Source: Acaryochloris sp. CCMEE 5410 (GTDB lineage: Bacteria > Cyanobacteriota > Cyanobacteriia > Thermosynechococcales > Thermosynechococcaceae). Taken from it: a DNA stretch of 64,000 nucleotides. Shown piece by piece: positions 1 through 64,000 of the stretch; within the stretch, counting starts at the first letter, position 1, and each line of letters opens with the position of its first letter. Location: contig NZ_AFEJ02000001.1 of assembly GCF_000238775.2 (NCBI RefSeq), forward strand, positions 3,720,001 through 3,784,000, given 5' to 3'. The translations under genes were made by a program, and so were the position numbers. The notes beneath the pieces are model-generated. The model had not been told where the DNA came from. It did not search any database and was given only the letters and a program-made list of their open reading frames with translations.

Positions 1-665
1 ATACTGACACTTAGATCTTGATTTGCTGTTGCGAGATAAGCCCCTTCAGCAGACCAGGATAGAGACATTGCTGGAGCCATCAGTTCCCATTGATGGAGAG
101 GGTGATCCCACTGTGGAATCCGCCAAATGTTGACTAGGGTATTGGCTGCCACCGCAAGATGTTGCCCATCGGGCGACCAGCCAATGTCTTGAACTTGGGA
201 AGCGAGTTCAAGAGTAGTCAGCATTTCAGCCCGATCAGCATCCCAAATTTGCACCGTCTTCCCTCGATTGAAGGCGAGTAAGTTGTGGTGAGGATGCCAC
301 TGGAGCCGATCAATCCAGGCAGAGTTGCCCATTAGGATCTCTGAGGCTGGGGCTGTCTCTGTCGCCATCTCTATCGTCATGGGCCAAAGGTGAATCTGCC
401 CTGCTTGGCCACCAGCTGCTAACCACTGGCCATCAGCGGAGAAGGCGATGTCATCGATGGATAAACCACTGGCATCTTGAAGCAATAGTGCACTATCGTT
501 GTGCAGCAAAAAAACCTCTCCTGCCCCCGACGTCACCGCCAGGGTATTGCCAACGGGCGACCATGCGATCGCAGTAATGTAATCCGATAGTTGATGATGG
601 CGACTCAGTTCTGCTAGGGGCTTAAGTAGGGGCATCGAAGATGGCGAAGGAGTGAGGGTGAACAT
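1..665 (-). CDS. WD40-repeat protein, N-terminal part (runs off window)
   Basis: Reading leftward from an ATG at 663-665 there is an open frame of about 221 codons with no stop before the window edge, so the C-terminus is missing. The translation has WD40-like repeats: blades around ITAIAWSPVGNTLAV, IDDIAFSADGQWLAAGG, VQDIGWSPDGQHLAVAA and MSLSWSAEGAYLATA, each ending in an I/W-type strand. No signal peptide or catalytic motif is visible. It starts 36 bp after the stop of the Crp/Fnr gene on the same strand, so it is probably the third gene of the unit headed by the DUF1636 gene and the operator at 2096. WD40 propellers are usually protein-binding scaffolds. A role in zinc starvation is inferred only from position. 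Confidence 0.8.
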   Translation of the reverse strand, partial: MFTLTPSPSSMPLLKPLAELSRHHQLSDYITAIAWSPVGNTLAVTSGAGEVFLLHNDSALLLQDASGLSIDDIAFSADGQWLAAGGQAGQIHLWPMTIEMATETAPASEILMGNSAWIDRLQWHPHHNLLAFNRGKTVQIWDADRAEMLTTLELASQVQDIGWSPDGQHLAVAANTLVNIWRIPQWDHPLHQWELMAPAMSLSWSAEGAYLATANQDLSVS

Positions 666-700
666 CTTGTCAAGCGGTTACTTCATACATCATTCCGCCA

Positions 701-1324
701 TTAGTAACGACAACGTTTGAAGGGATACTCAACAGGCTTTGTTTGGGGACCAGAATGATGACGCAAGACGCAGCCTTTTTTTGACCAGGACAGGGTATCT
801 TCTCTCTCAAACTCCCCGATTAATCGCGTCACCGTGACTCGGCTGGAGCCAATCACTTCAGCAATATCTTGATGAGTGAAGGGAAGCGGGATAAAGCATT
901 CATCTCCAGATCGCTGGCCAAATCGGTCAGCTAACCAATTGAGAAACCGACTAAAGCGCGTTTGAACTGAACCATGCTGCATGGTGAGCAAGGCTTGACT
1001 TTGTTGAATGTGACACCACATAGCCTCCTCTAGTGCCTGGTAGTCATTGATCAATAGTCGATGGACTCGAACAGTGCCCAGACATTCAGCTTGGTAAGGT
1101 TCAATGCCAGCGAACAGATGCCCAATGATATCTCCCGCTCCCCAGAGTCCTAGAGTAGTAATATCACCCTCTTCGTGAAGAGTAATGCTGCGAACCATAC
1201 CCGTATCAATTTTCCAGAGAAGGTTCTGAATCATGGGTAAACATTCCCGCCGCTTAAACGTCCGAACGACAGGGCTAGTCTCTGGTGGATGAGTCGTGGC
1301 GTATGTGGGGGTAATCAGTGTCAT
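701..1324 (-). CDS. Crp/Fnr-family transcriptional regulator
   Basis: A 207-residue protein from an ATG at 1322-1324. An upstream in-frame ATG at 1363 would add 13 poorly supported residues, and the chosen start has a weak AGG-containing site about 9 bases before it. The N-terminal half looks like a cyclic-nucleotide-binding-type beta barrel (GDITTLGLWGAGDIIGHLF). The C-terminal half has a clear winged helix of the Crp type (FTHQDIAEVIGSSRVTVTRL). No 4Fe-4S cysteine cluster of the Fnr kind is evident, and the ligand is unknown. It lies between the DUF1636 gene and the WD40 gene on the same strand, so it should be co-transcribed from the Zur-type operator at 2096. That would make it a second-tier regulator induced by zinc shortage, which is an inference. 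Confidence 0.85.
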   Translation of the reverse strand: MTLITPTYATTHPPETSPVVRTFKRRECLPMIQNLLWKIDTGMVRSITLHEEGDITTLGLWGAGDIIGHLFAGIEPYQAECLGTVRVHRLLINDYQALEEAMWCHIQQSQALLTMQHGSVQTRFSRFLNWLADRFGQRSGDECFIPLPFTHQDIAEVIGSSRVTVTRLIGEFEREDTLSWSKKGCVLRHHSGPQTKPVEYPFKRCRY

Positions 1325-1625
1325 GCATAAAGACCTAGATTTAGGGATGTGCCGAAGACGCAACTGAGAGCCGAGCGGATCTGGTGTCCTCAGCTAGCAA
1401 TGCACTACATATGTATAAATCTCCAGATAGGTGTCTGGATTGGGTCTACATATTTAGACAATCGCCCGGAAACAGCGCTTTCTCAATGTCATTTCCAGCA
1501 TGATGAGTTCAGACGAGGGATCTGCGCAGAGCAAGTCGAATCGAAATATCTGCATAAAATAGTCTCCTGTGGGATGCAAGGTAGAGGGTCAACCCATTGA
1601 GTCATGGAACAGAGTTCGGATGCGA

Positions 1626-2003
1626 TTACAGACTGGGGTAGGGAATTCTCGCTAGAATCCCTTTTTGCAGCGACTCTGGACGATGCTGACGGGGAACGAT
1701 GCCCTCTGAACTGGAATAATATTGGCGGGCCAGTTGCAAAACTGCCGCGGCACTGTCTAGGGGCAGTAGGTCACCAAACATTAAGGAGTTTTTCCCTGCT
1801 GCTGCTAGGGCAATGGTGCAGGGACGATTGCAGGCACTTAGGCAGTCCACCGCTTCGATCTTGAATTCAGGCGGTAGAGGTGATTGCTCCTGAAGCTGCC
1901 GTAAGCTGCTAAGCAGGTAATAACCACCGCGTTGTCCTCTGTAATCCCGTTGGGTCGGCGAGAAGGCACAGGACCGACAGACGAATAGAGCATGTTGAGT
2001 CAT
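1626..2003 (-). CDS. DUF1636 putative metal-binding (2Fe-2S ferredoxin-like) protein
   Basis: A 125-residue protein from an ATG at 2001-2003; an in-frame ATG at 2018 is the alternative. The motif LFVCRSC near the N-terminus and VDCLSACNRPCTIAL in the middle give the four-cysteine pattern of DUF1636 proteins (COG5469), small thioredoxin-fold ferredoxin-like proteins often found beside CobW/COG0523 genes. The cysteines could hold a 2Fe-2S cluster or another metal. The gene is the first after the palindromic operator at 2096-2114 and precedes the Crp/Fnr and WD40 genes, so it is a likely member of the zinc regulon. Its biochemical role is not established. Confidence 0.78.
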   Translation of the reverse strand: MTQHALFVCRSCAFSPTQRDYRGQRGGYYLLSSLRQLQEQSPLPPEFKIEAVDCLSACNRPCTIALAAAGKNSLMFGDLLPLDSAAAVLQLARQYYSSSEGIVPRQHRPESLQKGILARIPYPSL

Positions 2004-2095
2004 GATGGGCAATGCCATACTTAAACGTCATGGGTAGTCGCTAGCGAGATGAGCCACCCGGAATAGATTGAACCGCTTGCACAAGATATTCTAAA

Positions 2096-2114
2096 AATGA
2101 TAATGATTATCATT
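2096..2114. promoter_or_regulatory. Zur-type operator (perfect 9-1-9 palindrome)
   Basis: AATGATAATGATTATCATT is a perfect inverted repeat around the G at 2105 and contains the Fur-family 7-1-7 core TGATAATnATTATCA. It lies 92 bp upstream of the DUF1636 start on the minus strand. The motif alone does not separate Fur from Zur. The genes behind the same motif in this window (znuABC, COG0523 genes, thrS, hemB) argue for Zur. Confidence 0.85.
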
Positions 2115-2276
2115 CTTTTTTGCAACCCGACGTTCTGGCTCTTGCAACCTGGCGGTAAAGTGATGTGTCTCTGAGTTTGACAAGCGACGAGATTACCCAG
2201 CTTTTACCCTCGTGAAGGATGAAATGAACTGAGATCGGCTATTGCGCATAGCTTAGCTCTTCTACTGAGAAACGCA

Positions 2277-3209
2277 CTAAGACAGAATAGGCCTTTGCAA
2301 GAGCCACTCCATCACCCGTTGTTTATGGGAGTCGATGCTGAAGACTCGCACTGCGTTACCTTGATATTCCGTCATTCTGCGATTGAGACTGTCCAGAACT
2401 TGCTGTGGATAGGTCCCCTCAAGGGGTGGACAACTTTGCCAAGATCCAACCTTAAAGTGTCTAGCATCGGCCTGTTCAATGCCAATTTGATTCCCTAACC
2501 GAAGTTGACCCAGAATCTGTTCCAGCACTTCAGCGCTCAGCTGTTCTTGGAGCCTGTCAGTCTGAGGTCGAGCTGTCTCAGAGCGATGGCCATTGTTCAG
2601 CGGTGTAGTACAGGCAACATCGTCTGCACATCGGTAGCCTGCCAGTAAGGCTCGATTGATCTCCACCACATGATGAGAAAAACGATGATCGGTGGTCTTA
2701 GCATCCGGTAGTCGGTCAGCCTCGCTTTGGTTGGTAATTACAACTCCTGATCCAACATATTTTCCAGGTGGAATTTCCACATCCTGGATCAGCGCATGCA
2801 TCATCACAATACAGCGGTGCCCGACCTTGGCATTAAACACCGTTGATCGAAAGCCGATAAAACAATCATCGCCAATATAGGCAGGTCCGTGAATCAAAGC
2901 CATATGGGTAATGCAGGTATGTTCACCAATCCAGACCGAGTAGGACTCACCATCATCTCCGGTGACTCGCCCTCGCTCTAAACCGTGGATGACCACACCA
3001 TCCTGAATATTGGTGTTCCCACCGATGTAAAAGGGCATCCCCTCATCTGCTCGAATGGATGTGCCGGGGGCAATTAAGACCTGATGCCCTAGACGAACAT
3101 CTCCGATCAAGCTCGTTGAGGGATGCACATAGGCTGACTCATGGATTTGAGGCTGATCCAACCCTCGATCCCAAGGAGTTGGAGGCGAAGGTTGCTGACG
3201 TAGAGGCAT
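2277..3209 (-). CDS. Short CcmM-like gamma-carbonic anhydrase with one RubisCO small-subunit-like domain
   Basis: A 310-residue protein. Residues 20-185 are a left-handed beta-helix gamma carbonic anhydrase of the CcmM kind. The three metal-ligand histidines are present (H75 in [10 protein letters not shown]102 and H107 in [13 protein letters not shown]), as is the [15 protein letters not shown] segment. Cysteines at 194 and 200 match the redox disulfide pair described in CcmM. Residues about 222-308 form a single RubisCO-small-subunit-like domain ([30 protein letters not shown]), whereas carboxysomal CcmM normally has three to five. It is the last gene of the thrS - SgcJ - hisI unit, 37 bp after hisI, with a GGAG site before the ATG. 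It is probably a second, zinc-starvation copy and not the main carboxysome scaffold. Whether it enters carboxysomes is unknown. Confidence 0.85.
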
Positions 3210-3246
3210 CTTTAATACTCCATTGATTCAAAGTCGGCTGAACCCA

Positions 3247-3732
3247 TCAAAGCTGAGTTGGATTAGGGGCATCTCCATAGACCTGTTTAGGGTCAAAGGT
3301 TTTAGCAGCTTCGGTGAAGGTCAAGGCAATGGGAGAGGAGCTATCCACTGCTTCTGTCCCTACGGGAATTTGACGATAAAAACAGGATCGATAGCCCACA
3401 TGGCAACTGGCTCCAGAACCCGCAACAGTCACCCGCATCCATAGGCAGTCTTGATCATCATCAATCAGTAACTGCTGGACGTATTGAACTAAGCCACTGG
3501 TCGCCCCTTTGTGCCAGAGGGTCTGGCGACTGCGGCTGTAGTAATGGGCCTCTCCCGTTTCAATCGTTTTCATCAGTGCAGTCTGATTCATATAGGCATG
3601 CATGAGCAGTTCACCCGTCTGGGCATCTGTGGTCACCACAGGAATTAAACCGTCTGCATCAAATTTGGGGGAAAGCAGCGTTCCTTCTTCAACTTCTTCG
3701 ACAGAGGTACGTTGAGCAAATAGGAGAGTCAT
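3247..3732 (-). CDS. hisI: Phosphoribosyl-AMP cyclohydrolase (HisI) with altered zinc site
   Basis: A 161-residue monofunctional HisI, the enzyme that opens the adenine ring of PR-AMP in histidine synthesis. Family signatures are clear: [30 protein letters not shown] and [11 protein letters not shown]. Canonical enzymes have D-C-D-x-D, where the Asp residues bind magnesium and the Cys is one of three zinc ligands. Here the segment is D91-D92-D93-Q94-D95, so the zinc Cys is replaced by Asp, while C110 and C117 are kept and a new Cys sits at 96. The loop before C110 is two residues longer than in E. coli HisI. The gene lies between the SgcJ-like and CcmM-like genes in the thrS unit. It is probably a zinc-sparing paralogue, with the main hisI elsewhere. 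Confidence 0.88.
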
Positions 3733-3774
3733 AATAGGCCTCAGAGAAAAGGATGGGTAAAGCAGTAAGCATCT

Positions 3775-4311
3775 TTAAGACATTTTTTCCGGCATGCTTG
3801 AAGAGTGGTGATCAACGATTAGCAAGCGATCGCCCATTTTGCGATAGACAAAGGTAAATCTCGCCATCAGATCGGACGGTTGGCCTTCTTTGACCACTGC
3901 AAAGGCATAGAGACCAGAATTAACAGCCAGATCACAAAAAACCTGGATATTTTGCTCCACGATCCGACCATTCGGCTTAAGGGCCAGAAAGCCTTGGAAG
4001 TAATCTTCAATTTCAGCAGGGGTATGTCGGACGCGATTGGACACCGTGGGCACCAGAATGGCATCAGGGGCATAGGTTTTGACCACTTCACTCGGTCGTC
4101 CCGTTTTCAGAGACTGATCCCACTGCTCAAACAAATCAGCAATTTCCGATGGGGCCACGGTTGGGCAGCCAGTTTCAGCTAAAACAGGTGTACAAAAAAG
4201 ACTCAATAGTACACAGCAGCCCAGTAGCATTCCGATCGCATTCTTGATTCTGAGAAATGTTCTCTGCTGGGGATGATCTGAGCTGCAGGGCTGATAGGCA
4301 ACGTTCATCAT
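3775..4311 (-). CDS. SgcJ/EcaC-like (SnoaL-fold) exported protein
   Basis: A 178-residue protein. The start is ATGATG at 4309-4311, 10 bp after the thrS stop and preceded by TAGGA, so an earlier ATG inside thrS is not needed. An N-terminal hydrophobic stretch (GMLLGCCVLLSLFCTPVLAE) looks like a signal peptide, with cleavage after VLA. The mature part has the NTF2/SnoaL-like cone fold pattern seen in SgcJ/EcaC proteins (LFEQWDQSLKTG, VVKTYAPDAILVPTVSN, YFQGFLALKPNG, ARFTFVYRK, LLIVDHHSS). No enzymatic activity can be assigned. Its place between thrS and hisI puts it in the zinc-starvation unit, and a periplasmic or lumenal location is inferred from the signal peptide. Confidence 0.75.
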   Translation of the reverse strand: MMNVAYQPCSSDHPQQRTFLRIKNAIGMLLGCCVLLSLFCTPVLAETGCPTVAPSEIADLFEQWDQSLKTGRPSEVVKTYAPDAILVPTVSNRVRHTPAEIEDYFQGFLALKPNGRIVEQNIQVFCDLAVNSGLYAFAVVKEGQPSDLMARFTFVYRKMGDRLLIVDHHSSSMPEKMS

Positions 4312-4321
4312 TTTTCCTACT

Positions 4322-6172
4322 CTAAATGTGTTGTTTGGCATCAATGGCGGCCTGCATTTTTTCGCACAGTTCGGGGAGCTTCAATAGCTCCTGCTCTTCT
4401 GAATGCCGAGTTCGAATATTGAGGGCCTGGGCTTCGACTTCTTTTTGACCCACCACGGCGACCACCGGAATTTTTTCCAGGGCTGATTGGCGAATTTGTT
4501 TTCCTAAACGCTCTCCCGTCTGATCGATTTCAGCCCGAAACCCCTGCTGCTGAAGCTGCGCTAAGACTTCAAGGGCATAGGGACGTTGGGCATCACTGAC
4601 GACGAGTAGCCGAATTTGTACAGGAGCTAGCCATAGGGGGAAATCTCCCGCATAATTCTCGATTAAAATGCCAAAGAATCGTTCTAAAGACCCGAAAATG
4701 GCCCGATGAATCATAATCGGGCGCTGCCGCGTTCCGTCTGCGGCGACATATTCCATCTTGAAGCGCTCGGGTAAGTTAAAGTCCACCTGAATCGTGGAGC
4801 ATTGCCACAGCCGCCCGATCGCATCCCGTATCTTTAGATCGATCTTCGGTCCATAAAAGGCACCCCCGCCTTCATCCGTCAGGTAATCCCAGCCTTTACG
4901 CTCTAGGGCTGTACGCAAGGCCTGAGTAGCCAAGTCCCAAATATCATCACTGCCCACCGATTTATCAGGCCGGGTTGAGAGATTAACCTCATAATCCCGA
5001 AAGCCAAAGTCCGATAAAACCGTTTCGGTGAGATCCAGAACCGCCAAAATCTCGTCGGCCACCTGATCCGGTAGACAAAAAATATGGGCATCGTCTTGGG
5101 TAAAGCCTCGGACCCGCATCAGTCCATGTAGGGTCCCAGAGCGTTCGTACCGATAGACCGTCCCCAACTCCGCCCACCGCAGGGGAAACTCTCGGTAGGA
5201 ATGGAGATCGTGCTGATAGGTGAGCACATGAAAAGGACAGTTCATGGGTTTGATCTGATAGGCCTGGGTCTCCACTTCCATTTGATCAAACATGCTGTCC
5301 CGGTAGAAGTCGAAATGACCCGAGGTCTTCCACAGATCTAGATTGGCCATATGGGGGGTATAGAGCAACTCATATCCCCCCTGTGTATGCGCTTGTCGCC
5401 AGTAGGTTTCAATGACCTGGCGAATTCGAGCCCCTCGGGGATGCCAAAAGACCAGTCCTCCGCCAGCGTTGTCTTCAATACTAAAAAGCTTCAGATTTTT
5501 GCCCAACAGGCGATGGTCTCGACGCTGGGCTTCTTCTTTTTGGTGCAGGTAAGCTTTTAACTGCTTCGGTGTTTCCCAGGCGGTTCCATAAATCCGCTGC
5601 AGCTGCGCTTGGGTTTCATCGCCACGCCAGTAGGCTCCGGCGACGCTTTCAAGCATAAAGGCCTTAGAGTGCAGTTCCCCCGTACTGTTGAGATGGGGAC
5701 CTGAGCACAGATCCCACCAAAATTCATTGGGGGCCACTGGTAGAGGCTCAATTAGTGAGGCTTCCGCCTCGGGATGCTGGGTCCGTCCGGTATCAGGACT
5801 GCCAATAAAATAGCGGGTAATGGTTTCCCCCGCCGGAATCTGGGCCAATATTTCTAATTTGTAGGGTTCTTGCAACTGTTCCAGTTCGGCCTGCATCTGA
5901 TCGCGATCCACTTGTTCGCGGATGATCGGCAAATTGGCTTTGATAATCCGCCGCATCTGAGTTGCGATCGCATCTAAATCCTCTGGCGTAAATGCCTGGG
6001 CACGGTCAAAGTCATAGTAGAAACCGTTCTCAGTCGTTGGACCAATCGTCACCTTCGTCTCAGGAAACAGATGCTGCACCGCCATGGCCATCACATGGGC
6101 GCAGGTGTGGCGGAGTCGCTGCAATTTTTCGGTGGAATTGGGCGCTGACAGGGTCGAAGAAGCAGTAGACAT
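4322..6172 (-). CDS. thrS: Threonyl-tRNA synthetase, zinc-starvation (T2-type) copy
   Basis: A 616-residue ThrRS without the N-terminal TGS domain. The editing domain keeps its HxxxH (HTCAHVM) and CxGPH (CSGPHLN) signatures, and the class II core keeps its motifs. The catalytic zinc ligands are present: Cys in KPMNCPFH, His in FTQDDAHIF and His in IMIHRAIFG. In Anabaena, a second ThrRS is induced by zinc limitation through Zur and replaces a zinc-sensitive constitutive enzyme. This copy matches that arrangement because a Zur-type palindrome lies 39 bp upstream and the downstream genes belong to zinc economy. No Shine-Dalgarno sequence is obvious before the ATG. A second thrS would be expected elsewhere in the genome. 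Confidence 0.95.
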
Positions 6173-6210
6173 GGAGGCTTGAAGGGAAGGGTGAAGGGTT
6201 GCTTAAGCAT

Positions 6211-6227
6211 ATGATAATGATTATCAT
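6211..6227. promoter_or_regulatory. Zur-type operator shared by divergent thrS and folE units
   Basis: ATGATAATGATTATCAT is a perfect 8-1-8 palindrome around the G at 6219, containing the 7-1-7 core. It sits 39 bp from the thrS start on the minus strand and 84 bp from folE on the plus strand, so one bound repressor could control both units. Confidence 0.88.
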
Positions 6228-6310
6228 TATATCTGTATAATGCCAGTTTGCTTTTAGAGCCGACTGGATCTTGAAGTGTCCCCTTATCCCTTTCCACGTT
6301 AGGAGTTTCT

Positions 6311-6946
6311 ATGACCGTGCCTTCCATCCCTTCATTTGTTCCTGAGACGATTACCACTGAAGCTCAGCCCATCGTCTCGGAGGCCGAAATGGAGGCCGCC
6401 GTCCGTACGTTATTGCTGGGTATGGGTGAAGATCCTGATCGAGAAGGTCTGCGAGATACCCCTAAGCGAGTGGTTAAATCTTTAAAATTTCTGTCTTCGG
6501 GTTATCAGCAATCCCTGGATGAATTGCTGAATGGGGCCGTCTTTTCTGAAGACCTGGATGAAATGGTCCTAGTGCGCGATATTGATCTCTTTAGTTCCTG
6601 CGAACATCACATTTTGCCTATCATTGGTAAAGCCCATGTAGCCTATATTCCCAACGGCAAAGTGATTGGCCTGTCGAAAATCGCCCGCATCTGTGAAATG
6701 TATGCTCGGCGGCTTCAGGTACAAGAACGGTTAACCGCCCAAATTGCGGATGCCTTGCAGGGCCTCCTAAAGCCCCAAGGGGTGGCTGTGGTGGTAGAAG
6801 CCAGTCATATGTGTATGGTGATGCGAGGGGTGCAAAAACCCGGATCTTGGACCTCCACCAGCGCCATGCGAGGCGTCTTTTCTAGCGATGCCCGCACTCG
6901 CCAAGAGTTCTTTAACCTGATCGCCCACGCACCAGCTATTCGCTAG
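6311..6946 (+). CDS. folE: GTP cyclohydrolase I, type IA
   Basis: A 211-residue FolE, the enzyme that converts GTP to dihydroneopterin triphosphate at the start of folate and pterin synthesis. The zinc ligands of the type IA family are intact: SSCEHHILP supplies Cys and His, and [10 protein letters not shown] supplies the second Cys. The N-terminal 30 residues are variable. AGGAG at 6301-6305 fixes the start. This is the ordinary zinc-dependent type and not the zinc-independent FolE2, so its place in the regulon suggests either extra copies to capture scarce zinc or metal delivery by the GTPase that follows. It begins a plus-strand unit with the COG0523 gene 27 bp downstream. Confidence 0.95.
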
Positions 6947-6973
6947 TACCCACAGCTTGGACCGAACAGCACT

Positions 6974-7948
6974 ATGCTTCCTGTCCCTGGACTCTTTGAA
7001 TATCGGTTGCCCGTCACCCTGATCACAGGCTTTTTGGGGAGTGGTAAAACCACTCTCTTAAACCATTTAATGCGCCATTTGGGGGATCGACGTGCGGCAG
7101 TGTTTGTCAATGAATTTGGAGCTATTGACATTGATAGCCAAATTCTGGTGACCGTGGATGAAGATCTGGTGACCTTGTCTAACGGCTGCATCTGCTGCCA
7201 GATCAAGGATGATTTTCTGATGGCCTTCCGACGGGTCTTGGCCTATAACCAAATGCAAACGTCCGCCGGGAAACGGGGGCTAGATGCCATTTTTTTGGAA
7301 ACCTCCGGGATGGCCGATCCCTATCCGCTGATGCTCACCTTTAGAGCGACTGAACTCTGGAGCCTGACCCGTTTGGATGCAATCTTGACCGTTGTGGATG
7401 CTGAGACCTTTACGGCTGAACATTTCCAAAGTCAGACGGCCCTTGCTCAAATTCAACATGGTGACATCATCCTGTTGAATAAAACTGATCTAGTCGATCA
7501 AGAGCAGCTTAAGTCTGTAGAGACTGAGATTCGGCACCTAAAGCCCCAGGCCAGGATACTGCCGATGACCTATGGCCAAGTGCCCCTTTCCAGCGTTTTA
7601 GATGTGGATCTCTATTCCGAGGATATGGAAACAGGCTCACCCTCAGGAGTCCAGCATCTGCAGAATGACGGGTTTGTCGCTGTCCCCTTTGAAAGCGATC
7701 GCCCCTTTAGCTTAAGAAAATTCCAGAAATTTCTGGACTATCAGCTCCCCTCAGAAGTCTTTCGAGCGAAAGGGGTTCTCTGGTTTGACGAAAGTCCCCA
7801 CAGACATCTATTTCAACTCAGTGGTAAACGGAGCCAGCTTCAGGACGAAGCTTGGCATGATCCCCCCAGAAACCAACTGGTGTGCATTGGCCGTAACCTA
7901 GATGAAAAACAATTACAATATCAGCTCCATCAGTGTCTTGCCCCATGA
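6974..7948 (+). CDS. COG0523 (CobW-family) GTPase, putative metal chaperone
   Basis: A 324-residue G3E GTPase. The Walker A is GFLGSGKTT (residues about 19-27), the metal-binding CxCC motif lies in NGCICC, and the guanine-specificity motif is NKTD. The C-terminal CobW_C domain (VFRAKGVLWF, LVCIGRNLDE) is complete. There is no His-rich linker, unlike the second COG0523 protein at 15102. Members of this family linked to Zur are thought to deliver zinc to client enzymes using GTP hydrolysis. Here the gene directly follows folE and ends in an ATGA overlap with the next gene, so the two products are probably made together. FolE is a reasonable client, but the sequence does not prove this. Confidence 0.93.
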   Translation: MLPVPGLFEYRLPVTLITGFLGSGKTTLLNHLMRHLGDRRAAVFVNEFGAIDIDSQILVTVDEDLVTLSNGCICCQIKDDFLMAFRRVLAYNQMQTSAGKRGLDAIFLETSGMADPYPLMLTFRATELWSLTRLDAILTVVDAETFTAEHFQSQTALAQIQHGDIILLNKTDLVDQEQLKSVETEIRHLKPQARILPMTYGQVPLSSVLDVDLYSEDMETGSPSGVQHLQNDGFVAVPFESDRPFSLRKFQKFLDYQLPSEVFRAKGVLWFDESPHRHLFQLSGKRSQLQDEAWHDPPRNQLVCIGRNLDEKQLQYQLHQCLAP

Positions 7949-8703
7949 GTAGTCCTTCTGTTATTGCCGTCGCTGGCCCCTTTGGCAGCGGTAAAACCAC
8001 CTGGATTAACCAGTTTTTAAAGAATGAAACGGCTCTCTCCTATTATTTCTATCCGGGACTAGACCGAAGCCCCGTTGACCTGATTCGAATTGGCTATTGT
8101 TTCCCTTGGGTTCAGGTCATGTCTGATCTGCAAGCGCCCCAGGTGTTCTCCTCTCTGCCCGACGGAGCAGTCATTTATCTAGAGCTAGACTTTCTTGAGC
8201 CCATAGAACCTCTTCTACCGAAGGCACTTCCCTGTCATCACGTGGCTGTCTTGCCGCCTGATCTGCAAGAGTCTGCCTGGCACGAATGGGCAGATGAGAT
8301 TGTGACCGGGAACGATATTGCGATTCCAAATGCAACCCAGCCACCGGAGCGATGGCACGCCCCCTTACAGGGGCAAGTCTTTGATCCTGCCAGCTTAGAG
8401 GTGGTACTGACGGAACTAATAGAGGGGGCCTATGGTGAGGTGCATCGCATCAAAGGTATCTTTGAGATGCCCGATGGCCAAGCCCTTTACATTGATTTTG
8501 TGGCCGGGCTGGAGGGAGTTGAATATACCGAACTCAATATTCCCCGTTGGCTAGAAGGACGCCCCGATCGCTGGAGTGGGATTGAAGTCATAGGCAACAA
8601 CCTCCAGCCCAAAATCATCTCCGAAACCCTCTTGGATGGAGGCCTTACTGATCAAATCATTGCCTATTATCAACAGCAATACCAAGCCTTAAGCCCTGTA
8701 TAA
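7945..8703 (+). CDS. CobW-like P-loop protein lacking the CxCC metal motif
   Basis: A 252-residue protein if it starts at the ATG at 7945, which overlaps the previous stop as ATGA; an in-frame ATG at 7933 is also possible. It opens with a strong Walker A (AVAGPFGSGKTTWINQFL). The C-terminal 90 residues resemble a CobW_C domain (VHRIKGIFEMPDGQALYIDF, RWSGIEVIGNNL). Between them the usual G3E features are missing: no CxCC, and no clear NKxD guanine-recognition motif. It therefore looks like a shortened, diverged COG0523 relative that may bind a nucleotide but not metal in the usual way. Co-translation with the COG0523 GTPase suggests a partner or regulator of that protein. No function is established. 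Confidence 0.75.
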   Translation: MSSPSVIAVAGPFGSGKTTWINQFLKNETALSYYFYPGLDRSPVDLIRIGYCFPWVQVMSDLQAPQVFSSLPDGAVIYLELDFLEPIEPLLPKALPCHHVAVLPPDLQESAWHEWADEIVTGNDIAIPNATQPPERWHAPLQGQVFDPASLEVVLTELIEGAYGEVHRIKGIFEMPDGQALYIDFVAGLEGVEYTELNIPRWLEGRPDRWSGIEVIGNNLQPKIISETLLDGGLTDQIIAYYQQQYQALSPV

Positions 8704-8713
8704 AAGGTTCAGC

Positions 8714-9526
8714 ATGAAACTTGCGGTAATTTCCTGTATTCATGGCAATTATGAGGCCCTGAATACCGTGCTCTCTGATATTGATCACCATCAAGCCGAC
8801 CAAATTTACTGTCTGGGTGATTTAGTCGGTTACGGTCCCTACCCCAATGCCGTGGTGGAGATGATTCGTTCCCTCGATATTCCCACCTGCCAGGGCTGCT
8901 GGGATGAAGATGTGGTCGAAGGTCTGAATGCCTGTGAATGTAGCTATCCTTCCCTGATCGCAGAGAAGCGGGGAAGGCAAGCCCATGAATGGACCAACCA
9001 AGTCATCCATCCAGAGGTGAGGGACTATCTGGCCCAACTGCCCCTGACCCTACAGACTGAGAACCTAGCCTTTGTCCACGGGAGTCCCAACAGTCAGCAT
9101 GAATATTTACTGCCCAGCATGGATGGATTTGCGGCCCTAGAGCGGGTGGTCTCCACCGACGCAGATGTCTTGTTCTGTGGCCATACCCATGTTCCCTATG
9201 TGCGGGAGCTAGAGGATGGCAAGCTCTCCGTGCGCGTTCACCAACCGGGACAAGACGACCAGCAGCATCAGTTCACGGCGTCTTTGAAGCGAATTATCAA
9301 TGCCGGATCCGTGGGAGAACCCCGCCATGGACGTCCCAATGCCACCTACGTTCTCTATGACACGGATACGGCCCAGGTCACCCTTCAGGAGGTGCCCTAT
9401 GACTATGAGAAGACCTGTGCAGCCATTATTGACAAGGGTTTGCCGCCCATTTTTGCCTGGCGCTTAGCGCGGGGGATGGAGTTTGCCGAACGAGCCGACG
9501 ATCCTAGTCATGTATGTCAGCGGTAG
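8714..9526 (+). CDS. Metallophosphoesterase-like protein with altered metal site and extra cysteines
   Basis: A 270-residue calcineurin-like (YfcE/MJ0936-type) phosphoesterase fold. GDLVGYGP (D36), FVHGSPN (H122) and CGHTHVPY (H157, H159) are conserved. The first metal motif, normally DxHGN, is SCIHGN, so the metal-bridging Asp is Cys8. The GNHD motif is replaced by G61-C62-W63-D64. Around it the protein carries C59-x2-C62 and C74-x-C76, a four-cysteine pattern that could bind a metal or cluster. AAAGG precedes the ATG, 10 bp after the P-loop gene. It is the fourth gene of the folE unit and so probably under the same operator. Substrate and metal are unknown, and catalysis may be changed or lost. 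Confidence 0.82.
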   Translation: MKLAVISCIHGNYEALNTVLSDIDHHQADQIYCLGDLVGYGPYPNAVVEMIRSLDIPTCQGCWDEDVVEGLNACECSYPSLIAEKRGRQAHEWTNQVIHPEVRDYLAQLPLTLQTENLAFVHGSPNSQHEYLLPSMDGFAALERVVSTDADVLFCGHTHVPYVRELEDGKLSVRVHQPGQDDQQHQFTASLKRIINAGSVGEPRHGRPNATYVLYDTDTAQVTLQEVPYDYEKTCAAIIDKGLPPIFAWRLARGMEFAERADDPSHVCQR

Positions 9527-9551
9527 CTGGCCCCAATTCAGGAGGTAGAAA

Positions 9552-10289
9552 ATGGAACAGTGGGCAATTTTAAGTGGGATAGAAGGTAATCTCGGCGCCT
9601 ATGAGGCGGTACTGGCAGATATCCGTCGACAGCGCTTTCCGGTGTCGGATGTATATGTTTTAGGCGATTTTGTGGGCTTCAAGGGAGATAACGAGGCCGT
9701 AATCCGACGACTTCAGTCTCCGGGTGCTGGGGAATTAGAGCCCCAAATTTGTATCGGTTGGTGGGAAGAGCAGTGCTTTAATTTATACGGGTTGGGCAGC
9801 TTACCCGATGCCCCAGAGCTGGTAGACCAAGAGGGGGCCGATGCAGTTCAGCGTCTCTGGGAATCGGTCTCCCGGCAGTCCGTACAGTGGATGCGATCGC
9901 TCCACTTTGGATTTCACGAATTAGACTGCCTGCTGATACATGGCAGTACAGTGGGTTATGCAGATGAACTCACACCGGATACACCGGCGATGCAATTGTG
10001 CGATCGCTTAATTAGAGCCGATGCCAATCACCTCTTCTGTGGCCGCTCAGGACTCGCGTTTGAATGTTGGATTGAGCCAGAGGATCTACGCTCCACGGTC
10101 ATGACCCTAGAGGGCACGCAGACGACCCCAGCCCAAAAATACACATCTCGACGCATCATCGGTGTAGGCAACGTTGGACGCCAGCCTGGACAGGCAACCT
10201 ATACTCTTTATAATCCTGCCAACAATCAAATCACCTTTAAAACCGTGAAATACAGTAAGGCCAAAGGCTTTGCTGTTCAGCACTCCTAG
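9552..10289 (+). CDS. Degenerate metallophosphoesterase-like protein (pseudoenzyme paralogue)
   Basis: A 245-residue paralogue of the preceding protein. The fold markers remain (YVLGDFVGF with D39, LLIHGST with H130), but most metal ligands are gone: DxHGN has become SGIEGN, GNHD has become GWWEEQ, and GHTH has become G164-R-S-G. It keeps cysteines at 67 and 75 near the former GNHD site. AGGAGG stands 7 bases before the ATG, 25 bp after the previous gene, so it is well translated within the folE unit. A binding or scaffold role is more likely than catalysis, by inference. A second, truncated copy of its C-terminal third lies at 11114. Confidence 0.8.
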   Translation: MEQWAILSGIEGNLGAYEAVLADIRRQRFPVSDVYVLGDFVGFKGDNEAVIRRLQSPGAGELEPQICIGWWEEQCFNLYGLGSLPDAPELVDQEGADAVQRLWESVSRQSVQWMRSLHFGFHELDCLLIHGSTVGYADELTPDTPAMQLCDRLIRADANHLFCGRSGLAFECWIEPEDLRSTVMTLEGTQTTPAQKYTSRRIIGVGNVGRQPGQATYTLYNPANNQITFKTVKYSKAKGFAVQHS

Positions 10290-10327
10290 AGGTGTTTTGG
10301 GCAATTGATGCATATGCGATCGATCGC

Positions 10328-10642
10328 TTATTGCTTTGAAGGCTCACTCCCTAAGGCAACCACTTCTTTATTGAGTTGCTCCCCTACTTCATCCTCAGCC
10401 ACATCCAAGTCGTAATCCATTTGCAATCCCAACCAAAATCGTGGCGACATATTGAAATAACGAGCTAAACGAAGGGCTGTATCCGCTGTAATACGTCGCT
10501 TTCCATGAACAATTTCGTTAATCCGTCGTGCAGGAACTCGAAGTGCCAAAGCCATCTGATTTTGACTAAGATTCATTGGCTTTAGAAACTCTTCTAAAAG
10601 TACCTCACCAGGATGTACTGGCATCAGCTTCTCTTCATTCAT
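10328..10642 (-). CDS. higA: HigA-type antitoxin (XRE family)
   Basis: A 104-residue antitoxin with the HigA/VapI signature: MPVHPGEVLLEEFLKP followed by a helix-turn-helix (LSQNQMALALRVPARRINEI, TADTALRLARYF) and FWLGLQMDYDL. It follows the toxin gene by 9 bp on the minus strand, the toxin-first order typical of higBA. The antitoxin would bind HigB and autorepress the pair. The module is oriented against the folE unit and sits between that unit and a broken copy of its last gene. Confidence 0.9.
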   Translation of the reverse strand: MNEEKLMPVHPGEVLLEEFLKPMNLSQNQMALALRVPARRINEIVHGKRRITADTALRLARYFNMSPRFWLGLQMDYDLDVAEDEVGEQLNKEVVALGSEPSKQ

Positions 10643-10651
10643 ACTTCCACC

Positions 10652-10933
10652 TCAATGATAATCAACGATCTCTACGTCTAAAGCATCACCGTCTTGCCAC
10701 AAAAAGCAAATTCGCCATTGATCATTAATCCGAATGCTGTGCTGACCTTTTCTATCACCAACAAGGCGCTCCAATCGATTAGCCGGTGGGACGCGAAGAT
10801 CTTGAAGGGTTTCTGCTCGATTTAGCATCCGCAGTTTCCGCAATGCCACTTGCTGAATGTCCGAGGGTAATTTGCGAGAACGCTGACGCTCAAAGACTTT
10901 CTGAGTCTCTTTATCTTTAAAGGTTCGGATCAT
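10652..10933 (-). CDS. higB: HigB-type toxin (RelE superfamily mRNA interferase)
   Basis: A 93-residue toxin with the HigB/RelE-fold signature: MIRTFKDKETQKVFERQ, LRVPPANRLERLVGDRKG and QWRICFLWQDG, ending in VEIVDYH. Such toxins cleave ribosome-bound mRNA. It is upstream of higA on the same strand and forms a complete module. No promoter was identified in the 180 bp upstream, which contains nothing else recognisable. Confidence 0.9.
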   Translation of the reverse strand: MIRTFKDKETQKVFERQRSRKLPSDIQQVALRKLRMLNRAETLQDLRVPPANRLERLVGDRKGQHSIRINDQWRICFLWQDGDALDVEIVDYH

Positions 10934-11113
10934 CCACTAATGGTGCTGTGCTGTGTATCCATTCTATAACGCATCACGTTAAACGGTCAGGGATATATTA
11001 CTGGACTACACGAGATTAAGTTTTCAGTATTTGTGGGAGGCCCAATTGGTTGCAGTCACAGGCACGAGTAGAGATAAAAATGATTACGCCGCAGTATTGG
11101 CCGAGAATCTGAG

Positions 11114-11427
11114 TGCATCGCTTAATTCGAGCCGATGCCAACCATCTCTTCTGTGGCCGCTCAGGACTAGCCTTTGAATGTTGGATTGAGCCAGGGGATC
11201 TACGCTCTACGGTCATGACCCTAGATGGCACTCAGTCGACCCCACCACAAAATTACACGCCTCGACGCATCATCGGTGTGGGCAATGTTGGACGCCAGCC
11301 CGGACAGGCAACCTATACCCTTTATAATCCCGCCAGCAATCAAATCACCTTCAAGACCGTGACATACAAACAGGCCAAAGGCTTTGCCTTGCAGCACTCA
11401 ATTGGTGTCAATCAAGTAAGCCACTAG
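11114..11427 (+). pseudogene. Truncated duplicate of the degenerate metallophosphoesterase gene
   Basis: This stretch encodes a near copy of the last third of the protein at 9552-10289 (RLIRADANHLFCGRSG, AFECWIEPGDLRSTVM, RRIIGVGNVGRQPGQATYTL). DNA from about 10003-10289 and 11116-11403 aligns base for base with scattered, mostly third-position changes. The N-terminal two thirds are absent. An ATG at 11113 opens the frame, but nothing suggests it is used. The C-terminus runs about ten residues longer (IGVNQVSH). The repeat pair flanks higBA, so an ancestral tandem duplication was probably broken by insertion or deletion around the module. Confidence 0.85.
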
Positions 11428-11477
11428 CACCAACCTTCACGGGTACTCGCTAAGTAGTCGTCAATGGCTTGCTTGGG

Positions 11478-11657
11478 CTAGTGGGTAACTCCGAAAAATA
11501 GTTGTGGATTAAAAGGGGCAGCAGACTGTTGTATTTCCTCGACTTCAACATCATTTTCCTGCGCCAGTTGCGCTAACACCAACTGAACTAACCGGAACTT
11601 GTCAGCATGGGATAAGGCTGAGATCGAGGGTAATAATTCTGCTATTGATGTTGACAT
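11478..11657 (-). CDS. Small acidic protein, antitoxin-like
   Basis: A 59-residue frame from an ATG at 11655-11657 to TAG at 11478-11480. The sequence begins MSTSIAELLPSISALSHADK and continues with a helical segment (FRLVQLVLAQLAQENDVEVE) and a short tail ending in FFGVTH. This resembles the short helical antitoxins common in cyanobacteria, but no family can be named with certainty. It is the third of three leftward genes starting at 12246, 12 bp after the 40-residue frame. There is no toxin directly beside it. Confidence 0.5.
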   Translation of the reverse strand: MSTSIAELLPSISALSHADKFRLVQLVLAQLAQENDVEVEEIQQSAAPFNPQLFFGVTH

Positions 11658-11669
11658 GGTAATTGATCC

Positions 11670-11792
11670 CTAAATGCAGACTTCTTCAAGTTCATTGGGC
11701 TGCTCAAAGTTTGATTGAGCTTTTGTAATGTCCTTGGCAGCATTCAAATCTATTTTTCGAAGTGCCCAGTTAACGTTAGAGCTATCCGTCAT
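11670..11792 (-). CDS. Very small hypothetical protein
   Basis: A 40-residue frame from an ATG at 11790-11792 to TAG at 11670-11672. It overlaps the end of the 154-residue gene by 11 bp, which suggests translational coupling, and precedes the 59-residue frame by 12 bp. The product is polar and acidic at its C-terminus (NFEQPNELEEVCI). No family is recognised, and it may not be real. Confidence 0.35.
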   Translation of the reverse strand: MTDSSNVNWALRKIDLNAAKDITKAQSNFEQPNELEEVCI

Positions 11793-12246
11793 CTCTATAA
11801 CTTTCAGAGGAAAAATCCTTAAAAGAATAATTTGCATATTTGTTATAGTTTTTAAATGGAAAACTAGCGGGACCTACTATTAGTTTATTATAAATAATTT
11901 CCCTAGTTCTCTTCTCAAGCTTAATGTATTTCTTGAGACTTTTAGGCTTATAGCCATGATGGATTTTTTCGTAGTGAGTATCTCTAAATAAAACCCATTC
12001 ATGTGGATGTGTATCATATTTACAGATGAGCACTATGAATAACTCATCATATCCACCACAAATCCAAGATGAATGCATGAAATCATTCCATTTTCTCCCA
12101 ATTACTAAGCTAAATGATATGCCTTTAGAAAACTGGTAACAATAAATATAAACATTAAGATCTTGAAAGATGCCCCATTTAGCCTGTGGATCTCTATGTA
12201 CTAGAAAAGGTAGGAAATTACACTGATATTTTTGAGATTTCGACAT
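11782..12246 (-). CDS. Hypothetical protein, 154 residues
   Basis: Not recognised. The protein is rich in Tyr, Lys and Phe (FSKGISFSLVIGRKWNDF, CKYDTHPHEWVLFRDTHY), has no signal peptide or membrane segment, and is more AT-rich than the zinc-island genes, which suggests acquisition from elsewhere. It heads a three-gene leftward group with two very small frames. The toxin-antitoxin surroundings make a defence or toxin-related role possible, but nothing in the sequence shows one. An imperfect palindrome lies 55-130 bp upstream. Confidence 0.55.
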   Translation of the reverse strand: MSKSQKYQCNFLPFLVHRDPQAKWGIFQDLNVYIYCYQFSKGISFSLVIGRKWNDFMHSSWICGGYDELFIVLICKYDTHPHEWVLFRDTHYEKIHHGYKPKSLKKYIKLEKRTREIIYNKLIVGPASFPFKNYNKYANYSFKDFSSESYRDDG

Positions 12247-12299
12247 CTTTCATAATTAGGCAAAAAATTTTATCAACTAAGAATGTTCATGGATAGACG

Positions 12300-12380
12300 G
12301 ACATCTAACTAAAATTATACGGATGGCGGCTGATAACTCCGGCTGGAGAGTTATTATCCGCCAACTACCATATGAATCCG
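12300..12380. repeat. Imperfect palindromic repeat, copy 1
   Basis: The core GGCGGCTGATAACTC pairs with GAGTTATTATCCGCC across a short loop, with further weaker pairing outside. A related sequence occurs at 13606-13690 with the same order (CTAACTA.AATTA, GCGGCTGATAACTCCG, TATTATC.GCCAA.TACC). Both copies lie just upstream of a leftward gene, between gene modules. Confidence 0.65.
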
Positions 12381-12432
12381 AGATAAGGGCATTATCAAGC
12401 AAGAGGTAAGATAACTCCGAGGTGCCCCTCAA

Positions 12433-12635
12433 CACTTGGAGACATGGGTGCGACAGCAAAAATGGGGGGTATGGATTTTGCGATCGCGCGTATCCCGAGG
12501 TTGGGGGAGTTGACTTTGAAAACTTCTGAAAGCCTTCACCCCTAACTGCTAAATATGCTAGTTTGCGATGGCCGAAGGCCGGTTGGAGACCATCGCAAAC
12601 TAGCAACATCCCACTCCCACTGATAAGAACATTCT
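12433..12635 (+). pseudogene. COG0523 gene fragment (copy A) carrying a hairpin element
   Basis: The start aligns with bases 15645-15695 of the intact COG0523 gene: CTTGGAGACATGGGTGCGAC here against CTTGGAGGCATGGGTTCGAG there. After the hairpin the text AGCAACATCCCACTCCCACT resumes the match to AGCAACATCCCCCTGCCATT. Between lie about 80 bases absent from the gene but shared with copy B at 14676. The frame is broken by stops. It is a relic of duplication of the COG0523 gene. Confidence 0.75.
12557..12604. repeat. Perfect 15 bp hairpin repeat
   Basis: GCTAGTTTGCGATGG at 12557-12571 is the exact reverse complement of CCATCGCAAACTAGC at 12590-12604, around an 18-base loop. The loop is nearly the reverse complement of the loop in the related hairpin inside the COG0523 gene at 15691-15730, so the same element is present in the opposite orientation. 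Confidence 0.85.
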
Positions 12636-12668
12636 GGCCGTGTATGCCAAACGTCCGATGCAGCCAGT

Positions 12669-12881
12669 TTATATATCATCAGGCCCAAGCCCAGTTTTCT
12701 TTGAAATCCGCGCTAGCATACGAGGCCCAATTTCTTCCCTGTCATGGAAAGCAAATACGAAATCTGGCCAGCCATCACGGGACAAGATGCAGTGCGAGCC
12801 AGACTGCCGTTTCACCATCCAGCCAATTTTGAGTAGCGCTGCTAAAACCCGCTTGGACTTGGTACTTCCCCACTTGCTCAT
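12669..12881 (-). CDS. hicA: HicA-type toxin (mRNA interferase)
   Basis: A 70-residue HicA/YcfA-like protein with the double-stranded-RNA-binding fold signature: KRVLAALLKIGWMVKRQSGSH, with the catalytic His in SGSHCIL, followed by RDGWPDFVFAFHDREEIG and MLARISKKTGL. The start overlaps the end of hicB by 4 bp (ATGA-type coupling). Here the antitoxin gene comes first on the transcribed strand. Confidence 0.9.
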   Translation of the reverse strand: MSKWGSTKSKRVLAALLKIGWMVKRQSGSHCILSRDGWPDFVFAFHDREEIGPRMLARISKKTGLGPDDI

Positions 12882-13084
12882 GCAGCATTAAATGTAACGC
12901 TGACCAATTCAGGTTGAGTTTCACCATTCTCAATGCGTTCTGCAAGCACTCGTAGGGCTAGAGCTTGTACTTTGGTTCTAGCTTCCTCTTGTGTTTGGCC
13001 ATAGAGCATGACCCCAGATAGTTCTGGAATCTCTGCAATCCAGCGTCCATCTTCTTCTTGCTCCAGTTCAATTTTTAAAATCAT
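12878..13084 (-). CDS. hicB: HicB-type antitoxin
   Basis: A 68-residue short HicB with the partial RNase H-like fold: IELEQEEDGRWIAEIPELSG, then YGQTQEEARTKVQALALRVL. It lacks a separate DNA-binding domain. It pairs with hicA through a 4 bp overlap. A 10 bp inverted repeat (13128-13230) lies 44 bp upstream of its start. Confidence 0.88.
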   Translation of the reverse strand: MILKIELEQEEDGRWIAEIPELSGVMLYGQTQEEARTKVQALALRVLAERIENGETQPELVSVTFNAA

Positions 13085-13127
13085 GGCTATAACTACTGTT
13101 TCTACTCTACGACCCCAACTATGGTAG

Positions 13128-13230
13128 CCAGTGCAGCTTTTATGAAGGCTAACGGCACTCAGTCAAGGGCGCAAGCATTAATTTCAAAGAGTCAAATCAT
13201 AAGCGTGATTCGATCGTACCGCTGCACTGG
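13128..13230. repeat. Inverted repeat between gene modules
   Basis: CCAGTGCAGC at 13128-13137 is the exact reverse complement of GCTGCACTGG at 13221-13230, with 83 bases between. A GCTAAC/GTTAGC pair sits close to the arms (GCTAACGG near 13150, GTTAGTTAGC near 13231). The arrangement recalls integron attC sites, but the spacing of the core sites does not match the standard order. Confidence 0.5.
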
Positions 13231-13255
13231 TTAGTTAGCTTGATGCATTCTAAAA

Positions 13256-13597
13256 TTATGGCTTGCTTTCTGGACGCCAACCACAATTAGCACAGAATGA
13301 GGCTTTTGGTGTGCGCAATAGGTGACCACAACTGGGACATTCTTCCCCCCAATCACACAAGCGGTGATGGTAAATAACATCAAAGTGGAAACCTGGCAAA
13401 CCTGTCATTAATTCAAAGATTTGAGTTGCCTGGGAATAACAATTTCTCTTTGCAGTCGTCAAATCACAATTATGAGCAATGCGATAGTCGATTAGTTCTT
13501 GCTTGGCGAGAGGAAGTAAAGGTTCTATTTGCTGCCATTCCTGCTCATCCAGAAATGGCATTTCTCGCTCACATTTCCAGCAATAATAGCTCTTCAT
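13256..13597 (-). CDS. Hypothetical protein with three CxxC zinc-ribbon-like motifs
   Basis: A 113-residue protein not assigned to a family. It has CWKC near the N-terminus and CPSC and CANC near the C-terminus, the last two spaced like a zinc ribbon. The middle is helical (QEWQQIEPLLPLAKQELIDY, TAKRNCYSQATQIFELM). It is soluble. It stands alone between two palindromic sequences in the toxin-antitoxin stretch. A zinc-binding protein inside a zinc-starvation island is notable but may be coincidence. Confidence 0.6.
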   Translation of the reverse strand: MKSYYCWKCEREMPFLDEQEWQQIEPLLPLAKQELIDYRIAHNCDLTTAKRNCYSQATQIFELMTGLPGFHFDVIYHHRLCDWGEECPSCGHLLRTPKASFCANCGWRPESKP

Positions 13598-13605
13598 GGA
13601 TGAAG

Positions 13606-13690
13606 TGATCTAACTACAATTAGATACATAGCGGCTGATAACTCCGACTTTGGAGTATTATCTGCCAAGTACCGTATAAATCTGAAATTA
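13606..13690. repeat. Imperfect palindromic repeat, copy 2
   Basis: Second copy of the element at 12300-12380: GCGGCTGATAACTCC pairs imperfectly with GGAGTATTATCTGCC. It lies 9 bp upstream of the start of the 113-residue gene. Confidence 0.6.
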
Positions 13691-13750
13691 GGTCTTACTG
13701 TGGAGCTTGACAAATCCGCTAATAGATAGCGAAGTAACACAATGTCAGGC

Positions 13751-13951
13751 TTAGAGTAGCTGGGCATACACATCATCCTCAGTGTTATCCCACACAGCAT
13801 CTAATGACGTTTGACTTGCTGCTGGTAGCCAAAAACCAGTTTCATCATCAGGCAGCAGCGTAACTAGCACCTTGGTTCCTTCGGGAAGCTCTGCTGATTC
13901 CAGAAGTTCAATTTTTCCTTGGCGAATCGTAGCCCAAAGTGTTTGCAGCAT
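13751..13951 (-). CDS. Orphan antitoxin-like protein
   Basis: A 66-residue protein from an ATG at 13949-13951; an in-frame ATG at 14002 would add 17 residues. The pattern LWATIRQGKIELLESAELPE followed by GTKVLVTLLPDDE is typical of short cyanobacterial antitoxins of the AbrB/MazE-like kind, with an acidic helix at the C-terminus (DAVWDNTEDDVYAQLL). No toxin gene lies downstream; the 150 bp that follow hold only a palindromic repeat. It may be an orphan or the survivor of a broken module. Confidence 0.6.
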   Translation of the reverse strand: MLQTLWATIRQGKIELLESAELPEGTKVLVTLLPDDETGFWLPAASQTSLDAVWDNTEDDVYAQLL

Positions 13952-14049
13952 ATCTCTTTGTAAAGAATAACTAGTCTTACTTTGATTTGATGCCTCAATC
14001 ACTGATTTTGGCGAGCACTCTACAGAGCCGAGATTTCCGATACATACTT

Positions 14050-14376
14050 TCAGGAACCTCCAACTTCAATCACTTCACCTAACGTAATCGTATTCAACGC
14101 GTCACGAGTATCTGGTACCAGAGGAAGTAAGTCAGAAAGCTTGTTGCTGGTTGCTACAAGAACAACGACTGCCACTCCAGCTTGTACCAAATTCTGCTGA
14201 TAACGCAAATTTTGATCTGTAGTGAGGAGAACCGTGAAGCCCTCTTGTCTCATAAGCTGCAGCAATTCACCATTCTTTTTCCCTGACCATCCCATCTCAA
14301 CAACTGTGCGTATATCGTAATCGGCGAACTCACGCTTCAAAGGGCGCGGGGCACACTCATCAAGCAGGATTCGCAT
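14050..14376 (-). CDS. DUF5615 PIN-like toxin
   Basis: A 108-residue PIN-like protein: MRILLDECAPRPLKREF supplies the first acidic cluster, GKKNGELLQLMRQEGFTVLLTTD the second, and the end has VVVLVATSNKLSDLLPLVP. DUF5615 proteins pair with DUF433 antitoxins, and the DUF433 gene lies directly upstream with a 17 bp overlap. The expected activity is RNA cleavage. Confidence 0.85.
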   Translation of the reverse strand: MRILLDECAPRPLKREFADYDIRTVVEMGWSGKKNGELLQLMRQEGFTVLLTTDQNLRYQQNLVQAGVAVVVLVATSNKLSDLLPLVPDTRDALNTITLGEVIEVGGS

Positions 14377-14584
14377 AGGCCATCAACATTTCCTTTGCTA
14401 ATTCAAGGGCTGCAATCGCCTGTTGTCGATTAACGCTAGGAAAATGGTCTAGAAAAATTTCTAGTGAATCGCCTGCTTCGAGATAATCAAGTAAATTCTT
14501 TATGGGTACGCGTGTCCCCACAAAAACAGGAGTTCCTCCCAAAATATCGGGGTCGCTATGAACAATATGTGATGTTAAGGGCAT
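14360..14584 (-). CDS. DUF433 antitoxin
   Basis: A 74-residue protein from an ATG at 14582-14584; an in-frame ATG 21 bases earlier is possible. The family pattern is DPDILGGTPVFVGTRVPI, then LLDYLEAGDSLEIFLDHFPS and AIAALELAKEML. It overlaps the DUF5615 toxin gene by 17 bp, which couples the two. Confidence 0.87.
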   Translation of the reverse strand: MPLTSHIVHSDPDILGGTPVFVGTRVPIKNLLDYLEAGDSLEIFLDHFPSVNRQQAIAALELAKEMLMAYANPA

Positions 14585-14675
14585 AACCAATATAGTCGCC
14601 AGCACTTAGAACCATTATATCTTGGTGCCTCTTAGACATAACTAAAATTCCATGGACTTAGACTGCGCCTCAACT

Positions 14676-14830
14676 TGTAGACGTCTTGGAGGCATGGGGT
14701 CGAGAGCAGAAATGGGGGGTATGGATTTTGCGATCGCGCGTATCCCAAGGTTAGGGGAGTTGACTTTGAAAACCTCTGAAAGCCCTCACCCCCAACTGTT
14801 AAATACGCCCTTTTGAGATCGCAAAACCGC
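14676..14830 (+). pseudogene. COG0523 gene fragment (copy B)
   Basis: The start (CTCAACTTGTAGACGTCTTGGAGGCATGG, 14680-14708) aligns with 15631-15662 of the intact COG0523 gene. The next 80 bases match copy A at 12470-12555 almost exactly (GGGGGGTATGGATTTTGCGA, GGGGAGTTGACTTTGAAAAC) and are absent from the gene. A collapsed form of the hairpin (TTTTGAGATCGCAAAA) follows. The frame is not open. Copies A and B bound the HicAB to DUF433 stretch as direct repeats. Confidence 0.75.
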
Positions 14831-14891
14831 TATCTCACAAATTACTCACCCTGCATAAGGTATCGATATAGTTCCACCGCTTGATGTGGTC

Positions 14892-14910
14892 AATGATAAT
14901 GATTATCATT
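14892..14910. promoter_or_regulatory. Zur-type operator (perfect 9-1-9 palindrome)
   Basis: AATGATAATGATTATCATT, identical to the operator at 2096, lies 191 bp upstream of the second COG0523 gene. The long spacer, which holds no other gene, suggests an extended 5' leader. Confidence 0.87.
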
Positions 14911-15101
14911 TTTAAAAGCCCCCCTTTACTCTATATGCCCTGATGTCTATGGTGATGCCTGATCTTTCCCCCACCCTCGCCACAAGTGCGCGGCGCTTTG
15001 AATAGCTCTCTACTCCCAAGCGACGGTAAGACTATCTGCTGCAGTGATTCGTTCTTCAGCTTATTCATCCAGAGCCAACTCACCTCAACCGGAGTTCACT
15101 C

Positions 15102-16163
15102 ATGATTCAACTTCCCACTCAACAAGCCTCACCCCAAACCGATCTGAAACTTCCCAAACGAGGGTTGCCCGTGACAATCATTACGGGCTTTCTCGGCAGC
15201 GGTAAGACCACACTGCTCAATCATATTCTCCAAGACTGCCAGGATCTAAAAGTCGCGGTGTTGGTCAATGAGTTTGGTGATATCGATATTGATAGCCAGC
15301 TCTTGGTTTCTGTTGAGGAAGATATGGTGCAGCTTAGCAATGGCTGTATCTGCTGCACCATCAACGACGACTTGGTGGAAGCGGTCTACAGCATTTTAGA
15401 GCGGAACGAGAAGGTGGATCACTTGGTGATCGAAACAACGGGAATAGCCGATCCATTGCCCATAGCACTCACGTTTGCGATGCCGCCCCTGCGGAATTTA
15501 ACCCAACTAGATTCCATCGTCACCCTAGTGGATGCAGAAGCCTTCTCCCCCCAGCATTTTGAGAGTGAAGCCGCCCTTAACCAAGTGTCCTATGCTGACA
15601 TTATTGTGCTCAATAAAACGGACTTAGCTGCCCCTCAACAGGTCGATACCTTGGAGGCATGGGTTCGAGAGCAGAAAGGAGAGGCACGGATTTTGCGATG
15701 GTCTCTGACCGGCCTTCGGCCATCGCAAAACAGCAACATCCCCCTGCCATTGATTTTAGATACGAATCTCTTTCAGCCAGAGCACTATACCGCAGAAGCA
15801 AAAGCAATGGCTGAGACGACGCATGATCACCATGACCCTCACTGCCACGACCACCACCATCACTCCAACCACCTCGTCAATGATGGGTTGGTCTCGATGG
15901 CGTTTGAGAGCGATCAACCATTTGATTTGGACAAATTCCAAGATTGGCTCGCCGATGACCTTTCAGAAAATGTCTTTCGAGCTAAGGGATTCCTATGGTT
16001 TGGCACCATTACCCCCCGCTATATCTTCCAGCTCAGCGGCAAACGCTACACCTTAGACGCGGACAAGTGGCCTGCAACCCCCAAGACACAGCTCGTCCTG
16101 ATTGGTCGCGAGTTAGATACCCCAAAACTACAGCATCAGCTTCGAGACTGTTTAACCTCTTAG
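15102..16163 (+). CDS. COG0523 (CobW-family) GTPase with His-rich metal-binding loop
   Basis: A 353-residue G3E GTPase: Walker A GFLGSGKTT, CxCC in NGCICC, NKTD and an intact CobW_C domain (VFRAKGFLWF, LVLIGRELD). Between the two domains lies a His-rich loop (HDHHDPHCHDHHHHSNH) that would bind zinc, a feature of zinc-linked COG0523 proteins. Just before it the protein has about a dozen extra residues (WSLTGLRPSQNS) relative to the paralogue at 6974; they are encoded exactly by a palindromic hairpin repeat. CGGAG precedes the ATG by about 10 bases. It stands alone behind the operator at 14892 and is a probable zinc chaperone or store. The extra segment falls at a surface linker and may be tolerated. 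Confidence 0.94.
   Translation: MIQLPTQQASPQTDLKLPKRGLPVTIITGFLGSGKTTLLNHILQDCQDLKVAVLVNEFGDIDIDSQLLVSVEEDMVQLSNGCICCTINDDLVEAVYSILERNEKVDHLVIETTGIADPLPIALTFAMPPLRNLTQLDSIVTLVDAEAFSPQHFESEAALNQVSYADIIVLNKTDLAAPQQVDTLEAWVREQKGEARILRWSLTGLRPSQNSNIPLPLILDTNLFQPEHYTAEAKAMAETTHDHHDPHCHDHHHHSNHLVNDGLVSMAFESDQPFDLDKFQDWLADDLSENVFRAKGFLWFGTITPRYIFQLSGKRYTLDADKWPATPKTQLVLIGRELDTPKLQHQLRDCLTS
15691..15730. repeat. Hairpin repeat inserted in frame within the COG0523 gene
   Basis: TTTTGCGATGG at 15691-15701 pairs perfectly with CCATCGCAAAA at 15720-15730 around an 18-base loop. The loop is related to that of the hairpin at 12557 in reverse orientation. The element is translated as part of the GTPase without breaking the frame. 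Confidence 0.85.
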
Positions 16164-16204
16164 CCGATCTCATCCACATCAATGACCCACAGAAAGTCTC
16201 AACT

Positions 16205-16232
16205 AGATCTCCCAGTTACTTCTGGGGGATCT
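16205..16232 (+). terminator. Possible terminator hairpin after COG0523 gene
   Basis: AGATCTCCCAG pairs with CTGGGGGATCT with one mismatch around a 6-base loop, 41 bp after the COG0523 stop. There is no T-run, so factor-independent termination is uncertain. Confidence 0.35.
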
Positions 16233-16373
16233 GAGGCTCTAACCCACTGCAGCAGCCTATACAGGTGCTATAGCATCGTTAGAACCTAAGAATGAAAAAG
16301 CTCTCAGTACCGAGATATTCCCACGAAAGAAAAAGATTTTCTGAAGCCTCTGCTTAGTCCAATTTCCTAAGAT

Positions 16374-17439
<1,066 letters not shown>

Positions 17440-17482
17440 TTGCCCTGCGTTTGCCCTTTTCTCAACCATTAGGAATGTTGCC

Positions 17483-18703
17483 ATGACCCCTCATCCTTCT
17501 CGTCCCTCTCGACTGCAAAAATATCAACTCTCCATTGCTTTGCTGTCGGCACTGGCCCTGGGTAGCTGTGCCTCGTCTCCCTCGAGGGACCCCAGTTCTA
17601 CTCAAGGGGGCTCGAAGCTCCACGTGATCACGACCTTTGTACCGATCACCAACTTTACGAAAGCGGTAGCAGGCGATCGCGCCCAGATCACGCAATTGAT
17701 GCCCGACAATGTTGGTCCCCATGACTACCAGGCCAAACCCGAGGATATCCAGAGCCTGGCCAAGGCCGATGTTTTAGTCATAAACGGTCTAGAAATGGAA
17801 GCCTTTCTAGAGGACATGATCAAAAATGCAGACAATAGCGAGTTAGCCATGGTTGACTCCAGTGAAGGCATTGCCGTTATCCCCAACGAAGAAGAGCATG
17901 AAGAGCACGGGGATGAGCATAAAGGCGAAAAGGACGAGCATGACCACGAAGACCATAAAGACGAGGGCCATGCTGAAGGCAAAGACCATGATCATGACGA
18001 GGACCATGCTGAAGGTGAAGACCATAAAGACGACGACCATGCTGAAGGCAAGGATCATGACGAGGAGAAAGACCATGCCAAAGGCGGCCATGACCATGAC
18101 CATGGTGAAAATAATCCCCATATTTGGCTAGATCCGAAGCGAGCCATTCAGCAGGTTGAAAATATTCGGGATGGTTTGATTAAAGCGGACCCGGACGGAA
18201 AGTCTACCTATGAAGCCAATGCCGCTGCCTACATCGATGAGTTGAAAAAACTCGATACGGAATTTACCGAGCAACTCAAGCCTTTTGCCGGTAAAACCTT
18301 CGTCACCTATCATGATTTTGCGGACTACTTTGCCCGTAGCTATGACTTAAAGGTGGAGTATCTAGTGGGCATTCCCGACGAGAATGCCTCCCCTGAAGAT
18401 GTCAAGCGGGTGATTAATGCAGCGAAATCCTCGAACTTAAAGACCCTATTGTCTGAGCCCCAGGCTGCAGGCAACCCGTTTACAGCCCTGGCCCAGGATT
18501 TAAAGGTTCAGGTGGGCACGTTTGATCCCTTAGAAACGGGCGGAACGGATGCCCTTGAGGCAGATTATTACTTGACGACCATGCGAGACAATCTTAAAAA
18601 TCTGACCACCGCTTTTGGCAGTCAGCCTCAGTCTTGGATGCCAGCACAGCCCAAACAAAAGACTATCGCGACCTTACCCCAGTGGGTTCAGGTGAAATTC
18701 TAG
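17483..18703 (+). CDS. znuA: ZnuA zinc-binding lipoprotein of the ABC importer
   Basis: A 406-residue cluster A-I substrate-binding protein. The signal peptide ends in a lipobox (ALALGSC), so the mature protein is lipid-anchored in the periplasm. The conserved metal ligands are visible: His in NVGPHDYQAKP, His in NNPHIWLDP, His in FVTYHDFADYF and an Asp near GTFDPLETGG. Between the first and second lies a long stretch rich in His, Asp, Glu and Lys (about residues 132-210), which binds zinc in ZnuA proteins. It is followed by znuC, whose start lies 12 bp past its stop. Together with znuB it forms a high-affinity zinc importer. A second znuA lies at 61585. Confidence 0.96.
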   Translation: MTPHPSRPSRLQKYQLSIALLSALALGSCASSPSRDPSSTQGGSKLHVITTFVPITNFTKAVAGDRAQITQLMPDNVGPHDYQAKPEDIQSLAKADVLVINGLEMEAFLEDMIKNADNSELAMVDSSEGIAVIPNEEEHEEHGDEHKGEKDEHDHEDHKDEGHAEGKDHDHDEDHAEGEDHKDDDHAEGKDHDEEKDHAKGGHDHDHGENNPHIWLDPKRAIQQVENIRDGLIKADPDGKSTYEANAAAYIDELKKLDTEFTEQLKPFAGKTFVTYHDFADYFARSYDLKVEYLVGIPDENASPEDVKRVINAAKSSNLKTLLSEPQAAGNPFTALAQDLKVQVGTFDPLETGGTDALEADYYLTTMRDNLKNLTTAFGSQPQSWMPAQPKQKTIATLPQWVQVKF

Positions 18704-18714
18704 GAGGTTCAAAC

Positions 18715-19485
18715 TTGCAAGAGGCCATTCTAAGGGTTTCAGGACTAACGGTTGTTCGCGACAAACATGTTGCAGTGGAACAAGTGTCGTTTGTCGTGCA
18801 GGCAGGGACCAATGTAGCCATCGTTGGCCCCAATGGCGCGGGAAAGAGTAGTCTGATTCAAGCCGTTCTGGGGGTACTGCCGCGTCGGGTGGGCCAAGTG
18901 GAGGTGCTCGGTCATCCCCTGAGTCCCCAAGGCCGACTGCCAGGGAAGATTCGGGATGCGATCGCATATCTCCCGCAAAACTTTAATTTCGATCGCCGGA
19001 TTCCCATGACCGTCGAAGAAGTGGTGGGTTTAGGCTGGCATACCCTCGGTCTCCAATGGCCCTGGACGGGGCACAGAGCAAGACAGATTGCGGTGCATCA
19101 AGCCCTAGGCCAGGTGGAAGCGCTCCATCTGAAACGGAAAAGAATTAGCGATCTATCGGGGGGCGAAACCAAGCGGGTCCTACTGGCCTATTGTCTGGTT
19201 AGGCCGCGTCGTTTGTTGATATTAGACGAGGCCCCTGCAGGTCTAGATCTGCGGGCAGAAGCAGAATTCTACCAATTGCTAAACCAGCTCAAACAACAGC
19301 ATGGATGGGCCATTTTGCAAGTCTCTCATGATCTGAATATGGTGCAGCGCCAGTGTGATCATGTCTTGTGTATTAACCGCACTTTGCTTTGTGAGGGAGT
19401 TCCTGAAGTGGCTCTCTCTAGGGAAAGCTTGAGTACGGTTTATGGCCCCGAATTTGCCCGCTATCATCATTCCTGTTCGTTGTAG
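18715..19485 (+). CDS. znuC: ZnuC ATP-binding subunit of the zinc importer
   Basis: A 256-residue ABC ATPase. I place the start at TTG 18715-18717 because AGGAGG stands 7 bases upstream, after the znuA stop. An ATG at 18634 lies inside znuA and has no such site. Walker A is GPNGAGKSS, the Q-loop is in YLPQNFNFD, the signature is LSGGETKR, Walker B is LLILDEAPAGLD and the switch His is in VSHDLN. It powers zinc uptake with ZnuB and ZnuA. The rare TTG start may set the ATPase to a lower level than the binding protein. Confidence 0.95.
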   Translation: MQEAILRVSGLTVVRDKHVAVEQVSFVVQAGTNVAIVGPNGAGKSSLIQAVLGVLPRRVGQVEVLGHPLSPQGRLPGKIRDAIAYLPQNFNFDRRIPMTVEEVVGLGWHTLGLQWPWTGHRARQIAVHQALGQVEALHLKRKRISDLSGGETKRVLLAYCLVRPRRLLILDEAPAGLDLRAEAEFYQLLNQLKQQHGWAILQVSHDLNMVQRQCDHVLCINRTLLCEGVPEVALSRESLSTVYGPEFARYHHSCSL

Positions 19486-19501
19486 TTCGTCACCCCATTC
19501 C

Positions 19502-20341
19502 ATGTCTCTTGCCAGCGAAATCACTCGAATTATCGACCTGTTCCAGTTTCCGTTTATGCAGCGGGCGGTAATCAGCGGCGTCCTCACTGGACTAGCAGGC
19601 GGGATGCTCGGCAGCTTCACGATTCTGCGACAACTCTCGTTTTTTAGCGATGCATTGGGGCACTCTACCCTGCTAGGTCTCAGTTTCGGGATACTGTTGG
19701 GCTGGAACCCCACGGCAATTGTCCTCCCGTTTGCGGTCTTGTTTGCCTTAGGCGTGACCTATCTGCTGGAACGTACGCGGCTATGGACCGATGCGCTGCT
19801 GAATATTGTCTATTCATCTTCCTTGGCCCTCGCGGTTATTGTTCTGAGTTTCACAGGCACCTACAAAGGAGGGATTCACCAACTTTTATTTGGCGATATT
19901 TTAGCGGTGCACACGGCTGATTTGTTTATTTGTGGGGGGTTGCTGCTAGCTTGTGCTCTGTATATGGGACTGACGTTTCGGACGCAGATGCTAATCACCC
20001 TGAATGAACCCCTTGCAGTTGCACGCGGTGTATCCGTCTCATTCCATCGAACCACTTTTATTGTGCTCCTGGCTCTGGTCGTGGGAATTTCAATCAAAGC
20101 TGTTGGGGTACTCTTGATTAGCGCCTTTATCGTAATTCCAGCCTGTGCATCGCGATTACTGTGTCGCCAATTCAAACATCATATCGTCCTCTCAGCCAGC
20201 TTAGGGGCAATCAGTGCAGTTGTGGGGATGCTGTTGTCAGCAGGACTGAACCTACCATCCGGTCCAAGCATCGTGATCGCTCAACTTGGGATTTTTGTAG
20301 GTGCAATGATTTACCCTCAACTTTATAAAGCCTTTGCTTAG
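19502..20341 (+). CDS. znuB: ZnuB membrane permease of the zinc importer
   Basis: A 279-residue ABC-3 family permease from ATG 19502, 16 bp after znuC; an earlier in-frame ATG lies inside znuC. Seven to eight hydrophobic segments are visible (GVLTGLAGGMLGSFTIL, LLGWNPTAIVLPFAVLFALG, FIVLLALVVGISIKAVGVLL, GMLLSAGLNLPSGPSIV). It forms the zinc channel in the inner membrane and is the last gene of the hemB unit. Confidence 0.95.
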   Translation: MSLASEITRIIDLFQFPFMQRAVISGVLTGLAGGMLGSFTILRQLSFFSDALGHSTLLGLSFGILLGWNPTAIVLPFAVLFALGVTYLLERTRLWTDALLNIVYSSSLALAVIVLSFTGTYKGGIHQLLFGDILAVHTADLFICGGLLLACALYMGLTFRTQMLITLNEPLAVARGVSVSFHRTTFIVLLALVVGISIKAVGVLLISAFIVIPACASRLLCRQFKHHIVLSASLGAISAVVGMLLSAGLNLPSGPSIVIAQLGIFVGAMIYPQLYKAFA

Positions 20342-20701
20342 TGCGGTTTCGCTTTCCCGCTGGCCCAGATTGAAGGCACTGGTTCCGCTACATGGGACTC
20401 TGAAAGCCTTTTTGATTAAGGGGTTTAGAAATTAAGCCTCAAGAGAGGCTTAGATATCCTGAAATGAGCTATCAAGGGTTTGCGAGTTTTGACGGCCAAA
20501 TTGTCTTGCATTGTCTCTAGTGGTATATGAGGTTGTATCCCTTTCTCTGTAAGCTTTATAGCTTTCCCACGCAACGGAACCAGTGCCAGATTTTGGGGGC
20601 AGGGAACCACTCCTGAATGGTCTGAGTGAATTAAAAACTCCAATAAAGAGTAATAAAACTGATTATCCTGAAGATGGATGCTTTCCCTGGAGACCCCATC
20701 A
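20342..20701. other. Intergenic region with a 13 bp inverted repeat
   Basis: About 360 bp between znuB and the aldehyde dehydrogenase gene. GGCACTGGTTCCG at 20375-20387 is the exact reverse complement of CGGAACCAGTGCC at 20575-20587. The 187 bp between them hold no convincing gene; a leftward frame that overlaps the next gene has no support. The pair may be the ends of a degraded small mobile element. Confidence 0.45.
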
Positions 20702-22090
20702 ATGACTGCCCAACTCACCACTTCTCCAATTCAGAAATTGGTTGCTGCTCAAAGAACGTATTTTGAGACTGGGCAGACAAAATCCTATGAATTTCGGTTA
20801 GCCCAACTCCAAAAGTTGCGGCAAGTGATTATTGAGCGTCAAGATAACATTGTTGCTGCTGCGAAAGCTGATTTAGGACGTCCAGCCTTTGAGGCTTACT
20901 TTGAAATTGCGGCCTTAGGAGAAATCAAGGTCGCTATCAAACAGCTCAAGACCTGGATGAAGCCCCAGCGCGTCGCTACGGGAGTCGATGTCTTTCCTGC
21001 ATCGGCCTGGATTCAACCGGATCCGCTAGGTGTGGTCCTGGTGATTGCTCCCTGGAACTATCCCTTTTCTCTGCTGATTAATCCGTTAGTGGGTGCGATC
21101 GCAGCTGGGAACTGCTCGATTCTCAAACCCTCAGAACATGCTCCACATACCGCTCAAGTCGTGTCTAAGCTGATTGGTGATACCTTTCCTGAAAACTATA
21201 TTGCGGTGGTTGAAGGGGAAGCAGACACCAGCAAACAGTTGTTGGCCGAGAAATTTGACCATATTTTCTTCACCGGAGGCACTGCCATTGGTCGAGAAGT
21301 GATGAAGGCAGCGGCGGAAAACCTCACCCCGGTCACCTTAGAACTAGGGGGTAAAAGCCCTTGCATTGTTGATTCAGAGATTCACTTTGAGCATGCAGCA
21401 AAGCGGATCATTTGGGGCAAATTTATTAACGCAGGTCAGACCTGTGTAGCCCCTGATTATTTGCTGATTGACCGCACCATCAAAGATGAGTTTGTTACCT
21501 ATCTCAAGCAAGCCGTTCACAACTTCTATGGTGAAAATCCTGCCAATAGTCCTGACTTTGGTCGACTCATCAACCAGCGTCATTTCAATCGACTGACCCA
21601 GTTTCTAGACAATGGTGAAGTGATTGTTGGCGGTCAAACCGATCCAGAAGCCCGCTATATTTCACCGACGTTGATCGATCAGGTCACTTGGGACGATCCA
21701 ATTATGCAGGAAGAAATCTTCGGTCCCATTTTGCCGATTTTGACTTACAGCACTTTAGATGAAGCGATTGCTCAGGTAAATGCCCGTCCTAAACCCTTGG
21801 CTCTTTATTTCTTCTCCAAAAATGAAGACAAACAGCAACAAGTGTTGACCTCAACGTCATCGGGAGGGGCTTGTATCAATGAAACGGTTTTGCATGTCGG
21901 GGTCGGTACCTTACCATTTGGAGGAGTCGGTCCTAGTGGTATGGGCAGCTACCATGGCAAAGCCAGTTTTGATACGTTTTCCCATCAAAAAAGTGTTTTA
22001 AAACGAGCCTTCTGGCTAGATCTGGGCTGGCGATATGCGCCCTATACGGTCAAAGGCTTAAATCAAGTGAAGCGGATTGTGACGGGTTAG
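20702..22090 (+). CDS. Aldehyde dehydrogenase (class 3-like, cyanobacterial fatty-aldehyde type)
   Basis: A 462-residue NAD(P)-dependent aldehyde dehydrogenase from ATG 20702, which has GGAGA about 10 bases upstream; an in-frame ATG at 20678 would add 8 residues. The catalytic Glu lies in TLELGGKSPCIV and the catalytic Cys in NAGQTCVAPDY. The cofactor site includes APWNYPFSLLINPLVGAIAA and FTGGTAIG. A hydrophobic tail (LDLGWRYAPYT) recalls membrane-associated class 3 enzymes that oxidise long-chain aldehydes. Substrate range cannot be read from the sequence. It appears to be a single gene. Confidence 0.93.
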   Translation: MTAQLTTSPIQKLVAAQRTYFETGQTKSYEFRLAQLQKLRQVIIERQDNIVAAAKADLGRPAFEAYFEIAALGEIKVAIKQLKTWMKPQRVATGVDVFPASAWIQPDPLGVVLVIAPWNYPFSLLINPLVGAIAAGNCSILKPSEHAPHTAQVVSKLIGDTFPENYIAVVEGEADTSKQLLAEKFDHIFFTGGTAIGREVMKAAAENLTPVTLELGGKSPCIVDSEIHFEHAAKRIIWGKFINAGQTCVAPDYLLIDRTIKDEFVTYLKQAVHNFYGENPANSPDFGRLINQRHFNRLTQFLDNGEVIVGGQTDPEARYISPTLIDQVTWDDPIMQEEIFGPILPILTYSTLDEAIAQVNARPKPLALYFFSKNEDKQQQVLTSTSSGGACINETVLHVGVGTLPFGGVGPSGMGSYHGKASFDTFSHQKSVLKRAFWLDLGWRYAPYTVKGLNQVKRIVTG

Positions 22091-22125
22091 AACGCACATT
22101 AACCTCCCCCAGCGTCTCACTGTGT

Positions 22126-22824
22126 ATGAAAAAGCTAAATCCCTCAAACTTAATCAGTGGGTTACTCGCACTCCTCGCGCTTGCCTGGTTTATCACTGGT
22201 GTTTATGGAGAGCTGAGGTCAGTCTCATCAACACTCCCTTATCGTCCTGACCAAGTGGGGCAGATGGAACTGGCGGGAAAGGCATCTGCGATTGATGCTC
22301 AACGAGTTGAGATTTCTCCCGTTAGCGAAATCCCCTGCATTGCCTATGAATTCCTAGTCAAAAAGTACAACCAAGGCAGTCATCATTCTCACTCCTACCA
22401 TACCGTTCTCAAAGAACGGCAGGGACTAGAAAATTTAAGTATTCAAACCCCTACCGGTCCAGTACAGATCAAACTCAAAACATTTGATTTGACTCACCCC
22501 TACTTTGAAGATCAGCAGTATTTGAATACAGAGTTTGAACAGCCCCACACATTGTTAGCCCTCAAAGAAAGAAATATCGGCACTAGCTTCATTGGCTTAA
22601 AAGAGGGAATTAAAGTACAAGAATCGCTGATTCAAGCGGGTGATGACATCATCGTTATTGGGCAGCACAACAGTACTAATGATCCACCTATGTTAGAGGA
22701 AGTGATTGTCCGCGATAAGTCCGTAAAACACAGGGTCACAAACTTAAAAATTAGTCTGGGTTCTGGATTGTTTTTGCTTCTACTCATTGGTGGGTTCTTG
22801 ATTAGAGCGATTGAAGTCCAATAG
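22126..22824 (+). CDS. Membrane protein with possible GIDE/BAM-like domain
   Basis: A 232-residue protein with an N-terminal membrane segment (ISGLLALLALAWFITGVYG) and a C-terminal one (LGSGLFLLLLIGGFLIRAI). The soluble part between them has a pattern like the BAM/GIDE domain of the mitochondrial ligase MULAN: MELAGKASAID, then IPCIAYEFLVKKYN, a His/Ser loop, and DDIIVIGQHN near the second segment. There is no RING finger. The assignment is tentative and the function unknown. It begins 35 bp after the aldehyde dehydrogenase gene and may be co-transcribed. Confidence 0.6.
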   Translation: MKKLNPSNLISGLLALLALAWFITGVYGELRSVSSTLPYRPDQVGQMELAGKASAIDAQRVEISPVSEIPCIAYEFLVKKYNQGSHHSHSYHTVLKERQGLENLSIQTPTGPVQIKLKTFDLTHPYFEDQQYLNTEFEQPHTLLALKERNIGTSFIGLKEGIKVQESLIQAGDDIIVIGQHNSTNDPPMLEEVIVRDKSVKHRVTNLKISLGSGLFLLLLIGGFLIRAIEVQ

Positions 22825-22883
22825 TTTATACCTCATAAATTTATATTCCAGCGGTTAGGAGGGGAAGCCGCTAGATTGTTACT

Positions 22884-23492
22884 CTAATCCCCTCCAGCAC
22901 CAATTGCATTTTGACGGGTAATGGCAAAGGGCCAGCTAATCATCTCTGGGGAATGCCAGAAATTTTTATAAGCCAGCGCCATTTGTTTAGCCGCTCGCTC
23001 AAAGGGCATTTGACCCGTCGCCGTTCCTAAACCTGGACAAGCAACACTGCGAATTGGTTTTGCATGGGATTGGTTGTGATGCCAGATCGCTAACAGCATG
23101 GCCCACATGGCTTGGTAGACATTATCGGTCGTGGCAATTGACATGGGCACGCGCATTGTTGGCGTATGGGCGAGAAAGGGATGTTGGGGATGCTGAGTCT
23201 CGATAATAAATGAGGTGCCTACGGGTTGTTCGCCCCGAAAGTGCTGAAGGATATGGGTTTGGACTCGATCCATGAGATCCAGCCCAAAGAAGCGGGTAAT
23301 GGCTCCATCGACGCCACCATCCATCAGGCCAAACGAGTTGCCAGCACTCACCATACAGTCATATTGGGAGAGATCCTCAAACCGACCGTTGATGATGTCA
23401 ACCTGAGATTGCCCTTCAAATTTGAGCTGCCATTGCTCGCAGAGTTCGGGAATAGGATCGACCAGTATAAGTTTTAACTCCGTTGACTGCAT
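22884..23492 (-). CDS. Macrodomain protein (ADP-ribose-binding type)
   Basis: A 202-residue protein from ATG 23490-23492; an ATG 24 bases earlier overlaps the upstream gene. Macrodomain features are clear: CMVSAGNSFGLMDGGVDGAI forms the first ligand loop, and SVACPGLGTATGQMPFERAA the second, followed by the final helix. Such domains bind or hydrolyse ADP-ribose adducts or related nucleotides. It lies 17 bp after the lipoprotein gene on the same strand. Confidence 0.85.
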   Translation of the reverse strand: MQSTELKLILVDPIPELCEQWQLKFEGQSQVDIINGRFEDLSQYDCMVSAGNSFGLMDGGVDGAITRFFGLDLMDRVQTHILQHFRGEQPVGTSFIIETQHPQHPFLAHTPTMRVPMSIATTDNVYQAMWAMLLAIWHHNQSHAKPIRSVACPGLGTATGQMPFERAAKQMALAYKNFWHSPEMISWPFAITRQNAIGAGGD

Positions 23493-23509
23493 ATATTGCT
23501 CCTGCCGAT

Positions 23510-24469
23510 TTAGCATCTTCTGGGTGGCTTGTAGACTGTGGGGCCAATTTCTTTAGACCACCACTGAATCCAGCCTTCATGGAACTGGAATGTCTCATCA
23601 GTGCTACAAAAATCACGAGGAATACTTAACCTAACTCGCATCCAGTTTCCCTTGATTTCTAGCGGTTCTATGCCATAGTCATGACCCGATAAATCCGAAT
23701 CCAATGCGAAAATGGTGGGACTAGAGGCGATCGGGTTGGGCCTCAGCAGAATAGAAGGAGAAAGCTGTTCGCGCTTGTACAAATACCCTCTGTTGCGGGT
23801 CTGTGTCTGATCTACAGGTTGAAACACATTGCGCCAGTACTGCACCATTAAAGAAGGTTGCTGTTGCAAATGATCTGGATTCACCCAAGCTGTTCCATCG
23901 AGATCGCCTTCAGGGTGGCCGTATTGAATTTGAAACCACCCCTTGGAAGCTGCTTGCAGAACGATAAAAGCGTAAGTGTCGTTTGATATTTGCACGAGAT
24001 TGGGCTCAAACTCTGAAAATTGAGCTTTCGAGTCTGATAAATCGACGACCCATTTCCCTGTTAGAACTCCCCACGGTTTACCCTGCGCAGAATCATATAA
24101 CGGTAAGCAAAGACGATTTAGCCACTCATCTCCAAGATTAAGAACAGCTATATTTCTTGCAGAAGGATCTGATTGTGAGCGACGTTCAACTAAAAAACCG
24201 ATCCCCCAATTGGGCTGGGCAGGTTTCCGATTGAAGCTTTCTCTATTAGAGATTGGCAATTGACTGCTATCCCATGAACATTGCAGTAAGTCAGTCTCCT
24301 CAGCGATGGATCGAGGGAATTGACGCTGCTCTGCTTGCTCATCATCAGAGACAGGAACCGCATTTTGGCTAGGAACCTGTTCACAGGCGATGGAAAGTAG
24401 TGCCGTGCCCAGGAATATCCACACGAAACGGTATTCGTAACCGTGTTGTTTCGTTACGGGCTTTAGCAT
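23510..24469 (-). CDS. Lipoprotein of unknown function
   Basis: A 319-residue protein with a lipoprotein signal (FLGTALLSIACEQ). The mature part is rich in Trp, Gln and Ser, with segments that look like SH3-type barrels (KPWGVLTGKWVVDLSD, GWFQIQYGHPEGDLDGTAWV, NWMRVRLSIPRDFC, FHEGWIQWW). No enzyme motif is visible. It probably sits on a membrane facing the periplasm. It precedes the macrodomain gene by 17 bp, and the two may be one transcript. Confidence 0.65.
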   Translation of the reverse strand: MLKPVTKQHGYEYRFVWIFLGTALLSIACEQVPSQNAVPVSDDEQAEQRQFPRSIAEETDLLQCSWDSSQLPISNRESFNRKPAQPNWGIGFLVERRSQSDPSARNIAVLNLGDEWLNRLCLPLYDSAQGKPWGVLTGKWVVDLSDSKAQFSEFEPNLVQISNDTYAFIVLQAASKGWFQIQYGHPEGDLDGTAWVNPDHLQQQPSLMVQYWRNVFQPVDQTQTRNRGYLYKREQLSPSILLRPNPIASSPTIFALDSDLSGHDYGIEPLEIKGNWMRVRLSIPRDFCSTDETFQFHEGWIQWWSKEIGPTVYKPPRRC

Positions 24470-24527
24470 CTATGGATTAGGAGCTGCACTAAGGAAAAGG
24501 TTCCTAGATGTCATTGTTTCCACTGAA

Positions 24528-27143
24528 TTACTCTAATTCAGTTTCACCTTCCTCATCAGAGAGATCTTCGGGGGGCACTAGAGCAACTGCCGCAATATAG
24601 TCATCTTCATCCAATCGTTGGACTCGGACGCCAGTGGCTGCGCGAGACTGGGACGAAATATCTGTTACCGCTTGTCGAATCACAATGCCTCGGCTCGTGA
24701 CCAACATCAGCTCGTCTTCAGCATTGACGATGCGCAGGGCAGCCATTTGATCAGGGGTCTTTAGCTTTTTGAATTTAGTCGCAGTGACCCCTTTGCCGGC
24801 CCGATTTTGCAGTCTAAATTGGGCCACGGGCACCCGCTTACCAAAGCCATTAGTGGTGATCACTAATACCCAAGGCCCTGGCTGTTCAATGGTTTCGGAT
24901 TCTTCTTCGTTGGCATCATCTTCAACAACAATATCTGGATCATCCGCCTCCTCCTCTTCTGCATCCGTCGCGTTTCCTAAGGTTGCCACAACGCTGCTGG
25001 GTAAAATGTCCATACCGATAAATTCATCGCCTTCTCGCAGACGCATGGCCCGTACTCCCCGGGTAGCTCGTCCCAAAGGCCGTAGCTGTTGATGATCCGC
25101 TCGGAAATGGATGGACATGCCTCGGCGAGAGCCAATGACGATACTGTCTTCTGCTCGGGTTAACCGCACCCAGCGCAGCAAATCTCCTTCTTCTAGGGAA
25201 ATCGCGATTAAGCCATTGGCTCGAATATTGCTGAAAGCCGCTAGGGCAGTTTTCTTGATAAAGCCGCCAGCGGTCATCATCACCAAATATTCGTCTTCGC
25301 TAAATTCGCTGACGGGGATAACGGAGGTGATTTTTTCCTCTCGTGGAATGGGTAAGAGCTGCACTAAAGGCACACCCCTAGCCGTACGGGAACTAACGGG
25401 AATTTGGTAGGCACGCAGGCAGTATACGACGCCGCGATCGCTAAAAAATAACACGCTGTCATGGTCACAACAGCCAAAGAAATGCTCTACTGCATCATCT
25501 TCTTTAATTTTTGCCCCGGCTCGGCCTCGTGTAGCTCGGCTTTGAGCATTAAAAGTATCGACAGGCATCCGCTTGACGTAACCCTGCTCTGTTACCAAAA
25601 TCACGGCCTGATCGTTGGCAATCAGGTCAATATCGTCTAGATCGGCCAGATTGGCCTCAATTAAAGTGCGGCGGGGACTGGCAAATTTGGCTTTAAGTTC
25701 AGTGACTTCTGTTTCGATAATCTCTAGCACCCGTTCGCGACGGGCCAGAATATCTTCAAGATCAGCAATGCGCTCTTGTAGATCTTGGTGTTCTCGCTCG
25801 ATTTTTTCAGCTTCTAAGGCCGTTAGTCGGCGGAGCTGCATCTGCAGAATGGCATCAGCTTGGGTTTCCGACAGTCCAAATCTGTCCATCAGTTCCTGAC
25901 GAGCAACGGCAGAATCAGCCGCTTGTCGGATCAGCTGAATGACAGCGTCTAAGTTACCCAGAGCAATCAGCAATCCCTGCAAGAGATGATCGCGCTCTTG
26001 GGCTTTACGCAACTGATAACGAGTTCGCCGCAGAACCGCATCTTCCCGGAATTCCAAAAAGACACTGAGGAACTGCTTTAAACTGAGAAGTTGGGGGTCA
26101 CCGCCCACCAAGGCCAACATGTTGGCCCCAAAATTCGTTTGGATGGGGGTTTGTTTGTAGAGATTGTTAAGAACCACTTGGGGATAAGCATCCCGCTTCA
26201 GTTCGATCACAATTCGCATCCCGTCGCGATCGCTCTCATCGCGAATATCCGAAATGCCTTCTAGGCGCTTGTCGTTAACGTTTTCAGCAATTCGTTCAAT
26301 CAGAGCTGCTTTATTGGTCTGGAACGGCAATTCTGTGATGATAATGGCTTCCCGATCAGGACGCCCGGATTGTTCTAGGGTTTCAATCTCAGCCACTCCA
26401 CGCATGGTGATGGAGCCACGACCGGTGGTATAGGCTTCACGAATGCCAGCTGTTCCTAAAATCCGGCCCCCTGTAGGGAAATCAGGGCCTGGAATGAGTT
26501 TCATCAACTCCAGATCGGTAATCTCAGGATTATGAATGAGGGCCACTAGACCATCAATGACTTCTCCCAGGTTATGGGGAGGAATATTGGTTGCCATCCC
26601 CACCGCAATTCCTGAAGATCCGTTGATCAATAGCTGGGGGATGCGAGCAGGCAGGACAAGGGGTTCTTGCTGTGACCCATCAAAGTTATCGCCAAAGTCA
26701 ACGGTTTCTTGCTCAATATCGGGTAGAAGCGAGTCCGTACTGAGGGCTTGTAAGCGACATTCTGTATATCGCATGGCCGCAGGTGGATCGTTATCAATCG
26801 ATCCAAAGTTTCCATGGCCATTAATCAGAGGCATACGCATGGAGAAGTCCTGCGCCATGCGCACTAAGGCGTCATATACTGCCGTATCACCATGGGGATG
26901 ATATTTACCCAATACTTCCCCAACCACACGAGCGCATTTCCGGAAGGGGCGATCAGGGGTTAAACCCAACTCATACATGGCGTATAAGATACGTCGATGC
27001 ACGGGTTTGAGGCCATCTCTAGCATCTGGCAAGGCCCGACCAACAATGACGCTCATGGCGTATTCCAGGTAGGAGCGCGACATTTCATCCCGTAGATCTG
27101 TGAGAATAATGCGGTCCTGCGCTGGATCAGAGGAGAAGGTCAT
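24528..27143 (-). CDS. gyrA: DNA gyrase / topoisomerase IV subunit A
   Basis: An 871-residue type IIA topoisomerase A subunit. The catalytic Tyr lies in AMRYTECRL, and the quinolone-region helix reads [20 protein letters not shown], with Thr where E. coli GyrA has Ser83 and Asp at the Asp87 position. The breakage-reunion domain and six-bladed C-terminal domain are complete. The GyrA-box region reads ATRGRAGAK, which departs from the usual Q-R/K-R-G-G-R/K-G of wrapping gyrases. An acidic insert (EEEEADDPD to EEESE) sits late in the C-terminal domain. The gene is usually annotated gyrA in cyanobacteria; a ParC-like role cannot be excluded. About 415 bp upstream (27144-27559) shows no gene. Confidence 0.93.
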
Positions 27144-27559
27144 ATGGTTTGAAAAACTCCTAAAAAGATGCTTAGTTGAGAAATAGCTTGATCAATAACG
27201 ACTTACCATTAATATCATTAAAAAATTAAGCTATTTACCCCCAATTACAGCAGTTATTCTATCATGTTTTGATGCTTGACGGCTGCATTTGCAGCGTTGC
27301 TAATAGCTCACAAAGCTTGCTCCTAGTCTTGCTTTCAAAGATTGCCACCATAATCAATTCTGACCCGTAAAGTAATTCACTAGAAATCTGTAAATATTAA
27401 ATGGCCTTGCCTGTAGATTTTGCTAACTACAACGGTTTTTTAAAGTGACGTAGAGTAAGGACATCTTTGCAGAAAAATAATCTTTTTTCAGAATTTGCGG
27501 CGGATTATGACCCGTATTGCGTGATGGGCTCTACTCTCGTTATTGATCAGTGATTTTCA
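27144..27559. other. Non-coding stretch upstream of gyrA
   Basis: AT-rich region between the leftward gyrA and the rightward small genes. It contains no open frame of note, no tRNA-like fold and no clear repeat. It presumably holds the gyrA promoter. Confidence 0.5.
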
Positions 27560-27748
27560 GTGTTGCTTCTATGTTCATTAGTGAATGTTGGGCTGATTAC
27601 AAAATGGGCTTTGAAGCAGCGCATCCGCGAAGAGTTTAGGGCAAGGAGTAAGGCACTTCAAGCTGAAAAGAGGTGGATGATAGAGATTGGGTTTGGAGTT
27701 AGTTCTTGGATTAGCTATGCTCTAACTTTGATCACATCCAGAGAATGA
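27560..27748 (+). CDS. Small hypothetical protein
   Basis: A 62-residue frame starting at GTG 27560. It has a hydrophobic start and end with a basic helix between (KWALKQRIREEFRARSKALQ), compatible with a small membrane protein. Its stop overlaps the start of the next gene as ATGA, which is the main reason to accept it. No family is recognised. Confidence 0.4.
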   Translation: MLLLCSLVNVGLITKWALKQRIREEFRARSKALQAEKRWMIEIGFGVSSWISYALTLITSRE

Positions 27749-28197
27749 CCGATACACTGATGAATTTAGGAATTCGCATATGCAAAGTCTGGTTTGATGT
27801 TGATCTCCTGGAGTTAAAAATTGAGGTTTCCAACGGAATCTCAGTATTTTCCAATCAAGTTTATGTTCAGCATGAGACCTTGAAGACTTTGATTTCTGAT
27901 TTGAATGTCTTCAAGACTCAGGTCTATGGGGGGATTCTGGATGTCTGTCTGGGAGCGTTTGGCCCAGAGTATGCTGGCGGAGCATTTGATGCTCGATTTC
28001 ACTTTCAGAAATTAGGACAGCTCTACATTACTGTCAGGCAGCAGTCTCAGTTTGCAGACTTTCCGCTCCGGCTGGTTGCTGATGAGGCTACAATCCACTT
28101 AAAAACCGAACCTGTGCTGTTAGATCATTTCATTGGTGGTCTCACAGCGTTGTATATGGAAAATTCTGCTGAAGCTTATTTGGAGGCTATATCTTGA
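27745..28197 (+). CDS. Hypothetical protein, 150 residues
   Basis: Not recognised. A soluble protein with alternating beta-strand patterns (VWFDVDLLELKIEVSNGISV, DARFHFQKLGQLYITVRQQ) and a C-terminal helix (VLLDHFIGGLTALYM). This layout is common in small proteins of unknown function in bacterial immunity-type loci, but no family can be named. It is translationally coupled (ATGA) to the 62-residue frame upstream. Between 28198 and 28408 no gene is supported. Confidence 0.6.
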   Translation: MTDTLMNLGIRICKVWFDVDLLELKIEVSNGISVFSNQVYVQHETLKTLISDLNVFKTQVYGGILDVCLGAFGPEYAGGAFDARFHFQKLGQLYITVRQQSQFADFPLRLVADEATIHLKTEPVLLDHFIGGLTALYMENSAEAYLEAIS

Positions 28198-28408
28198 GGG
28201 CTGGTCTTTTCAGAGGCTAACGGATGCTTCACTTCACCCTTGCTTATGTTTGAATATCTTGTCTGGTTGTGGCTATGAGGGATGGTCACGTAAGGATTTC
28301 TACAGGGATTGCACCCTTGTTAAGAATACTGCTGGATCTTTGCAAAGCTCTCTACCGCTCGGTCAGAAAAATTTTGATAGTCCTTAAGACTTCAAAAGAT
28401 ATTGATCT

Positions 28409-29059
28409 CTAAACAGCTGCAGGTTGTAATAGCTTCACGTTGGAAAACTGGATATCGGTAAGAGATGTTTCGCCTTGTTCGTGAGTACGGACAACCTGAC
28501 GGGTCATCACGTAGTAGCTACCTACGGGTTCATAGGTATCCTCGAATTCCATTTGCCGAATAATCTCATTGGTTTTGGGATTACGGAAAACAGCAGAATA
28601 ATCAGAAGAAATATAACCTGCTCCAGTCTCTAAGCTTTTTTTGTGATGAATGATGAAAGCCATGCGTCCCATCACCCGGCTAACGAGAGAGATCTGCTTT
28701 TCGCGAACGCAGTAATTTGACCCCATTGCATCCCCTTCAACAATAATCTCTTGGGAACCAGAGGAATCGAGTTTTCCGAGGGTAAAGGTGCTAGAGCCGT
28801 GAGCTTTGTCGAACGGAGTGTGTTTTCGGTGGGTAATCACATCTCGCATTTGGGTATATAGCGATTCTTGGATTGTTTCGTCTGCGATATCCATAATCTC
28901 GACTGTTAGGTCGGAAGCTACGCGGATTTTACCGGTGTGAACTTCATCCCCTTGTCTAAGTTCAACGTCAGCGACATAGCCGGGGAAATCACTATCCCAG
29001 GTATAGCGATTCTCATAAGCTGCACGAAATAAATCACGAGCTTGGGTCTGAGCGGCCAT
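28409..29059 (-). CDS. DUF3386 family protein
   Basis: A 216-residue protein of a family found almost only in cyanobacteria and plastid-bearing organisms, of unknown function. Typical stretches are RDLFRAAYENRYTWDSDFPG, FTLGKLDSSGSQEIIVEGD, YCVREKQISLVSRVMGRMAF and EFEDTYEPVGSYYVMTRQVV. There is no signal peptide or membrane segment. It is a single leftward gene, and the 170 bp upstream hold no other feature. Confidence 0.78.
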   Translation of the reverse strand: MAAQTQARDLFRAAYENRYTWDSDFPGYVADVELRQGDEVHTGKIRVASDLTVEIMDIADETIQESLYTQMRDVITHRKHTPFDKAHGSSTFTLGKLDSSGSQEIIVEGDAMGSNYCVREKQISLVSRVMGRMAFIIHHKKSLETGAGYISSDYSAVFRNPKTNEIIRQMEFEDTYEPVGSYYVMTRQVVRTHEQGETSLTDIQFSNVKLLQPAAV

Positions 29060-29231
29060 TACATGCAGTCTCCTTAACTTGTTTCGCGCGTTAGACTTTT
29101 TTCCAGTCTAGACTAATTTTTGGCTCAACCATCGTCATTATGGCATTTGGGGTGGTCATCTCTCTAGGGTCTAAGGGCTCTTTATCTGCATACATCAATT
29201 GAGAACCCATGAAAATCTAGAATTTCTGATA

Positions 29232-30347
29232 TTAAAGCTGCAGAAAATCTTGAATAGCGGTGATGATCCGTTGGGACGCTTGTCCATCTCCAAAGGGATT
29301 AATGGCTTTGGCCATATCGTTGTAAGCCTCTTCATTCTCTAATAGCAGGCTAGCTTCGGCCAAGATTTTTTGGGTACTGGTGCCGATGAGTTTGGCGGTA
29401 CCGGCTGTCACGGCTTCAGGTCTTTCGGTGGTTTCTCTTAAGACCAATACAGGTTTACCAAGACTGGGGGCTTCTTCTTGCAGCCCTCCAGAGTCTGTCA
29501 GTAACAAATGACATCGCTGAATAGCACCGACTAAATCGGTATAGTCCAGAGGCTCAGTCAAGAAAATGCGAGGATGGTTCCCCAAGATTGCCGTTAAGGG
29601 TTCTCTAACGGTTGGGTTGCGGTGGAGCGGCAGAATTAGTGCAGTATCAGGAAATTTGTCTAAAACTTGGAGGAACCCCTGGGCAATTTCCTGTAAGGGG
29701 TCGCCCCAGTTTTCTCGGCGATGAACGGTTGCCAGAATGGTTCGATATTGGCTCCAGTCTAAATTGGGAATATTGCAGGAGGGGTGTTTGTCCGCGACGG
29801 TCAGTAGGGCATCAATAACGGTGTTGCCAGTGTGGTGAATCGTTCCTGTAACTCCGGAAGCTTTTAAGTTTTCTACAGCTTTAGTAGTAGGTGCAAAGTG
29901 GAGTTGGGTGATTTGGGAGATTAAGCGCCGGTTAGCTTCTTCTGGATAAGGGTTGTAGATATTATCGGTGCGTAAGCCTGCTTCAACATGGCCAACAGGA
30001 ATTTGTTGATAAAAGGCGGCTAGGCCTGCAGCAAAGGCAGTTGTTGTGTCTCCCTGTACTAGAACTGCTTTGGGGTGTAGTTCTTGTAAAAGGGTCTGTA
30101 GTCCTTGCAAACTCCGACAAGTGATGTCAGCTAGGGTTTGTTTCGCCTGCATAATGTCTAAGTTATGGTCAGCTTCGATCTCGAAGATCTGCATCACTTG
30201 GTCGACCATTTCTTTATGTTGTCCCGTTAATAAGACTTGAGTGGCGAATCGAGCATCAGCCCGAAAGGCTTGAATGACGGGGGCAAGTTTAATGGCTTCT
30301 GGACGCGTCCCTAAGACGATACAGATCGGAAGGGGAGAATTTGGCAT
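29232..30347 (-). CDS. wecB: UDP-N-acetylglucosamine 2-epimerase (non-hydrolysing)
   Basis: A 371-residue enzyme from ATG 30345-30347, where the family similarity begins; an earlier ATG at 30407 adds 20 unsupported residues. Signatures include LGTRPEAIKLAPVI, GQHKEMVDQVMQIFEI, VQGDTTTAFAAGLAAFYQQI, GHVEAGLRTDNIYNPYPEE, TVHRRENWG and TDSGGLQEEAPSLGKPVLVL. It interconverts UDP-GlcNAc and UDP-ManNAc for surface polysaccharide. It lies alone, behind a terminator that ends the upstream gene. Confidence 0.94.
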   Translation of the reverse strand: MPNSPLPICIVLGTRPEAIKLAPVIQAFRADARFATQVLLTGQHKEMVDQVMQIFEIEADHNLDIMQAKQTLADITCRSLQGLQTLLQELHPKAVLVQGDTTTAFAAGLAAFYQQIPVGHVEAGLRTDNIYNPYPEEANRRLISQITQLHFAPTTKAVENLKASGVTGTIHHTGNTVIDALLTVADKHPSCNIPNLDWSQYRTILATVHRRENWGDPLQEIAQGFLQVLDKFPDTALILPLHRNPTVREPLTAILGNHPRIFLTEPLDYTDLVGAIQRCHLLLTDSGGLQEEAPSLGKPVLVLRETTERPEAVTAGTAKLIGTSTQKILAEASLLLENEEAYNDMAKAINPFGDGQASQRIITAIQDFLQL

Positions 30348-30433
30348 GCTGACGCTAGAAATGCATAAAGACCATACTACTGAAAAACCCGGTTTAACCG
30401 GGCTCAAGCTTTAAGATAACTCATGTTTATCGT

Positions 30434-30475
30434 AAAAGAGAGGCGCAGTGTAATTGATCACTGCGCCTCTCTTTT
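30434..30475. terminator. Strong bidirectional intrinsic terminator
   Basis: Bases 30434-30450 pair perfectly with 30459-30475 (GAGAGGCGCAGTG / CACTGCGCCTCTC core) around an 8-base loop. The stem has A- and T-runs at its ends. It lies 30 bp after the stop of the leftward gene at 30506. Confidence 0.88.
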
Positions 30476-30505
30476 GAATTTTTTATTTTTTAGTAGATGT
30501 CGAAA

Positions 30506-30877
30506 TTAGTTGCGATCGCAAGTCAACGGACAAGCAGCATAGATAGTGCTACTGATGGGATTGGCCTTGCCATTGAGCCAGCGTAACCAGCGAACTTCAT
30601 GGGGGTGAATGCCTTTGAAGGTTAGCATTGCAGCACCTACCATAATCGCCAAAGCGTTAGCAGCTAAAATTCCACCTGCTACTAAGGCAACAGCGCTCAT
30701 CGGTAGCACTGCCTGAAGTGCAACAGCGGCTAATGCTCCGCCAGTAGCCATCAAGACAACGAGTGGAAAACCCACCACGAGCCAACAAACGGTCAATGTG
30801 AATGTCCAGATCAAAAAACTCTTAGCAATAAACACAAAGCTATGTTGCTTTAAGTGAGAAGCTTCAGCCAATGTCAT
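30506..30877 (-). CDS. Small membrane protein of unknown function
   Basis: A 123-residue protein with two long hydrophobic regions that together make about four membrane segments (SFLIWTFTLTVCWLVVGFP, LVVLMATGGALAAVALQAVL, MSAVALVAGGILAANALAIM). A polar C-terminus includes WLRWLNGKANP and two Cys. No family is recognised. The gene has its own strong terminator and a long non-coding upstream region, so it may be separately regulated. Confidence 0.6.
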   Translation of the reverse strand: MTLAEASHLKQHSFVFIAKSFLIWTFTLTVCWLVVGFPLVVLMATGGALAAVALQAVLPMSAVALVAGGILAANALAIMVGAAMLTFKGIHPHEVRWLRWLNGKANPISSTIYAACPLTCDRN

Positions 30878-31814
30878 TTTTAATTCCTCCCGCCAACCAA
30901 CAGCGACTAAAAAATATATGTCGTCAAAGTCTTAATTCAAGTTTTTTTAGTATAAAGAATGAAAGTATCAAAATCGGTTGATTGTTCAACATTATTTACA
31001 TTAGGGCAAAAATGTTAAGACAATATTAATCTCTAATATTCTGAAATCTTACGCTAATCGACATATTTTTAAATCCTTAAAATCCTTTCTGGGTATGGAT
31101 TTTAGATAAATTTATAGGTTTGAATTAAGACAAGATAAGTTGATGTATGCAGGCTGCTCTGTTGATCCCCATCATTAACTTAGTTTATATATCCCCCTCT
31201 TTCTCTCAGGTTTATCCTATGAATTCCTGGTATTACTGGCTTTAAGCAACAAGATTTTTAGCCTTTTGAATCCCGCTCGACGTCTAGGTGCACCCTCAAA
31301 GACCGAAAACTCGTGGGAATGGAGGATGTTTATATTTAGGCCGAAAAAAGATAGCGTGAGTATTAATACATGGGTATAAATGACTACTAATCCATCAAGA
31401 ATTTTTGAATATTATGACTGGTTGTCTAAATGACTATCTTTGATTAGCTAGCGTTATGAATCCTTGGTAACGGGGTAACACGGTTATGTTCCTATACAGA
31501 ACGTGTGAGAAAGCCACCTCGCTGTCGATCCTGTGTTGGCTGTATGATAATTAGCCACTTTTATACAGAAGAAGGGGAGTTATAGGCGCTGTTTTATGAT
31601 GATGGAGTCTTCTCTGGCCTCACGATATTCAGTCAGTGATTGAGACGTACGTCTTGGTAATTCCAGGCAAAACGTTAAATTTTTAGCGTTGATGGTGAAC
31701 ACTCTTTAACAAACCATCAGTTGCAAATTAAGTAAGATCGCCCCTTTTGGCTTCATCGTTGAGCACTGAAGAGTATTTAAACCCGTATGTCCATCGCTTG
31801 AGATAAGTATTGCT
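30878..31814. other. Long non-coding region between divergent genes
   Basis: About 940 bp, AT-rich, between the leftward membrane-protein gene and rightward pilT. I see no supported gene, tRNA, repeat or operator of the zinc type. It may hold long 5' leaders or small RNAs that cannot be read by eye. Confidence 0.5.
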
Positions 31815-33170
31815 ATGACAGATTACCAGCGTCCACCCTTTCCACCCCCACCCGCACCTCTACCAGCAGTTCCCCCTCCTCCTCATCGTGATCAACGCTC
31901 GGAAGGAGACGCGATGGAAACCGAAATGATTGCCACCCCTACGAAAGTGGTGCCGACAAAAGTGGTGAGCGCACCTCCCCCTCAAGCACCTGAGGAACCC
32001 ACTGCTTTTCCTCAAACTCAACCCTATGCTGGATATGGGCAAACTGAGGTTGATAATGGTGAGCCGACTCAATCGACATTACAGATGCGAGGTCGACCTC
32101 CGGGAACTGGCGTGACCTTGGAACAATTGGTTCGTGAAGCCTTTGAGAATAACTTTTCGGATATTCACCTAGGCGTGGGTGAAGTCCCTCGCTTTCGAGA
32201 TCGCGGTCGCCTAGAAATTTCTCGTCACCCTGTTACAGATGACACGACCTTCGAATATTGGTTGGAAGAAATTTTAACGCCTGAAGAAATTCAGCGGTTT
32301 CATGCTGATCAGGAATATGATGGTGCCACTCAATACGATGGCATGGCTCGGGTTCGAATCAATATTTTTGTCAGTCTCAAAGGGCCATCCATGGTTATGC
32401 GACTGATTCCCTTAAAGATTTTGACCTTAGAAGATCTCAATCTCCCCCTCGTGTTTCAGGATTTATGTCACTACCACAAGGGTTTAATTCTGGTAACGGG
32501 ACCCACCGGATCGGGTAAATCCACGACGATGGCAGCCATGGTTGATTACATCAACACAGAAATGCCGAAACATATTATCTCCATTGAAGATCCGATTGAA
32601 TTTGTCCATCAAAGTCGCAAAGCGATGATTCGTCAGCGGGAAGTGGGAATTCACACCAAGAAATTTGATAACGCCCTAAAAGCGTCTTTGCGTGAAGACC
32701 CGGATGTCATTCTGATTGGGGAAATGCGAGATCGGGAAACGGTGAATACAGCCCTAAAAGCAGCCCAGACCGGTCACTTGGTGTTTGGAACCCTACACAC
32801 CAACAGTGCAGTGAAAACGATTGAGAGAATTCTCAACCTGTATAAGCCAGAAGAGCAAGAACCCATGCGGGTCCAGGTGGCTGAATCCTTGGTGGCGGTG
32901 ATTGCCCAATCTCTGGTACGAACCACCGATGGCAAACGAGCGGCGATTCATGAAATCATGATTAACACCGATGCCATTAAGGACTACATCCTGCGCGGTG
33001 ATGTGGAAGAAGTCGAGGCGATGATTCCGCAATGTAGTTATGATGGCATGATTACGATGAATCAGTGTCTGCATAATCTCTACGAGGAAGGCCGCATTGA
33101 TGAAGAAACGGCTCTGGAAATGTCTCCCAAGCCGAATGAAATGGCTCAAATCCTAAGAGGACGTATCTAG
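31815..33170 (+). CDS. pilT: PilT-type retraction ATPase of type IV pili
   Basis: A 451-residue secretion ATPase. The first 95 residues are a proline-rich, low-complexity extension (PPFPPPPAPLPAVPPPP). The PilT core follows: LVREAFENNFSDIHLGVGE, Walker A GPTGSGKST, the Asp box IEDPIEFVHQS, Walker B DPDVILIGEMRDRETV and the His box TGHLVFGTLHTN. Such ATPases depolymerise pili for twitching motility and DNA uptake. The extension and the lack of a pilB neighbour suggest a secondary PilT (PilT2/PilU-like). The next gene begins 62 bp downstream. Confidence 0.92.
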   Translation: MTDYQRPPFPPPPAPLPAVPPPPHRDQRSEGDAMETEMIATPTKVVPTKVVSAPPPQAPEEPTAFPQTQPYAGYGQTEVDNGEPTQSTLQMRGRPPGTGVTLEQLVREAFENNFSDIHLGVGEVPRFRDRGRLEISRHPVTDDTTFEYWLEEILTPEEIQRFHADQEYDGATQYDGMARVRINIFVSLKGPSMVMRLIPLKILTLEDLNLPLVFQDLCHYHKGLILVTGPTGSGKSTTMAAMVDYINTEMPKHIISIEDPIEFVHQSRKAMIRQREVGIHTKKFDNALKASLREDPDVILIGEMRDRETVNTALKAAQTGHLVFGTLHTNSAVKTIERILNLYKPEEQEPMRVQVAESLVAVIAQSLVRTTDGKRAAIHEIMINTDAIKDYILRGDVEEVEAMIPQCSYDGMITMNQCLHNLYEEGRIDEETALEMSPKPNEMAQILRGRI

Positions 33171-33232
33171 CCAGCATTGGAGAGGTTTGTTATAAGGTAT
33201 CTGATAGGTCTCTGGTCTAATATGGACTGCTT

Positions 33233-34051
33233 GTGACTACTTTGCGATCGCAGCCTCTCCCCTTTCTATATAAAGGTCTCGCCCTGTTTACACCGGGGGG
33301 AGACCTCATTTATTGTGTCGATCCCAGCAAGCAAGGCCATTGGCATTTCCAGCTTTGTCAGGCCTTGCAAACGTTGCTGCATTTGCCAGAACTGCCCCTC
33401 TTTCTTGTCCCTTGCTATACGGCAACCTTAGATCGGTGGTTACATCCTCATACCCAACAGCTGCAAATTTCAGCCGAAGCCTATCCTCGTGTGTGGCGGT
33501 ATCGCAGTTTGCTCAATGTGCTCTTTGGCTTGTCGGCAGAGCATTGGCATATGATATCGACCCCCGTGGAAACCTGTGATGCAGCCGTTCTCAATAGCTA
33601 TAAACAGCAGTTTCCACAGCTGTGGAAAAATCATAATTTAGTGATTCGGCTAGATCAAGTTTCGATGGGTGCTAGTCCTAACATTGATGCTCTGGATCCT
33701 GTACAGATAGATCCAGTTAAACCAATGAATCCTGTGGAGACTTTACAGGTTAGCGCATCGGAGGCGGATGTGTCTCAAGGCTATGTTTTGCGCCTATTTG
33801 TCGCTAGTCAGAATACCCGCACGAAAAGTATTTTAGAAAATCTACATCAGCTCCTCGACCAAGTGTTAGATGTCCCCTACACATTGAAAGTGATTGATGT
33901 AGTGAAACACCCTGAGCGCGCAGAAGCGGATCAAATTTCAGCGACTCCTACTTTGGTTAAAGTTTGGCCGCAGCCAGTACGACGACTGGTGGGTGATCAA
34001 TTAGAAACGGATAATGTGTTGCAATTGCTGGATGCTATAGAAACCCGCTAG
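33233..34051 (+). CDS. KaiB-domain protein with N-terminal extension
   Basis: A 272-residue protein starting at GTG 33233. Residues about 181-270 form a KaiB-like thioredoxin fold: YVLRLFVASQNTRTKSILEN, LKVIDVVKHPERAEADQI and SATPTLVKVWPQPVRRLVGD closely follow KaiB. The N-terminal 135 residues (LYKGLALFTPGGDLIYCVDP, HWHFQLCQALQTLLHLPELP) belong to no domain I can name; they are followed by a linker. KaiB-fold domains bind KaiC-type ATPases in circadian timing, but standalone relatives have other roles. A hairpin with a T-run ends the gene. It follows pilT by 62 bp and may share its transcript. Confidence 0.8.
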   Translation: MTTLRSQPLPFLYKGLALFTPGGDLIYCVDPSKQGHWHFQLCQALQTLLHLPELPLFLVPCYTATLDRWLHPHTQQLQISAEAYPRVWRYRSLLNVLFGLSAEHWHMISTPVETCDAAVLNSYKQQFPQLWKNHNLVIRLDQVSMGASPNIDALDPVQIDPVKPMNPVETLQVSASEADVSQGYVLRLFVASQNTRTKSILENLHQLLDQVLDVPYTLKVIDVVKHPERAEADQISATPTLVKVWPQPVRRLVGDQLETDNVLQLLDAIETR

Positions 34052-34114
34052 AAAAACTGAGTTGTGGATGGTGTTTCAAGAAGATTAAATCCCTGAAATC
34101 TAGAGATAAGTCAT

Positions 34115-34137
34115 TCCCTACAAATATAGGGATTTTT
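34115..34137 (+). terminator. Weak intrinsic terminator
   Basis: TCCCTA pairs with TAGGGA around a 6-base loop and is followed by TTTTT, 64 bp after the KaiB-domain gene. A further 9 bp inverted repeat (ATTTGTAGA 34149-34157, TCTACAAAT 34176-34184) follows. Confidence 0.55.
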
Positions 34138-34247
34138 GAAGAATTCAAATTTGTAGATTTATTGGATTCAAATAGTCTACAAATAGGCTTTATTCGCAAT
34201 GGGTCTTCTGATACACTGGCTCGGCAGGGATAGGGATTCGCGTAGCT

Positions 34248-34976
34248 GTGACCTTTGATTGGATCTTTTTTGATTGCTTTAATACCCTCATTGATGATTT
34301 TGATCAAACGGGGGAAGAACTAGCACTTCTTCCTGTGTATTCACTGCCTGCCGAAGTCGGTTTATATACGTCTGCAGCTGAATTTCGACAACATTATCAT
34401 GCGTGGCGAAATCGCCAATGGCAGTCTGAACATCGTGAAATTGAGATGGGCGATCGTTACCAGGCTGTACTAAAAGAAAAAGTACCATCCATGCCTTTAG
34501 CAGAGCTGGAAAAAATCACGAGGGAAATGGTTGATCGGTTTCAAGCTTGTTATCAGCAGTCGTTGCGTTTACCAGATGGTGTTAAAGACATGCTGGAATT
34601 TTGGCATGGGCGGGTACGGCTGGGTGTGGTTTCCAACTTTTATATTCAAGGTTGGCCCACGGAGCTGCTGGAGAGTTTTGGATTACGGTCTTATTTCGAT
34701 TTTGTGGTGGATAGTGCAGCCTGTGGTTGGCGTAAACCGGGACCACAGATCTATGAACTGGCCTGCAATGTCGCAAAAGTTCCTCAGGCAGATAGTCACA
34801 AGATTTTGTTTGTGGGTGATCATCTCCTGAATGATGTGTTGGCGCCGCAAGAGTTAGGGATGCAGGGTCTCTTTTTTGATCGTTCCCAGGTCCGCCCGAC
34901 CTATGCGCCATCGACTGAAGGCGTGAACTGTATTACTGAGTGGAATCAATTTCGGGCTGATTTCTGCATAAATTAA
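34248..34976 (+). CDS. HAD-superfamily hydrolase
   Basis: A 242-residue hydrolase starting at GTG 34248. Motif I is FFDCFNTL, motif II is GVVSNF, motif III is the Lys in WRKPGPQIYELA, and motif IV is ILFVGDHLLNDVLAPQELGM. The cap between motifs I and II is helical (subtype I). The substrate is unknown; relatives act on sugar phosphates, pyrimidine nucleotides or haloacids. It is a single gene, convergent with the remnant of the M50-TPR gene. Confidence 0.85.
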   Translation: MTFDWIFFDCFNTLIDDFDQTGEELALLPVYSLPAEVGLYTSAAEFRQHYHAWRNRQWQSEHREIEMGDRYQAVLKEKVPSMPLAELEKITREMVDRFQACYQQSLRLPDGVKDMLEFWHGRVRLGVVSNFYIQGWPTELLESFGLRSYFDFVVDSAACGWRKPGPQIYELACNVAKVPQADSHKILFVGDHLLNDVLAPQELGMQGLFFDRSQVRPTYAPSTEGVNCITEWNQFRADFCIN

Positions 34977-34993
34977 GAAAGTTAGATTTGAGT

Positions 34994-35143
34994 CTAGTTG
35001 AAGAATTCTTCTGATTTTGTTAGGTCAGCTTTAGCTTTGTCCGGATGCCCCATATCAAAGTAAATCTCTGCTCGTGATTCATAGGCCCACGCATTGTTTG
35101 GATCGATGGAAAGGACTAAGTTTAGGGATCTACAAATAAATAA
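34994..35143 (-). pseudogene. C-terminal fragment of the M50 protease-TPR gene
   Basis: The end of a TPR repeat (RSLNLVLSIDPNNAWAYES, YFDMGHPDKAKADLTKSE) with a stop at 34994. It continues the TPR array of the large fragment at 36409-38604, from which it is separated by the ISAzo13-like element. The exact junction could not be resolved. Confidence 0.75.
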
Positions 35144-36408
35144 GGTACCCATCAATTGGGCACAATCTTGATATCCCATTTGGGTAACGCTTCAGAACAT
35201 AGCCATTGTTGTTTGTAGGCTTCTAGCTCATCTGAGGGCACAGTAATGTTCTTTTCATAGGTGCCCTCAATCAAATGAACCAAAGGCTTCAATCCATTCC
35301 AGGTCATATTCGATGCCCACTGGACAGCCGTATCAATGGAGTTGAGGATAGTGCCATTCCAATATTGTTCCAAGGCTGCCCAACATCGCTCAATCGGATT
35401 GTATTTGCTGTGATAGGGCGGATAGTAAATCAGATGAACCGATAATCGTGTCATTTGGACAAACTCAACCATACGCTTGATAAATTGTGTGCGGTTACTG
35501 CGCACTGCAGAGCCGCCATCAAGGTTAATTTCTAATCCCTCTATCTGAGGATAGTTATCGTGATGTTCGCGCCACCAAGCCTCTAAACAATCAACAATAA
35601 AATCAGTAGTTTCAGCAGACTGACCAAAGTAAATTGACAGTTGCCCTGCGAGCACATCGAGAATCCCGAAGGGTACCAAAATAGCGTCCCAATGGTCATC
35701 ATGGTCATTGGCTTTTGTCGCGTCTAGGGTACGAGCTTTGCCGCCACGAGAGAGGTTGCCAATTTTAACTTTGGCTTTGCTATCAATCGAGATGCGCAAT
35801 AGGTTGGGGGCCGCATCGGCAGCATAATTGGCTTGAGCGACATTTGCGAAAATCGCATCGGTTTGCGGCAGTTTTTTCAGGGGTTTAACTTTTTGGGTTT
35901 TTTAAGCGATAACCCATTCGATTCAATAGATTGCCGATGGTTTGACGGGTTGGTAATGCCTCATCGCTGTAGCCTTTCTCCTCAATCAATGCCTCACGCA
36001 CGGCCCTGGCACTGATACGGGTGTAGTACAACGTTGATTTGAACTTCGGATCAGCTTGGGCTTCACCATCAACTAAATCCCGAATGTCAGTTGCTAAATG
36101 GGGTAGTTTCGTTTCGCTAAGCTGACGACCTCGGGCTTGATAGTTGTCAACGCATCTAATGCCAGTCCGTCGTTCATCAAGGCCCAGTTGAACACTGGTA
36201 CGTCTCCAACCTAAATGACGCTCAGCTTTGCGGGCAGAGCCGTCCAGGTAGTCTTCAGCCACTTTTGCCATGAATGCTCGCTTGTGTGGGCCTGTCAGTT
36301 TCTTGGCGGCATCTCGAAACGTCTCTTTTATAGGGGCATCTAGCATCAGATATCCTCAAAACAATCGGTCAATCATGTATTGACTTGTTTCTTAGATTCG
36401 CAGGTACT
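35144..36408 (-). mobile_element. ISAzo13-like insertion sequence (ends approximate)
   Basis: An insertion inside the M50-TPR gene that carries a two-part transposase. GGTACC at 35144-35149 and GGTACT at 36403-36408 mark candidate ends with short, poor inverted repeats (about AGTACCTGCGAAT and GGTACCCATCAAT). No clear target duplication was found, so the boundaries are provisional. Confidence 0.65.
35152..36346 (-). pseudogene. ISAzo13-family transposase, frameshifted
   Basis: The N-terminal part reads from ATG 36346 to a TAA at 35885 (153 codons). The C-terminal part continues in the +1 frame to 35152. Joining them gives RLKNPK followed by VKPLKKLPQTDAIFANVAQA and LLRISIDSKAKV. The DDE residues appear as Asp in RISIDSK, Asp in EINLDGGSAV and Glu in KYNPIERCWAALEQYW. 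The shift lies in a run of C and A bases (AAAAAACCCAAAAAG), where one base too many explains it. It may be a disabling mutation or a +1 frameshift signal. A canonical A-AAA-AAC slip to -1 would meet a stop within seven codons, so -1 shifting does not restore the protein. Confidence 0.75.
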
Positions 36409-38604
36409 TTATTTCTTGGCAAGTCCCTTAAGTCTTTAAGTGCTTCTGGGTAACGTTCTTGCTGCTGGTATAGCAGCGCTCTCTTCATTAAAGTGTCAGT
36501 ATTCTGAGGCTTGATTTTTAAAGCTGTGTTGTAGTCCTGAAGTGCACCATTGTGGTCACCCATATTTTGTTTTGCGTTGCTTCTTCTCATCAAAGCTTCA
36601 ATATTTTCTGGATTTTGCTTGATTTCTTGCGTGGCTTTAGCAATTTTGGGCAACCACCGTATCTCGTTTCCTTTTTGGTGATCTGCTTTAGCTTGATTGA
36701 GGTTTCCCGCTAATTGATGAGCTTGGCTGCGAAGATAGTATGACTCAAAGGTGTCAGGGAATTGATTTATAACCAAGTTTGCATCTGCAATACTGCCCTC
36801 TATGTCTTGGAGAGCTAATCTTGCGTACCCTCGCCTCAGATAAGCTGTTGAATCTTGTGGATTGTTCTGAATTTTTTGGGTTTCTGTCTTGATTTCCTGA
36901 CGCAAAGATGCTTTATTTTGCTGAGATGCATATTGTTTGAAGTTTTCTACAGACCGGCGAAATTGTGCCTCACGTTTCTGAGATTCTGATTTTCCTAGGT
37001 CTTGAACAATCGCTTCCAGTTGACGTGGCGAGAATAATGAGTAAATTCCTCCACCAATTCCGACCACTAAACACAAAAGATAAATGATCGATAATCCTAT
37101 GCGTGATAGCCAAGGTGCAGTCTCAGTCCGTTGCAGTTCAAGGATGCCAGATGCGATCACTTTTTTCTGAGCATAGGAAAGTTCGGGTGCGTCCTTCAAT
37201 TTGGTAAAAATAAGCTGGGCTGCAGCTGCTTCATCTGGCTCAGGTATCTCTCGTAAGTCTTGCCGTAATTCAGACCTCCAGCGAGCTATCTTAAAACTTG
37301 CTGGAATAGATGCTGCAATGACGATACTGAAGATCAACATCAGTGGATTTGATAATCCCAGTAAACAGAGCACTAATGCGCCAAAGCTTTTGTACATGCA
37401 ACCCAGATAAGGATTGCGTGAAAAGACCAATAAGTCTGCAATTTGACCACCATCTAAGGGATAAATAGGCAAGAGATTAAATAGATTTAAAATAATTAAT
37501 ATAATGCTTGTTTCTTTCCAAATACTTTCATTCCAATTGCTGAAAAAACTGGTAGATTCCTGACCAAAATTACCGACGATCGCGATACCGATTCCTAGAA
37601 TAAGTCCTGGTAATGGACCTGCTAGAGAAATCCAAAACTTTTCTGTGAGCGAAGCATTCTCTTTGCGGGCTGTAACTAATGCCCCTAAGAAAGGGATAAA
37701 TAAAACGGAGGGCGCGCTATAACAAAATAGCAGCATTGCTAGTAGGTGCCCTCCCTCATGTAGGATAATTGCACCAATAAAAATAAGTAACGCTATGGGT
37801 TCAAATTGAGTTGCAAAACTTGCTGTAAATGCAGCGAGCGATGCCAAAACTATCCATTTTGATTGCCCTTTAGTCTCAGCAGTTTTTGATGCTCTTGACT
37901 CTAGAAATGCCTGGACTTCATACTCGATCTGAGTATTTTGATTAATTGTAGGAGTCGTTCTGGTATCTTTTGGTGAAAACCAATTTTTCAATGCAACTTT
38001 GATAGCAAGTCGGCCAGCATTTTTGAAAGAGTAACGATAGGTTTTTCCTTCTTCTATCCAATGGAAGTTGCCACTATTCACGGAAAAGGTGATATGAGCC
38101 TTGTTATGTTCAATTAGCCTGGTATGAAAAGCATCAGGTTCTAAAGCTATCGGAGGAACGATACGCTTGCTAAGCTGAGAATCATGGGTCTGTAACAAAT
38201 CAGGTATGGAAGCATGGACCAGATTCTGCTTTATTTCACTGGGAAAAGGCTTAAAAGAACCATAATCCTGGACATTGGTTGTAATTAAAACAGTACTATC
38301 CTGCAAGAAAGTAACCATCTCAATAATGCTAATTTGTTGCATCTCACAAAAGGGTTGTAGAGCAAATAAACTGCAATATTTTGAAGAAGTTAGGTCTTGA
38401 AAGAGTAATTCCCATGCAGGTGGTTTATTTTGAGTGCTAAAAACATGATAGTAACTAACAAGTTTAAAATTTAAGCTCTGTAACTCGTGTACGTAGTCCT
38501 GGAGTGCCTCACGGATGATTGGAGGTAATTCTGCTGGATCTGCCAGCTCAATTTTAGGGCAGGTCTGAATGCTCTGTGTCACTTTATAACTGGCATAAGC
38601 GATC
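36409..38604 (-). pseudogene. M50 (site-2 protease-like) peptidase with TPR repeats, main fragment
   Basis: About 730 codons of a membrane protein. The zinc-peptidase signature is HEGGH in IILHEGGHLLAMLL, with the third ligand in LPIYPLDGGQIADLL. Six or more hydrophobic segments surround these. A cytosolic tail carries TPR repeats (TAYLRRGYARLALQDIEGSI, ENIEALMRRSNAKQNMGDHN, NTDTLMKRALLYQQQERYPE). The N-terminal 22 codons are cut off by ISAs1, and the C-terminal TPR is cut off by the ISAzo13-like element. Removing the ISAs1 copy and one target duplication restores the frame exactly (FFIAWIAY joined to ASYKVTQ), so the interruption is simple. M50 enzymes cleave membrane-bound substrates; the host gene's target is unknown and the gene is now inactive. 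Confidence 0.85.
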
Positions 38605-39934
38605 CAGGGGCAGCGCAAGAAAAATAAAGCTGTAATATGCTATGGAACTCCATTCTGTTAAAAGGGTTTCCCCATGGCTACAGGATTCAGCAAGCCTCCT
38701 TCCTCACCAGCTTCCACTGACTCATCCTCGTCACTACTGCCAACCACGGATTGCGATCAGGCTTATCAACAACTGTCCGAGTGTTTTCAGGAGTTGACTG
38801 ATCCGCGGGGTGGTCAAGGTGTCCAGCATCCGTTTGTCAGCATCGTCGTGATTGGACTGTTAGCCAGTTTAGGTGGCGCACAGGGGTGGGAAGATATTGA
38901 AACCTATGGTCTGAGCCATGAAGATTGGTTGTCGAATTTTCTGAGCCTACCGTCCGGGATACCGACAGCAGACACCTATCGACGAGTGTTTGAGCGTATT
39001 TGCCCCACGGCCTTTGAGCGGAGTTTCAATCACTGGTTAGATCAGGTAGTGACGGCCCTCGGCGCTCAAGTGATTCCGATTGATGGCAAACAACTCAGGG
39101 GTTCCTATGACCGCAATCAAGACCAATCCGCCTTGCATCTGGTCAGTGCTTGGGCCAGTGAGTATCGGCTATTTCTTGGACAGGTCAAAGTTGCAGACAA
39201 GAGTAACGAAATTACCGCTATTCCAGCACTGCTAGAGCTATTAGACATTGCCGGGTGCATTATCACCATTGATGCAATGGGAACTCAGCACGAGATTGCC
39301 CATCGCATTCAAGCTAAAGGCGCTGACTATGTGCTGGCCCTCAAAGAGAATCATCCCACGCTGTTTGAGCAGGTTGAGCAATGGTTTGAAACGGCTGAAG
39401 CGAATGAGTTTAAGGGCATTGAGTACAGCTATGATGTGCGGGTGGAAGCCGGACACCATCGTCGCGAGAAACGACAAGTTTGGGCGGTGTCCCTTCAACA
39501 AATGGGTCCTCTGTACAAGCAGGCGCAGTGGAAGGGCTTGCAAAGCATCGTCAAGGTCGCTCGGACCCGCCACTTGTGGAACAAAACCACCTATGAGGTG
39601 ATGTTTTACATCAGTTCTCTACCGCCCATTGCTCAGCAGTTGGGCAAAGCCATCCGCCAGCATTGGTCGATTGAGAACCAACTCCACTGGGTCTTAGATG
39701 TGACCTTTGGCGAAGATGCCAGCCGCATTCGCACAGGACATGCGCCGGAAAACATGGCCATCCTGAAGCGCTGGAGCATCAACCTCCTGAATCAAGAAAC
39801 GTCCTTTAAGAAAAGTACCCGTCAAAAACTAAAACGGGCGAGCATGGATGAAGCGTATATGCTCAAAGTTCTAGGTGCTTCTATTCCTTTACAGTCTAGC
39901 CTTTCAGAGGCTTGATTTTCTTGCGCTGCCCCTG
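38605..39934 (+). mobile_element. ISAs1-family insertion sequence, complete
   Basis: A 1330 bp element with perfect 19 bp terminal inverted repeats (CAGGGGCAGCGCAAGAAAA at 38605-38623 and its reverse complement at 39916-39934). It is flanked by a perfect 10 bp target duplication, ATAAGCGATC, at 38595-38604 and 39935-39944. The perfect ends and intact transposase indicate recent insertion. Confidence 0.96.
38674..39915 (+). CDS. ISAs1-family transposase
   Basis: A 413-residue DDE transposase. N-terminal DDE_Tnp_1-associated region: CFQELTDPRGGQGVQHPFVS. The catalytic core includes IPIDGKQLRGSYD, IITIDAMGTQHEIAHRIQAK, YVLALKENHPTLFEQV and RQHWSIENQLHWVLDVTFGE, which supply the Asp, Asp and Glu residues. 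No frameshift or stop is seen. It fills most of the element between the two inverted repeats. Confidence 0.96.
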   Translation: MATGFSKPPSSPASTDSSSSLLPTTDCDQAYQQLSECFQELTDPRGGQGVQHPFVSIVVIGLLASLGGAQGWEDIETYGLSHEDWLSNFLSLPSGIPTADTYRRVFERICPTAFERSFNHWLDQVVTALGAQVIPIDGKQLRGSYDRNQDQSALHLVSAWASEYRLFLGQVKVADKSNEITAIPALLELLDIAGCIITIDAMGTQHEIAHRIQAKGADYVLALKENHPTLFEQVEQWFETAEANEFKGIEYSYDVRVEAGHHRREKRQVWAVSLQQMGPLYKQAQWKGLQSIVKVARTRHLWNKTTYEVMFYISSLPPIAQQLGKAIRQHWSIENQLHWVLDVTFGEDASRIRTGHAPENMAILKRWSINLLNQETSFKKSTRQKLKRASMDEAYMLKVLGASIPLQSSLSEA

Positions 39935-40000
39935 ATAAGCGATCCAAGCTATAAAAAAGATACAAACAACGACTAGTGCTAAAGCTAAAGCGGACAGCAT
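39935..40000 (-). pseudogene. N-terminal fragment of the M50 protease-TPR gene
   Basis: From an ATG at 39998-40000, 22 codons encode a hydrophobic segment (MLSALALALVVVCIFFIAW) that runs in frame into the main fragment across the ISAs1 target duplication. Confidence 0.8.
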
Positions 40001-40341
40001 ATCAATAACAGAGAAAACTGAAGAAGGATAAAATTCTCTAGAGAGACCTAACTTAGTTTTCCCAGCTATTCTTTTGAGAAAGCATTTATTTATAGCTTGC
40101 TTTTTAGCTCATACCAGATTAATCATTCTTGATGCTAATACTAGCAATTGGTTATGCTCTCAAATTTGTTAGCTATTTTATTATTGATTGATCCTCATGA
40201 TTATAGAGTGAGTCGTACTGTTCTATAGACCTCTTGCATAATTCAACTAACGATATGGTAGAGGACTTAAAAATCGAGTCAGATCGCGACATTTTTTCCG
40301 TAAGTAGCACATCATGAAACGAATATTGCAAGAAGTCTTAT

Positions 40342-40465
40342 CGGGAGCATGTCACCTTTGCAGATGCACAAAATTTAGAATTAAAAATTTGGTGTCTAAA
40401 AGCAAGGCTAGCAAGGATTTCTGAGATGAGTATAAATACTAGCTTGCAAAGGTGACATGCTCCCG
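40342..40465. mobile_element. MITE-like element with long perfect terminal inverted repeats
   Basis: About 124 bp bounded by 20-21 bp perfect inverted repeats (GGGAGCATGTCACCTTTGCA at 40343-40362; complement at 40445-40464). GTCTTAT lies directly outside both ends (40335-40341 and 40466-40472) as a target duplication. The interior is AT-rich and non-coding, so transposition would depend on a transposase elsewhere. It lies between the broken M50 gene and ddl; the rest of 40001-40670 shows no gene. Confidence 0.85.
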
Positions 40466-40670
40466 GTCTTATCTTGAGTAGTTGGCATTTAGAAAGGTTT
40501 CAAAATAAGGTTAGATGCTCTATATCCCTAAGTTATTTTTAGCGTTGTTCTATGGAGAGAACGATAGATTTTGAATGGTGCGGGCTTTCTCGGATCACCA
40601 GGGTTCTTATCCTAGATTCATAAGTTGTTGTGATAGTCTATCTGGATTGACGTGTGCCTGGGAGTTAACT

Positions 40671-41729
40671 GTGGAGAAATTGCGAGTCGGTTTAGTGTTT
40701 GGGGGATGTTCGGGAGAGCATGAAGTATCCATTACCTCAGCGAAAGCCGTTCGCGGTGCACTCCAAACAGCGCCTAACCCTGACAAATATGAGGTGATTC
40801 CCTTCTATATCCATAAGAATGGGTGTTGGCAAGCGGGGGAAGTGGCGAATCAAGTGTTAGCAACGGGCAAACCTCAAGATCAAGTGGAAGACGGCAGTCG
40901 ATGGCATTTCCCCGACTCGGCAGCTTCTATCGATGTCTGGTTTCCGATTTTGCATGGCCCCAATGGAGAAGATGGCACGATTCAAGGGCTGTTGCAGCTG
41001 ATGCAAGTTCCCTATGTCGGTTCTGGAGTGTTGGGCTCGGCAGCGGGGATGGACAAGATTGCTATGAAAACTGTGTTTGCAGCAGCTGGGTTACCTCAGG
41101 TGAAGTATCAGCCTGTGACCCGAGAACAGGTGTGGTCCGATCCTTGTGTGTTTAAGCAGGTGTGCGATCGCATCGATGAAACCATTGGCTATCCCAACTT
41201 TGTGAAACCCGCCAACCTCGGATCGTCCGTGGGCATTTCTAAGGTCCGATCTCGGCTGGAACTAGAGGCGGCTTTAGATAGTGCCGCTTCCTTTGATCGC
41301 CGCATTGTTGTAGAAGCAGGCGTTGTGGCTCGGGAAGTGGAATGTGCTGTTCTGGGCAATGGCCGACCGCGCGCATCGGTCATCGGAGAAATTAGCTTTG
41401 ATAGTGATTTCTACGACTACGAAACGAAATATACGGAAGGACGGGCGAGTCTGCAAATTCCGGCCCCCTTGCCAGCGGACATCACTCAAAAAATTCAGGA
41501 AATGGCGATCGATGCCTTTGTTGCTGTGGATGCGGCAGGTTTATCGCGGGTAGATTTCTTCTATGTGGAATCTACCGGGGAAGTGTTGATCAATGAAATC
41601 AATACCTTGCCTGGGTTTACATCAACCAGTATGTACCCTATGCTCTGGGGTGCTTCAGGGGTAGATTTTCCCGAATTAGTGGATCGGCTGATTCAATTGG
41701 CTGTGGAATATCATGCCCCTGCCGATTAG
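40671..41729 (+). CDS. ddl: D-alanine--D-alanine ligase
   Basis: A 352-residue enzyme that makes the D-Ala-D-Ala dipeptide for peptidoglycan. I place the start at GTG 40671 with GGGAG about 8 bases upstream; an ATG at 40575 would add 32 residues with no family support. Signatures: [67 protein letters not shown] and [20 protein letters not shown]-grasp residues are intact. It is a single gene. Confidence 0.95.
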
Positions 41730-41886
41730 CCTGGTCTGTAACAAAGATGGTCTAAGAAAAACAGGCTTTGGGTGATGAATGAGAGGTGGGTTAATCCGTC
41801 AACTTCTTGCTGGCGCTCAATTAGATCGTAATCCAGCAGCCTGGGAATAATAGGTATGATTTCCTCGGGGTGGGATACAATCACTC

Positions 41887-42321
41887 ATGAGTATGACATC
41901 TTCATTATCGGATCTTCTGGTGTTTCTTATTCTCTTAGGAGTGCCCATTGGATTTATGGTTTGGACCTATACATGGGTGTCTAAGGCAGATATTGTTGAA
42001 GGCCATGTTCTTGGGGTAGAGGAAGCGACTGATAAACGTGGTCGGAAGCGGTATAGCTCTCAGGTTGTTTATGAAATTGATGGTGAACGTCTAGAGTTTA
42101 TCTCTAGATCTTCGACCGATACTCCCGAATATAGAGTAGGCGAGCGAGTGAAAGTGTTCGTTAGCCAAGATCGCAAGCGTATAGCCACTGTTACTGATCT
42201 GGCAAAACGATACATCATGCCGATATTGATGGTGGTGTGTCTATTGCTTATCCAGGGGTTGAGCATCATTTATCAGCATCAGAAGATGATTATTTCGCTT
42301 TTGCATCCTCAGTTGGTTTAG
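41887..42321 (+). CDS. DUF3592 membrane protein
   Basis: A 144-residue protein with a membrane segment at each end (LLVFLILLGVPIGFMVWTYT, YIMPILMVVCLLLIQGLSII) and a beta-rich soluble loop between (EGHVLGVEEATDKRGRKRY, VVYEIDGERLEFISRSS, VGERVKVFVSQD). This is the DUF3592 layout. Function unknown. A related protein follows 38 bp downstream, so the pair arose by duplication. Confidence 0.75.
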   Translation: MSMTSSLSDLLVFLILLGVPIGFMVWTYTWVSKADIVEGHVLGVEEATDKRGRKRYSSQVVYEIDGERLEFISRSSTDTPEYRVGERVKVFVSQDRKRIATVTDLAKRYIMPILMVVCLLLIQGLSIIYQHQKMIISLLHPQLV

Positions 42322-42359
42322 TCGAAGAATTGCTTTTCATATTTAGCGAGTCTCACAAC

Positions 42360-42806
42360 ATGAGTCGTATAAAAGCTCAGTCTATTGCCGCAATAGGTAT
42401 CCTCTTAATGGTTGGGGCGGTAATGTTTGCTCACTGGACCTATGCATGGGTGTCTACTGCTACTGTTGTTGATGGGCAAGTGATTGAAGTCATAAGAAGA
42501 ACGTCTACGACGAGAACATCTCCTAAAGTGACCTATTCACCGAGAGTGACTTATGACCTAGATAATCAAGTTCATGAATTTGTACCTCTGATGTCTGCTA
42601 ATCCTCCTGAATTTGAGGTCGGTGAGTTTGTAAAAGTGGTGATCAGCAGCAATCATGAGCGAGAAGCCATCGGTTCTTTTTGGCAACTTTATGCAGTTCC
42701 AACACTTCTGTTTTTAATTGGACTGGTGTTAGCTTTACCGATGGTAGTGCTTCAGGCTGGTGAGTGGTTGCTTTATTTCCTGCATCCCACATTGAAGGAC
42801 GATTAA
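42360..42806 (+). CDS. DUF3592 membrane protein, paralogue
   Basis: A 148-residue protein starting at ATG 42360; an earlier in-frame ATG lies inside the preceding gene. It shares the plan and several residues with its neighbour (HWTYAWVSTATVVDGQVIEV, RVTYDLDNQVHEFVPLMS, FEVGEFVKVVISSN), with a second membrane segment near the C-terminus. Function unknown. Confidence 0.72.
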   Translation: MSRIKAQSIAAIGILLMVGAVMFAHWTYAWVSTATVVDGQVIEVIRRTSTTRTSPKVTYSPRVTYDLDNQVHEFVPLMSANPPEFEVGEFVKVVISSNHEREAIGSFWQLYAVPTLLFLIGLVLALPMVVLQAGEWLLYFLHPTLKDD

Positions 42807-42869
42807 TGCCAATCAAGGTTGGGATAGTTGTAAGGCAATGCTGTTCGGCCCTGTTACTGTGATGTCAAC

Positions 42870-44183
42870 TCAGTTCGAGGGCACGATTTGACTGATGGCA
42901 GTCAAGCTTTGACGGCTTGGATTAGCCGTTATCAAGTCAAACGTCTTAGTGGTGGTTCCCCAGGACTGCATCAAGGTCTGAAGCAAAGTTTCTTGTTGGG
43001 CTCTAAATTGGTCTACATCGCCTTCCCCGTTAATGACTGCGAACCAGACGACCCCTTGATTTTCGGTGGGTAAGGCTCCAGCGATAGAACTGACCCGATT
43101 TAAAGTGCCCGACTTCATCACGAACTTTTGGGGGAGGGATCTTTCATTATGGACCCCTGGATCGGTGCCGATGACAGCAAAAATATCGGCAATCGTCATT
43201 TTCTGAGGGTGTAATAGGCGAGCAATGGCCTGAAACATGCCACAGGTTGCTCGGGGTGAAATACGATTATCGACCCCTAAACCCGAACCATTGATCAATT
43301 GAATTTCTTGAGTAGGAACGCCAGCTTCTTGGGCGGCAATTTGGGCTACCTGGGCAGCACCACCCACATATTCTGCCAGCATTTCGGACATGGTGTTGTT
43401 GCTGTACTGGTTCATTTTTTTGAGCAGCTCAGCCACGGGAAGAGAGCGGTGTTGAATAAGGGGTTTGACTTGTGTTGGGGGTGTAGTGGTGGGTTGGATA
43501 CTGCCTGCGATCGCAACTTCAGGTTTAGCCGTATCACCTGGCAAGGTTTGGTACTGTGTTTGGGCTTCTGCAGGCCAGCGAGTGTGATCGAGTCCCTGCT
43601 GTAACAACGTTCCTGACGTAACGGGGTCGGGTTCATAGTTCATGTAAAACGGACCGACCACGATTAAATTGCCGCTGACGTTGCGAATCCCGTTTTGATT
43701 GAGGAGGTTACCAAGTGCGATCGCATCTTCCCAGACAAAAAATGGATCAGCGCCTCCCTCAATCACCAAATCTCCGTTTAGTTCTCCATTCTGAAGGGTG
43801 CCGATATAGCCAATTTTGGTTTCAAATCGGTGATCGGGGCCTAACTTCTTCAATACGGCTAAGGAGGTAGCGACTTTAGTGATGGAGGCAGCTGGTAAGG
43901 GCATCGTGCCTTGATGGTTGGCGAGTAAAGTGTCTTGAGTTTGAATCCAGACGCCTTGACTCACCGTTGGTGCGCCTAACTGGGATAGGTATGCTTCGAT
44001 CTGAGGATTAGCAACGGTTGCAGGATCAGCTAGTCCTAGCTGGAGTGGTGGTGGGGGTTCAGGAACACTAGAAGTTGGCTCGGGTGAAGGAGAAGAAGAG
44101 GGCTGGATATCTGAGTTAGAGCACCCACTGATGATCAGGCTGAGGGCGATGAATATACGAGCAAGACGCGGGGAGCAGATCAT
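42870..44183 (-). CDS. dacB: D-alanyl-D-alanine carboxypeptidase/endopeptidase (PBP4, S13 family)
   Basis: A 437-residue low-molecular-mass penicillin-binding protein. A lipoprotein signal (IALSLIISGCSNSD) suggests membrane anchoring, followed by a Ser/Pro-rich linker. The three active-site motifs are present: SxxK in AASITKVATSLAVL, SxN in YSNNTMSEMLAEYVG and KSG in VMKSGTLNRVSS. It trims or cleaves peptidoglycan cross-links. It is a single gene, convergent with the DUF3592 pair. Confidence 0.92.
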   Translation of the reverse strand: MICSPRLARIFIALSLIISGCSNSDIQPSSSPSPEPTSSVPEPPPPLQLGLADPATVANPQIEAYLSQLGAPTVSQGVWIQTQDTLLANHQGTMPLPAASITKVATSLAVLKKLGPDHRFETKIGYIGTLQNGELNGDLVIEGGADPFFVWEDAIALGNLLNQNGIRNVSGNLIVVGPFYMNYEPDPVTSGTLLQQGLDHTRWPAEAQTQYQTLPGDTAKPEVAIAGSIQPTTTPPTQVKPLIQHRSLPVAELLKKMNQYSNNTMSEMLAEYVGGAAQVAQIAAQEAGVPTQEIQLINGSGLGVDNRISPRATCGMFQAIARLLHPQKMTIADIFAVIGTDPGVHNERSLPQKFVMKSGTLNRVSSIAGALPTENQGVVWFAVINGEGDVDQFRAQQETLLQTLMQSWGTTTKTFDLITANPSRQSLTAISQIVPSN

Positions 44184-44360
44184 AACGAGACAAAACTAGC
44201 AGTCGGCAATATTCCACATCTTATGATCTGGTTATCTCTTTTAGATTGAATGGATCAATCTATATTGGGGCTGATACGGCTTTGGGGAATGCAGCAGGAA
44301 ACGGTTATCGCTACTCATTGAGTTTGGCGACCTATCCAACACTCAATATGGAGACCTTAA

Positions 44361-45002
44361 ATGGACCAAGCTTTAGTCTTTGGTAATACCTATAGGATTC
44401 TTGTGGAGGAACTGTTTGGTACCGAGCTAACCTCAGACTATGGTTTCGTGGATGAGGAAATCGTGGCTATAGAGCAACGTTTGCGAGCAAAATTACCTTT
44501 AGCGCTTAGAGAATACTATCAAGTCCTTGGGCGATTTGATCGATTGAATACTGCTCACAATCACCTACTGACGTTGGATGAAATGCTGTTTTCAGGGTCA
44601 ATGCTGCGGTTTATGGATAAGAATCAATCCGTCTGTACATGGGCCATACATCAAGCAGATTTAAATAAGCCCAATCCTCCTGTTTATCAAGGAAATCCTA
44701 TTAGTAATCCTTGCTGGTACGATGAAAAGCTCCAGCTTTCAGAGTTTCTGACTCTCATGATTTACCAACAAGCTGTATGGGGTGGTCTTGGTTTCATTGG
44801 CGACCACTGCAATTCATCACTACTCCTGCCTAATCTTGACTCTTCTTGGGTAAAAGTTGTTGACCATGCTGGACTCAGAATATGGAGACATGAAGGAATG
44901 CTGATATCGAATTTACAAGATGATGATTGTTGCATCTGTGCCACTGAGCATCCATCAAGCTTTGAATACCTTTTACAAGAGTTAGGTTTTGAGCAGCAAT
45001 AG
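44361..45002 (+). CDS. SMI1/KNR4 (SUKH)-like protein
   Basis: A 213-residue protein. The SUKH hallmark is seen in the first half: VDEEIVAIEQRLRAKLPLAL followed by REYYQVLGRFDRLN, with a later NQSVCTWAIH strand typical of the group. SUKH proteins are often immunity proteins against contact-dependent or polymorphic toxins. No toxin gene lies nearby, so this would be an orphan. No signal peptide. Confidence 0.7.
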   Translation: MDQALVFGNTYRILVEELFGTELTSDYGFVDEEIVAIEQRLRAKLPLALREYYQVLGRFDRLNTAHNHLLTLDEMLFSGSMLRFMDKNQSVCTWAIHQADLNKPNPPVYQGNPISNPCWYDEKLQLSEFLTLMIYQQAVWGGLGFIGDHCNSSLLLPNLDSSWVKVVDHAGLRIWRHEGMLISNLQDDDCCICATEHPSSFEYLLQELGFEQQ

Positions 45003-45137
45003 AGGGGGGCACTTCACCCCTTGGATGGATAAATTTTTAGAGCCATACGATTTCGTTAAAAAGTAGTCACCTGATAGGCCGACCCTGAAGAGAGAAGTAG
45101 ACTGCCACTTCTCCCTTCGGGATTTCAGAATCAACGA

Positions 45138-45737
45138 TTAGCGATGGAGTGGTTCCCTGCGATGCTTTAACAGCGTATCGATCGCAACCACACTACTTGC
45201 ACCGGTTAATGGCACACCAAAGAGCGGAATCAGAACAATGGGAAACGTGGCAATGTTCTCCATCAGTGGGACTTGTAGTACCGTAAAGGTCAATCCTGTC
45301 CCAACTGCGATCGCAAAATCGAGCTGTCCCAATAGGTGAAATATGAGGTATTTCCGCATACTGGGCTGGCTGATCAAAATCAGTGGAACCAATAAACCAA
45401 CCGCCAAATCGCCATACCCTGCATTGATCACAAATTGTGGGGGAAGCAAGGATTGACTACCGTAATACAAGAAAGTGAGACCAGCCCCAATCCGCCATAG
45501 GTGAAACAGGATCAAACGGCGAGGATCAAAAGAGGCCAGGTAGGTATAAACGGCTGGAATGCTGTAATACAGAAGCAGCAACATAGCCAGACTAACGACT
45601 ACCAAAATGGATAAGCTAGGCAACGGTAGAAGGGTAAACAGATTAAGGGAACCAGCGATGGTGACAGTGCTGGCCCAAATCCCTAGCCCTATTAGAATGT
45701 ATTGTTCTGTCGACTTGATGGTGTTTAACATAAACAT
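45138..45737 (-). CDS. Polytopic membrane protein of unknown function
   Basis: A 199-residue protein with about six hydrophobic segments (LIGLGIWASTVTIAGSLNLF, LSILVVVSLAMLLLLYYSIP, LWRIGAGLTFLYYGSQSLLP, YGDLAVGLLVPLILI, IVLIPLFGVPLTGASSVVAI). No transporter motif is recognised. It follows the SDR gene by 51 bp on the same strand and is probably the last gene of the tetR unit. Confidence 0.65.
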   Translation of the reverse strand: MFMLNTIKSTEQYILIGLGIWASTVTIAGSLNLFTLLPLPSLSILVVVSLAMLLLLYYSIPAVYTYLASFDPRRLILFHLWRIGAGLTFLYYGSQSLLPPQFVINAGYGDLAVGLLVPLILISQPSMRKYLIFHLLGQLDFAIAVGTGLTFTVLQVPLMENIATFPIVLIPLFGVPLTGASSVVAIDTLLKHRREPLHR

Positions 45738-45788
45738 CTCCAGTAATGTTGAGTGGTCAGCCAGTTCCGACTGGCTGACTGCAAAGAC

Positions 45789-46532
45789 TTATTCTTCGGT
45801 CATCGTGACTTCGACCACGTTTTTCGCAAAGCTTTGATAAGCGCCCCCAATTTGTTGGGCCATCGTGTCTGGAAAGACGTGAAATTCCCCGGTTTTGAGC
45901 GCTGCAATGATGCCATCGGCCACTAAAGTGGGAGATTCGGCAATGTCTCCCAGGCCAGCCGCACTGCTCATCTCCGTTGCAATTGGACCTGGATGAATGC
46001 TGAGTACCCTTGTGTCTTGCTCGCTGAGTAGCTCACGCAACGCTTGAGTCATCGCATATGAAGCTGCTTTGGACGCAGAATAGGTGGCAAAGTTGGCAAA
46101 GGTCTTGATGGAGACAACGGAATTGAGTTGGACAAAGGCTCCCCCACCGTTAGCTTTGAGGATCGGGGCAAAAGCTTGGGCCATTCGTACTAGGCCATAC
46201 ACATTGATATCCATCTCCAGTTGCAAAGATGCGATCGCATCTTCAGCCAAAGGCGTGGTGCCCTGGAAAGCCCCGGCATTGTTCACCACCATCTGCACAT
46301 CGGATGCGATTTGAGCAGCAGCAGCAATGGAATCAACGTCGCCTAAATCAATTTGAATCGGGACAACTTTGTCACCATAGGTTTCCACCAGGGCGGTGGC
46401 GCTATCGAGATTGCGAACGGCGGCATAGACTTTGGCTGCACCCTGTTTTATCAAAGAGGTCACTAAGGTTTTGCCAATGCCGCGATTAGCACCTGTAACC
46501 AGAATGGTTTTGTGAGCGATATCGAACGTCAT
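45789..46532 (-). CDS. Short-chain dehydrogenase/reductase
   Basis: A 247-residue classical SDR. The nucleotide site is TGANRGIGKTLV, followed by VNNAGAFQGTTPL. The catalytic residues are Ser in LNSVVSI and Tyr/Lys in TYSASKAASYAM, and IHPGPIATEMSSAAG lies after the active site. Arg in AAVRNLDSA suggests a preference for NADP. The substrate is unknown. It is the second gene after tetR and may carry out a detoxification step controlled by it. Confidence 0.9.
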   Translation of the reverse strand: MTFDIAHKTILVTGANRGIGKTLVTSLIKQGAAKVYAAVRNLDSATALVETYGDKVVPIQIDLGDVDSIAAAAQIASDVQMVVNNAGAFQGTTPLAEDAIASLQLEMDINVYGLVRMAQAFAPILKANGGGAFVQLNSVVSIKTFANFATYSASKAASYAMTQALRELLSEQDTRVLSIHPGPIATEMSSAAGLGDIAESPTLVADGIIAALKTGEFHVFPDTMAQQIGGAYQSFAKNVVEVTMTEE

Positions 46533-46595
46533 GGGATTGTCTCCTGTAGGTATGATTAAACTTTGAATGATTGGTCTAAGTTAAGCCAAAAAAAA

Positions 46596-47186
46596 TTAAC
46601 CGCTCTCCAGCAAGGACATTGCCGCTTCCACCGTTCCGTCTAGTAAGGTGTCATCTTCCATAACGCGGCCTAGCAAGGCCATCCCCTGGGTTGTACAGAG
46701 AAGAAGCTGAGCTAGGTGACGAGGATGAACGGTAGAGCTGATTTCTCCCTGGTCTTGGGCATGGGTTAGTGCGGTGGTGAACACATCTTCTAGTTGGCGT
46801 AAATAGGTCCGCATCACTTTTGCGATCGCTTCGTCGTGGGTATTAAAGTCAGCAATATTCGTGCCAAGCATACAGCCACAACTCCCCGATTGACTGTGCA
46901 TGATCTGCCAGTCTTTCAGTAAGTGCTTGAGGTTGCCTAGAGGTGACCCCTCTGCATTCAGGCGATCGCGTATATCCCGTAGGGTGGTTCGAGCGTAGTA
47001 ATCAAGTGCCTTTAGAAAGAGCGATTGCTTATTGCCAAAAGTGTCATACAAACTTTTCTTACCAATCCCCATATTTTTCAGCAATTCTGAGAGGCTAGCG
47101 GCTTCATAACCGTGCGCCCAAAATACTTCCATCGCCTTACTAAGGGCGACTTCAGTATCGAATTGCTTATCGGGACCCCGTGTCAT
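46596..47186 (-). CDS. TetR-family transcriptional regulator
   Basis: A 196-residue repressor from ATG 47184-47186, where similarity starts (MTRGPDKQFDTEVALSKAME); an ATG at 47228 adds 14 residues. The N-terminal helix-turn-helix reads ASLSELLKNMGIGKKSLYDT followed by FGNKQSLFLKALDYYA. The C-terminal ligand domain contains CGCMLGTNIADF, as in the YxaF/LmrA-like group. It probably controls its own gene and the downstream SDR and membrane-protein genes through the palindrome at 47236. Confidence 0.9.
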   Translation of the reverse strand: MTRGPDKQFDTEVALSKAMEVFWAHGYEAASLSELLKNMGIGKKSLYDTFGNKQSLFLKALDYYARTTLRDIRDRLNAEGSPLGNLKHLLKDWQIMHSQSGSCGCMLGTNIADFNTHDEAIAKVMRTYLRQLEDVFTTALTHAQDQGEISSTVHPRHLAQLLLCTTQGMALLGRVMEDDTLLDGTVEAAMSLLESG

Positions 47187-47235
47187 TGCGAACCTATGGG
47201 TGACTTGACCATGTATCAAAACTAACACAACTTAA

Positions 47236-47245
47236 ACCAATTGGT
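47236..47245. promoter_or_regulatory. Candidate TetR operator
   Basis: ACCAATTGGT is a perfect 10 bp palindrome 50 bp upstream of the tetR start. A half-site, ATTGGTC, recurs near 46570 between tetR and the SDR gene. Confidence 0.5.
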
Positions 47246-47406
47246 CAAGGTTTTTTTAAAGTCATAACTTCGATATGTTATTAATTTTTTTTTGAGAATA
47301 AAAATGTTATTCTCAAAAGCGGTCTAGAATAATCACGCAAATACTCTTGTGATGTTTAGGGTTGACGTTACGCTTCTCTCTTTAGCCCATCTTTTCTCAA
47401 CAGCTT

Positions 47407-47925
47407 ATGAAGCCTAAACCGAACCTGCTCTCGCTTTTTGCAAATACAACTGTGCTGATGATGGCACTTTGTGGGGCAGCCTCGCTCATGATCCCTGAGT
47501 GGATGAGATTAGCCGCAGCGAATCCCGATACTCGTTCGACGGCTTCCTCAACTCCTATTTTTGTGAACAATGGTGCGGCCATTCGAGGTACGGATCCAGT
47601 GGCATATTTTACAGAAGGCGAGCCAGTACAGGGACTCCGAGAGTTTGCTTATGAGTGGGAAGGGGTAACTTGGTTATTTGCCAGTGCGGAGCATCGAGAC
47701 CGATTTGCTGATAATCCACGAGCTTATGCACCCCAATATGGAGGGTTCTGTGCCTATGGCTTGAGTTATGGTGCGTTGGTGTCGACGATGCCAGACGCTT
47801 GGGCTATTGTCGATGGCAAGCTGTATTTGAATTACAGTATCGCTATTCAAAATCAGTGGAAAAAAGATACCACCGGTAATATTGACCGAGCCAATCTCAA
47901 TTGGCTGGATTTAAGTGCTAAATAG
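47407..47925 (+). CDS. YHS-domain protein, exported
   Basis: A 172-residue protein with an N-terminal hydrophobic signal or anchor (LFANTTVLMMALCGAASLMI). The mature part carries a YHS-type domain: IRGTDPVAYFTEGEPVQG, YEWEGVTWLFASAEHRDRFA, AYAPQYGGFCAYGLSYG and DGKLYLNYSIAIQNQW. YHS domains often bind metals or sit near copper-handling proteins. It is a single gene. Confidence 0.85.
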   Translation: MKPKPNLLSLFANTTVLMMALCGAASLMIPEWMRLAAANPDTRSTASSTPIFVNNGAAIRGTDPVAYFTEGEPVQGLREFAYEWEGVTWLFASAEHRDRFADNPRAYAPQYGGFCAYGLSYGALVSTMPDAWAIVDGKLYLNYSIAIQNQWKKDTTGNIDRANLNWLDLSAK

Positions 47926-48136
47926 TTTTATCAGCTGGAATAAGACCTGTTTTGGCCATTTGCCCGTACCTTGTTAGCAAGTCCAATTGCTGTAATAACT
48001 GGATCAGTCACTGCGAGAGTTCAGCATGATTGATACAGGTACACAGTATCTCAACTACTTCGTCAAGATTAGCGACATCATAGGTTTTCTGCTCAACGTC
48101 CAAAGCTTCGATTGCATCAAATAATTGTTTGAGTCG

Positions 48137-48721
48137 CTAGGTTGATTCTTGAGTCTTACCCAGCTTTGCAGCACAGAGGGCTAATTGCTCATCTCGTTTG
48201 AGCTTTCGCCATAACCATGCGGGGTATTGTGACAAGAGGCTGTCCATATCAACGGCGAGATAGGACTGATAGGTCGATAGCCAAACACCAAGGTCATGAT
48301 AGCAATGGGCTTGATATAGAATTGCCATCTGATGATCGGGTTGTAGGGCATGGGCATGCTCAAAGCAACTTAAAGCTTTCCTTTGGTATGAAGATTGAGG
48401 CTCATGACTAGCAGGGTGATTGTAGTACAGTAGCCCTTGCCTGAAGAAAATGTCTGCATCATCAGGGGCTATTGCTGCTGCCCGGTTCAAAGCATATTCT
48501 GCATCAAGTGCAATCTGAAGCCATGTTTGATGTTTGGGAATGTGCCATTCTTCCATCCAATCCAAGGCAGATACGGCTAAGGATATCAAGACCTCAATGT
48601 TGTTAGGATCTGCTTTTTCAGCAGCGGTATAAATTCGTTTTAATCCTGACCAGCCATCTTCAAACCTCTCGTGTTCGAGAGAGATTGCTAGACGTCGAAG
48701 TAATTCGGAACCGACAGTCAT
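48137..48721 (-). CDS. TPR-like protein, probably shortened by an in-frame amber codon
   Basis: A 194-residue protein with TPR-like helical pairs (LKRIYTAAEKADPNNIEVLI, EYALNRAAAIAPDDADIFFR, FEHAHALQPDHQMAILYQAH). It ends at TAG 48137-48139. Reading on in the same frame gives 42 more sense codons to TGA at 48008 (RLKQLFDAIEALDVEQKTYD, VANLDEVVEILCTCINHAE), which look like real coding sequence. A nonsense mutation in a longer gene is therefore likely. Its start abuts an ISL3 transposase remnant. Confidence 0.65.
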   Translation of the reverse strand: MTVGSELLRRLAISLEHERFEDGWSGLKRIYTAAEKADPNNIEVLISLAVSALDWMEEWHIPKHQTWLQIALDAEYALNRAAAIAPDDADIFFRQGLLYYNHPASHEPQSSYQRKALSCFEHAHALQPDHQMAILYQAHCYHDLGVWLSTYQSYLAVDMDSLLSQYPAWLWRKLKRDEQLALCAAKLGKTQEST

Positions 48722-49133
48722 TGACCCTCAATCTCCCCCGTTTACGCCCCGTCAAGCCGCCTACCTCATCGTGCAGAGAGGAGAGAATCGAGAGTCTGAA
48801 GACCAGGAGTTGCTTGAACCTCTCGTCCAACAACACCCAGACTTGGCAACTCTCGTTGACTTAGCTCATACGTTCCTCGAATTACTGAGGCAACGGCAGG
48901 CCAAGGATTTTGATGACTGGTTGATGAAGGCTTTAACATGTCCAATCCAACCCTTAAAGAAGTTCGCTGCTGGGCTAATGGACGACTATGCAGCAGTAAA
49001 AGCCAGCATGATGATGGAGGTTAGTCATGGCCTCGTTGAGGGACTTAACAACAAACTAAAGATGCTCAAACGTCAGATGTTTGGCAGGGCTGGGTTAACA
49101 CTACTGGCCAAGCGGTTCATTATGGCTGCATAA
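48722..49133 (+). pseudogene. ISL3-family transposase remnant (C-terminal part)
   Basis: The frame reads FTPRQAAYLIVQRGENRESE, then LMDDYAAVKASMMMEVSHGL and VEGLNNKLKMLKRQMFGRAG, the C-terminal signature of ISL3 transposases. The N-terminal DDE region is missing. No inverted repeats were found. The remnant starts exactly at the beginning of the TPR gene and lies between two unrelated genes. Confidence 0.85.
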
Positions 49134-49195
49134 GAAGCAGTGGAATCTTTCCTGAGGAAGAATTTGAGCCGTATCACCAAAAGCTGGGAAGAGCC

Positions 49196-50827
49196 TCATT
49201 TCCGCAGTGATTCTGTCAATTCGTTCAGAATCAGTTGTTGTGTCAAAGGCATTTGCCCATAACTAAACCCATAAGGAATCTCATCCGCAAGCTGGACTTG
49301 AAATTGAGCCAATGCATAGGGACTGCCATAAACAGCCAAAGCCTGTAACTGTCCAGATGTCAGCAAAAACTCAAACCAAGCTTCGGCCTTACGACTGAGC
49401 TGGGCACTCCCTCTAAACGGATTACCGCGAATAAACAACTGCAAAAATGTCGGCTGACCGACTTGATCCAGCGGTATCTCAGGCGTATTACTATCCACAA
49501 TTTGCACCTGATAACCCAACTTACGAGGCAAATCAATCGCTGGGGCCTTGCGACTGAGAAACTCACAATCCACTAAATCATCCACAATAATCAGCGTGCG
49601 GGCATTATCAGGAACAGCAGTGATCTGTCCATGCACCACATTTGACCCTTTCAGAACCGTGGCAGTCGCGTCTATCGCCTCTGGTGTTCCTAACCGATCT
49701 AAGTCGATCTGCAAAGGCGTATGGGTTTCCCATGCATGTTGATAACTTGTATCCTCCACTTTATAGCGGGTAATTTTTTGCTTTGCCCGCCAAATTCGCT
49801 CCACCGACGCTTCAATTTGTTCTAACGGAATCCGTCCTCGTTCCACCGCTTCACACACCGCAGAAATCGCTCCAGGTGGATCCGCAGGCATCATCAGGAT
49901 ATCGGCTCCAGCCGCCACCGCTAGCACCGCCGCCTCATTGGCACCATATTGATTAGCAATCGCCCCCATCACCAAGGCATCCGTGACAATCAGGCCTTCA
50001 AACCCCAACTTTTGGCGAAGCTCTCCGGTCAGAATTTTGGGAGAGAGGGTGGCGGGATAGTCTGGGTCTAACGCCGGTATCAATAAATGGGCGCTCATCA
50101 CCCCATCTACCTGGGCTGCAATCGCCGCCTGAAAAGGAGGGTACTCGGTATTGTAGATGCGATCAAGATCATGGGGAATCACCGGTAAATCCAAGTGAGA
50201 ATCCGTGGCCGTATCGCCATGCCCAGGGAAATGCTTCGCCGTTGTCAGGACTGGGTAGGGCTGGGCGCCTTGAATAAAAGCTGTGGCTAATTTCCTGACT
50301 AGCTCCGGGGTTTCCCCAAACGCCCTCACATTAATCACCGGATTTTGGGGATTGTTATTCACATCCACCACTGGGGCCAACACCCAGTTCAAACCAATGG
50401 CTAAAGCTTCTTGAGCGGTCCAAGCCCCCATGGCTTGGGCAGATTGTTGAGCTTGGGCGATGGTACTTCCTGATTGAACCATGCCTGCTAGGGCCAATGG
50501 CGGTGGAAACCAGGTTGCCCCTGAAAAGCGTTGACCCACGCCTTCCTCAATATCGGCTGCCATAAACAGAGGAATCGCAGCCCACTCTTGGAGTTGTTGA
50601 CAGCGACAGGCAATCTCTCCAGCGCTACCGCCTAGCAGAATCACCCCACCGACCCCTAAATCGGTGAGCCAGTGGCGCAGCACTTCAGCGTTGGGTTCCC
50701 AACTGGGATATTGAATTTGATGATCGAACAGATAGCCGGAGGCTCGGACGACCAACATTTGAGCAACTTTTTCTGGCAAAGACAGGGAATCTGGCTCTGG
50801 CAATAAATGAGTCAAGAGTTCATCCAA
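49196..50827 (-). CDS. nagZ: Beta-N-acetylhexosaminidase (GH3, NagZ-like)
   Basis: A 543-residue glycoside hydrolase family 3 enzyme. The NagZ catalytic loop is TAKHFPGHGDTATDSHLDLP, and the general fold markers include VLAPVVDVNNNPQNPVINVR, GVMSAHLLIPALDPDYPATL and GLIVTDALVMGAI. It is longer than E. coli NagZ (about 340 residues) because of a C-terminal domain of about 180 residues. It should release GlcNAc from recycled peptidoglycan fragments. Its ATG immediately follows the rbfA stop, so the two are coupled. Confidence 0.92.
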   Translation of the reverse strand: MDELLTHLLPEPDSLSLPEKVAQMLVVRASGYLFDHQIQYPSWEPNAEVLRHWLTDLGVGGVILLGGSAGEIACRCQQLQEWAAIPLFMAADIEEGVGQRFSGATWFPPPLALAGMVQSGSTIAQAQQSAQAMGAWTAQEALAIGLNWVLAPVVDVNNNPQNPVINVRAFGETPELVRKLATAFIQGAQPYPVLTTAKHFPGHGDTATDSHLDLPVIPHDLDRIYNTEYPPFQAAIAAQVDGVMSAHLLIPALDPDYPATLSPKILTGELRQKLGFEGLIVTDALVMGAIANQYGANEAAVLAVAAGADILMMPADPPGAISAVCEAVERGRIPLEQIEASVERIWRAKQKITRYKVEDTSYQHAWETHTPLQIDLDRLGTPEAIDATATVLKGSNVVHGQITAVPDNARTLIIVDDLVDCEFLSRKAPAIDLPRKLGYQVQIVDSNTPEIPLDQVGQPTFLQLFIRGNPFRGSAQLSRKAEAWFEFLLTSGQLQALAVYGSPYALAQFQVQLADEIPYGFSYGQMPLTQQLILNELTESLRK

Positions 50828-51244
50828 CTAGAGATCAGCGTCTAAAGATCCGACAGGGGGCTTTTCGGTGGAGGTAGCAGGCTTATTCTGGCGCTCATGA
50901 TCGAGTTTATGGAGCAACGACAGCACCTGATTGCCTTCTTCAAAAGAGCGATCTTCACAAAAAATGACTTCTGGAGTGCGACGAAGATGGATGCGATGCC
51001 CCAATTGTTTGCGAACGTAGCCTGTCGCTGATTCTAGACCGGCCATTGTTTCTGCTCTGGCTTCATCAGTGCCATATATGCTGACAAAAATCTTGGCATG
51101 TTGGAGATCACCCGATAGATCCACAGCCGTAACGCTAATCATCCCAGATCCGACTCGATCATCTTTGATGCTATGCAATAACATTTGGCTGACTTCGCGT
51201 TTAATTAATTCGGCAACGCGAGAAACCCGTCGTCCTGTAGCCAT
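50828..51244 (-). CDS. rbfA: Ribosome-binding factor A
   Basis: A 138-residue KH-like protein that matures the 30S subunit. Signatures: [59 protein letters not shown] and the C-terminal [15 protein letters not shown]. It is the first gene of a pair with nagZ, an arrangement seen in other cyanobacteria. Confidence 0.95.
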
Positions 51245-51309
51245 TCGTTTCTACTCCTCCATCTCCCCTGAGATGAAACCGCTAACAGATTATGTTGTCT
51301 CCCCAAGGC

Positions 51310-51516
51310 TTAGTTTAATGGAGTCATCCCCATCATGGCACTGAGGGTGAAGCTAAGAAAGGCAAAGCCGCCCACGATAACGCCCAGGGCAGCCAAGCCA
51401 GTCACTGGATTTTTAGCAAACCCCTGCAGAGGCTTGAGTAAAGTCCAAAATACTCCAACCACAATTGCCAAGAAGAACTTGGGATACGAGGAGAGTTTCT
51501 TAAAAAAGTCACCCAT
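51310..51516 (-). CDS. DUF751 (Ycf33-like) small membrane protein
   Basis: A 68-residue protein related to plastid Ycf33: FFKKLSSYPKFFLAIVVGVF and GFAKNPVTGLAALGVIVGG with two hydrophobic segments. Function unknown, conserved in cyanobacteria and algal plastids. It lies 65 bp upstream of rbfA on the same strand. Confidence 0.85.
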   Translation of the reverse strand: MGDFFKKLSSYPKFFLAIVVGVFWTLLKPLQGFAKNPVTGLAALGVIVGGFAFLSFTLSAMMGMTPLN

Positions 51517-51611
51517 AGTGATTTAGTCGATATATATTATTGATTTCTCTTATTCACAGGATTGATCTTAACCCAAAGCTTTGACCTTAAACATTATGGG
51601 GTTTCCCGTTA

Positions 51612-52445
51612 ATGACTAGCCCATTGCCGACTCAAGTGCGATTTCCCGCCCGTCCGTTTCTGAAATGGGCAGGGGGAAAAAGTCGATTAATCGCTCAATA
51701 TGGTCCGCATTTCCCTCAGCACTTTGGTGCTTACTATGAGCCTTTTTTGGGCGGTGGCGCTATCTTTTTCCATTTGCAGCCGGAGCAGGCGGTTTTGTCT
51801 GATGTCAATCCTGAGCTGGTCAATGTTTATGCCTGTGTTCGCGATCAGATAGATGACGTCTTGCAATATCTGGAGATACATGCCTGCCAGCATGGTCATG
51901 ACTACTACTACCAAATTCGAGCTCTCAATCCATCCTTACCCGCTGAACGTGCCGCTCGATTTATTTATCTCAATCGCACCTGTTTCAATGGTCTGTATCG
52001 AGAGAATTCTAAGGGACAGTTCAATGTGCCGATGGGACGGTACAAGAAACCCAAAATTTGTGATGCAGTGCTCCTGAAAGCGGTTTCTGAAGTTCTCCAA
52101 GCCGTTCAAATCCACCAGCAGCCGTTTGAAACGATTTTGGAGGTGGCCCAATCTGCCCAGGATTTTGTCTATTTCGATCCGCCCTATCATCCCATCAGCG
52201 CTACGAGCGATTTTACAGCCTATTCAAAAGGTGCGTTTACGGCGGAAGATCAAACGAAATTGGCTCAGGTGTTTGCTGAATTAGCGAGTCGAGGCGTACA
52301 GGTGATGCTGTCTAACTCAGATTGCTCGTTTATCCGCGACCTTTACCAGTCGTTCAACATTTACTCGATTCAAGCGGCTCGGGCCATCAACTCTAACCCC
52401 CAAAAGCGCGGCAAGATTACGGAGGTATTGGTCACATCCTGGTAA
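51612..52445 (+). CDS. DNA adenine methylase (Dam/D12 class)
   Basis: A 277-residue N6-adenine methyltransferase of the alpha class. The AdoMet motif is FLKWAGGKSRLI, followed by YYEPFLGGGAIFFHLQ; the catalytic motif is YFDPPYHPIS. FNGLYRENSKGQFNVPMG is the conserved central segment. No restriction enzyme is beside it, so it is a solitary methylase. The family often methylates GATC, the core of the HIP1 octamer that is frequent here, but the target is not shown by the sequence. Confidence 0.9.
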   Translation: MTSPLPTQVRFPARPFLKWAGGKSRLIAQYGPHFPQHFGAYYEPFLGGGAIFFHLQPEQAVLSDVNPELVNVYACVRDQIDDVLQYLEIHACQHGHDYYYQIRALNPSLPAERAARFIYLNRTCFNGLYRENSKGQFNVPMGRYKKPKICDAVLLKAVSEVLQAVQIHQQPFETILEVAQSAQDFVYFDPPYHPISATSDFTAYSKGAFTAEDQTKLAQVFAELASRGVQVMLSNSDCSFIRDLYQSFNIYSIQAARAINSNPQKRGKITEVLVTSW

Positions 52446-52589
52446 TCATCGTGGGTTGAGTGAACCACTCAGAATTCTCATTAATCCCTTATCGTCTGTT
52501 CAGCCAATTACAGGGACTCACCCAGATCGCCATCATTCCAGCTTCAGATACCCCTCGTACATTGAAGTCATTGAAGTTGGAGCGCAAAA

Positions 52590-52913
52590 ATGAAACGCAA
52601 CAATCAAGTCGCTGTCTTAGCTGGTTTAACGGTCCTTAGCCTGGGCTTTATTTCCCCCGCTACTGCTGAAACTGTTACGATCACCCGTGGCCCCCATGGA
52701 GCAGCCCGCCAAGTCAAGGTCGACCGCATTCCCCATGATGCTCAAGTCCGGCCTAACTCTCCTGCAAAAGGTTTTCCCAATATTGTCACCCGTGGTTCTC
52801 ATGGTGCGGCGCAGATCGCTCAACCTCGTGAGATTCGCCAAAACGCTGCTCAATCATCAAAAACTCTACAGGTGATTCAGCGTGGCCCTAATGGTGCATC
52901 CCATATTCGCTAA
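52590..52913 (+). CDS. Small secreted protein with three RGxxGA repeats
   Basis: A 107-residue protein with a signal peptide (VLAGLTVLSLGFISPATAE). The mature part repeats a short motif three times: ITRGPHGAARQV, VTRGSHGAAQIA and IQRGPNGASHIR, separated by about 30 polar residues each. It is basic and has no Cys. No family is recognised. A terminator hairpin follows at 52956. It probably acts in the periplasm or outside the cell. Confidence 0.65.
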   Translation: MKRNNQVAVLAGLTVLSLGFISPATAETVTITRGPHGAARQVKVDRIPHDAQVRPNSPAKGFPNIVTRGSHGAAQIAQPREIRQNAAQSSKTLQVIQRGPNGASHIR

Positions 52914-52955
52914 CTGAGATCACAAAACGCTAAACACACATACCTCACACACTTT

Positions 52956-52993
52956 AGAGCTGATTGCTAATTTCTCTGCGATCGGCTCTTTTT
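52956..52993 (+). terminator. Intrinsic terminator
   Basis: AGAGCTGAT pairs with ATCGGCTCT (one G-U pair) and is followed by a T-run, 43 bp after the small secreted protein gene. Confidence 0.8.
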
Positions 52994-53147
52994 CTTATGT
53001 ACTGCAGGAATTCAGTTACAAGATTTAAAGGCTATTGAGAGGCTTTTGAAGATGCGATGGCCACAGGCTGCTCAAAGGCCATGCCACACAGAACCCCTAC
53101 CCTTCGACCAGCGTTGAGGTGGACGAAGGCACCTCGCAAAGTAAAAA

Positions 53148-53184
53148 AACGAGAGGTGGTTCGAAACAGAATTCACCTCTCGTT
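53148..53184 (-). terminator. Intrinsic terminator of the giant phosphatase gene
   Basis: CACCTCTCGTT at 53174-53184 pairs with AACGAGAGGTG at 53148-53158. On the minus strand the stem is followed by a T-run. It lies 46 bp after the stop of the leftward gene. Confidence 0.82.
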
Positions 53185-53229
53185 GCTGATTCAGTCGTTT
53201 ATCAGGAAAGTTAACGCTGTAAATTTGGA

Positions 53230-56200
53230 CTAGACGACGAATGTTTCAAAGGCTGAGTCAGTGAGGGTAGTCGCTTGGACTCCACTTAAAACAGCCAAGA
53301 GTTCATCAGTCTCTACCACGGAGATCAGAGTGTCTGCGGTTTGCGCTCCAGTTCCTTGAACAATTTCTAATTGCTCGAAGGACAAGCCACCGATTAGACC
53401 AATGACATCTTCGCCAATAAGGAAATCTGTGATGGTGTCGGTGCCGTCACCTGCAGCGAGGGCGAATAGGTCTTCACCTGAGCCTCCCGTCAGTAGGTCA
53501 TCTCCTCGACCACCCACTAGGATATCGCTACCCTCGTTACCGTTCAGCGTATCTAGACCCCGTCCTCCAAACAGATCGTCGTCACCTTGACCGCCTTCTA
53601 GGAGATCGTTACCCCGACCTCCCATGAGGTTGTCATCACCGAGACCACCTGTGATAGTGTCATCGCCACGACCACCGCTGAGATCATCATCAGTGGGACC
53701 ACCCGAAAGGGCGTCTATTCCGCGACCGCCTTGGCTATCATCACCGGAAGAATCGCCGCTGCCTTCGCCATCAGAATTACCATCGCCTTCACCTTCAGAA
53801 TCGCTATCATTGCCATCAAGACCAGCTAAGCCAACCCGTGGATCCAGGTCGAGCGGTTCGTTGAGCTTGATCTGAATGATTTCGTTGTTGTCGATGTCAG
53901 GTCCGCGACCAATAGAGAAAGGATAGTTGTTGTCATTGGCAACCAATAGAGTATCTTCGTCAATGACCAGGACATCTTCGATGGTGACGAAGGGAAAGTT
54001 GAAAGTTGTCTCTCCATCTCCATTCAAATCATTCGGATCATTGATGCTTAGAAGATCAACCAGTTCTTCCTTCATCACAAACCCTTCGTCATCCAATTGA
54101 GACAAATCCACCTTGAAGATTTTCTTGAAGGCAGCTTCATCTCCTTGATTCCCATCCCGCTCAATCACCAGATATTCGTTCTCGTTAATGACTGTGAAAT
54201 CACCAATGGCATGGCTGGGGTCATCTAGCTGATAGCGACCGACCAGACCTTGATATTCGCTGGATTCTACGTCGAATTCATAAATTCTGAGGGAACCTTC
54301 TGGATCGCCTTCGACGGTGCCCTCCAACATGGGATAGAGGGTCATCCGATCGGGGCTGATGGCCATTCCTTCGAATCCGCGTGAGCGAGGTAGGTTAGAG
54401 ACTTCATCCCCTGTCAACACATCAGGATTATCGGGTGAGCGTACCACGTCGGCTACGATTTGATCTCGAACTGCGTCTCCGGTCCCTGGAAAATCGGTGA
54501 AGAACCCATCTACCCCAATGTCAATCAGCTGCTTAATTTCCTCCTCAGGGGTTTGCGGTGTGCCATCGGCATTGAGGGTTAAAAACTGCTCTTCGTTCCG
54601 CAAGGTATAGGGATGAACCTGTAATCCAGCGGCATGGGCATCATCCACAAAAGAGGTCACTTCCCCGGTCAGTTGGGTAGTGATTTCAGCATTGCCGTCG
54701 CCATCCCCATCTACAGGGGTATCAAGGGCTTCTCGCAGTAAGAAATTATTTTTCCAAGGGCCAGCACCTTCGGCATATTTCTCACTAATAACTTGGAGAA
54801 TTTCAGAATTGTCTAAATCACTGTAGATGGTGTTTTCAGACAGCGCGTTTTCTGCGGCATCTAAGAAGTCTTGCCCGTAAATGGCTGCTAAGTCGTTGCC
54901 TTGTTCAACGTTGTAGCGAATATCGTAGGGCACAGAAAATCCAGAATCAGGACTGGCACTCGCAGTGGTATTGCCATAGAGCTGGACTAGGGGAATATCG
55001 CCTAAACCTTCTGCATCTAACATGCCTTGGAGTTCAATTAAGTTCTGAAACTCGAAGGACTGGATAAATAGACGGCTAGGATCCGTAAAGCCTGTTTCCT
55101 GGAGGGTCGCAATAAGTGGCTCTTCCAGGGACAGATCCTGTAAATCAAAGAAGGTGGGGTGCTTGGTTTCGGGATAAATGCCAACCACTGTTCCAGTGTC
55201 GGCTTCGACTTCCTGGACCAGCTCAATCACTTCTTTGAGGGTGGGAATCTCGAAAGCGCCGTTGAAATCCTGCGATCTAAAATCACGAGACTGCACGGCC
55301 CGTAGCATTTTGATTTCTTCTAAGGTGAAATCTTCGGCGAAGTAGCCAGTGGTTTCCACCCCATCCAGCATTTTGGTCGACATCCGCGCAGGACCGAAGA
55401 CATCGGCGACGTTGGTGGTGTCATCCAGCAATGGCTCATGGCGAGCAATCAGTACACCATCTTTGGTGATCACCAAGTCAGGCTCAATAAAGTCAGCTCC
55501 TTGGGCGATGGCTGTGGCATAGGCCTCTAAGGTATGTTCTGGCAAAATACCGCTGGCACCCCGATGTCCAATCACGATGGGATCTTGACCGTTGAGGGTA
55601 TTCAGTTCCACGGGGTTAGGGGTAGCTGTGGGGGCTTCGATTAACTCACCATCACTATTGAAGTGGAGAAGGTAAGGTCCAAATTCTTCACCCACCCAAA
55701 TATCGCCATTGCCATCAATAACGAAAGATTCAATATCAAAATCAGACCCGGTGAGCTGACGCTTAGGGGTGCCTTCATTTTGAATCTCAAAAGGAATCAG
55801 GTTATTGGGATCTGAGAGTTGAATAAAGTCTTCTACTTCTACGGATCCATCGCCATCTTCTGAGCCTGCAAAGTTGGGGTCAACTTTGTAGAGTCGCAGT
55901 AAATAATCAGAGCTATTGGTTTTCGCTCCAAAGCCATTGTCAGACAAGAACCAGAAACTACCATCGCTGTCTGCAAACTGAACACCGCTAAAGCCCTGTA
56001 CGGGTTGGCCATCGAAAGGACCTGTACGACCATTGGCATCAATGGGTTCTCCTTCTCCGTTATCACCCCCTGCTGGAGGACCCTCGGCAAAGGTATCAGC
56101 GGGGAGAGAGGCAAATCCTTCTAACTCACTACTGCCTACTTCTTCAGGTGCAACACCAAACAGGGTCTGATACATGACGCGATAGATATCAGTATTGTCT

Positions 56201-56943
56201 GTTGTGGCAGGTAATAGGTCAGCATTTAGACCATAGGTTTTGGAGACGATGCCTCCATTGACATCAGAGCGAGTGGCCCAGGCAACACCGAAGTCAAACA
56301 TATCACCATCGGCATCAGGAGCACCTGTGGTAAAAGCGTCGAAAACATCGGTGCTGAAGCCAGGTACGTCATTGCTGCCGTCAATATCATCAACCTGAAC
56401 AAGCGTTCCGTCAGCATCATCGCCAAAAGCGGCCAATTCAGCTTGAGTTCGAAGGGTAAACCCTGCGGCTGGATCGGCTGGATCTAAGCCAAAGCCACTA
56501 ATCGGGACATCGTCGACTTCTAAGCCACCTGCATCAGAATCTGCAGCTGTGATGACTAATGTGTTGGGATCAACATTGTCGACAAAATCAAGGGCAACAC
56601 CGATAGCTTCATCTGCCCGGAGAGCAGCTTCGATAGTGCCAGCAGCATTGTTATCATTACCGAAATTGTCTGTTCCTTCCTCTTCCAAGGCCAAGAAGAA
56701 ACCATCTGGGTCACGGTTGAGAATGGGCAGTGCCACCTCCAGCATCTCAGCCACAGTCGGTGGATTGGGGTTGAGAGGGGGCTGACCATACAGAATTAGA
56801 TCGCCATTTTCGTCGACAAAACCATCTCGACGCAGCTCATCTTCGAAAAAGTCATTATAGGTGTCTTCTGCTGCAAAAATACCCAGCAAGCGATCCGTAT
56901 TGGCAGTGTCAACTGCTAACAGTTCGTCGCGAGTGAAAACCAC
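53230..56943 (-). CDS. Giant extracellular phosphatase, downstream part (AP2 end, phytase-like, nested GDPD, RTX)
   Basis: A 1237-residue frame that continues the protein begun at 58881. The two are separated by one in-frame TAA (56968-56970) and a few codons without a start. Residues 1-270 finish the second alkaline phosphatase domain. A phytase-type esterase-like domain begins near 310 (GFSGVQFADSDGSFWFLSDN). It is interrupted by a glycerophosphodiester phosphodiesterase at about 454-820 (VIGHRGASGILPEHTLEAYA, GADFIEPDLVITKDGVLIAR) and then resumes (RSRGFEGMAISPDRMTLYPM). Residues about 1074-1167 are RTX calcium-binding nonapeptides (GGRGDDTITGGLGDDNL), which mark type I secretion. The product would free phosphate from esters outside the cell. 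The ATG at 56943 lies mid-domain and is unlikely to be a true start. Confidence 0.85.
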   Translation of the reverse strand: MVFTRDELLAVDTANTDRLLGIFAAEDTYNDFFEDELRRDGFVDENGDLILYGQPPLNPNPPTVAEMLEVALPILNRDPDGFFLALEEEGTDNFGNDNNAAGTIEAALRADEAIGVALDFVDNVDPNTLVITAADSDAGGLEVDDVPISGFGLDPADPAAGFTLRTQAELAAFGDDADGTLVQVDDIDGSNDVPGFSTDVFDAFTTGAPDADGDMFDFGVAWATRSDVNGGIVSKTYGLNADLLPATTDNTDIYRVMYQTLFGVAPEEVGSSELEGFASLPADTFAEGPPAGGDNGEGEPIDANGRTGPFDGQPVQGFSGVQFADSDGSFWFLSDNGFGAKTNSSDYLLRLYKVDPNFAGSEDGDGSVEVEDFIQLSDPNNLIPFEIQNEGTPKRQLTGSDFDIESFVIDGNGDIWVGEEFGPYLLHFNSDGELIEAPTATPNPVELNTLNGQDPIVIGHRGASGILPEHTLEAYATAIAQGADFIEPDLVITKDGVLIARHEPLLDDTTNVADVFGPARMSTKMLDGVETTGYFAEDFTLEEIKMLRAVQSRDFRSQDFNGAFEIPTLKEVIELVQEVEADTGTVVGIYPETKHPTFFDLQDLSLEEPLIATLQETGFTDPSRLFIQSFEFQNLIELQGMLDAEGLGDIPLVQLYGNTTASASPDSGFSVPYDIRYNVEQGNDLAAIYGQDFLDAAENALSENTIYSDLDNSEILQVISEKYAEGAGPWKNNFLLREALDTPVDGDGDGNAEITTQLTGEVTSFVDDAHAAGLQVHPYTLRNEEQFLTLNADGTPQTPEEEIKQLIDIGVDGFFTDFPGTGDAVRDQIVADVVRSPDNPDVLTGDEVSNLPRSRGFEGMAISPDRMTLYPMLEGTVEGDPEGSLRIYEFDVESSEYQGLVGRYQLDDPSHAIGDFTVINENEYLVIERDGNQGDEAAFKKIFKVDLSQLDDEGFVMKEELVDLLSINDPNDLNGDGETTFNFPFVTIEDVLVIDEDTLLVANDNNYPFSIGRGPDIDNNEIIQIKLNEPLDLDPRVGLAGLDGNDSDSEGEGDGNSDGEGSGDSSGDDSQGGRGIDALSGGPTDDDLSGGRGDDTITGGLGDDNLMGGRGNDLLEGGQGDDDLFGGRGLDTLNGNEGSDILVGGRGDDLLTGGSGEDLFALAAGDGTDTITDFLIGEDVIGLIGGLSFEQLEIVQGTGAQTADTLISVVETDELLAVLSGVQATTLTDSAFETFVV

Positions 56944-56967
56944 TTCATACCCTGCTGCTTCAGCTTC

Positions 56968-58881
56968 TTAAATCAGGTTGCGGCCATCCGTTCGGGTTCC
57001 TTCTTCCCCGAAAAAACCGACTGTACCAACGGGCAAATAATCCGTTTCACCCGCCCCGAGAATCACATCTGGTCGCTGATCCAGAATTTCAGCTGTAATT
57101 GCCTCTGTCTCACCCCGGTTGTCTACATCAGCTAGAAAAACGCCAGTGCCTGGCTCGGCAATAAATCCAGAGTTGATGATGCCGACGGCTTTACCAGCCG
57201 CCTGGGCCTCTTGGGCAATGGTGGCATTCTGACCGGAAAGGGCAACGATTTCTTGGCCCCCTTCGTCAACAGGTGCATCCAACCCATAGCTACCTGCAAA
57301 TGGTTTTACACCGTAAGCATGAACAACCGCTCCTGCATTAGAAGTGGAAACGAGACGATCATCAATATGGCCTAAATAGACCCCTGCATTGCTCATCTGG
57401 TCCCAATTCAGACGGCCATCGGTCCCCAAGGATGAGAACCGTGCTGCTGCGTAGTGGGAAGGGCTGGTCCCGTCCGGGTGAATAAAAATGACGTTGCCAG
57501 TATCGGCAGTGGGTTCAGGGGCTTCACGAGGAGCCAGATCATCGGGCACACCCTCTGGTGCATCTAGACGAACATCAAAGAGACTCTCGTAGATTAGCCG
57601 ATAAATTGTTGTGTTATCGAGGGTTGCAGGTAAACGGTCTGCCCCTTCGCCGTAGGCTTTTGAAACAATGCTCCCCGCAAAGTCTGGTAAACCGGCCCAA
57701 GCAACACCGAATTCATAGCTGTTACCATTTCTATCTGGTGCGCTCACAAATGGTGCCGTGTCGCTGCCCGTTGTGCCATCTAAAGGTACTGTAATGCCAC
57801 TGTCTTCTCCGGCTGCATTCAACTGGCGCTGTGTGGTTGTGGTTCCTACTGTGGGACCCGAAACATCATCAATTTCTAAAGCCCCACCTGCACTGTCTGC
57901 AGCGGTGACAACAAAGGTATTGGAGTTGACGTTATCAATAAAATCGCGTGCTACCCCAATGGCAGTATCAGCTCTGAGAGTGGCATCAATCGCCCCCCGA
58001 GCATTGTTGTTGTTGCCGAAGTTATCGGTTCCTTCTTCTTCAAGAACGATAAAGAATCCATCTTCTTCTTGGCGAAATAAATCGAGCTTGAGCGTTGCTT
58101 CCAGCATCTCAGCCACAGTAGGCGGATTTGGATTGAGAGGTGGCTGCCCATATGTAATCAGTTCACCATTTTCATCCACAAAACCGTCTTGAATCAGCTG
58201 TCCTTCAGGAACGTCGTTATAGGTATCATCAGCAGCAAAAACACCCAACACGCGCTCGGTGTCTGCTGGCAAACTTTCCAATTGCTCACGGGTATACACA
58301 ACGGTATAGCCCATGGCTTCGGCTTCCTCAATCAGGTTACGGCCATCTGTTCGGGTTCCTTCTTCACCGAAGAATCCAACAGTGCCAACAGGAAGATAAT
58401 CAATTTCACCCGCAGCCATGATCACGTTGACACCGGATTCAACAATCTGAGCAGTAATACCTTCGCGATCGCGTCGACTTTCTGCATCAGCTAGGAATAC
58501 GCCTGTACCGGGTTCGGCAATGAAACCTGAGTTAATCACAGCCGTTGGACGACCTGCTGCAATCGCTTCTTGTAAAACCGTTGCGTCTGGAGCAGAACCC
58601 GCAACATTCTGGCCTTGAAGAGCAGCAAGGGATTGATATGCAGCCCCGTTTTCATCAAAGCCATAGCTGGGGGCAACAGATTTGATTCCATAAGCGTGGA
58701 CGACCGCACCTCCATTAGATGTGGCGACAACGCTATCGTCCAAGTGTCCTAGATACACCCCTGCTGCAGGTGCTGAATCCCAGTTCAAGCGACCATCAGG
58801 CCCAACGGATTCGAACCTGGCAGCAGCAAAATGTGATGGATCTGCTCCATCAGGATGAATAAAAATGACGTTACTTGTCAT
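56968..58881 (-). CDS. Giant extracellular phosphatase, upstream part (AP1 and first half of AP2)
   Basis: A 637-residue frame with one complete alkaline phosphatase-type domain (residues 1-440: NVIFIHPDGADPSHFAAARF, VINSGFIAEPGTGVFLADAE, EEEGTDNFGNNNNARGAIDA) and the start of a tandem second one (NVIFIHPDGTSPSHYAAARF at about 463). It stops at TAA after DGRNLI. In the first domain the same place reads GRNLIEEAEAMGY, and beyond the stop the frame continues EAEAAGYEVVFTRDELLAV. A single GAA to TAA change therefore explains the break. Without it the protein would have 1883 residues. No N-terminal signal peptide is seen, in keeping with RTX-type secretion. A Pho-box-like repeat lies about 112 bp upstream. 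Confidence 0.88.
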   Translation of the reverse strand: MTSNVIFIHPDGADPSHFAAARFESVGPDGRLNWDSAPAAGVYLGHLDDSVVATSNGGAVVHAYGIKSVAPSYGFDENGAAYQSLAALQGQNVAGSAPDATVLQEAIAAGRPTAVINSGFIAEPGTGVFLADAESRRDREGITAQIVESGVNVIMAAGEIDYLPVGTVGFFGEEGTRTDGRNLIEEAEAMGYTVVYTREQLESLPADTERVLGVFAADDTYNDVPEGQLIQDGFVDENGELITYGQPPLNPNPPTVAEMLEATLKLDLFRQEEDGFFIVLEEEGTDNFGNNNNARGAIDATLRADTAIGVARDFIDNVNSNTFVVTAADSAGGALEIDDVSGPTVGTTTTQRQLNAAGEDSGITVPLDGTTGSDTAPFVSAPDRNGNSYEFGVAWAGLPDFAGSIVSKAYGEGADRLPATLDNTTIYRLIYESLFDVRLDAPEGVPDDLAPREAPEPTADTGNVIFIHPDGTSPSHYAAARFSSLGTDGRLNWDQMSNAGVYLGHIDDRLVSTSNAGAVVHAYGVKPFAGSYGLDAPVDEGGQEIVALSGQNATIAQEAQAAGKAVGIINSGFIAEPGTGVFLADVDNRGETEAITAEILDQRPDVILGAGETDYLPVGTVGFFGEEGTRTDGRNLI

Positions 58882-58992
58882 GAACTAGACCTCAGTAATA
58901 AATTCATTCGCTGCTGTATCAGCTCTAGACATGAAACTCGTCGTCCAGAAGAGAAGGTCAACAGCGTATATAAATGAGATAGTTTCTTATTA

Positions 58993-59022
58993 AGGTTAAG
59001 GAGGAGCCATCGGAAAGTTAAT
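58993..59022 (-). promoter_or_regulatory. Candidate Pho box upstream of the giant phosphatase
   Basis: On the minus strand CTTAACCT (58993-59000) lies 22 bp, exactly two 11 bp units, after ATTAACTT (59015-59022). The cyanobacterial Pho box is a series of C/T-TTAACCT-type octamers at 11 bp spacing. The middle unit here is degenerate. It fits control by phosphate starvation. Confidence 0.55.
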
Positions 59023-59998
59023 AAATGAATAATTTTTTTTACAACAATATTTATGAATAAAAATGTGAAATTACAATCATCATGAAATTGCTCAGTAGTT
59101 AAATGGTGTAGCTCACTACTGGCTGGTTTACATGCTTTAAAAAGCTGGAAATTTCACAATATACAAATATTGTGAATCAGAAAGCTTGATTAAGGCTCTT
59201 TTGAATTGACGATGCTGAAGTCATTCACTAAAAATCTTGACAGATACAATTTAAGATGGTCAACCCAGAACATCAATAGGTATGGTGAAAGTTTTTAAAG
59301 TATTGACATAATAACTAAGCACGAGAAAAGAGAATGCTTCTTCAGATAGAGCTTCAGTGTTCTCGATAAGATTTACAGGCATCGCAAAAGATAATCAACT
59401 TGAAAATCTTTCCCAAACTTAGGGTTTCATTCTAACTTTAAGAATAGAGAAAATTGAGTTTAAGAAAAAAATAATTTTGGATTAAAGGAATGAATCTTGA
59501 TATAGGATAAAAATGAATAATAAATAATGTCGAGTTCGGCAAGTGTTTTCGAATTAATTTTTAGGAATTATACACATGTCTTGGAATTTTGCATCGTGAA
59601 GAGTTGCCCAATGTGCATGATTTTCTAATAGATAAGAATTTAATTGAGAGTAATATATTAGTGATTTAAAAGACATAGATTTCTGAAGGTTTTATGGGGG
59701 AGTCTACTCACCACTGGATTTGTTTGTGATTTGGCTCGCCATGAGTTCTGGATGTTGCTAATTTTCATCTCCGCATGATCTCTGACTGTAAACAATGAAT
59801 CTGCTCTACACTTCTGCAGTGGTTTGCTGAGAATAGGTGCTACGAGCGTAAAATCAACACTTTGAAGATCTTGATCTGATTGGCCTATCAGTGCTGAGCA
59901 TTACCTATGGATAGAATTTTTTGAGGGGCTCAAGGACTCTATCCAGAAGTATTTATCTGCAATTGACAACTTGCCCTTCCCTGCCTATTTTGAAGTGG
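59023..59998. other. AT-rich non-coding region
   Basis: About 980 bp between the giant phosphatase and the IS66 element. I see no supported gene or RNA. Its right end held the promoter and operator of the second znuA before the IS66 insertion. Confidence 0.5.
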
Positions 59999-60017
59999 AA
60001 TGAGTATCATTATCGTT
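59999..60017. promoter_or_regulatory. Left half of a Zur-type operator split by IS66
   Basis: AATGAGTATCATTATCGTT resembles the operators elsewhere in the window, with four differences. The last three bases belong to the IS66 end. Joined to the sequence after the element, the original site would read AATGAGTATCATTATCATT, three differences from the 2096 and 14892 operators. Confidence 0.7.
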
Positions 60018-61565
60018 ACTGCCCAGGCTTAAATCATTGTGTTGAGAATGAAGGTATAACTCTATCTGAGACTATGTTTTAAGCACACCAGCAGTCAATC
60101 CGTACTCATTCGTTGAACAAGAAAGTCTCTGACCAGAAAATTAGTGAATCTGATATTCGAGCAATCTACCATCAAGGAGAGGATGCAGTTGTTGAGCTGG
60201 TCACCCTTCTTATTAAACGGATAGAGCGACTAGAAGAGCATCTTGGCAAAGATAGTCGGAACAGTAGTAAACCACCCTCAAGCGATGGCTTTGGGAAGCG
60301 GACCAAAAGTCTACGGGGTAAGAGTAAGCGTAAAAGTGGGGGTCAAAAAGGCCATCCCGGTAGTACCTTGGAATGGCGTGAAACCGTCGATGCCGTAGTG
60401 TTACATCCAGTCACTCAATGTCAAGGCTGTGGTGCCTCGTTAACAGAGGTCGCCGTCCTTGAGTATGAACTGCGCCAGGTTCATGAGCTGCCCTCCTTGT
60501 CATTACAGGTCATCGAGCATCAAGCAGAAGTCAAATATTGTGAGCACTGTCAAACCTTGAACCGGGGTAAATTCCCCAGCGATGTCACCAATGTGGTTCA
60601 GTATGGCAGTAATCTCAAAGGCTTGATGGTGTATTTGATGGAGGCTCAACTGTTGCCGTTTGAGCGCACCCGTGAACTGCTTAAAGACCTCTTGGGTTGT
60701 CAGGTTTCTGAAGGAACCCTGTGCAACACCCGTACAACCTGTGCCCAGCAATTAGAACCGATTGAAGCCCAGATCAAAGACGCTATTGAGCAAGCAGCTG
60801 TGGGACATTTTGACGAGACGGGGTTGCGAGTCAACAGCAAGTTGTGGTGGCTGCATGTCGCTTGTACGAGTGGATTAACCTACTACTTTGTCCATGCCAA
60901 ACGCGGCACAGCAGCGATGGACGAAATGGATATTCTGCCAAACTTTACGGGCACGAGTATTCATGATGGTTGGAAGAGCTATGCCCGCTATGGTTGTACG
61001 CATAGCTTATGCAATGCCCATCATTTGCGCGAACTCCGATTTATTGTTGAACGCTACAAACAACCTTGGGCTGAGGAGATGATCTCACTGCTGCTAGATA
61101 TCAAAGCTGAGGTAGAGCGGGCAAAAGCTGAACACTTAAGCGTTCTCGATGCGAGACAAGTCGAGGCGTTTGAGCAGCGGTATCGCCAAGTGTTAGCCGA
61201 TGGATTCAAGCATAATCCAATGCCAACCGTCGATGAAAATGCACCCAAGAAACGAGGCAAGCAGAAGCAGAGTACACCCAAAAACTTGCTCGACCGACTT
61301 CGAAAGCACCAAGCTGCTGTCTTGGCGTTTATGTATGATTTTCAGGTGCCTTTTGATAACAATCAGGCTGAGCGCGATATCCGCATGATGAAGTTGAAGC
61401 AGAAGATATCGGGATGTTTTCGCTCCTTGGCAGGTGCCCAGCAGTTCTGCCGCATTCGCGGTTATATTTCAACTTTGAGAAAGCAAGATATCCCTGTACT
61501 GGATGCACTCAAAAGTATTTTTGCTGACAATCCTGTTAGACCAGTGCTTCAGCCTGGGCAGTAAC
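60015..61565 (+). mobile_element. IS66-family insertion sequence
   Basis: A 1551 bp element with 15 bp perfect terminal repeats (GTTACTGCCCAGGCT at 60015-60029; complement at 61551-61565), which have the GTAA-type ends usual for IS66. It is flanked by an 8 bp target duplication, TCATTATC, at 60007-60014 and 61566-61573. Only the tnpC-type transposase is present. Confidence 0.95.
60113..61564 (+). CDS. IS66-family transposase (TnpC type)
   Basis: A 483-residue transposase starting at TTG 60113. It has the N-terminal leucine-rich coiled region (LIKRIERLEEHLGKDSRNSS), a zinc-finger-like segment (CQGCGASL with CEHCQTL), the DDE core (VGHFDETGLRVNSKLWWLHV, IHDGWKSYARYG, FDNNQAERDIRMMKLKQKIS) and the C-terminal IS66 tail. 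No frameshift is seen. Its stop lies within the right inverted repeat. The accessory genes tnpA and tnpB of larger IS66 elements are absent. Confidence 0.95.
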   Translation: MNKKVSDQKISESDIRAIYHQGEDAVVELVTLLIKRIERLEEHLGKDSRNSSKPPSSDGFGKRTKSLRGKSKRKSGGQKGHPGSTLEWRETVDAVVLHPVTQCQGCGASLTEVAVLEYELRQVHELPSLSLQVIEHQAEVKYCEHCQTLNRGKFPSDVTNVVQYGSNLKGLMVYLMEAQLLPFERTRELLKDLLGCQVSEGTLCNTRTTCAQQLEPIEAQIKDAIEQAAVGHFDETGLRVNSKLWWLHVACTSGLTYYFVHAKRGTAAMDEMDILPNFTGTSIHDGWKSYARYGCTHSLCNAHHLRELRFIVERYKQPWAEEMISLLLDIKAEVERAKAEHLSVLDARQVEAFEQRYRQVLADGFKHNPMPTVDENAPKKRGKQKQSTPKNLLDRLRKHQAAVLAFMYDFQVPFDNNQAERDIRMMKLKQKISGCFRSLAGAQQFCRIRGYISTLRKQDIPVLDALKSIFADNPVRPVLQPGQ

Positions 61566-61576
61566 TCATTATCATT
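61566..61576 (+). promoter_or_regulatory. Remaining right half of the znuA2 Zur-type operator
   Basis: TCATTATCATT directly follows the IS66 end and lies 8 bp before the second znuA ATG. Only the right half-site matches the palindrome; the left half is now IS66 sequence with little similarity. Confidence 0.7.
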
Positions 61577-61584
61577 TTAATCTC

Positions 61585-62661
61585 ATGGTTCAATTGAAGA
61601 TCACCTGCTCCAAATGGTCCATATGCTTAGTGGCCACTACTTTATTAAGCACTGGTTGCAGTTCCTCTGCCCCTGACTCCAAAGGTTCCTCGAACCTTCC
61701 TAAGGTTGTAGCTACTAGTACCGTGCTATGTGATCTAACCCAACAAATTGCTGGGCAAACGATTGACCTTACCTGTCTGGTCAAACCAGGAGTTGACCCC
61801 CATGCCTATGCGCTTTCACCCCGCGATCGCAAAGCCATCGAACAAGCTCAACTTGTTCTTTATAACGGCTATGGTCTGGAGCCTAACTTTGAAACAGCAA
61901 TTCAAGCCGCTGCAGGAGACATTGCTAAGGTTGCAGTGGCTGAGGAAGCCGTGCCGAAACCGCTATTAGGGGCTGTCCATGATCATGGAGCCGAAGCAGA
62001 GGATCACAAGGACGAAGAGAATCATGCAGATAAACATGATCATGGACATTCCGAAGACGATCATGCGGATGAAAAACAGGAAGCCCATGCCCAAGAAGCA
62101 GATCAAACACCGGACCCCCATGTGTGGCATAGCCCCAAACAGGGGGCTGAGATGGTGACTGTATTAGCAGGGAGCCTAGCCAAGCTCGTCCCCGACCAAG
62201 CGGAGACCTATGCTCAAAACTCAAAAGAAGTGGTTACAGAACTAGACAAAATAGACGGTTGGATTCAGGCACAAATTCAGACGATTCCTGCACCACAGCG
62301 CAAGCTGTTTACCACCCATGAATCCTTGGCCTACTTTGCCAACGCCTATGGTCTCACAGTAGAAGGGACGTTACAGGGATTCAGCACGGAAGAAAAACCG
62401 TCCGCTGCCCGAGTTAAAGATGTAGTAGAAGATATCAAGGCGGCTAAAGTCCCGGCGATTTTTTTAGAATCCGGTGAAACCCCAAAACTGATGCGAACGG
62501 TTGCTAAAGAAGCGGGCGTTCAAATTGCGTCAACTGAGTTATTTGCTGATGCGTTGGGAGAAGAGAACAGCCGGGGAAGCACCTATCAAACAATGTTGAT
62601 CGCCAATACTGAAACCATCGTCAAGGGCTTGGGAGGACAATACACTGCCTATCGTAATTGA
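61585..62661 (+). CDS. znuA: Second ZnuA-like zinc-binding lipoprotein
   Basis: A 358-residue cluster A-I metal-binding lipoprotein (lipobox LLSTGCSSS). Ligand residues: His in VKPGVDPHAYALSPRD, His in DPHVWHSPKQGAEM, His in KLFTTHESLAYFANAY, and an acidic residue near ELFADALGEENS. A His/Asp/Glu-rich loop lies at about 131-170. It is clearly diverged from the ZnuA at 17483 and has no ABC partners beside it, so it may feed the ZnuBC made from 18715-20341 or act alone. The IS66 insertion separates it from its former promoter. The next gene is a CDF transporter. A manganese specificity is less likely given the His-rich loop. Confidence 0.92.
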   Translation: MVQLKITCSKWSICLVATTLLSTGCSSSAPDSKGSSNLPKVVATSTVLCDLTQQIAGQTIDLTCLVKPGVDPHAYALSPRDRKAIEQAQLVLYNGYGLEPNFETAIQAAAGDIAKVAVAEEAVPKPLLGAVHDHGAEAEDHKDEENHADKHDHGHSEDDHADEKQEAHAQEADQTPDPHVWHSPKQGAEMVTVLAGSLAKLVPDQAETYAQNSKEVVTELDKIDGWIQAQIQTIPAPQRKLFTTHESLAYFANAYGLTVEGTLQGFSTEEKPSAARVKDVVEDIKAAKVPAIFLESGETPKLMRTVAKEAGVQIASTELFADALGEENSRGSTYQTMLIANTETIVKGLGGQYTAYRN

Positions 62662-63076
62662 CCCGTCCCTGTAAAAAGGTAGGAAGCCGAGGTCAAATCT
62701 CCTACGAATATCTCGTTGTCCTTCTCCTCCCATTGCTCTGATCTAAAATAAGCGAGATAAGAAACATCGTCGCTGTGTAGAAACCATCTTAGATTTATAA
62801 CAACCCTTGCTAACCATATTGCCTTGTTTGTTTTACTGCAGCCATATACTTACTTGGAAAACGGGATGGCTGGCATGGCCAAGGATGGCGACGTTGCCTT
62901 ATTAGTTTCCGCCGAAACCTTCAACATTTTCACAACTCACAATCTAAATTCTGTGAGGCGCAAGCGAGCGCTGTATAACTCCCTCCTATCACCCCATCTC
63001 GCAGGGGCATCCAGTTGGGTTGTAAAATTCAGGAATACTGGCTGGTAAAGTCCTCAACTCAAGGATTTAGAGATTC
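62662..63076. other. Intergenic region before the CDF gene
   Basis: About 415 bp. One short rightward frame (62824-63048) has no recognisable product or ribosome site. No operator of the zinc type is seen. Confidence 0.5.
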
Positions 63077-64000
63077 AATGCACATTCAAACCCTTGATCA
63101 TTGGCAACATTCTCACGACTTCTCGGTTGATCAGAATCAAGCGGAGAAAAATACCAAGATTGTGATGCTCATTACCGCAGCCACGATGATTGCTGAGATT
63201 ACAGCGGGTACTATTTTGGGGTCGATGGCCCTGTTGGCGGATGGCTGGCACATGGCCACTCACGTCGCAGCATTCGGCATCACCGTGTTTGCATATCGCT
63301 ATGCTCGTCGACATGCTACCGATGCGAGATACACCTTTGGTACGGGCAAAGTCAGTGTACTGGGCGGGTTTGCCAGTGCTGTTGCGCTGGCGGTTATCGC
63401 GTTTGTAATGGCATTTGAATCAGTCGGTCGGTTTTTCCAACCCCAGGCGATTCAGTTTAACGAGGCCATTGGAGTCGCCATGCTTGGATTAATGGTCAAT
63501 TTAGTGAGTGCCTGGTTACTCCACGATGATCGTGGCTGTGGCCATGATCATCATGGCAGTCATAGTCACGACCATCATGCGGATCACAATCTTCGGGCTG
63601 CCTATGTACACGTTTTAGCGGATGCCCTCACCTCAGTTTTGGCCATCATTGCCTTATTTGCAGGGAAGTTCCTAGGTTGGATCTGGCTGGATGCCGCAAT
63701 GGGAATAGTGGGTGCCGGAGTCATCACTAAATGGGCCTCCGACTTGGTGAGAGAAACGGGTTCAATCTTGCTGGATGGCGGAATTGATAAGCGCATCAAG
63801 CAGGATATTTTAAACGCCATTGAAGACGATGCGGATAATCGTGTGGTCTGGCGTGTTAGCCAAAAGCATCTCTCTACAACTGTTTCGCTAGTAACCCACT
63901 ATCCGCAAGCGCCAGAGTATTACAAGCGCCTCCTCAGCCAGATTCCATCTCTTGCTCATGTTCTTATTGAGGTCAATCCCTGTCATGGTGAACCTTGTTT
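63077..64000 (+). CDS. Cation diffusion facilitator (DmeF-like), C-terminus beyond window
   Basis: At least 308 codons from ATG 63077. Six membrane segments are visible. The metal site is HxxxD-type: LLADGWHMATHVAAFG in segment 2 and HVLADALTSVLAIIALFAG in segment 5. A His-rich loop lies between (GHDHHGSHSHDHHADH). The extended GWHMATH motif and His-containing N-terminus (DHWQHSHDF) fit the DmeF group, which exports cobalt, nickel or zinc using the proton gradient. Its position beside a zinc-binding lipoprotein suggests balance between import and export. The end is cut by the window. Confidence 0.9.

Follow-up and report, generated by a model that had tools for sequence, protein, structure and literature searches.

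Two adjacent genes encoding metallophosphoesterase-like proteins close a zinc-starvation operon in Acaryochloris sp. CCMEE 5410, and neither protein carries the complete metal-binding motif of its fold. What could such a pair contribute when zinc is scarce? We addressed this question in a 64,000-nucleotide stretch of the 8.1-Mb genome (here called the window), starting from a preliminary description in which the metal sites of both proteins, MPE1 and MPE2, were considered dismantled. That view holds for MPE2 only, whereas MPE1 has a ligand candidate at every metal position.

MPE1 and MPE2 close a folE/COG0523 operon

MPE1 and MPE2 are the last two genes of a folE/COG0523 operon that has an exact Zur box in front (Table 1). 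On the plus strand, the order is folE, COG0523, CbwC, MPE1, and MPE2, with junctions of 27 bp, a 4-bp ATGA overlap, 10 bp, and 25 bp, respectively; no gap therefore exceeds 27 bp. When the sequence was re-examined, both open reading frames were found at the coordinates first given for them, with the tight spacing and ribosome sites described, and the motifs SCIHGN and GCWD of MPE1 read as reported. MPE2 is separated from a partial second copy of its C-terminus by a toxin-antitoxin pair that resembles HigB/HigA (10328-10933, judged by eye). This copy, with homology from 11119 to 11400, is a duplication scar and probably a relic.

Table 1. Positions in the window of the operon, its key codons, and flanking features
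Feature	Position	Strand	Evidence or remark
Zur-box-like palindrome TGATAATGATTATCA	6212..6226		Between divergent thrS (-) and folE (+); exact match to TGATAATNATTATCA
folE, a GTP cyclohydrolase I paralogue that opens the operon	6311..6946	+	Pfam PF01227, 4e-76; NCBIfam folE
COG0523/CobW-family GTPase	6974..7948	+	Pfam cobW, 5e-52, and CobW_C, 8e-22
CbwC, P-loop protein with a CobW_C domain and without CxCC	7945..8703	+	Pfam CobW_C, 1.8e-5; in-frame GTG at 7933
MPE1, metallophosphoesterase fold with a re-liganded metal site	8714..9526	+	Pfam Metallophos_2, 3e-23; fold model against 3rqz, Z 25.4
Cys8 codon (Asp of DxH in relatives)	8735..8737	+	Alignment to relatives
Cys62 codon (Asn of GNHD in relatives); the next codon, Trp63, is the former catalytic His	8897..8899	+	Alignment to relatives
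Cys74-Glu75-Cys76 codons	8933..8941	+	Aligned with CGC of ars-operon (Car1-type) metallophosphoesterases
MPE2, metallophosphoesterase fold without a metal site (SGIEGN, GWWE, GRSG)	9552..10289	+	27% identical to MPE1; fold model
Incomplete duplicate of the MPE2 C-terminus	11113..11427	+	88% identical over 94 aa
thrS paralogue, divergent, sharing the Zur box at 6212-6226 with folE	4322..6172	-	Sequence comparison

MPE1 has gained soft ligands

The metal ligands of metallophosphoesterases are DxH (metal 1), the bridging Asp of the GD motif, the Asn of GNHD, the His of HG, and GHxH, and the His of GNHD is a catalytic helper. Alignment of MPE1 with its relatives and with 3rqz gave C8-I-H10, G-D36, G-C62-W63-D64, H122-G-S, and G-H157-T-H159. 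The full motif DxH-GD-GNH(D/E)-H-GHxH is thus absent from MPE1, with three residues replaced in all complete copies: Cys8 takes the place of the terminal Asp of DxH, Cys62 that of the Asn of GNHD (in every copy), and Trp63 that of the catalytic His (in every complete copy). His10, Asp36, His122, His157, and His159 are kept, and HGS and GHTH are intact. Consequently, each metal-ligand position is occupied by Cys, His, or Asp, and the catalytic His alone is gone. Judged from this alignment, metal 1 would see C8, H10, D36, and H159, and metal 2 would see D36, C62, H122, and H157. The suggestion that Cys8 substitutes for the bridging Asp was rejected on family knowledge, since the bridging residue is Asp36, which is retained and invariant.

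Twelve of these and other positions (C8, H10, D36, C62, H122, H157, H159, C74, C76, C235, H266, and C268) are identical in 135/135 complete copies, down to Prochlorococcus. Of the cysteines in the proposed cluster, C59-x2-C62 with C74-x-C76, C62, C74, and C76 proved conserved but C59 did not, being present in only 115 of 138 rows, so that C59-x2-C62 was discarded as a motif; C8 is, like the other three, invariant in complete copies. Comparison with 27 outgroup sequences revealed a set of residues common to the 135 complete MPE1 proteins and absent or nearly absent outside them (C8, C62, W63, H91, H129, H205, C235, H266, and C268). Because C8, C62, H91, H129, H205, C235, H266, and C268 were gained relative to the outgroup, soft ligands have been added to MPE1, not lost, and on the alignment its residue changes are the reverse of decay. 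H91, H129, H205, and C235 had been overlooked, as had an invariant, MPE1-specific tail with D263, H266, and C268. Invariant cysteines number seven when C155, also present in canonical relatives, is included.

The fold of MPE1 is recognized both by its profile match and by its structural model (Table 1), which aligns with 3rqz over 218 residues and with SapH (3qfm) at Z 24.5. The model loses confidence in precisely three segments: the CxC loop (65-83), a stretch at 124-135, and the tail (257-270). A spatial cluster of the cysteines is therefore putative.

MPE2 has lost its metal site

The loss of DxH, GNHD, and GHTH from MPE2 was confirmed by sequence; the segments in their place are listed in Table 1. 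Of the metal site, only the Asp of GD (D39) and the His of HGS (H130) remain. MPE2 has no Pfam match, and its fold is identified by the model (pLDDT 90.3; Foldseek E 1.8e-11 against 3rqz). Picocyanobacterial MPE2 proteins are more diverged, which is why the first search returned one match in picocyanobacteria, and in nearly all of these organisms MPE2 lies directly downstream of MPE1. Several loci have a gene for a SAM-dependent methyltransferase between their MPE1 and MPE2 genes; the same gene is found inside the zinc cluster of A. variabilis.

CbwC, MPE1, and MPE2 form a three-gene cassette

The protein encoded upstream of MPE1, CbwC, has a Walker A motif, GxxGxGKT, in which G11, K12, and T13 of the aligned segment are invariant among 30 relatives. 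Its CobW_C domain (PF07683) scores 25.0 bits against a cut-off of 22. The CxCC metal motif is absent, and no conserved Cys was found in the 30 sequences. Members of the CbwC family are present at 128 of 138 non-identical MPE1 loci, normally directly upstream and on the same strand. The partner set had been described as the MPE1/MPE2 pair, and this pairing is real; the set is in fact three genes, however, with CbwC included at nearly every locus. The unit is a three-gene cassette, CbwC-MPE1-MPE2, that is kept together across cyanobacteria. Identity to the copies in the window is lowest for CbwC (27-72%), intermediate for MPE2 (37-80%), and highest for MPE1 (57-86%).

Two further genes recur beside the cassette. 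An FAD/NAD(P)-binding, Lys/Orn-monooxygenase-like protein is encoded there at 55 loci, mostly divergent from CbwC. We considered it as a disulfide reductase and rejected this assignment, as no CxxC-like pair was found in it. Directly upstream of CbwC, several loci carry a 138-aa gene matching the Pfam family 'NucS shadow ORF' (PF20704, 1e-54).

The cassette is conserved within cyanobacteria

An MPE1 orthologue (57-85% identity to the copy in the window) was detected in 92 of 386 genomes of the cyanobacterial phylum, in a few cases frameshifted or incomplete. MPE2 co-occurs in 92/92 of these genomes, and the two genomes with MPE2 only contain fragments. The identity of 57-86% between distant cyanobacteria, together with a sharp gap to paralogues, indicates that the MPE1 pattern is not due to chance; relic or chance status is rejected by this conservation and by the co-occurrence. 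A search for the four-cysteine variant returned the same substitutions only in cyanobacteria, the search of other phyla having covered a single strict scan of genome contigs together with records of plasmids and phages. Apparent spread to a "Spirochaeta" contig (NZGT01000074.1) that contains the cassette was dismissed as a binning error, because its other genes reach 89% identity to loci of marine Synechococcus and thereby mark the contig as marine Synechococcus-like. Phage carriage was likewise discounted, with one remote phosphodiesterase (26% identity) as the only candidate. On a plasmid of PCC 7002, MPE1 is missing and a truncated MPE2 lies beside a shortened CbwC relative; its neighbor Picosynechococcus PCC 7117 has a complete cassette with a Zur box. 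In the literature searched, we found neither a description of the cassette nor, as the preliminary description had also stated, a role for such a pair in zinc limitation. While the fold itself is known, the cassette seems to contain a metallophosphoesterase variant not previously described.

The cassette is linked to zinc genes and Zur boxes

In the window, the operon is part of a zinc island (2098-20341) that has strong Zur-box-like sites at 2098, 6212, 14894, and 16375, all four with ≤1 mismatch, around DUF1636, thrS/folE, COG0523, and hemB-znuA-znuC-znuB. Allowing ≤3 mismatches, the window contains 12 Zur-box matches versus 3.9 expected, and the four best are all upstream of zinc genes. Across loci, a Zur-like box (≤3 mismatches) lies upstream of the cassette directon at 75/107 loci versus 103/1135 other genes found there (p of about 5e-45 in Fisher's test, an overstated value because the loci are related; open reading frames were called mechanically). 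In picocyanobacteria, all of these boxes have 3 mismatches. The enrichment persists where no other zinc gene lies within 8.5 kb, at 17/26 versus 21/303 controls for non-picocyanobacterial loci and 10/12 versus 11/176 controls for picocyanobacterial loci.

The neighborhood points in the same direction. Among non-picocyanobacterial loci with ≥5 kb on both sides, 57/76 carry, no farther than about 8.5 kb away, one or more of COG0523, folE, hemB, znuA/B/C, thrS, hisI, cysS, and genes of the Fur family, and COG0523, folE, hemB, znuABC, thrS, and hisI are recurrent neighbors. The link to zinc limitation and the co-occurrence with Zur boxes and COG0523 proposed in the preliminary description are thus borne out. 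Since the cassette usually stands behind Zur-box-like sites, Zur control is predicted. In a zur mutant of PCC 7002, hemB-II, folE-II, G0131, and G0132 are derepressed, and G0129 ("phosphoesterase") and G0130 are not (PMC4628125). With gene numbers matched by order only, G0131 is likely the CbwC relative and G0129 the truncated MPE2; G0132, matched in the same way, corresponds to the FAD/NAD(P)-binding neighbor and is Zur controlled. In the published Zur regulon of WH8102, compared by description alone, none of the eight genes is described as part of the cassette.

Other members of zinc clusters were also noted. On the thrS side, the Zur-box operon includes a CaMKII_AD/NTF2-like protein (3775-4344, minus strand) that matches 3h51 with an E value of 6.5e-32 and the iota-class carbonic anhydrase 7c5x with only 0.005. 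It has the fold of metal-free iota-class carbonic anhydrases and is a candidate for a carbonic anhydrase that needs no zinc and would serve in zinc starvation; it was not found at the other cassette loci compared. The same cluster encodes a shortened CcmM-like protein (2277-3209, minus strand) with a gamma carbonic anhydrase domain and one RbcS-like domain, a relative of which adjoins hisI in Leptolyngbya PCC 6406. In an unusual pairing, zinc clusters contain a WD40-repeat-like protein encoded after COG0523 genes, in the window (3-665, minus strand) and at 21 loci.

The nearest relatives outside cyanobacteria are in arsenic operons

In the plasmid collection, the nearest non-cyanobacterial relatives of MPE1 (about 36% identity) are encoded in arsenic operons that also carry ArsR, ACR3, ArsM, ArsH, or ArsC. 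In these proteins, a CGC aligns with C74-x-C76, and GNYD replaces GNHD, so that the catalytic His is lost there too. A 2025 paper describes an ars-operon metallophosphoesterase with about 40% identity to Car1 (PMC12124457). Car1 has the metallophosphoesterase fold but acts as an arsenate reductase, and its Cys74 and Cys76 are reported to be essential (PMC12124457). The CxC pair in the loop after GNxD, a Car1-type feature, is found in all complete MPE1 copies, with the same residue numbers as in Car1. Positions 8 and 62 separate the groups: Asp8 and Asn62 occur in 6/6 ars proteins, and Cys occurs at both in 135/135 complete MPE1 proteins. An earlier tree that included MPE2 suffered from long branches and left MPE1 unresolved. 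In the best topology, the ars group is placed elsewhere than MPE1, with a p-AU of 0.09 for a single clade. Car1 and MPE1 as proven sisters are therefore unsupported, though also not rejected, and for this reason the CxC may be either shared or parallel. The arsenic connection, absent from the preliminary description, is the strongest hint to MPE1 chemistry. Tandem metallophosphoesterases occur in some ars operons (for example, locus L183, 2501-4012), one CxC/GNYD and one canonical without CxC, paralleling MPE1-MPE2; a tandem pair is also reported in an ars operon of Mucilaginibacter (PMC10652896).

Possible roles of the cassette

Our best guess for the role of the cassette is zinc hand-over or redox chemistry. 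We favor the option, raised in the preliminary description, of a metal- or cluster-binding module with a partner lacking a metal site. Specifically, the cassette may be a zinc-starvation split metallochaperone in which the thiolate metal site missing from CbwC is provided by MPE1, with MPE2 in a structural role, a reading to which we assign a probability of roughly one in three. Because CbwC lacks CxCC, MPE1 has thiolates, and the two are in constant company, the metal site and the motor could belong to one machine on separate chains. Release of Zur would lead to the production of CbwC, MPE1, and MPE2, which would form a complex. MPE1 would hold a thiophilic metal at its Cys/His/Asp site, most likely Zn2+ and possibly Fe2+ or Co2+; nucleotide binding or hydrolysis by CbwC would load or release this metal, MPE2 would have a structural or docking function, and a client enzyme would finally receive the metal. 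The fuller version, an NTP-driven machine for handing over zinc or another metal, with a COG0523-type motor and thiolate site split over two proteins and a dead twin as scaffold, is more doubtful. Consistent with a split metallochaperone are the 135-copy invariance, the gain of soft ligands, the 92/92 co-occurrence, CbwC at 128/138 loci, Zur boxes at 75/107, the GxGKT of CbwC without a conserved Cys, and derepression of the CbwC relative in the PCC 7002 zur mutant (PMC4628125). Counted against it are the low-confidence loop and tail of the MPE1 model, CbwC as the least conserved member, the loss of MPE1 from PCC 7002, and the eight-gene WH8102 regulon.

The main rival, which we regard as a tentative possibility, is that MPE1 is a Car1-like thiol redox enzyme in which C74 and C76 act on an oxyanion or disulfide and C8 and C62 are tuned metal ligands. 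The arsenic-operon relatives, with their aligned CGC and GNYD, and the essential cysteines described for Car1 argue for it, and the FAD/NAD(P)-binding protein found at 55 loci, whose PCC 7002 relative is Zur controlled (PMC4628125), would be a possible electron source. However, MPE1 loci are zinc loci and not ars loci, Car1-type proteins keep the Asp8 and Asn62 that MPE1 never has, the two groups were not recovered as sisters, and the FAD protein has no CxxC-like pair. Retention of the fold and most ligands, the Ap4A hydrolase SapH among the closest solved folds, and an operon shared with other zinc-enzyme paralogues (folE, thrS, hisI) would fit a phosphoesterase or nucleotide hydrolase, with MPE2 regulatory, that uses another metal and replaces a metal-dependent hydrolase in zinc starvation. 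We consider this unlikely, given that every complete copy has gained soft ligands and has Trp in place of the catalytic His, and that every copy has Cys for Asn; zinc-independent paralogues, by contrast, lose metal ligands (PMC2770081).

Seven invariant cysteines, with C155 counted, could instead suggest an Fe-S or other cofactor protein, a sensor or enzyme using C8, C62, C74, and C76 (or C235 and C268). This is improbable, given that MPE1 has no recognized Fe-S motif, retains its His and Asp ligands, and shares C155 with canonical relatives. That MPE1 and MPE2 are degenerate relics carried in a zinc operon, as the lost motifs of MPE2 and the state of PCC 7002 might imply, has almost nothing to recommend it against 57-86% identity, invariant Cys and His residues across cyanobacteria, and complete co-occurrence; for MPE1, strong purifying conservation refutes it.

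If the cassette is a split metallochaperone, the zinc-starvation response of cyanobacteria would have a further conserved element that seems not to have been described before. The carriers include Prochlorococcus and marine Synechococcus, whose habitats are very poor in zinc. For a CobW-like protein without a metal site of its own, the cassette would offer candidate partners that can be tested directly. MPE1 would also join Car1 as a second example of a hydrolytic metallophosphoesterase turned to thiol chemistry.

Comparison with known systems

MPE1 shares its whole-domain fold with the YfcE/SapH/3rqz-type calcineurin-like phosphoesterases (Metallophos_2) and differs from them in having two ligands changed to Cys, no catalytic His, extra Cys and His residues, and a C-terminal tail. 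Car1 of Rufibacter tibetensis and its ars relatives have the same fold, an aligned CxC loop, and no catalytic His (GNYD there, GCWD in MPE1), but they keep Asp8 and Asn62, belong to ars operons instead of zinc loci, and have no CbwC partner. Like the COG0523/CobW metallochaperones (YciC, ZigA, and ZNG1), CbwC combines a P-loop with CobW_C and is found in the same Zur-linked operons; unlike them, it lacks CxCC, and its similarity is weak (CobW_C E 1.8e-5). Finally, the cassette occupies the same loci, with Zur boxes, as the cyanobacterial Zur-regulated paralogues hemB2, folE2, thrS2, and hisI2, yet those replace zinc enzymes, whereas MPE1 gains metal-type ligands.
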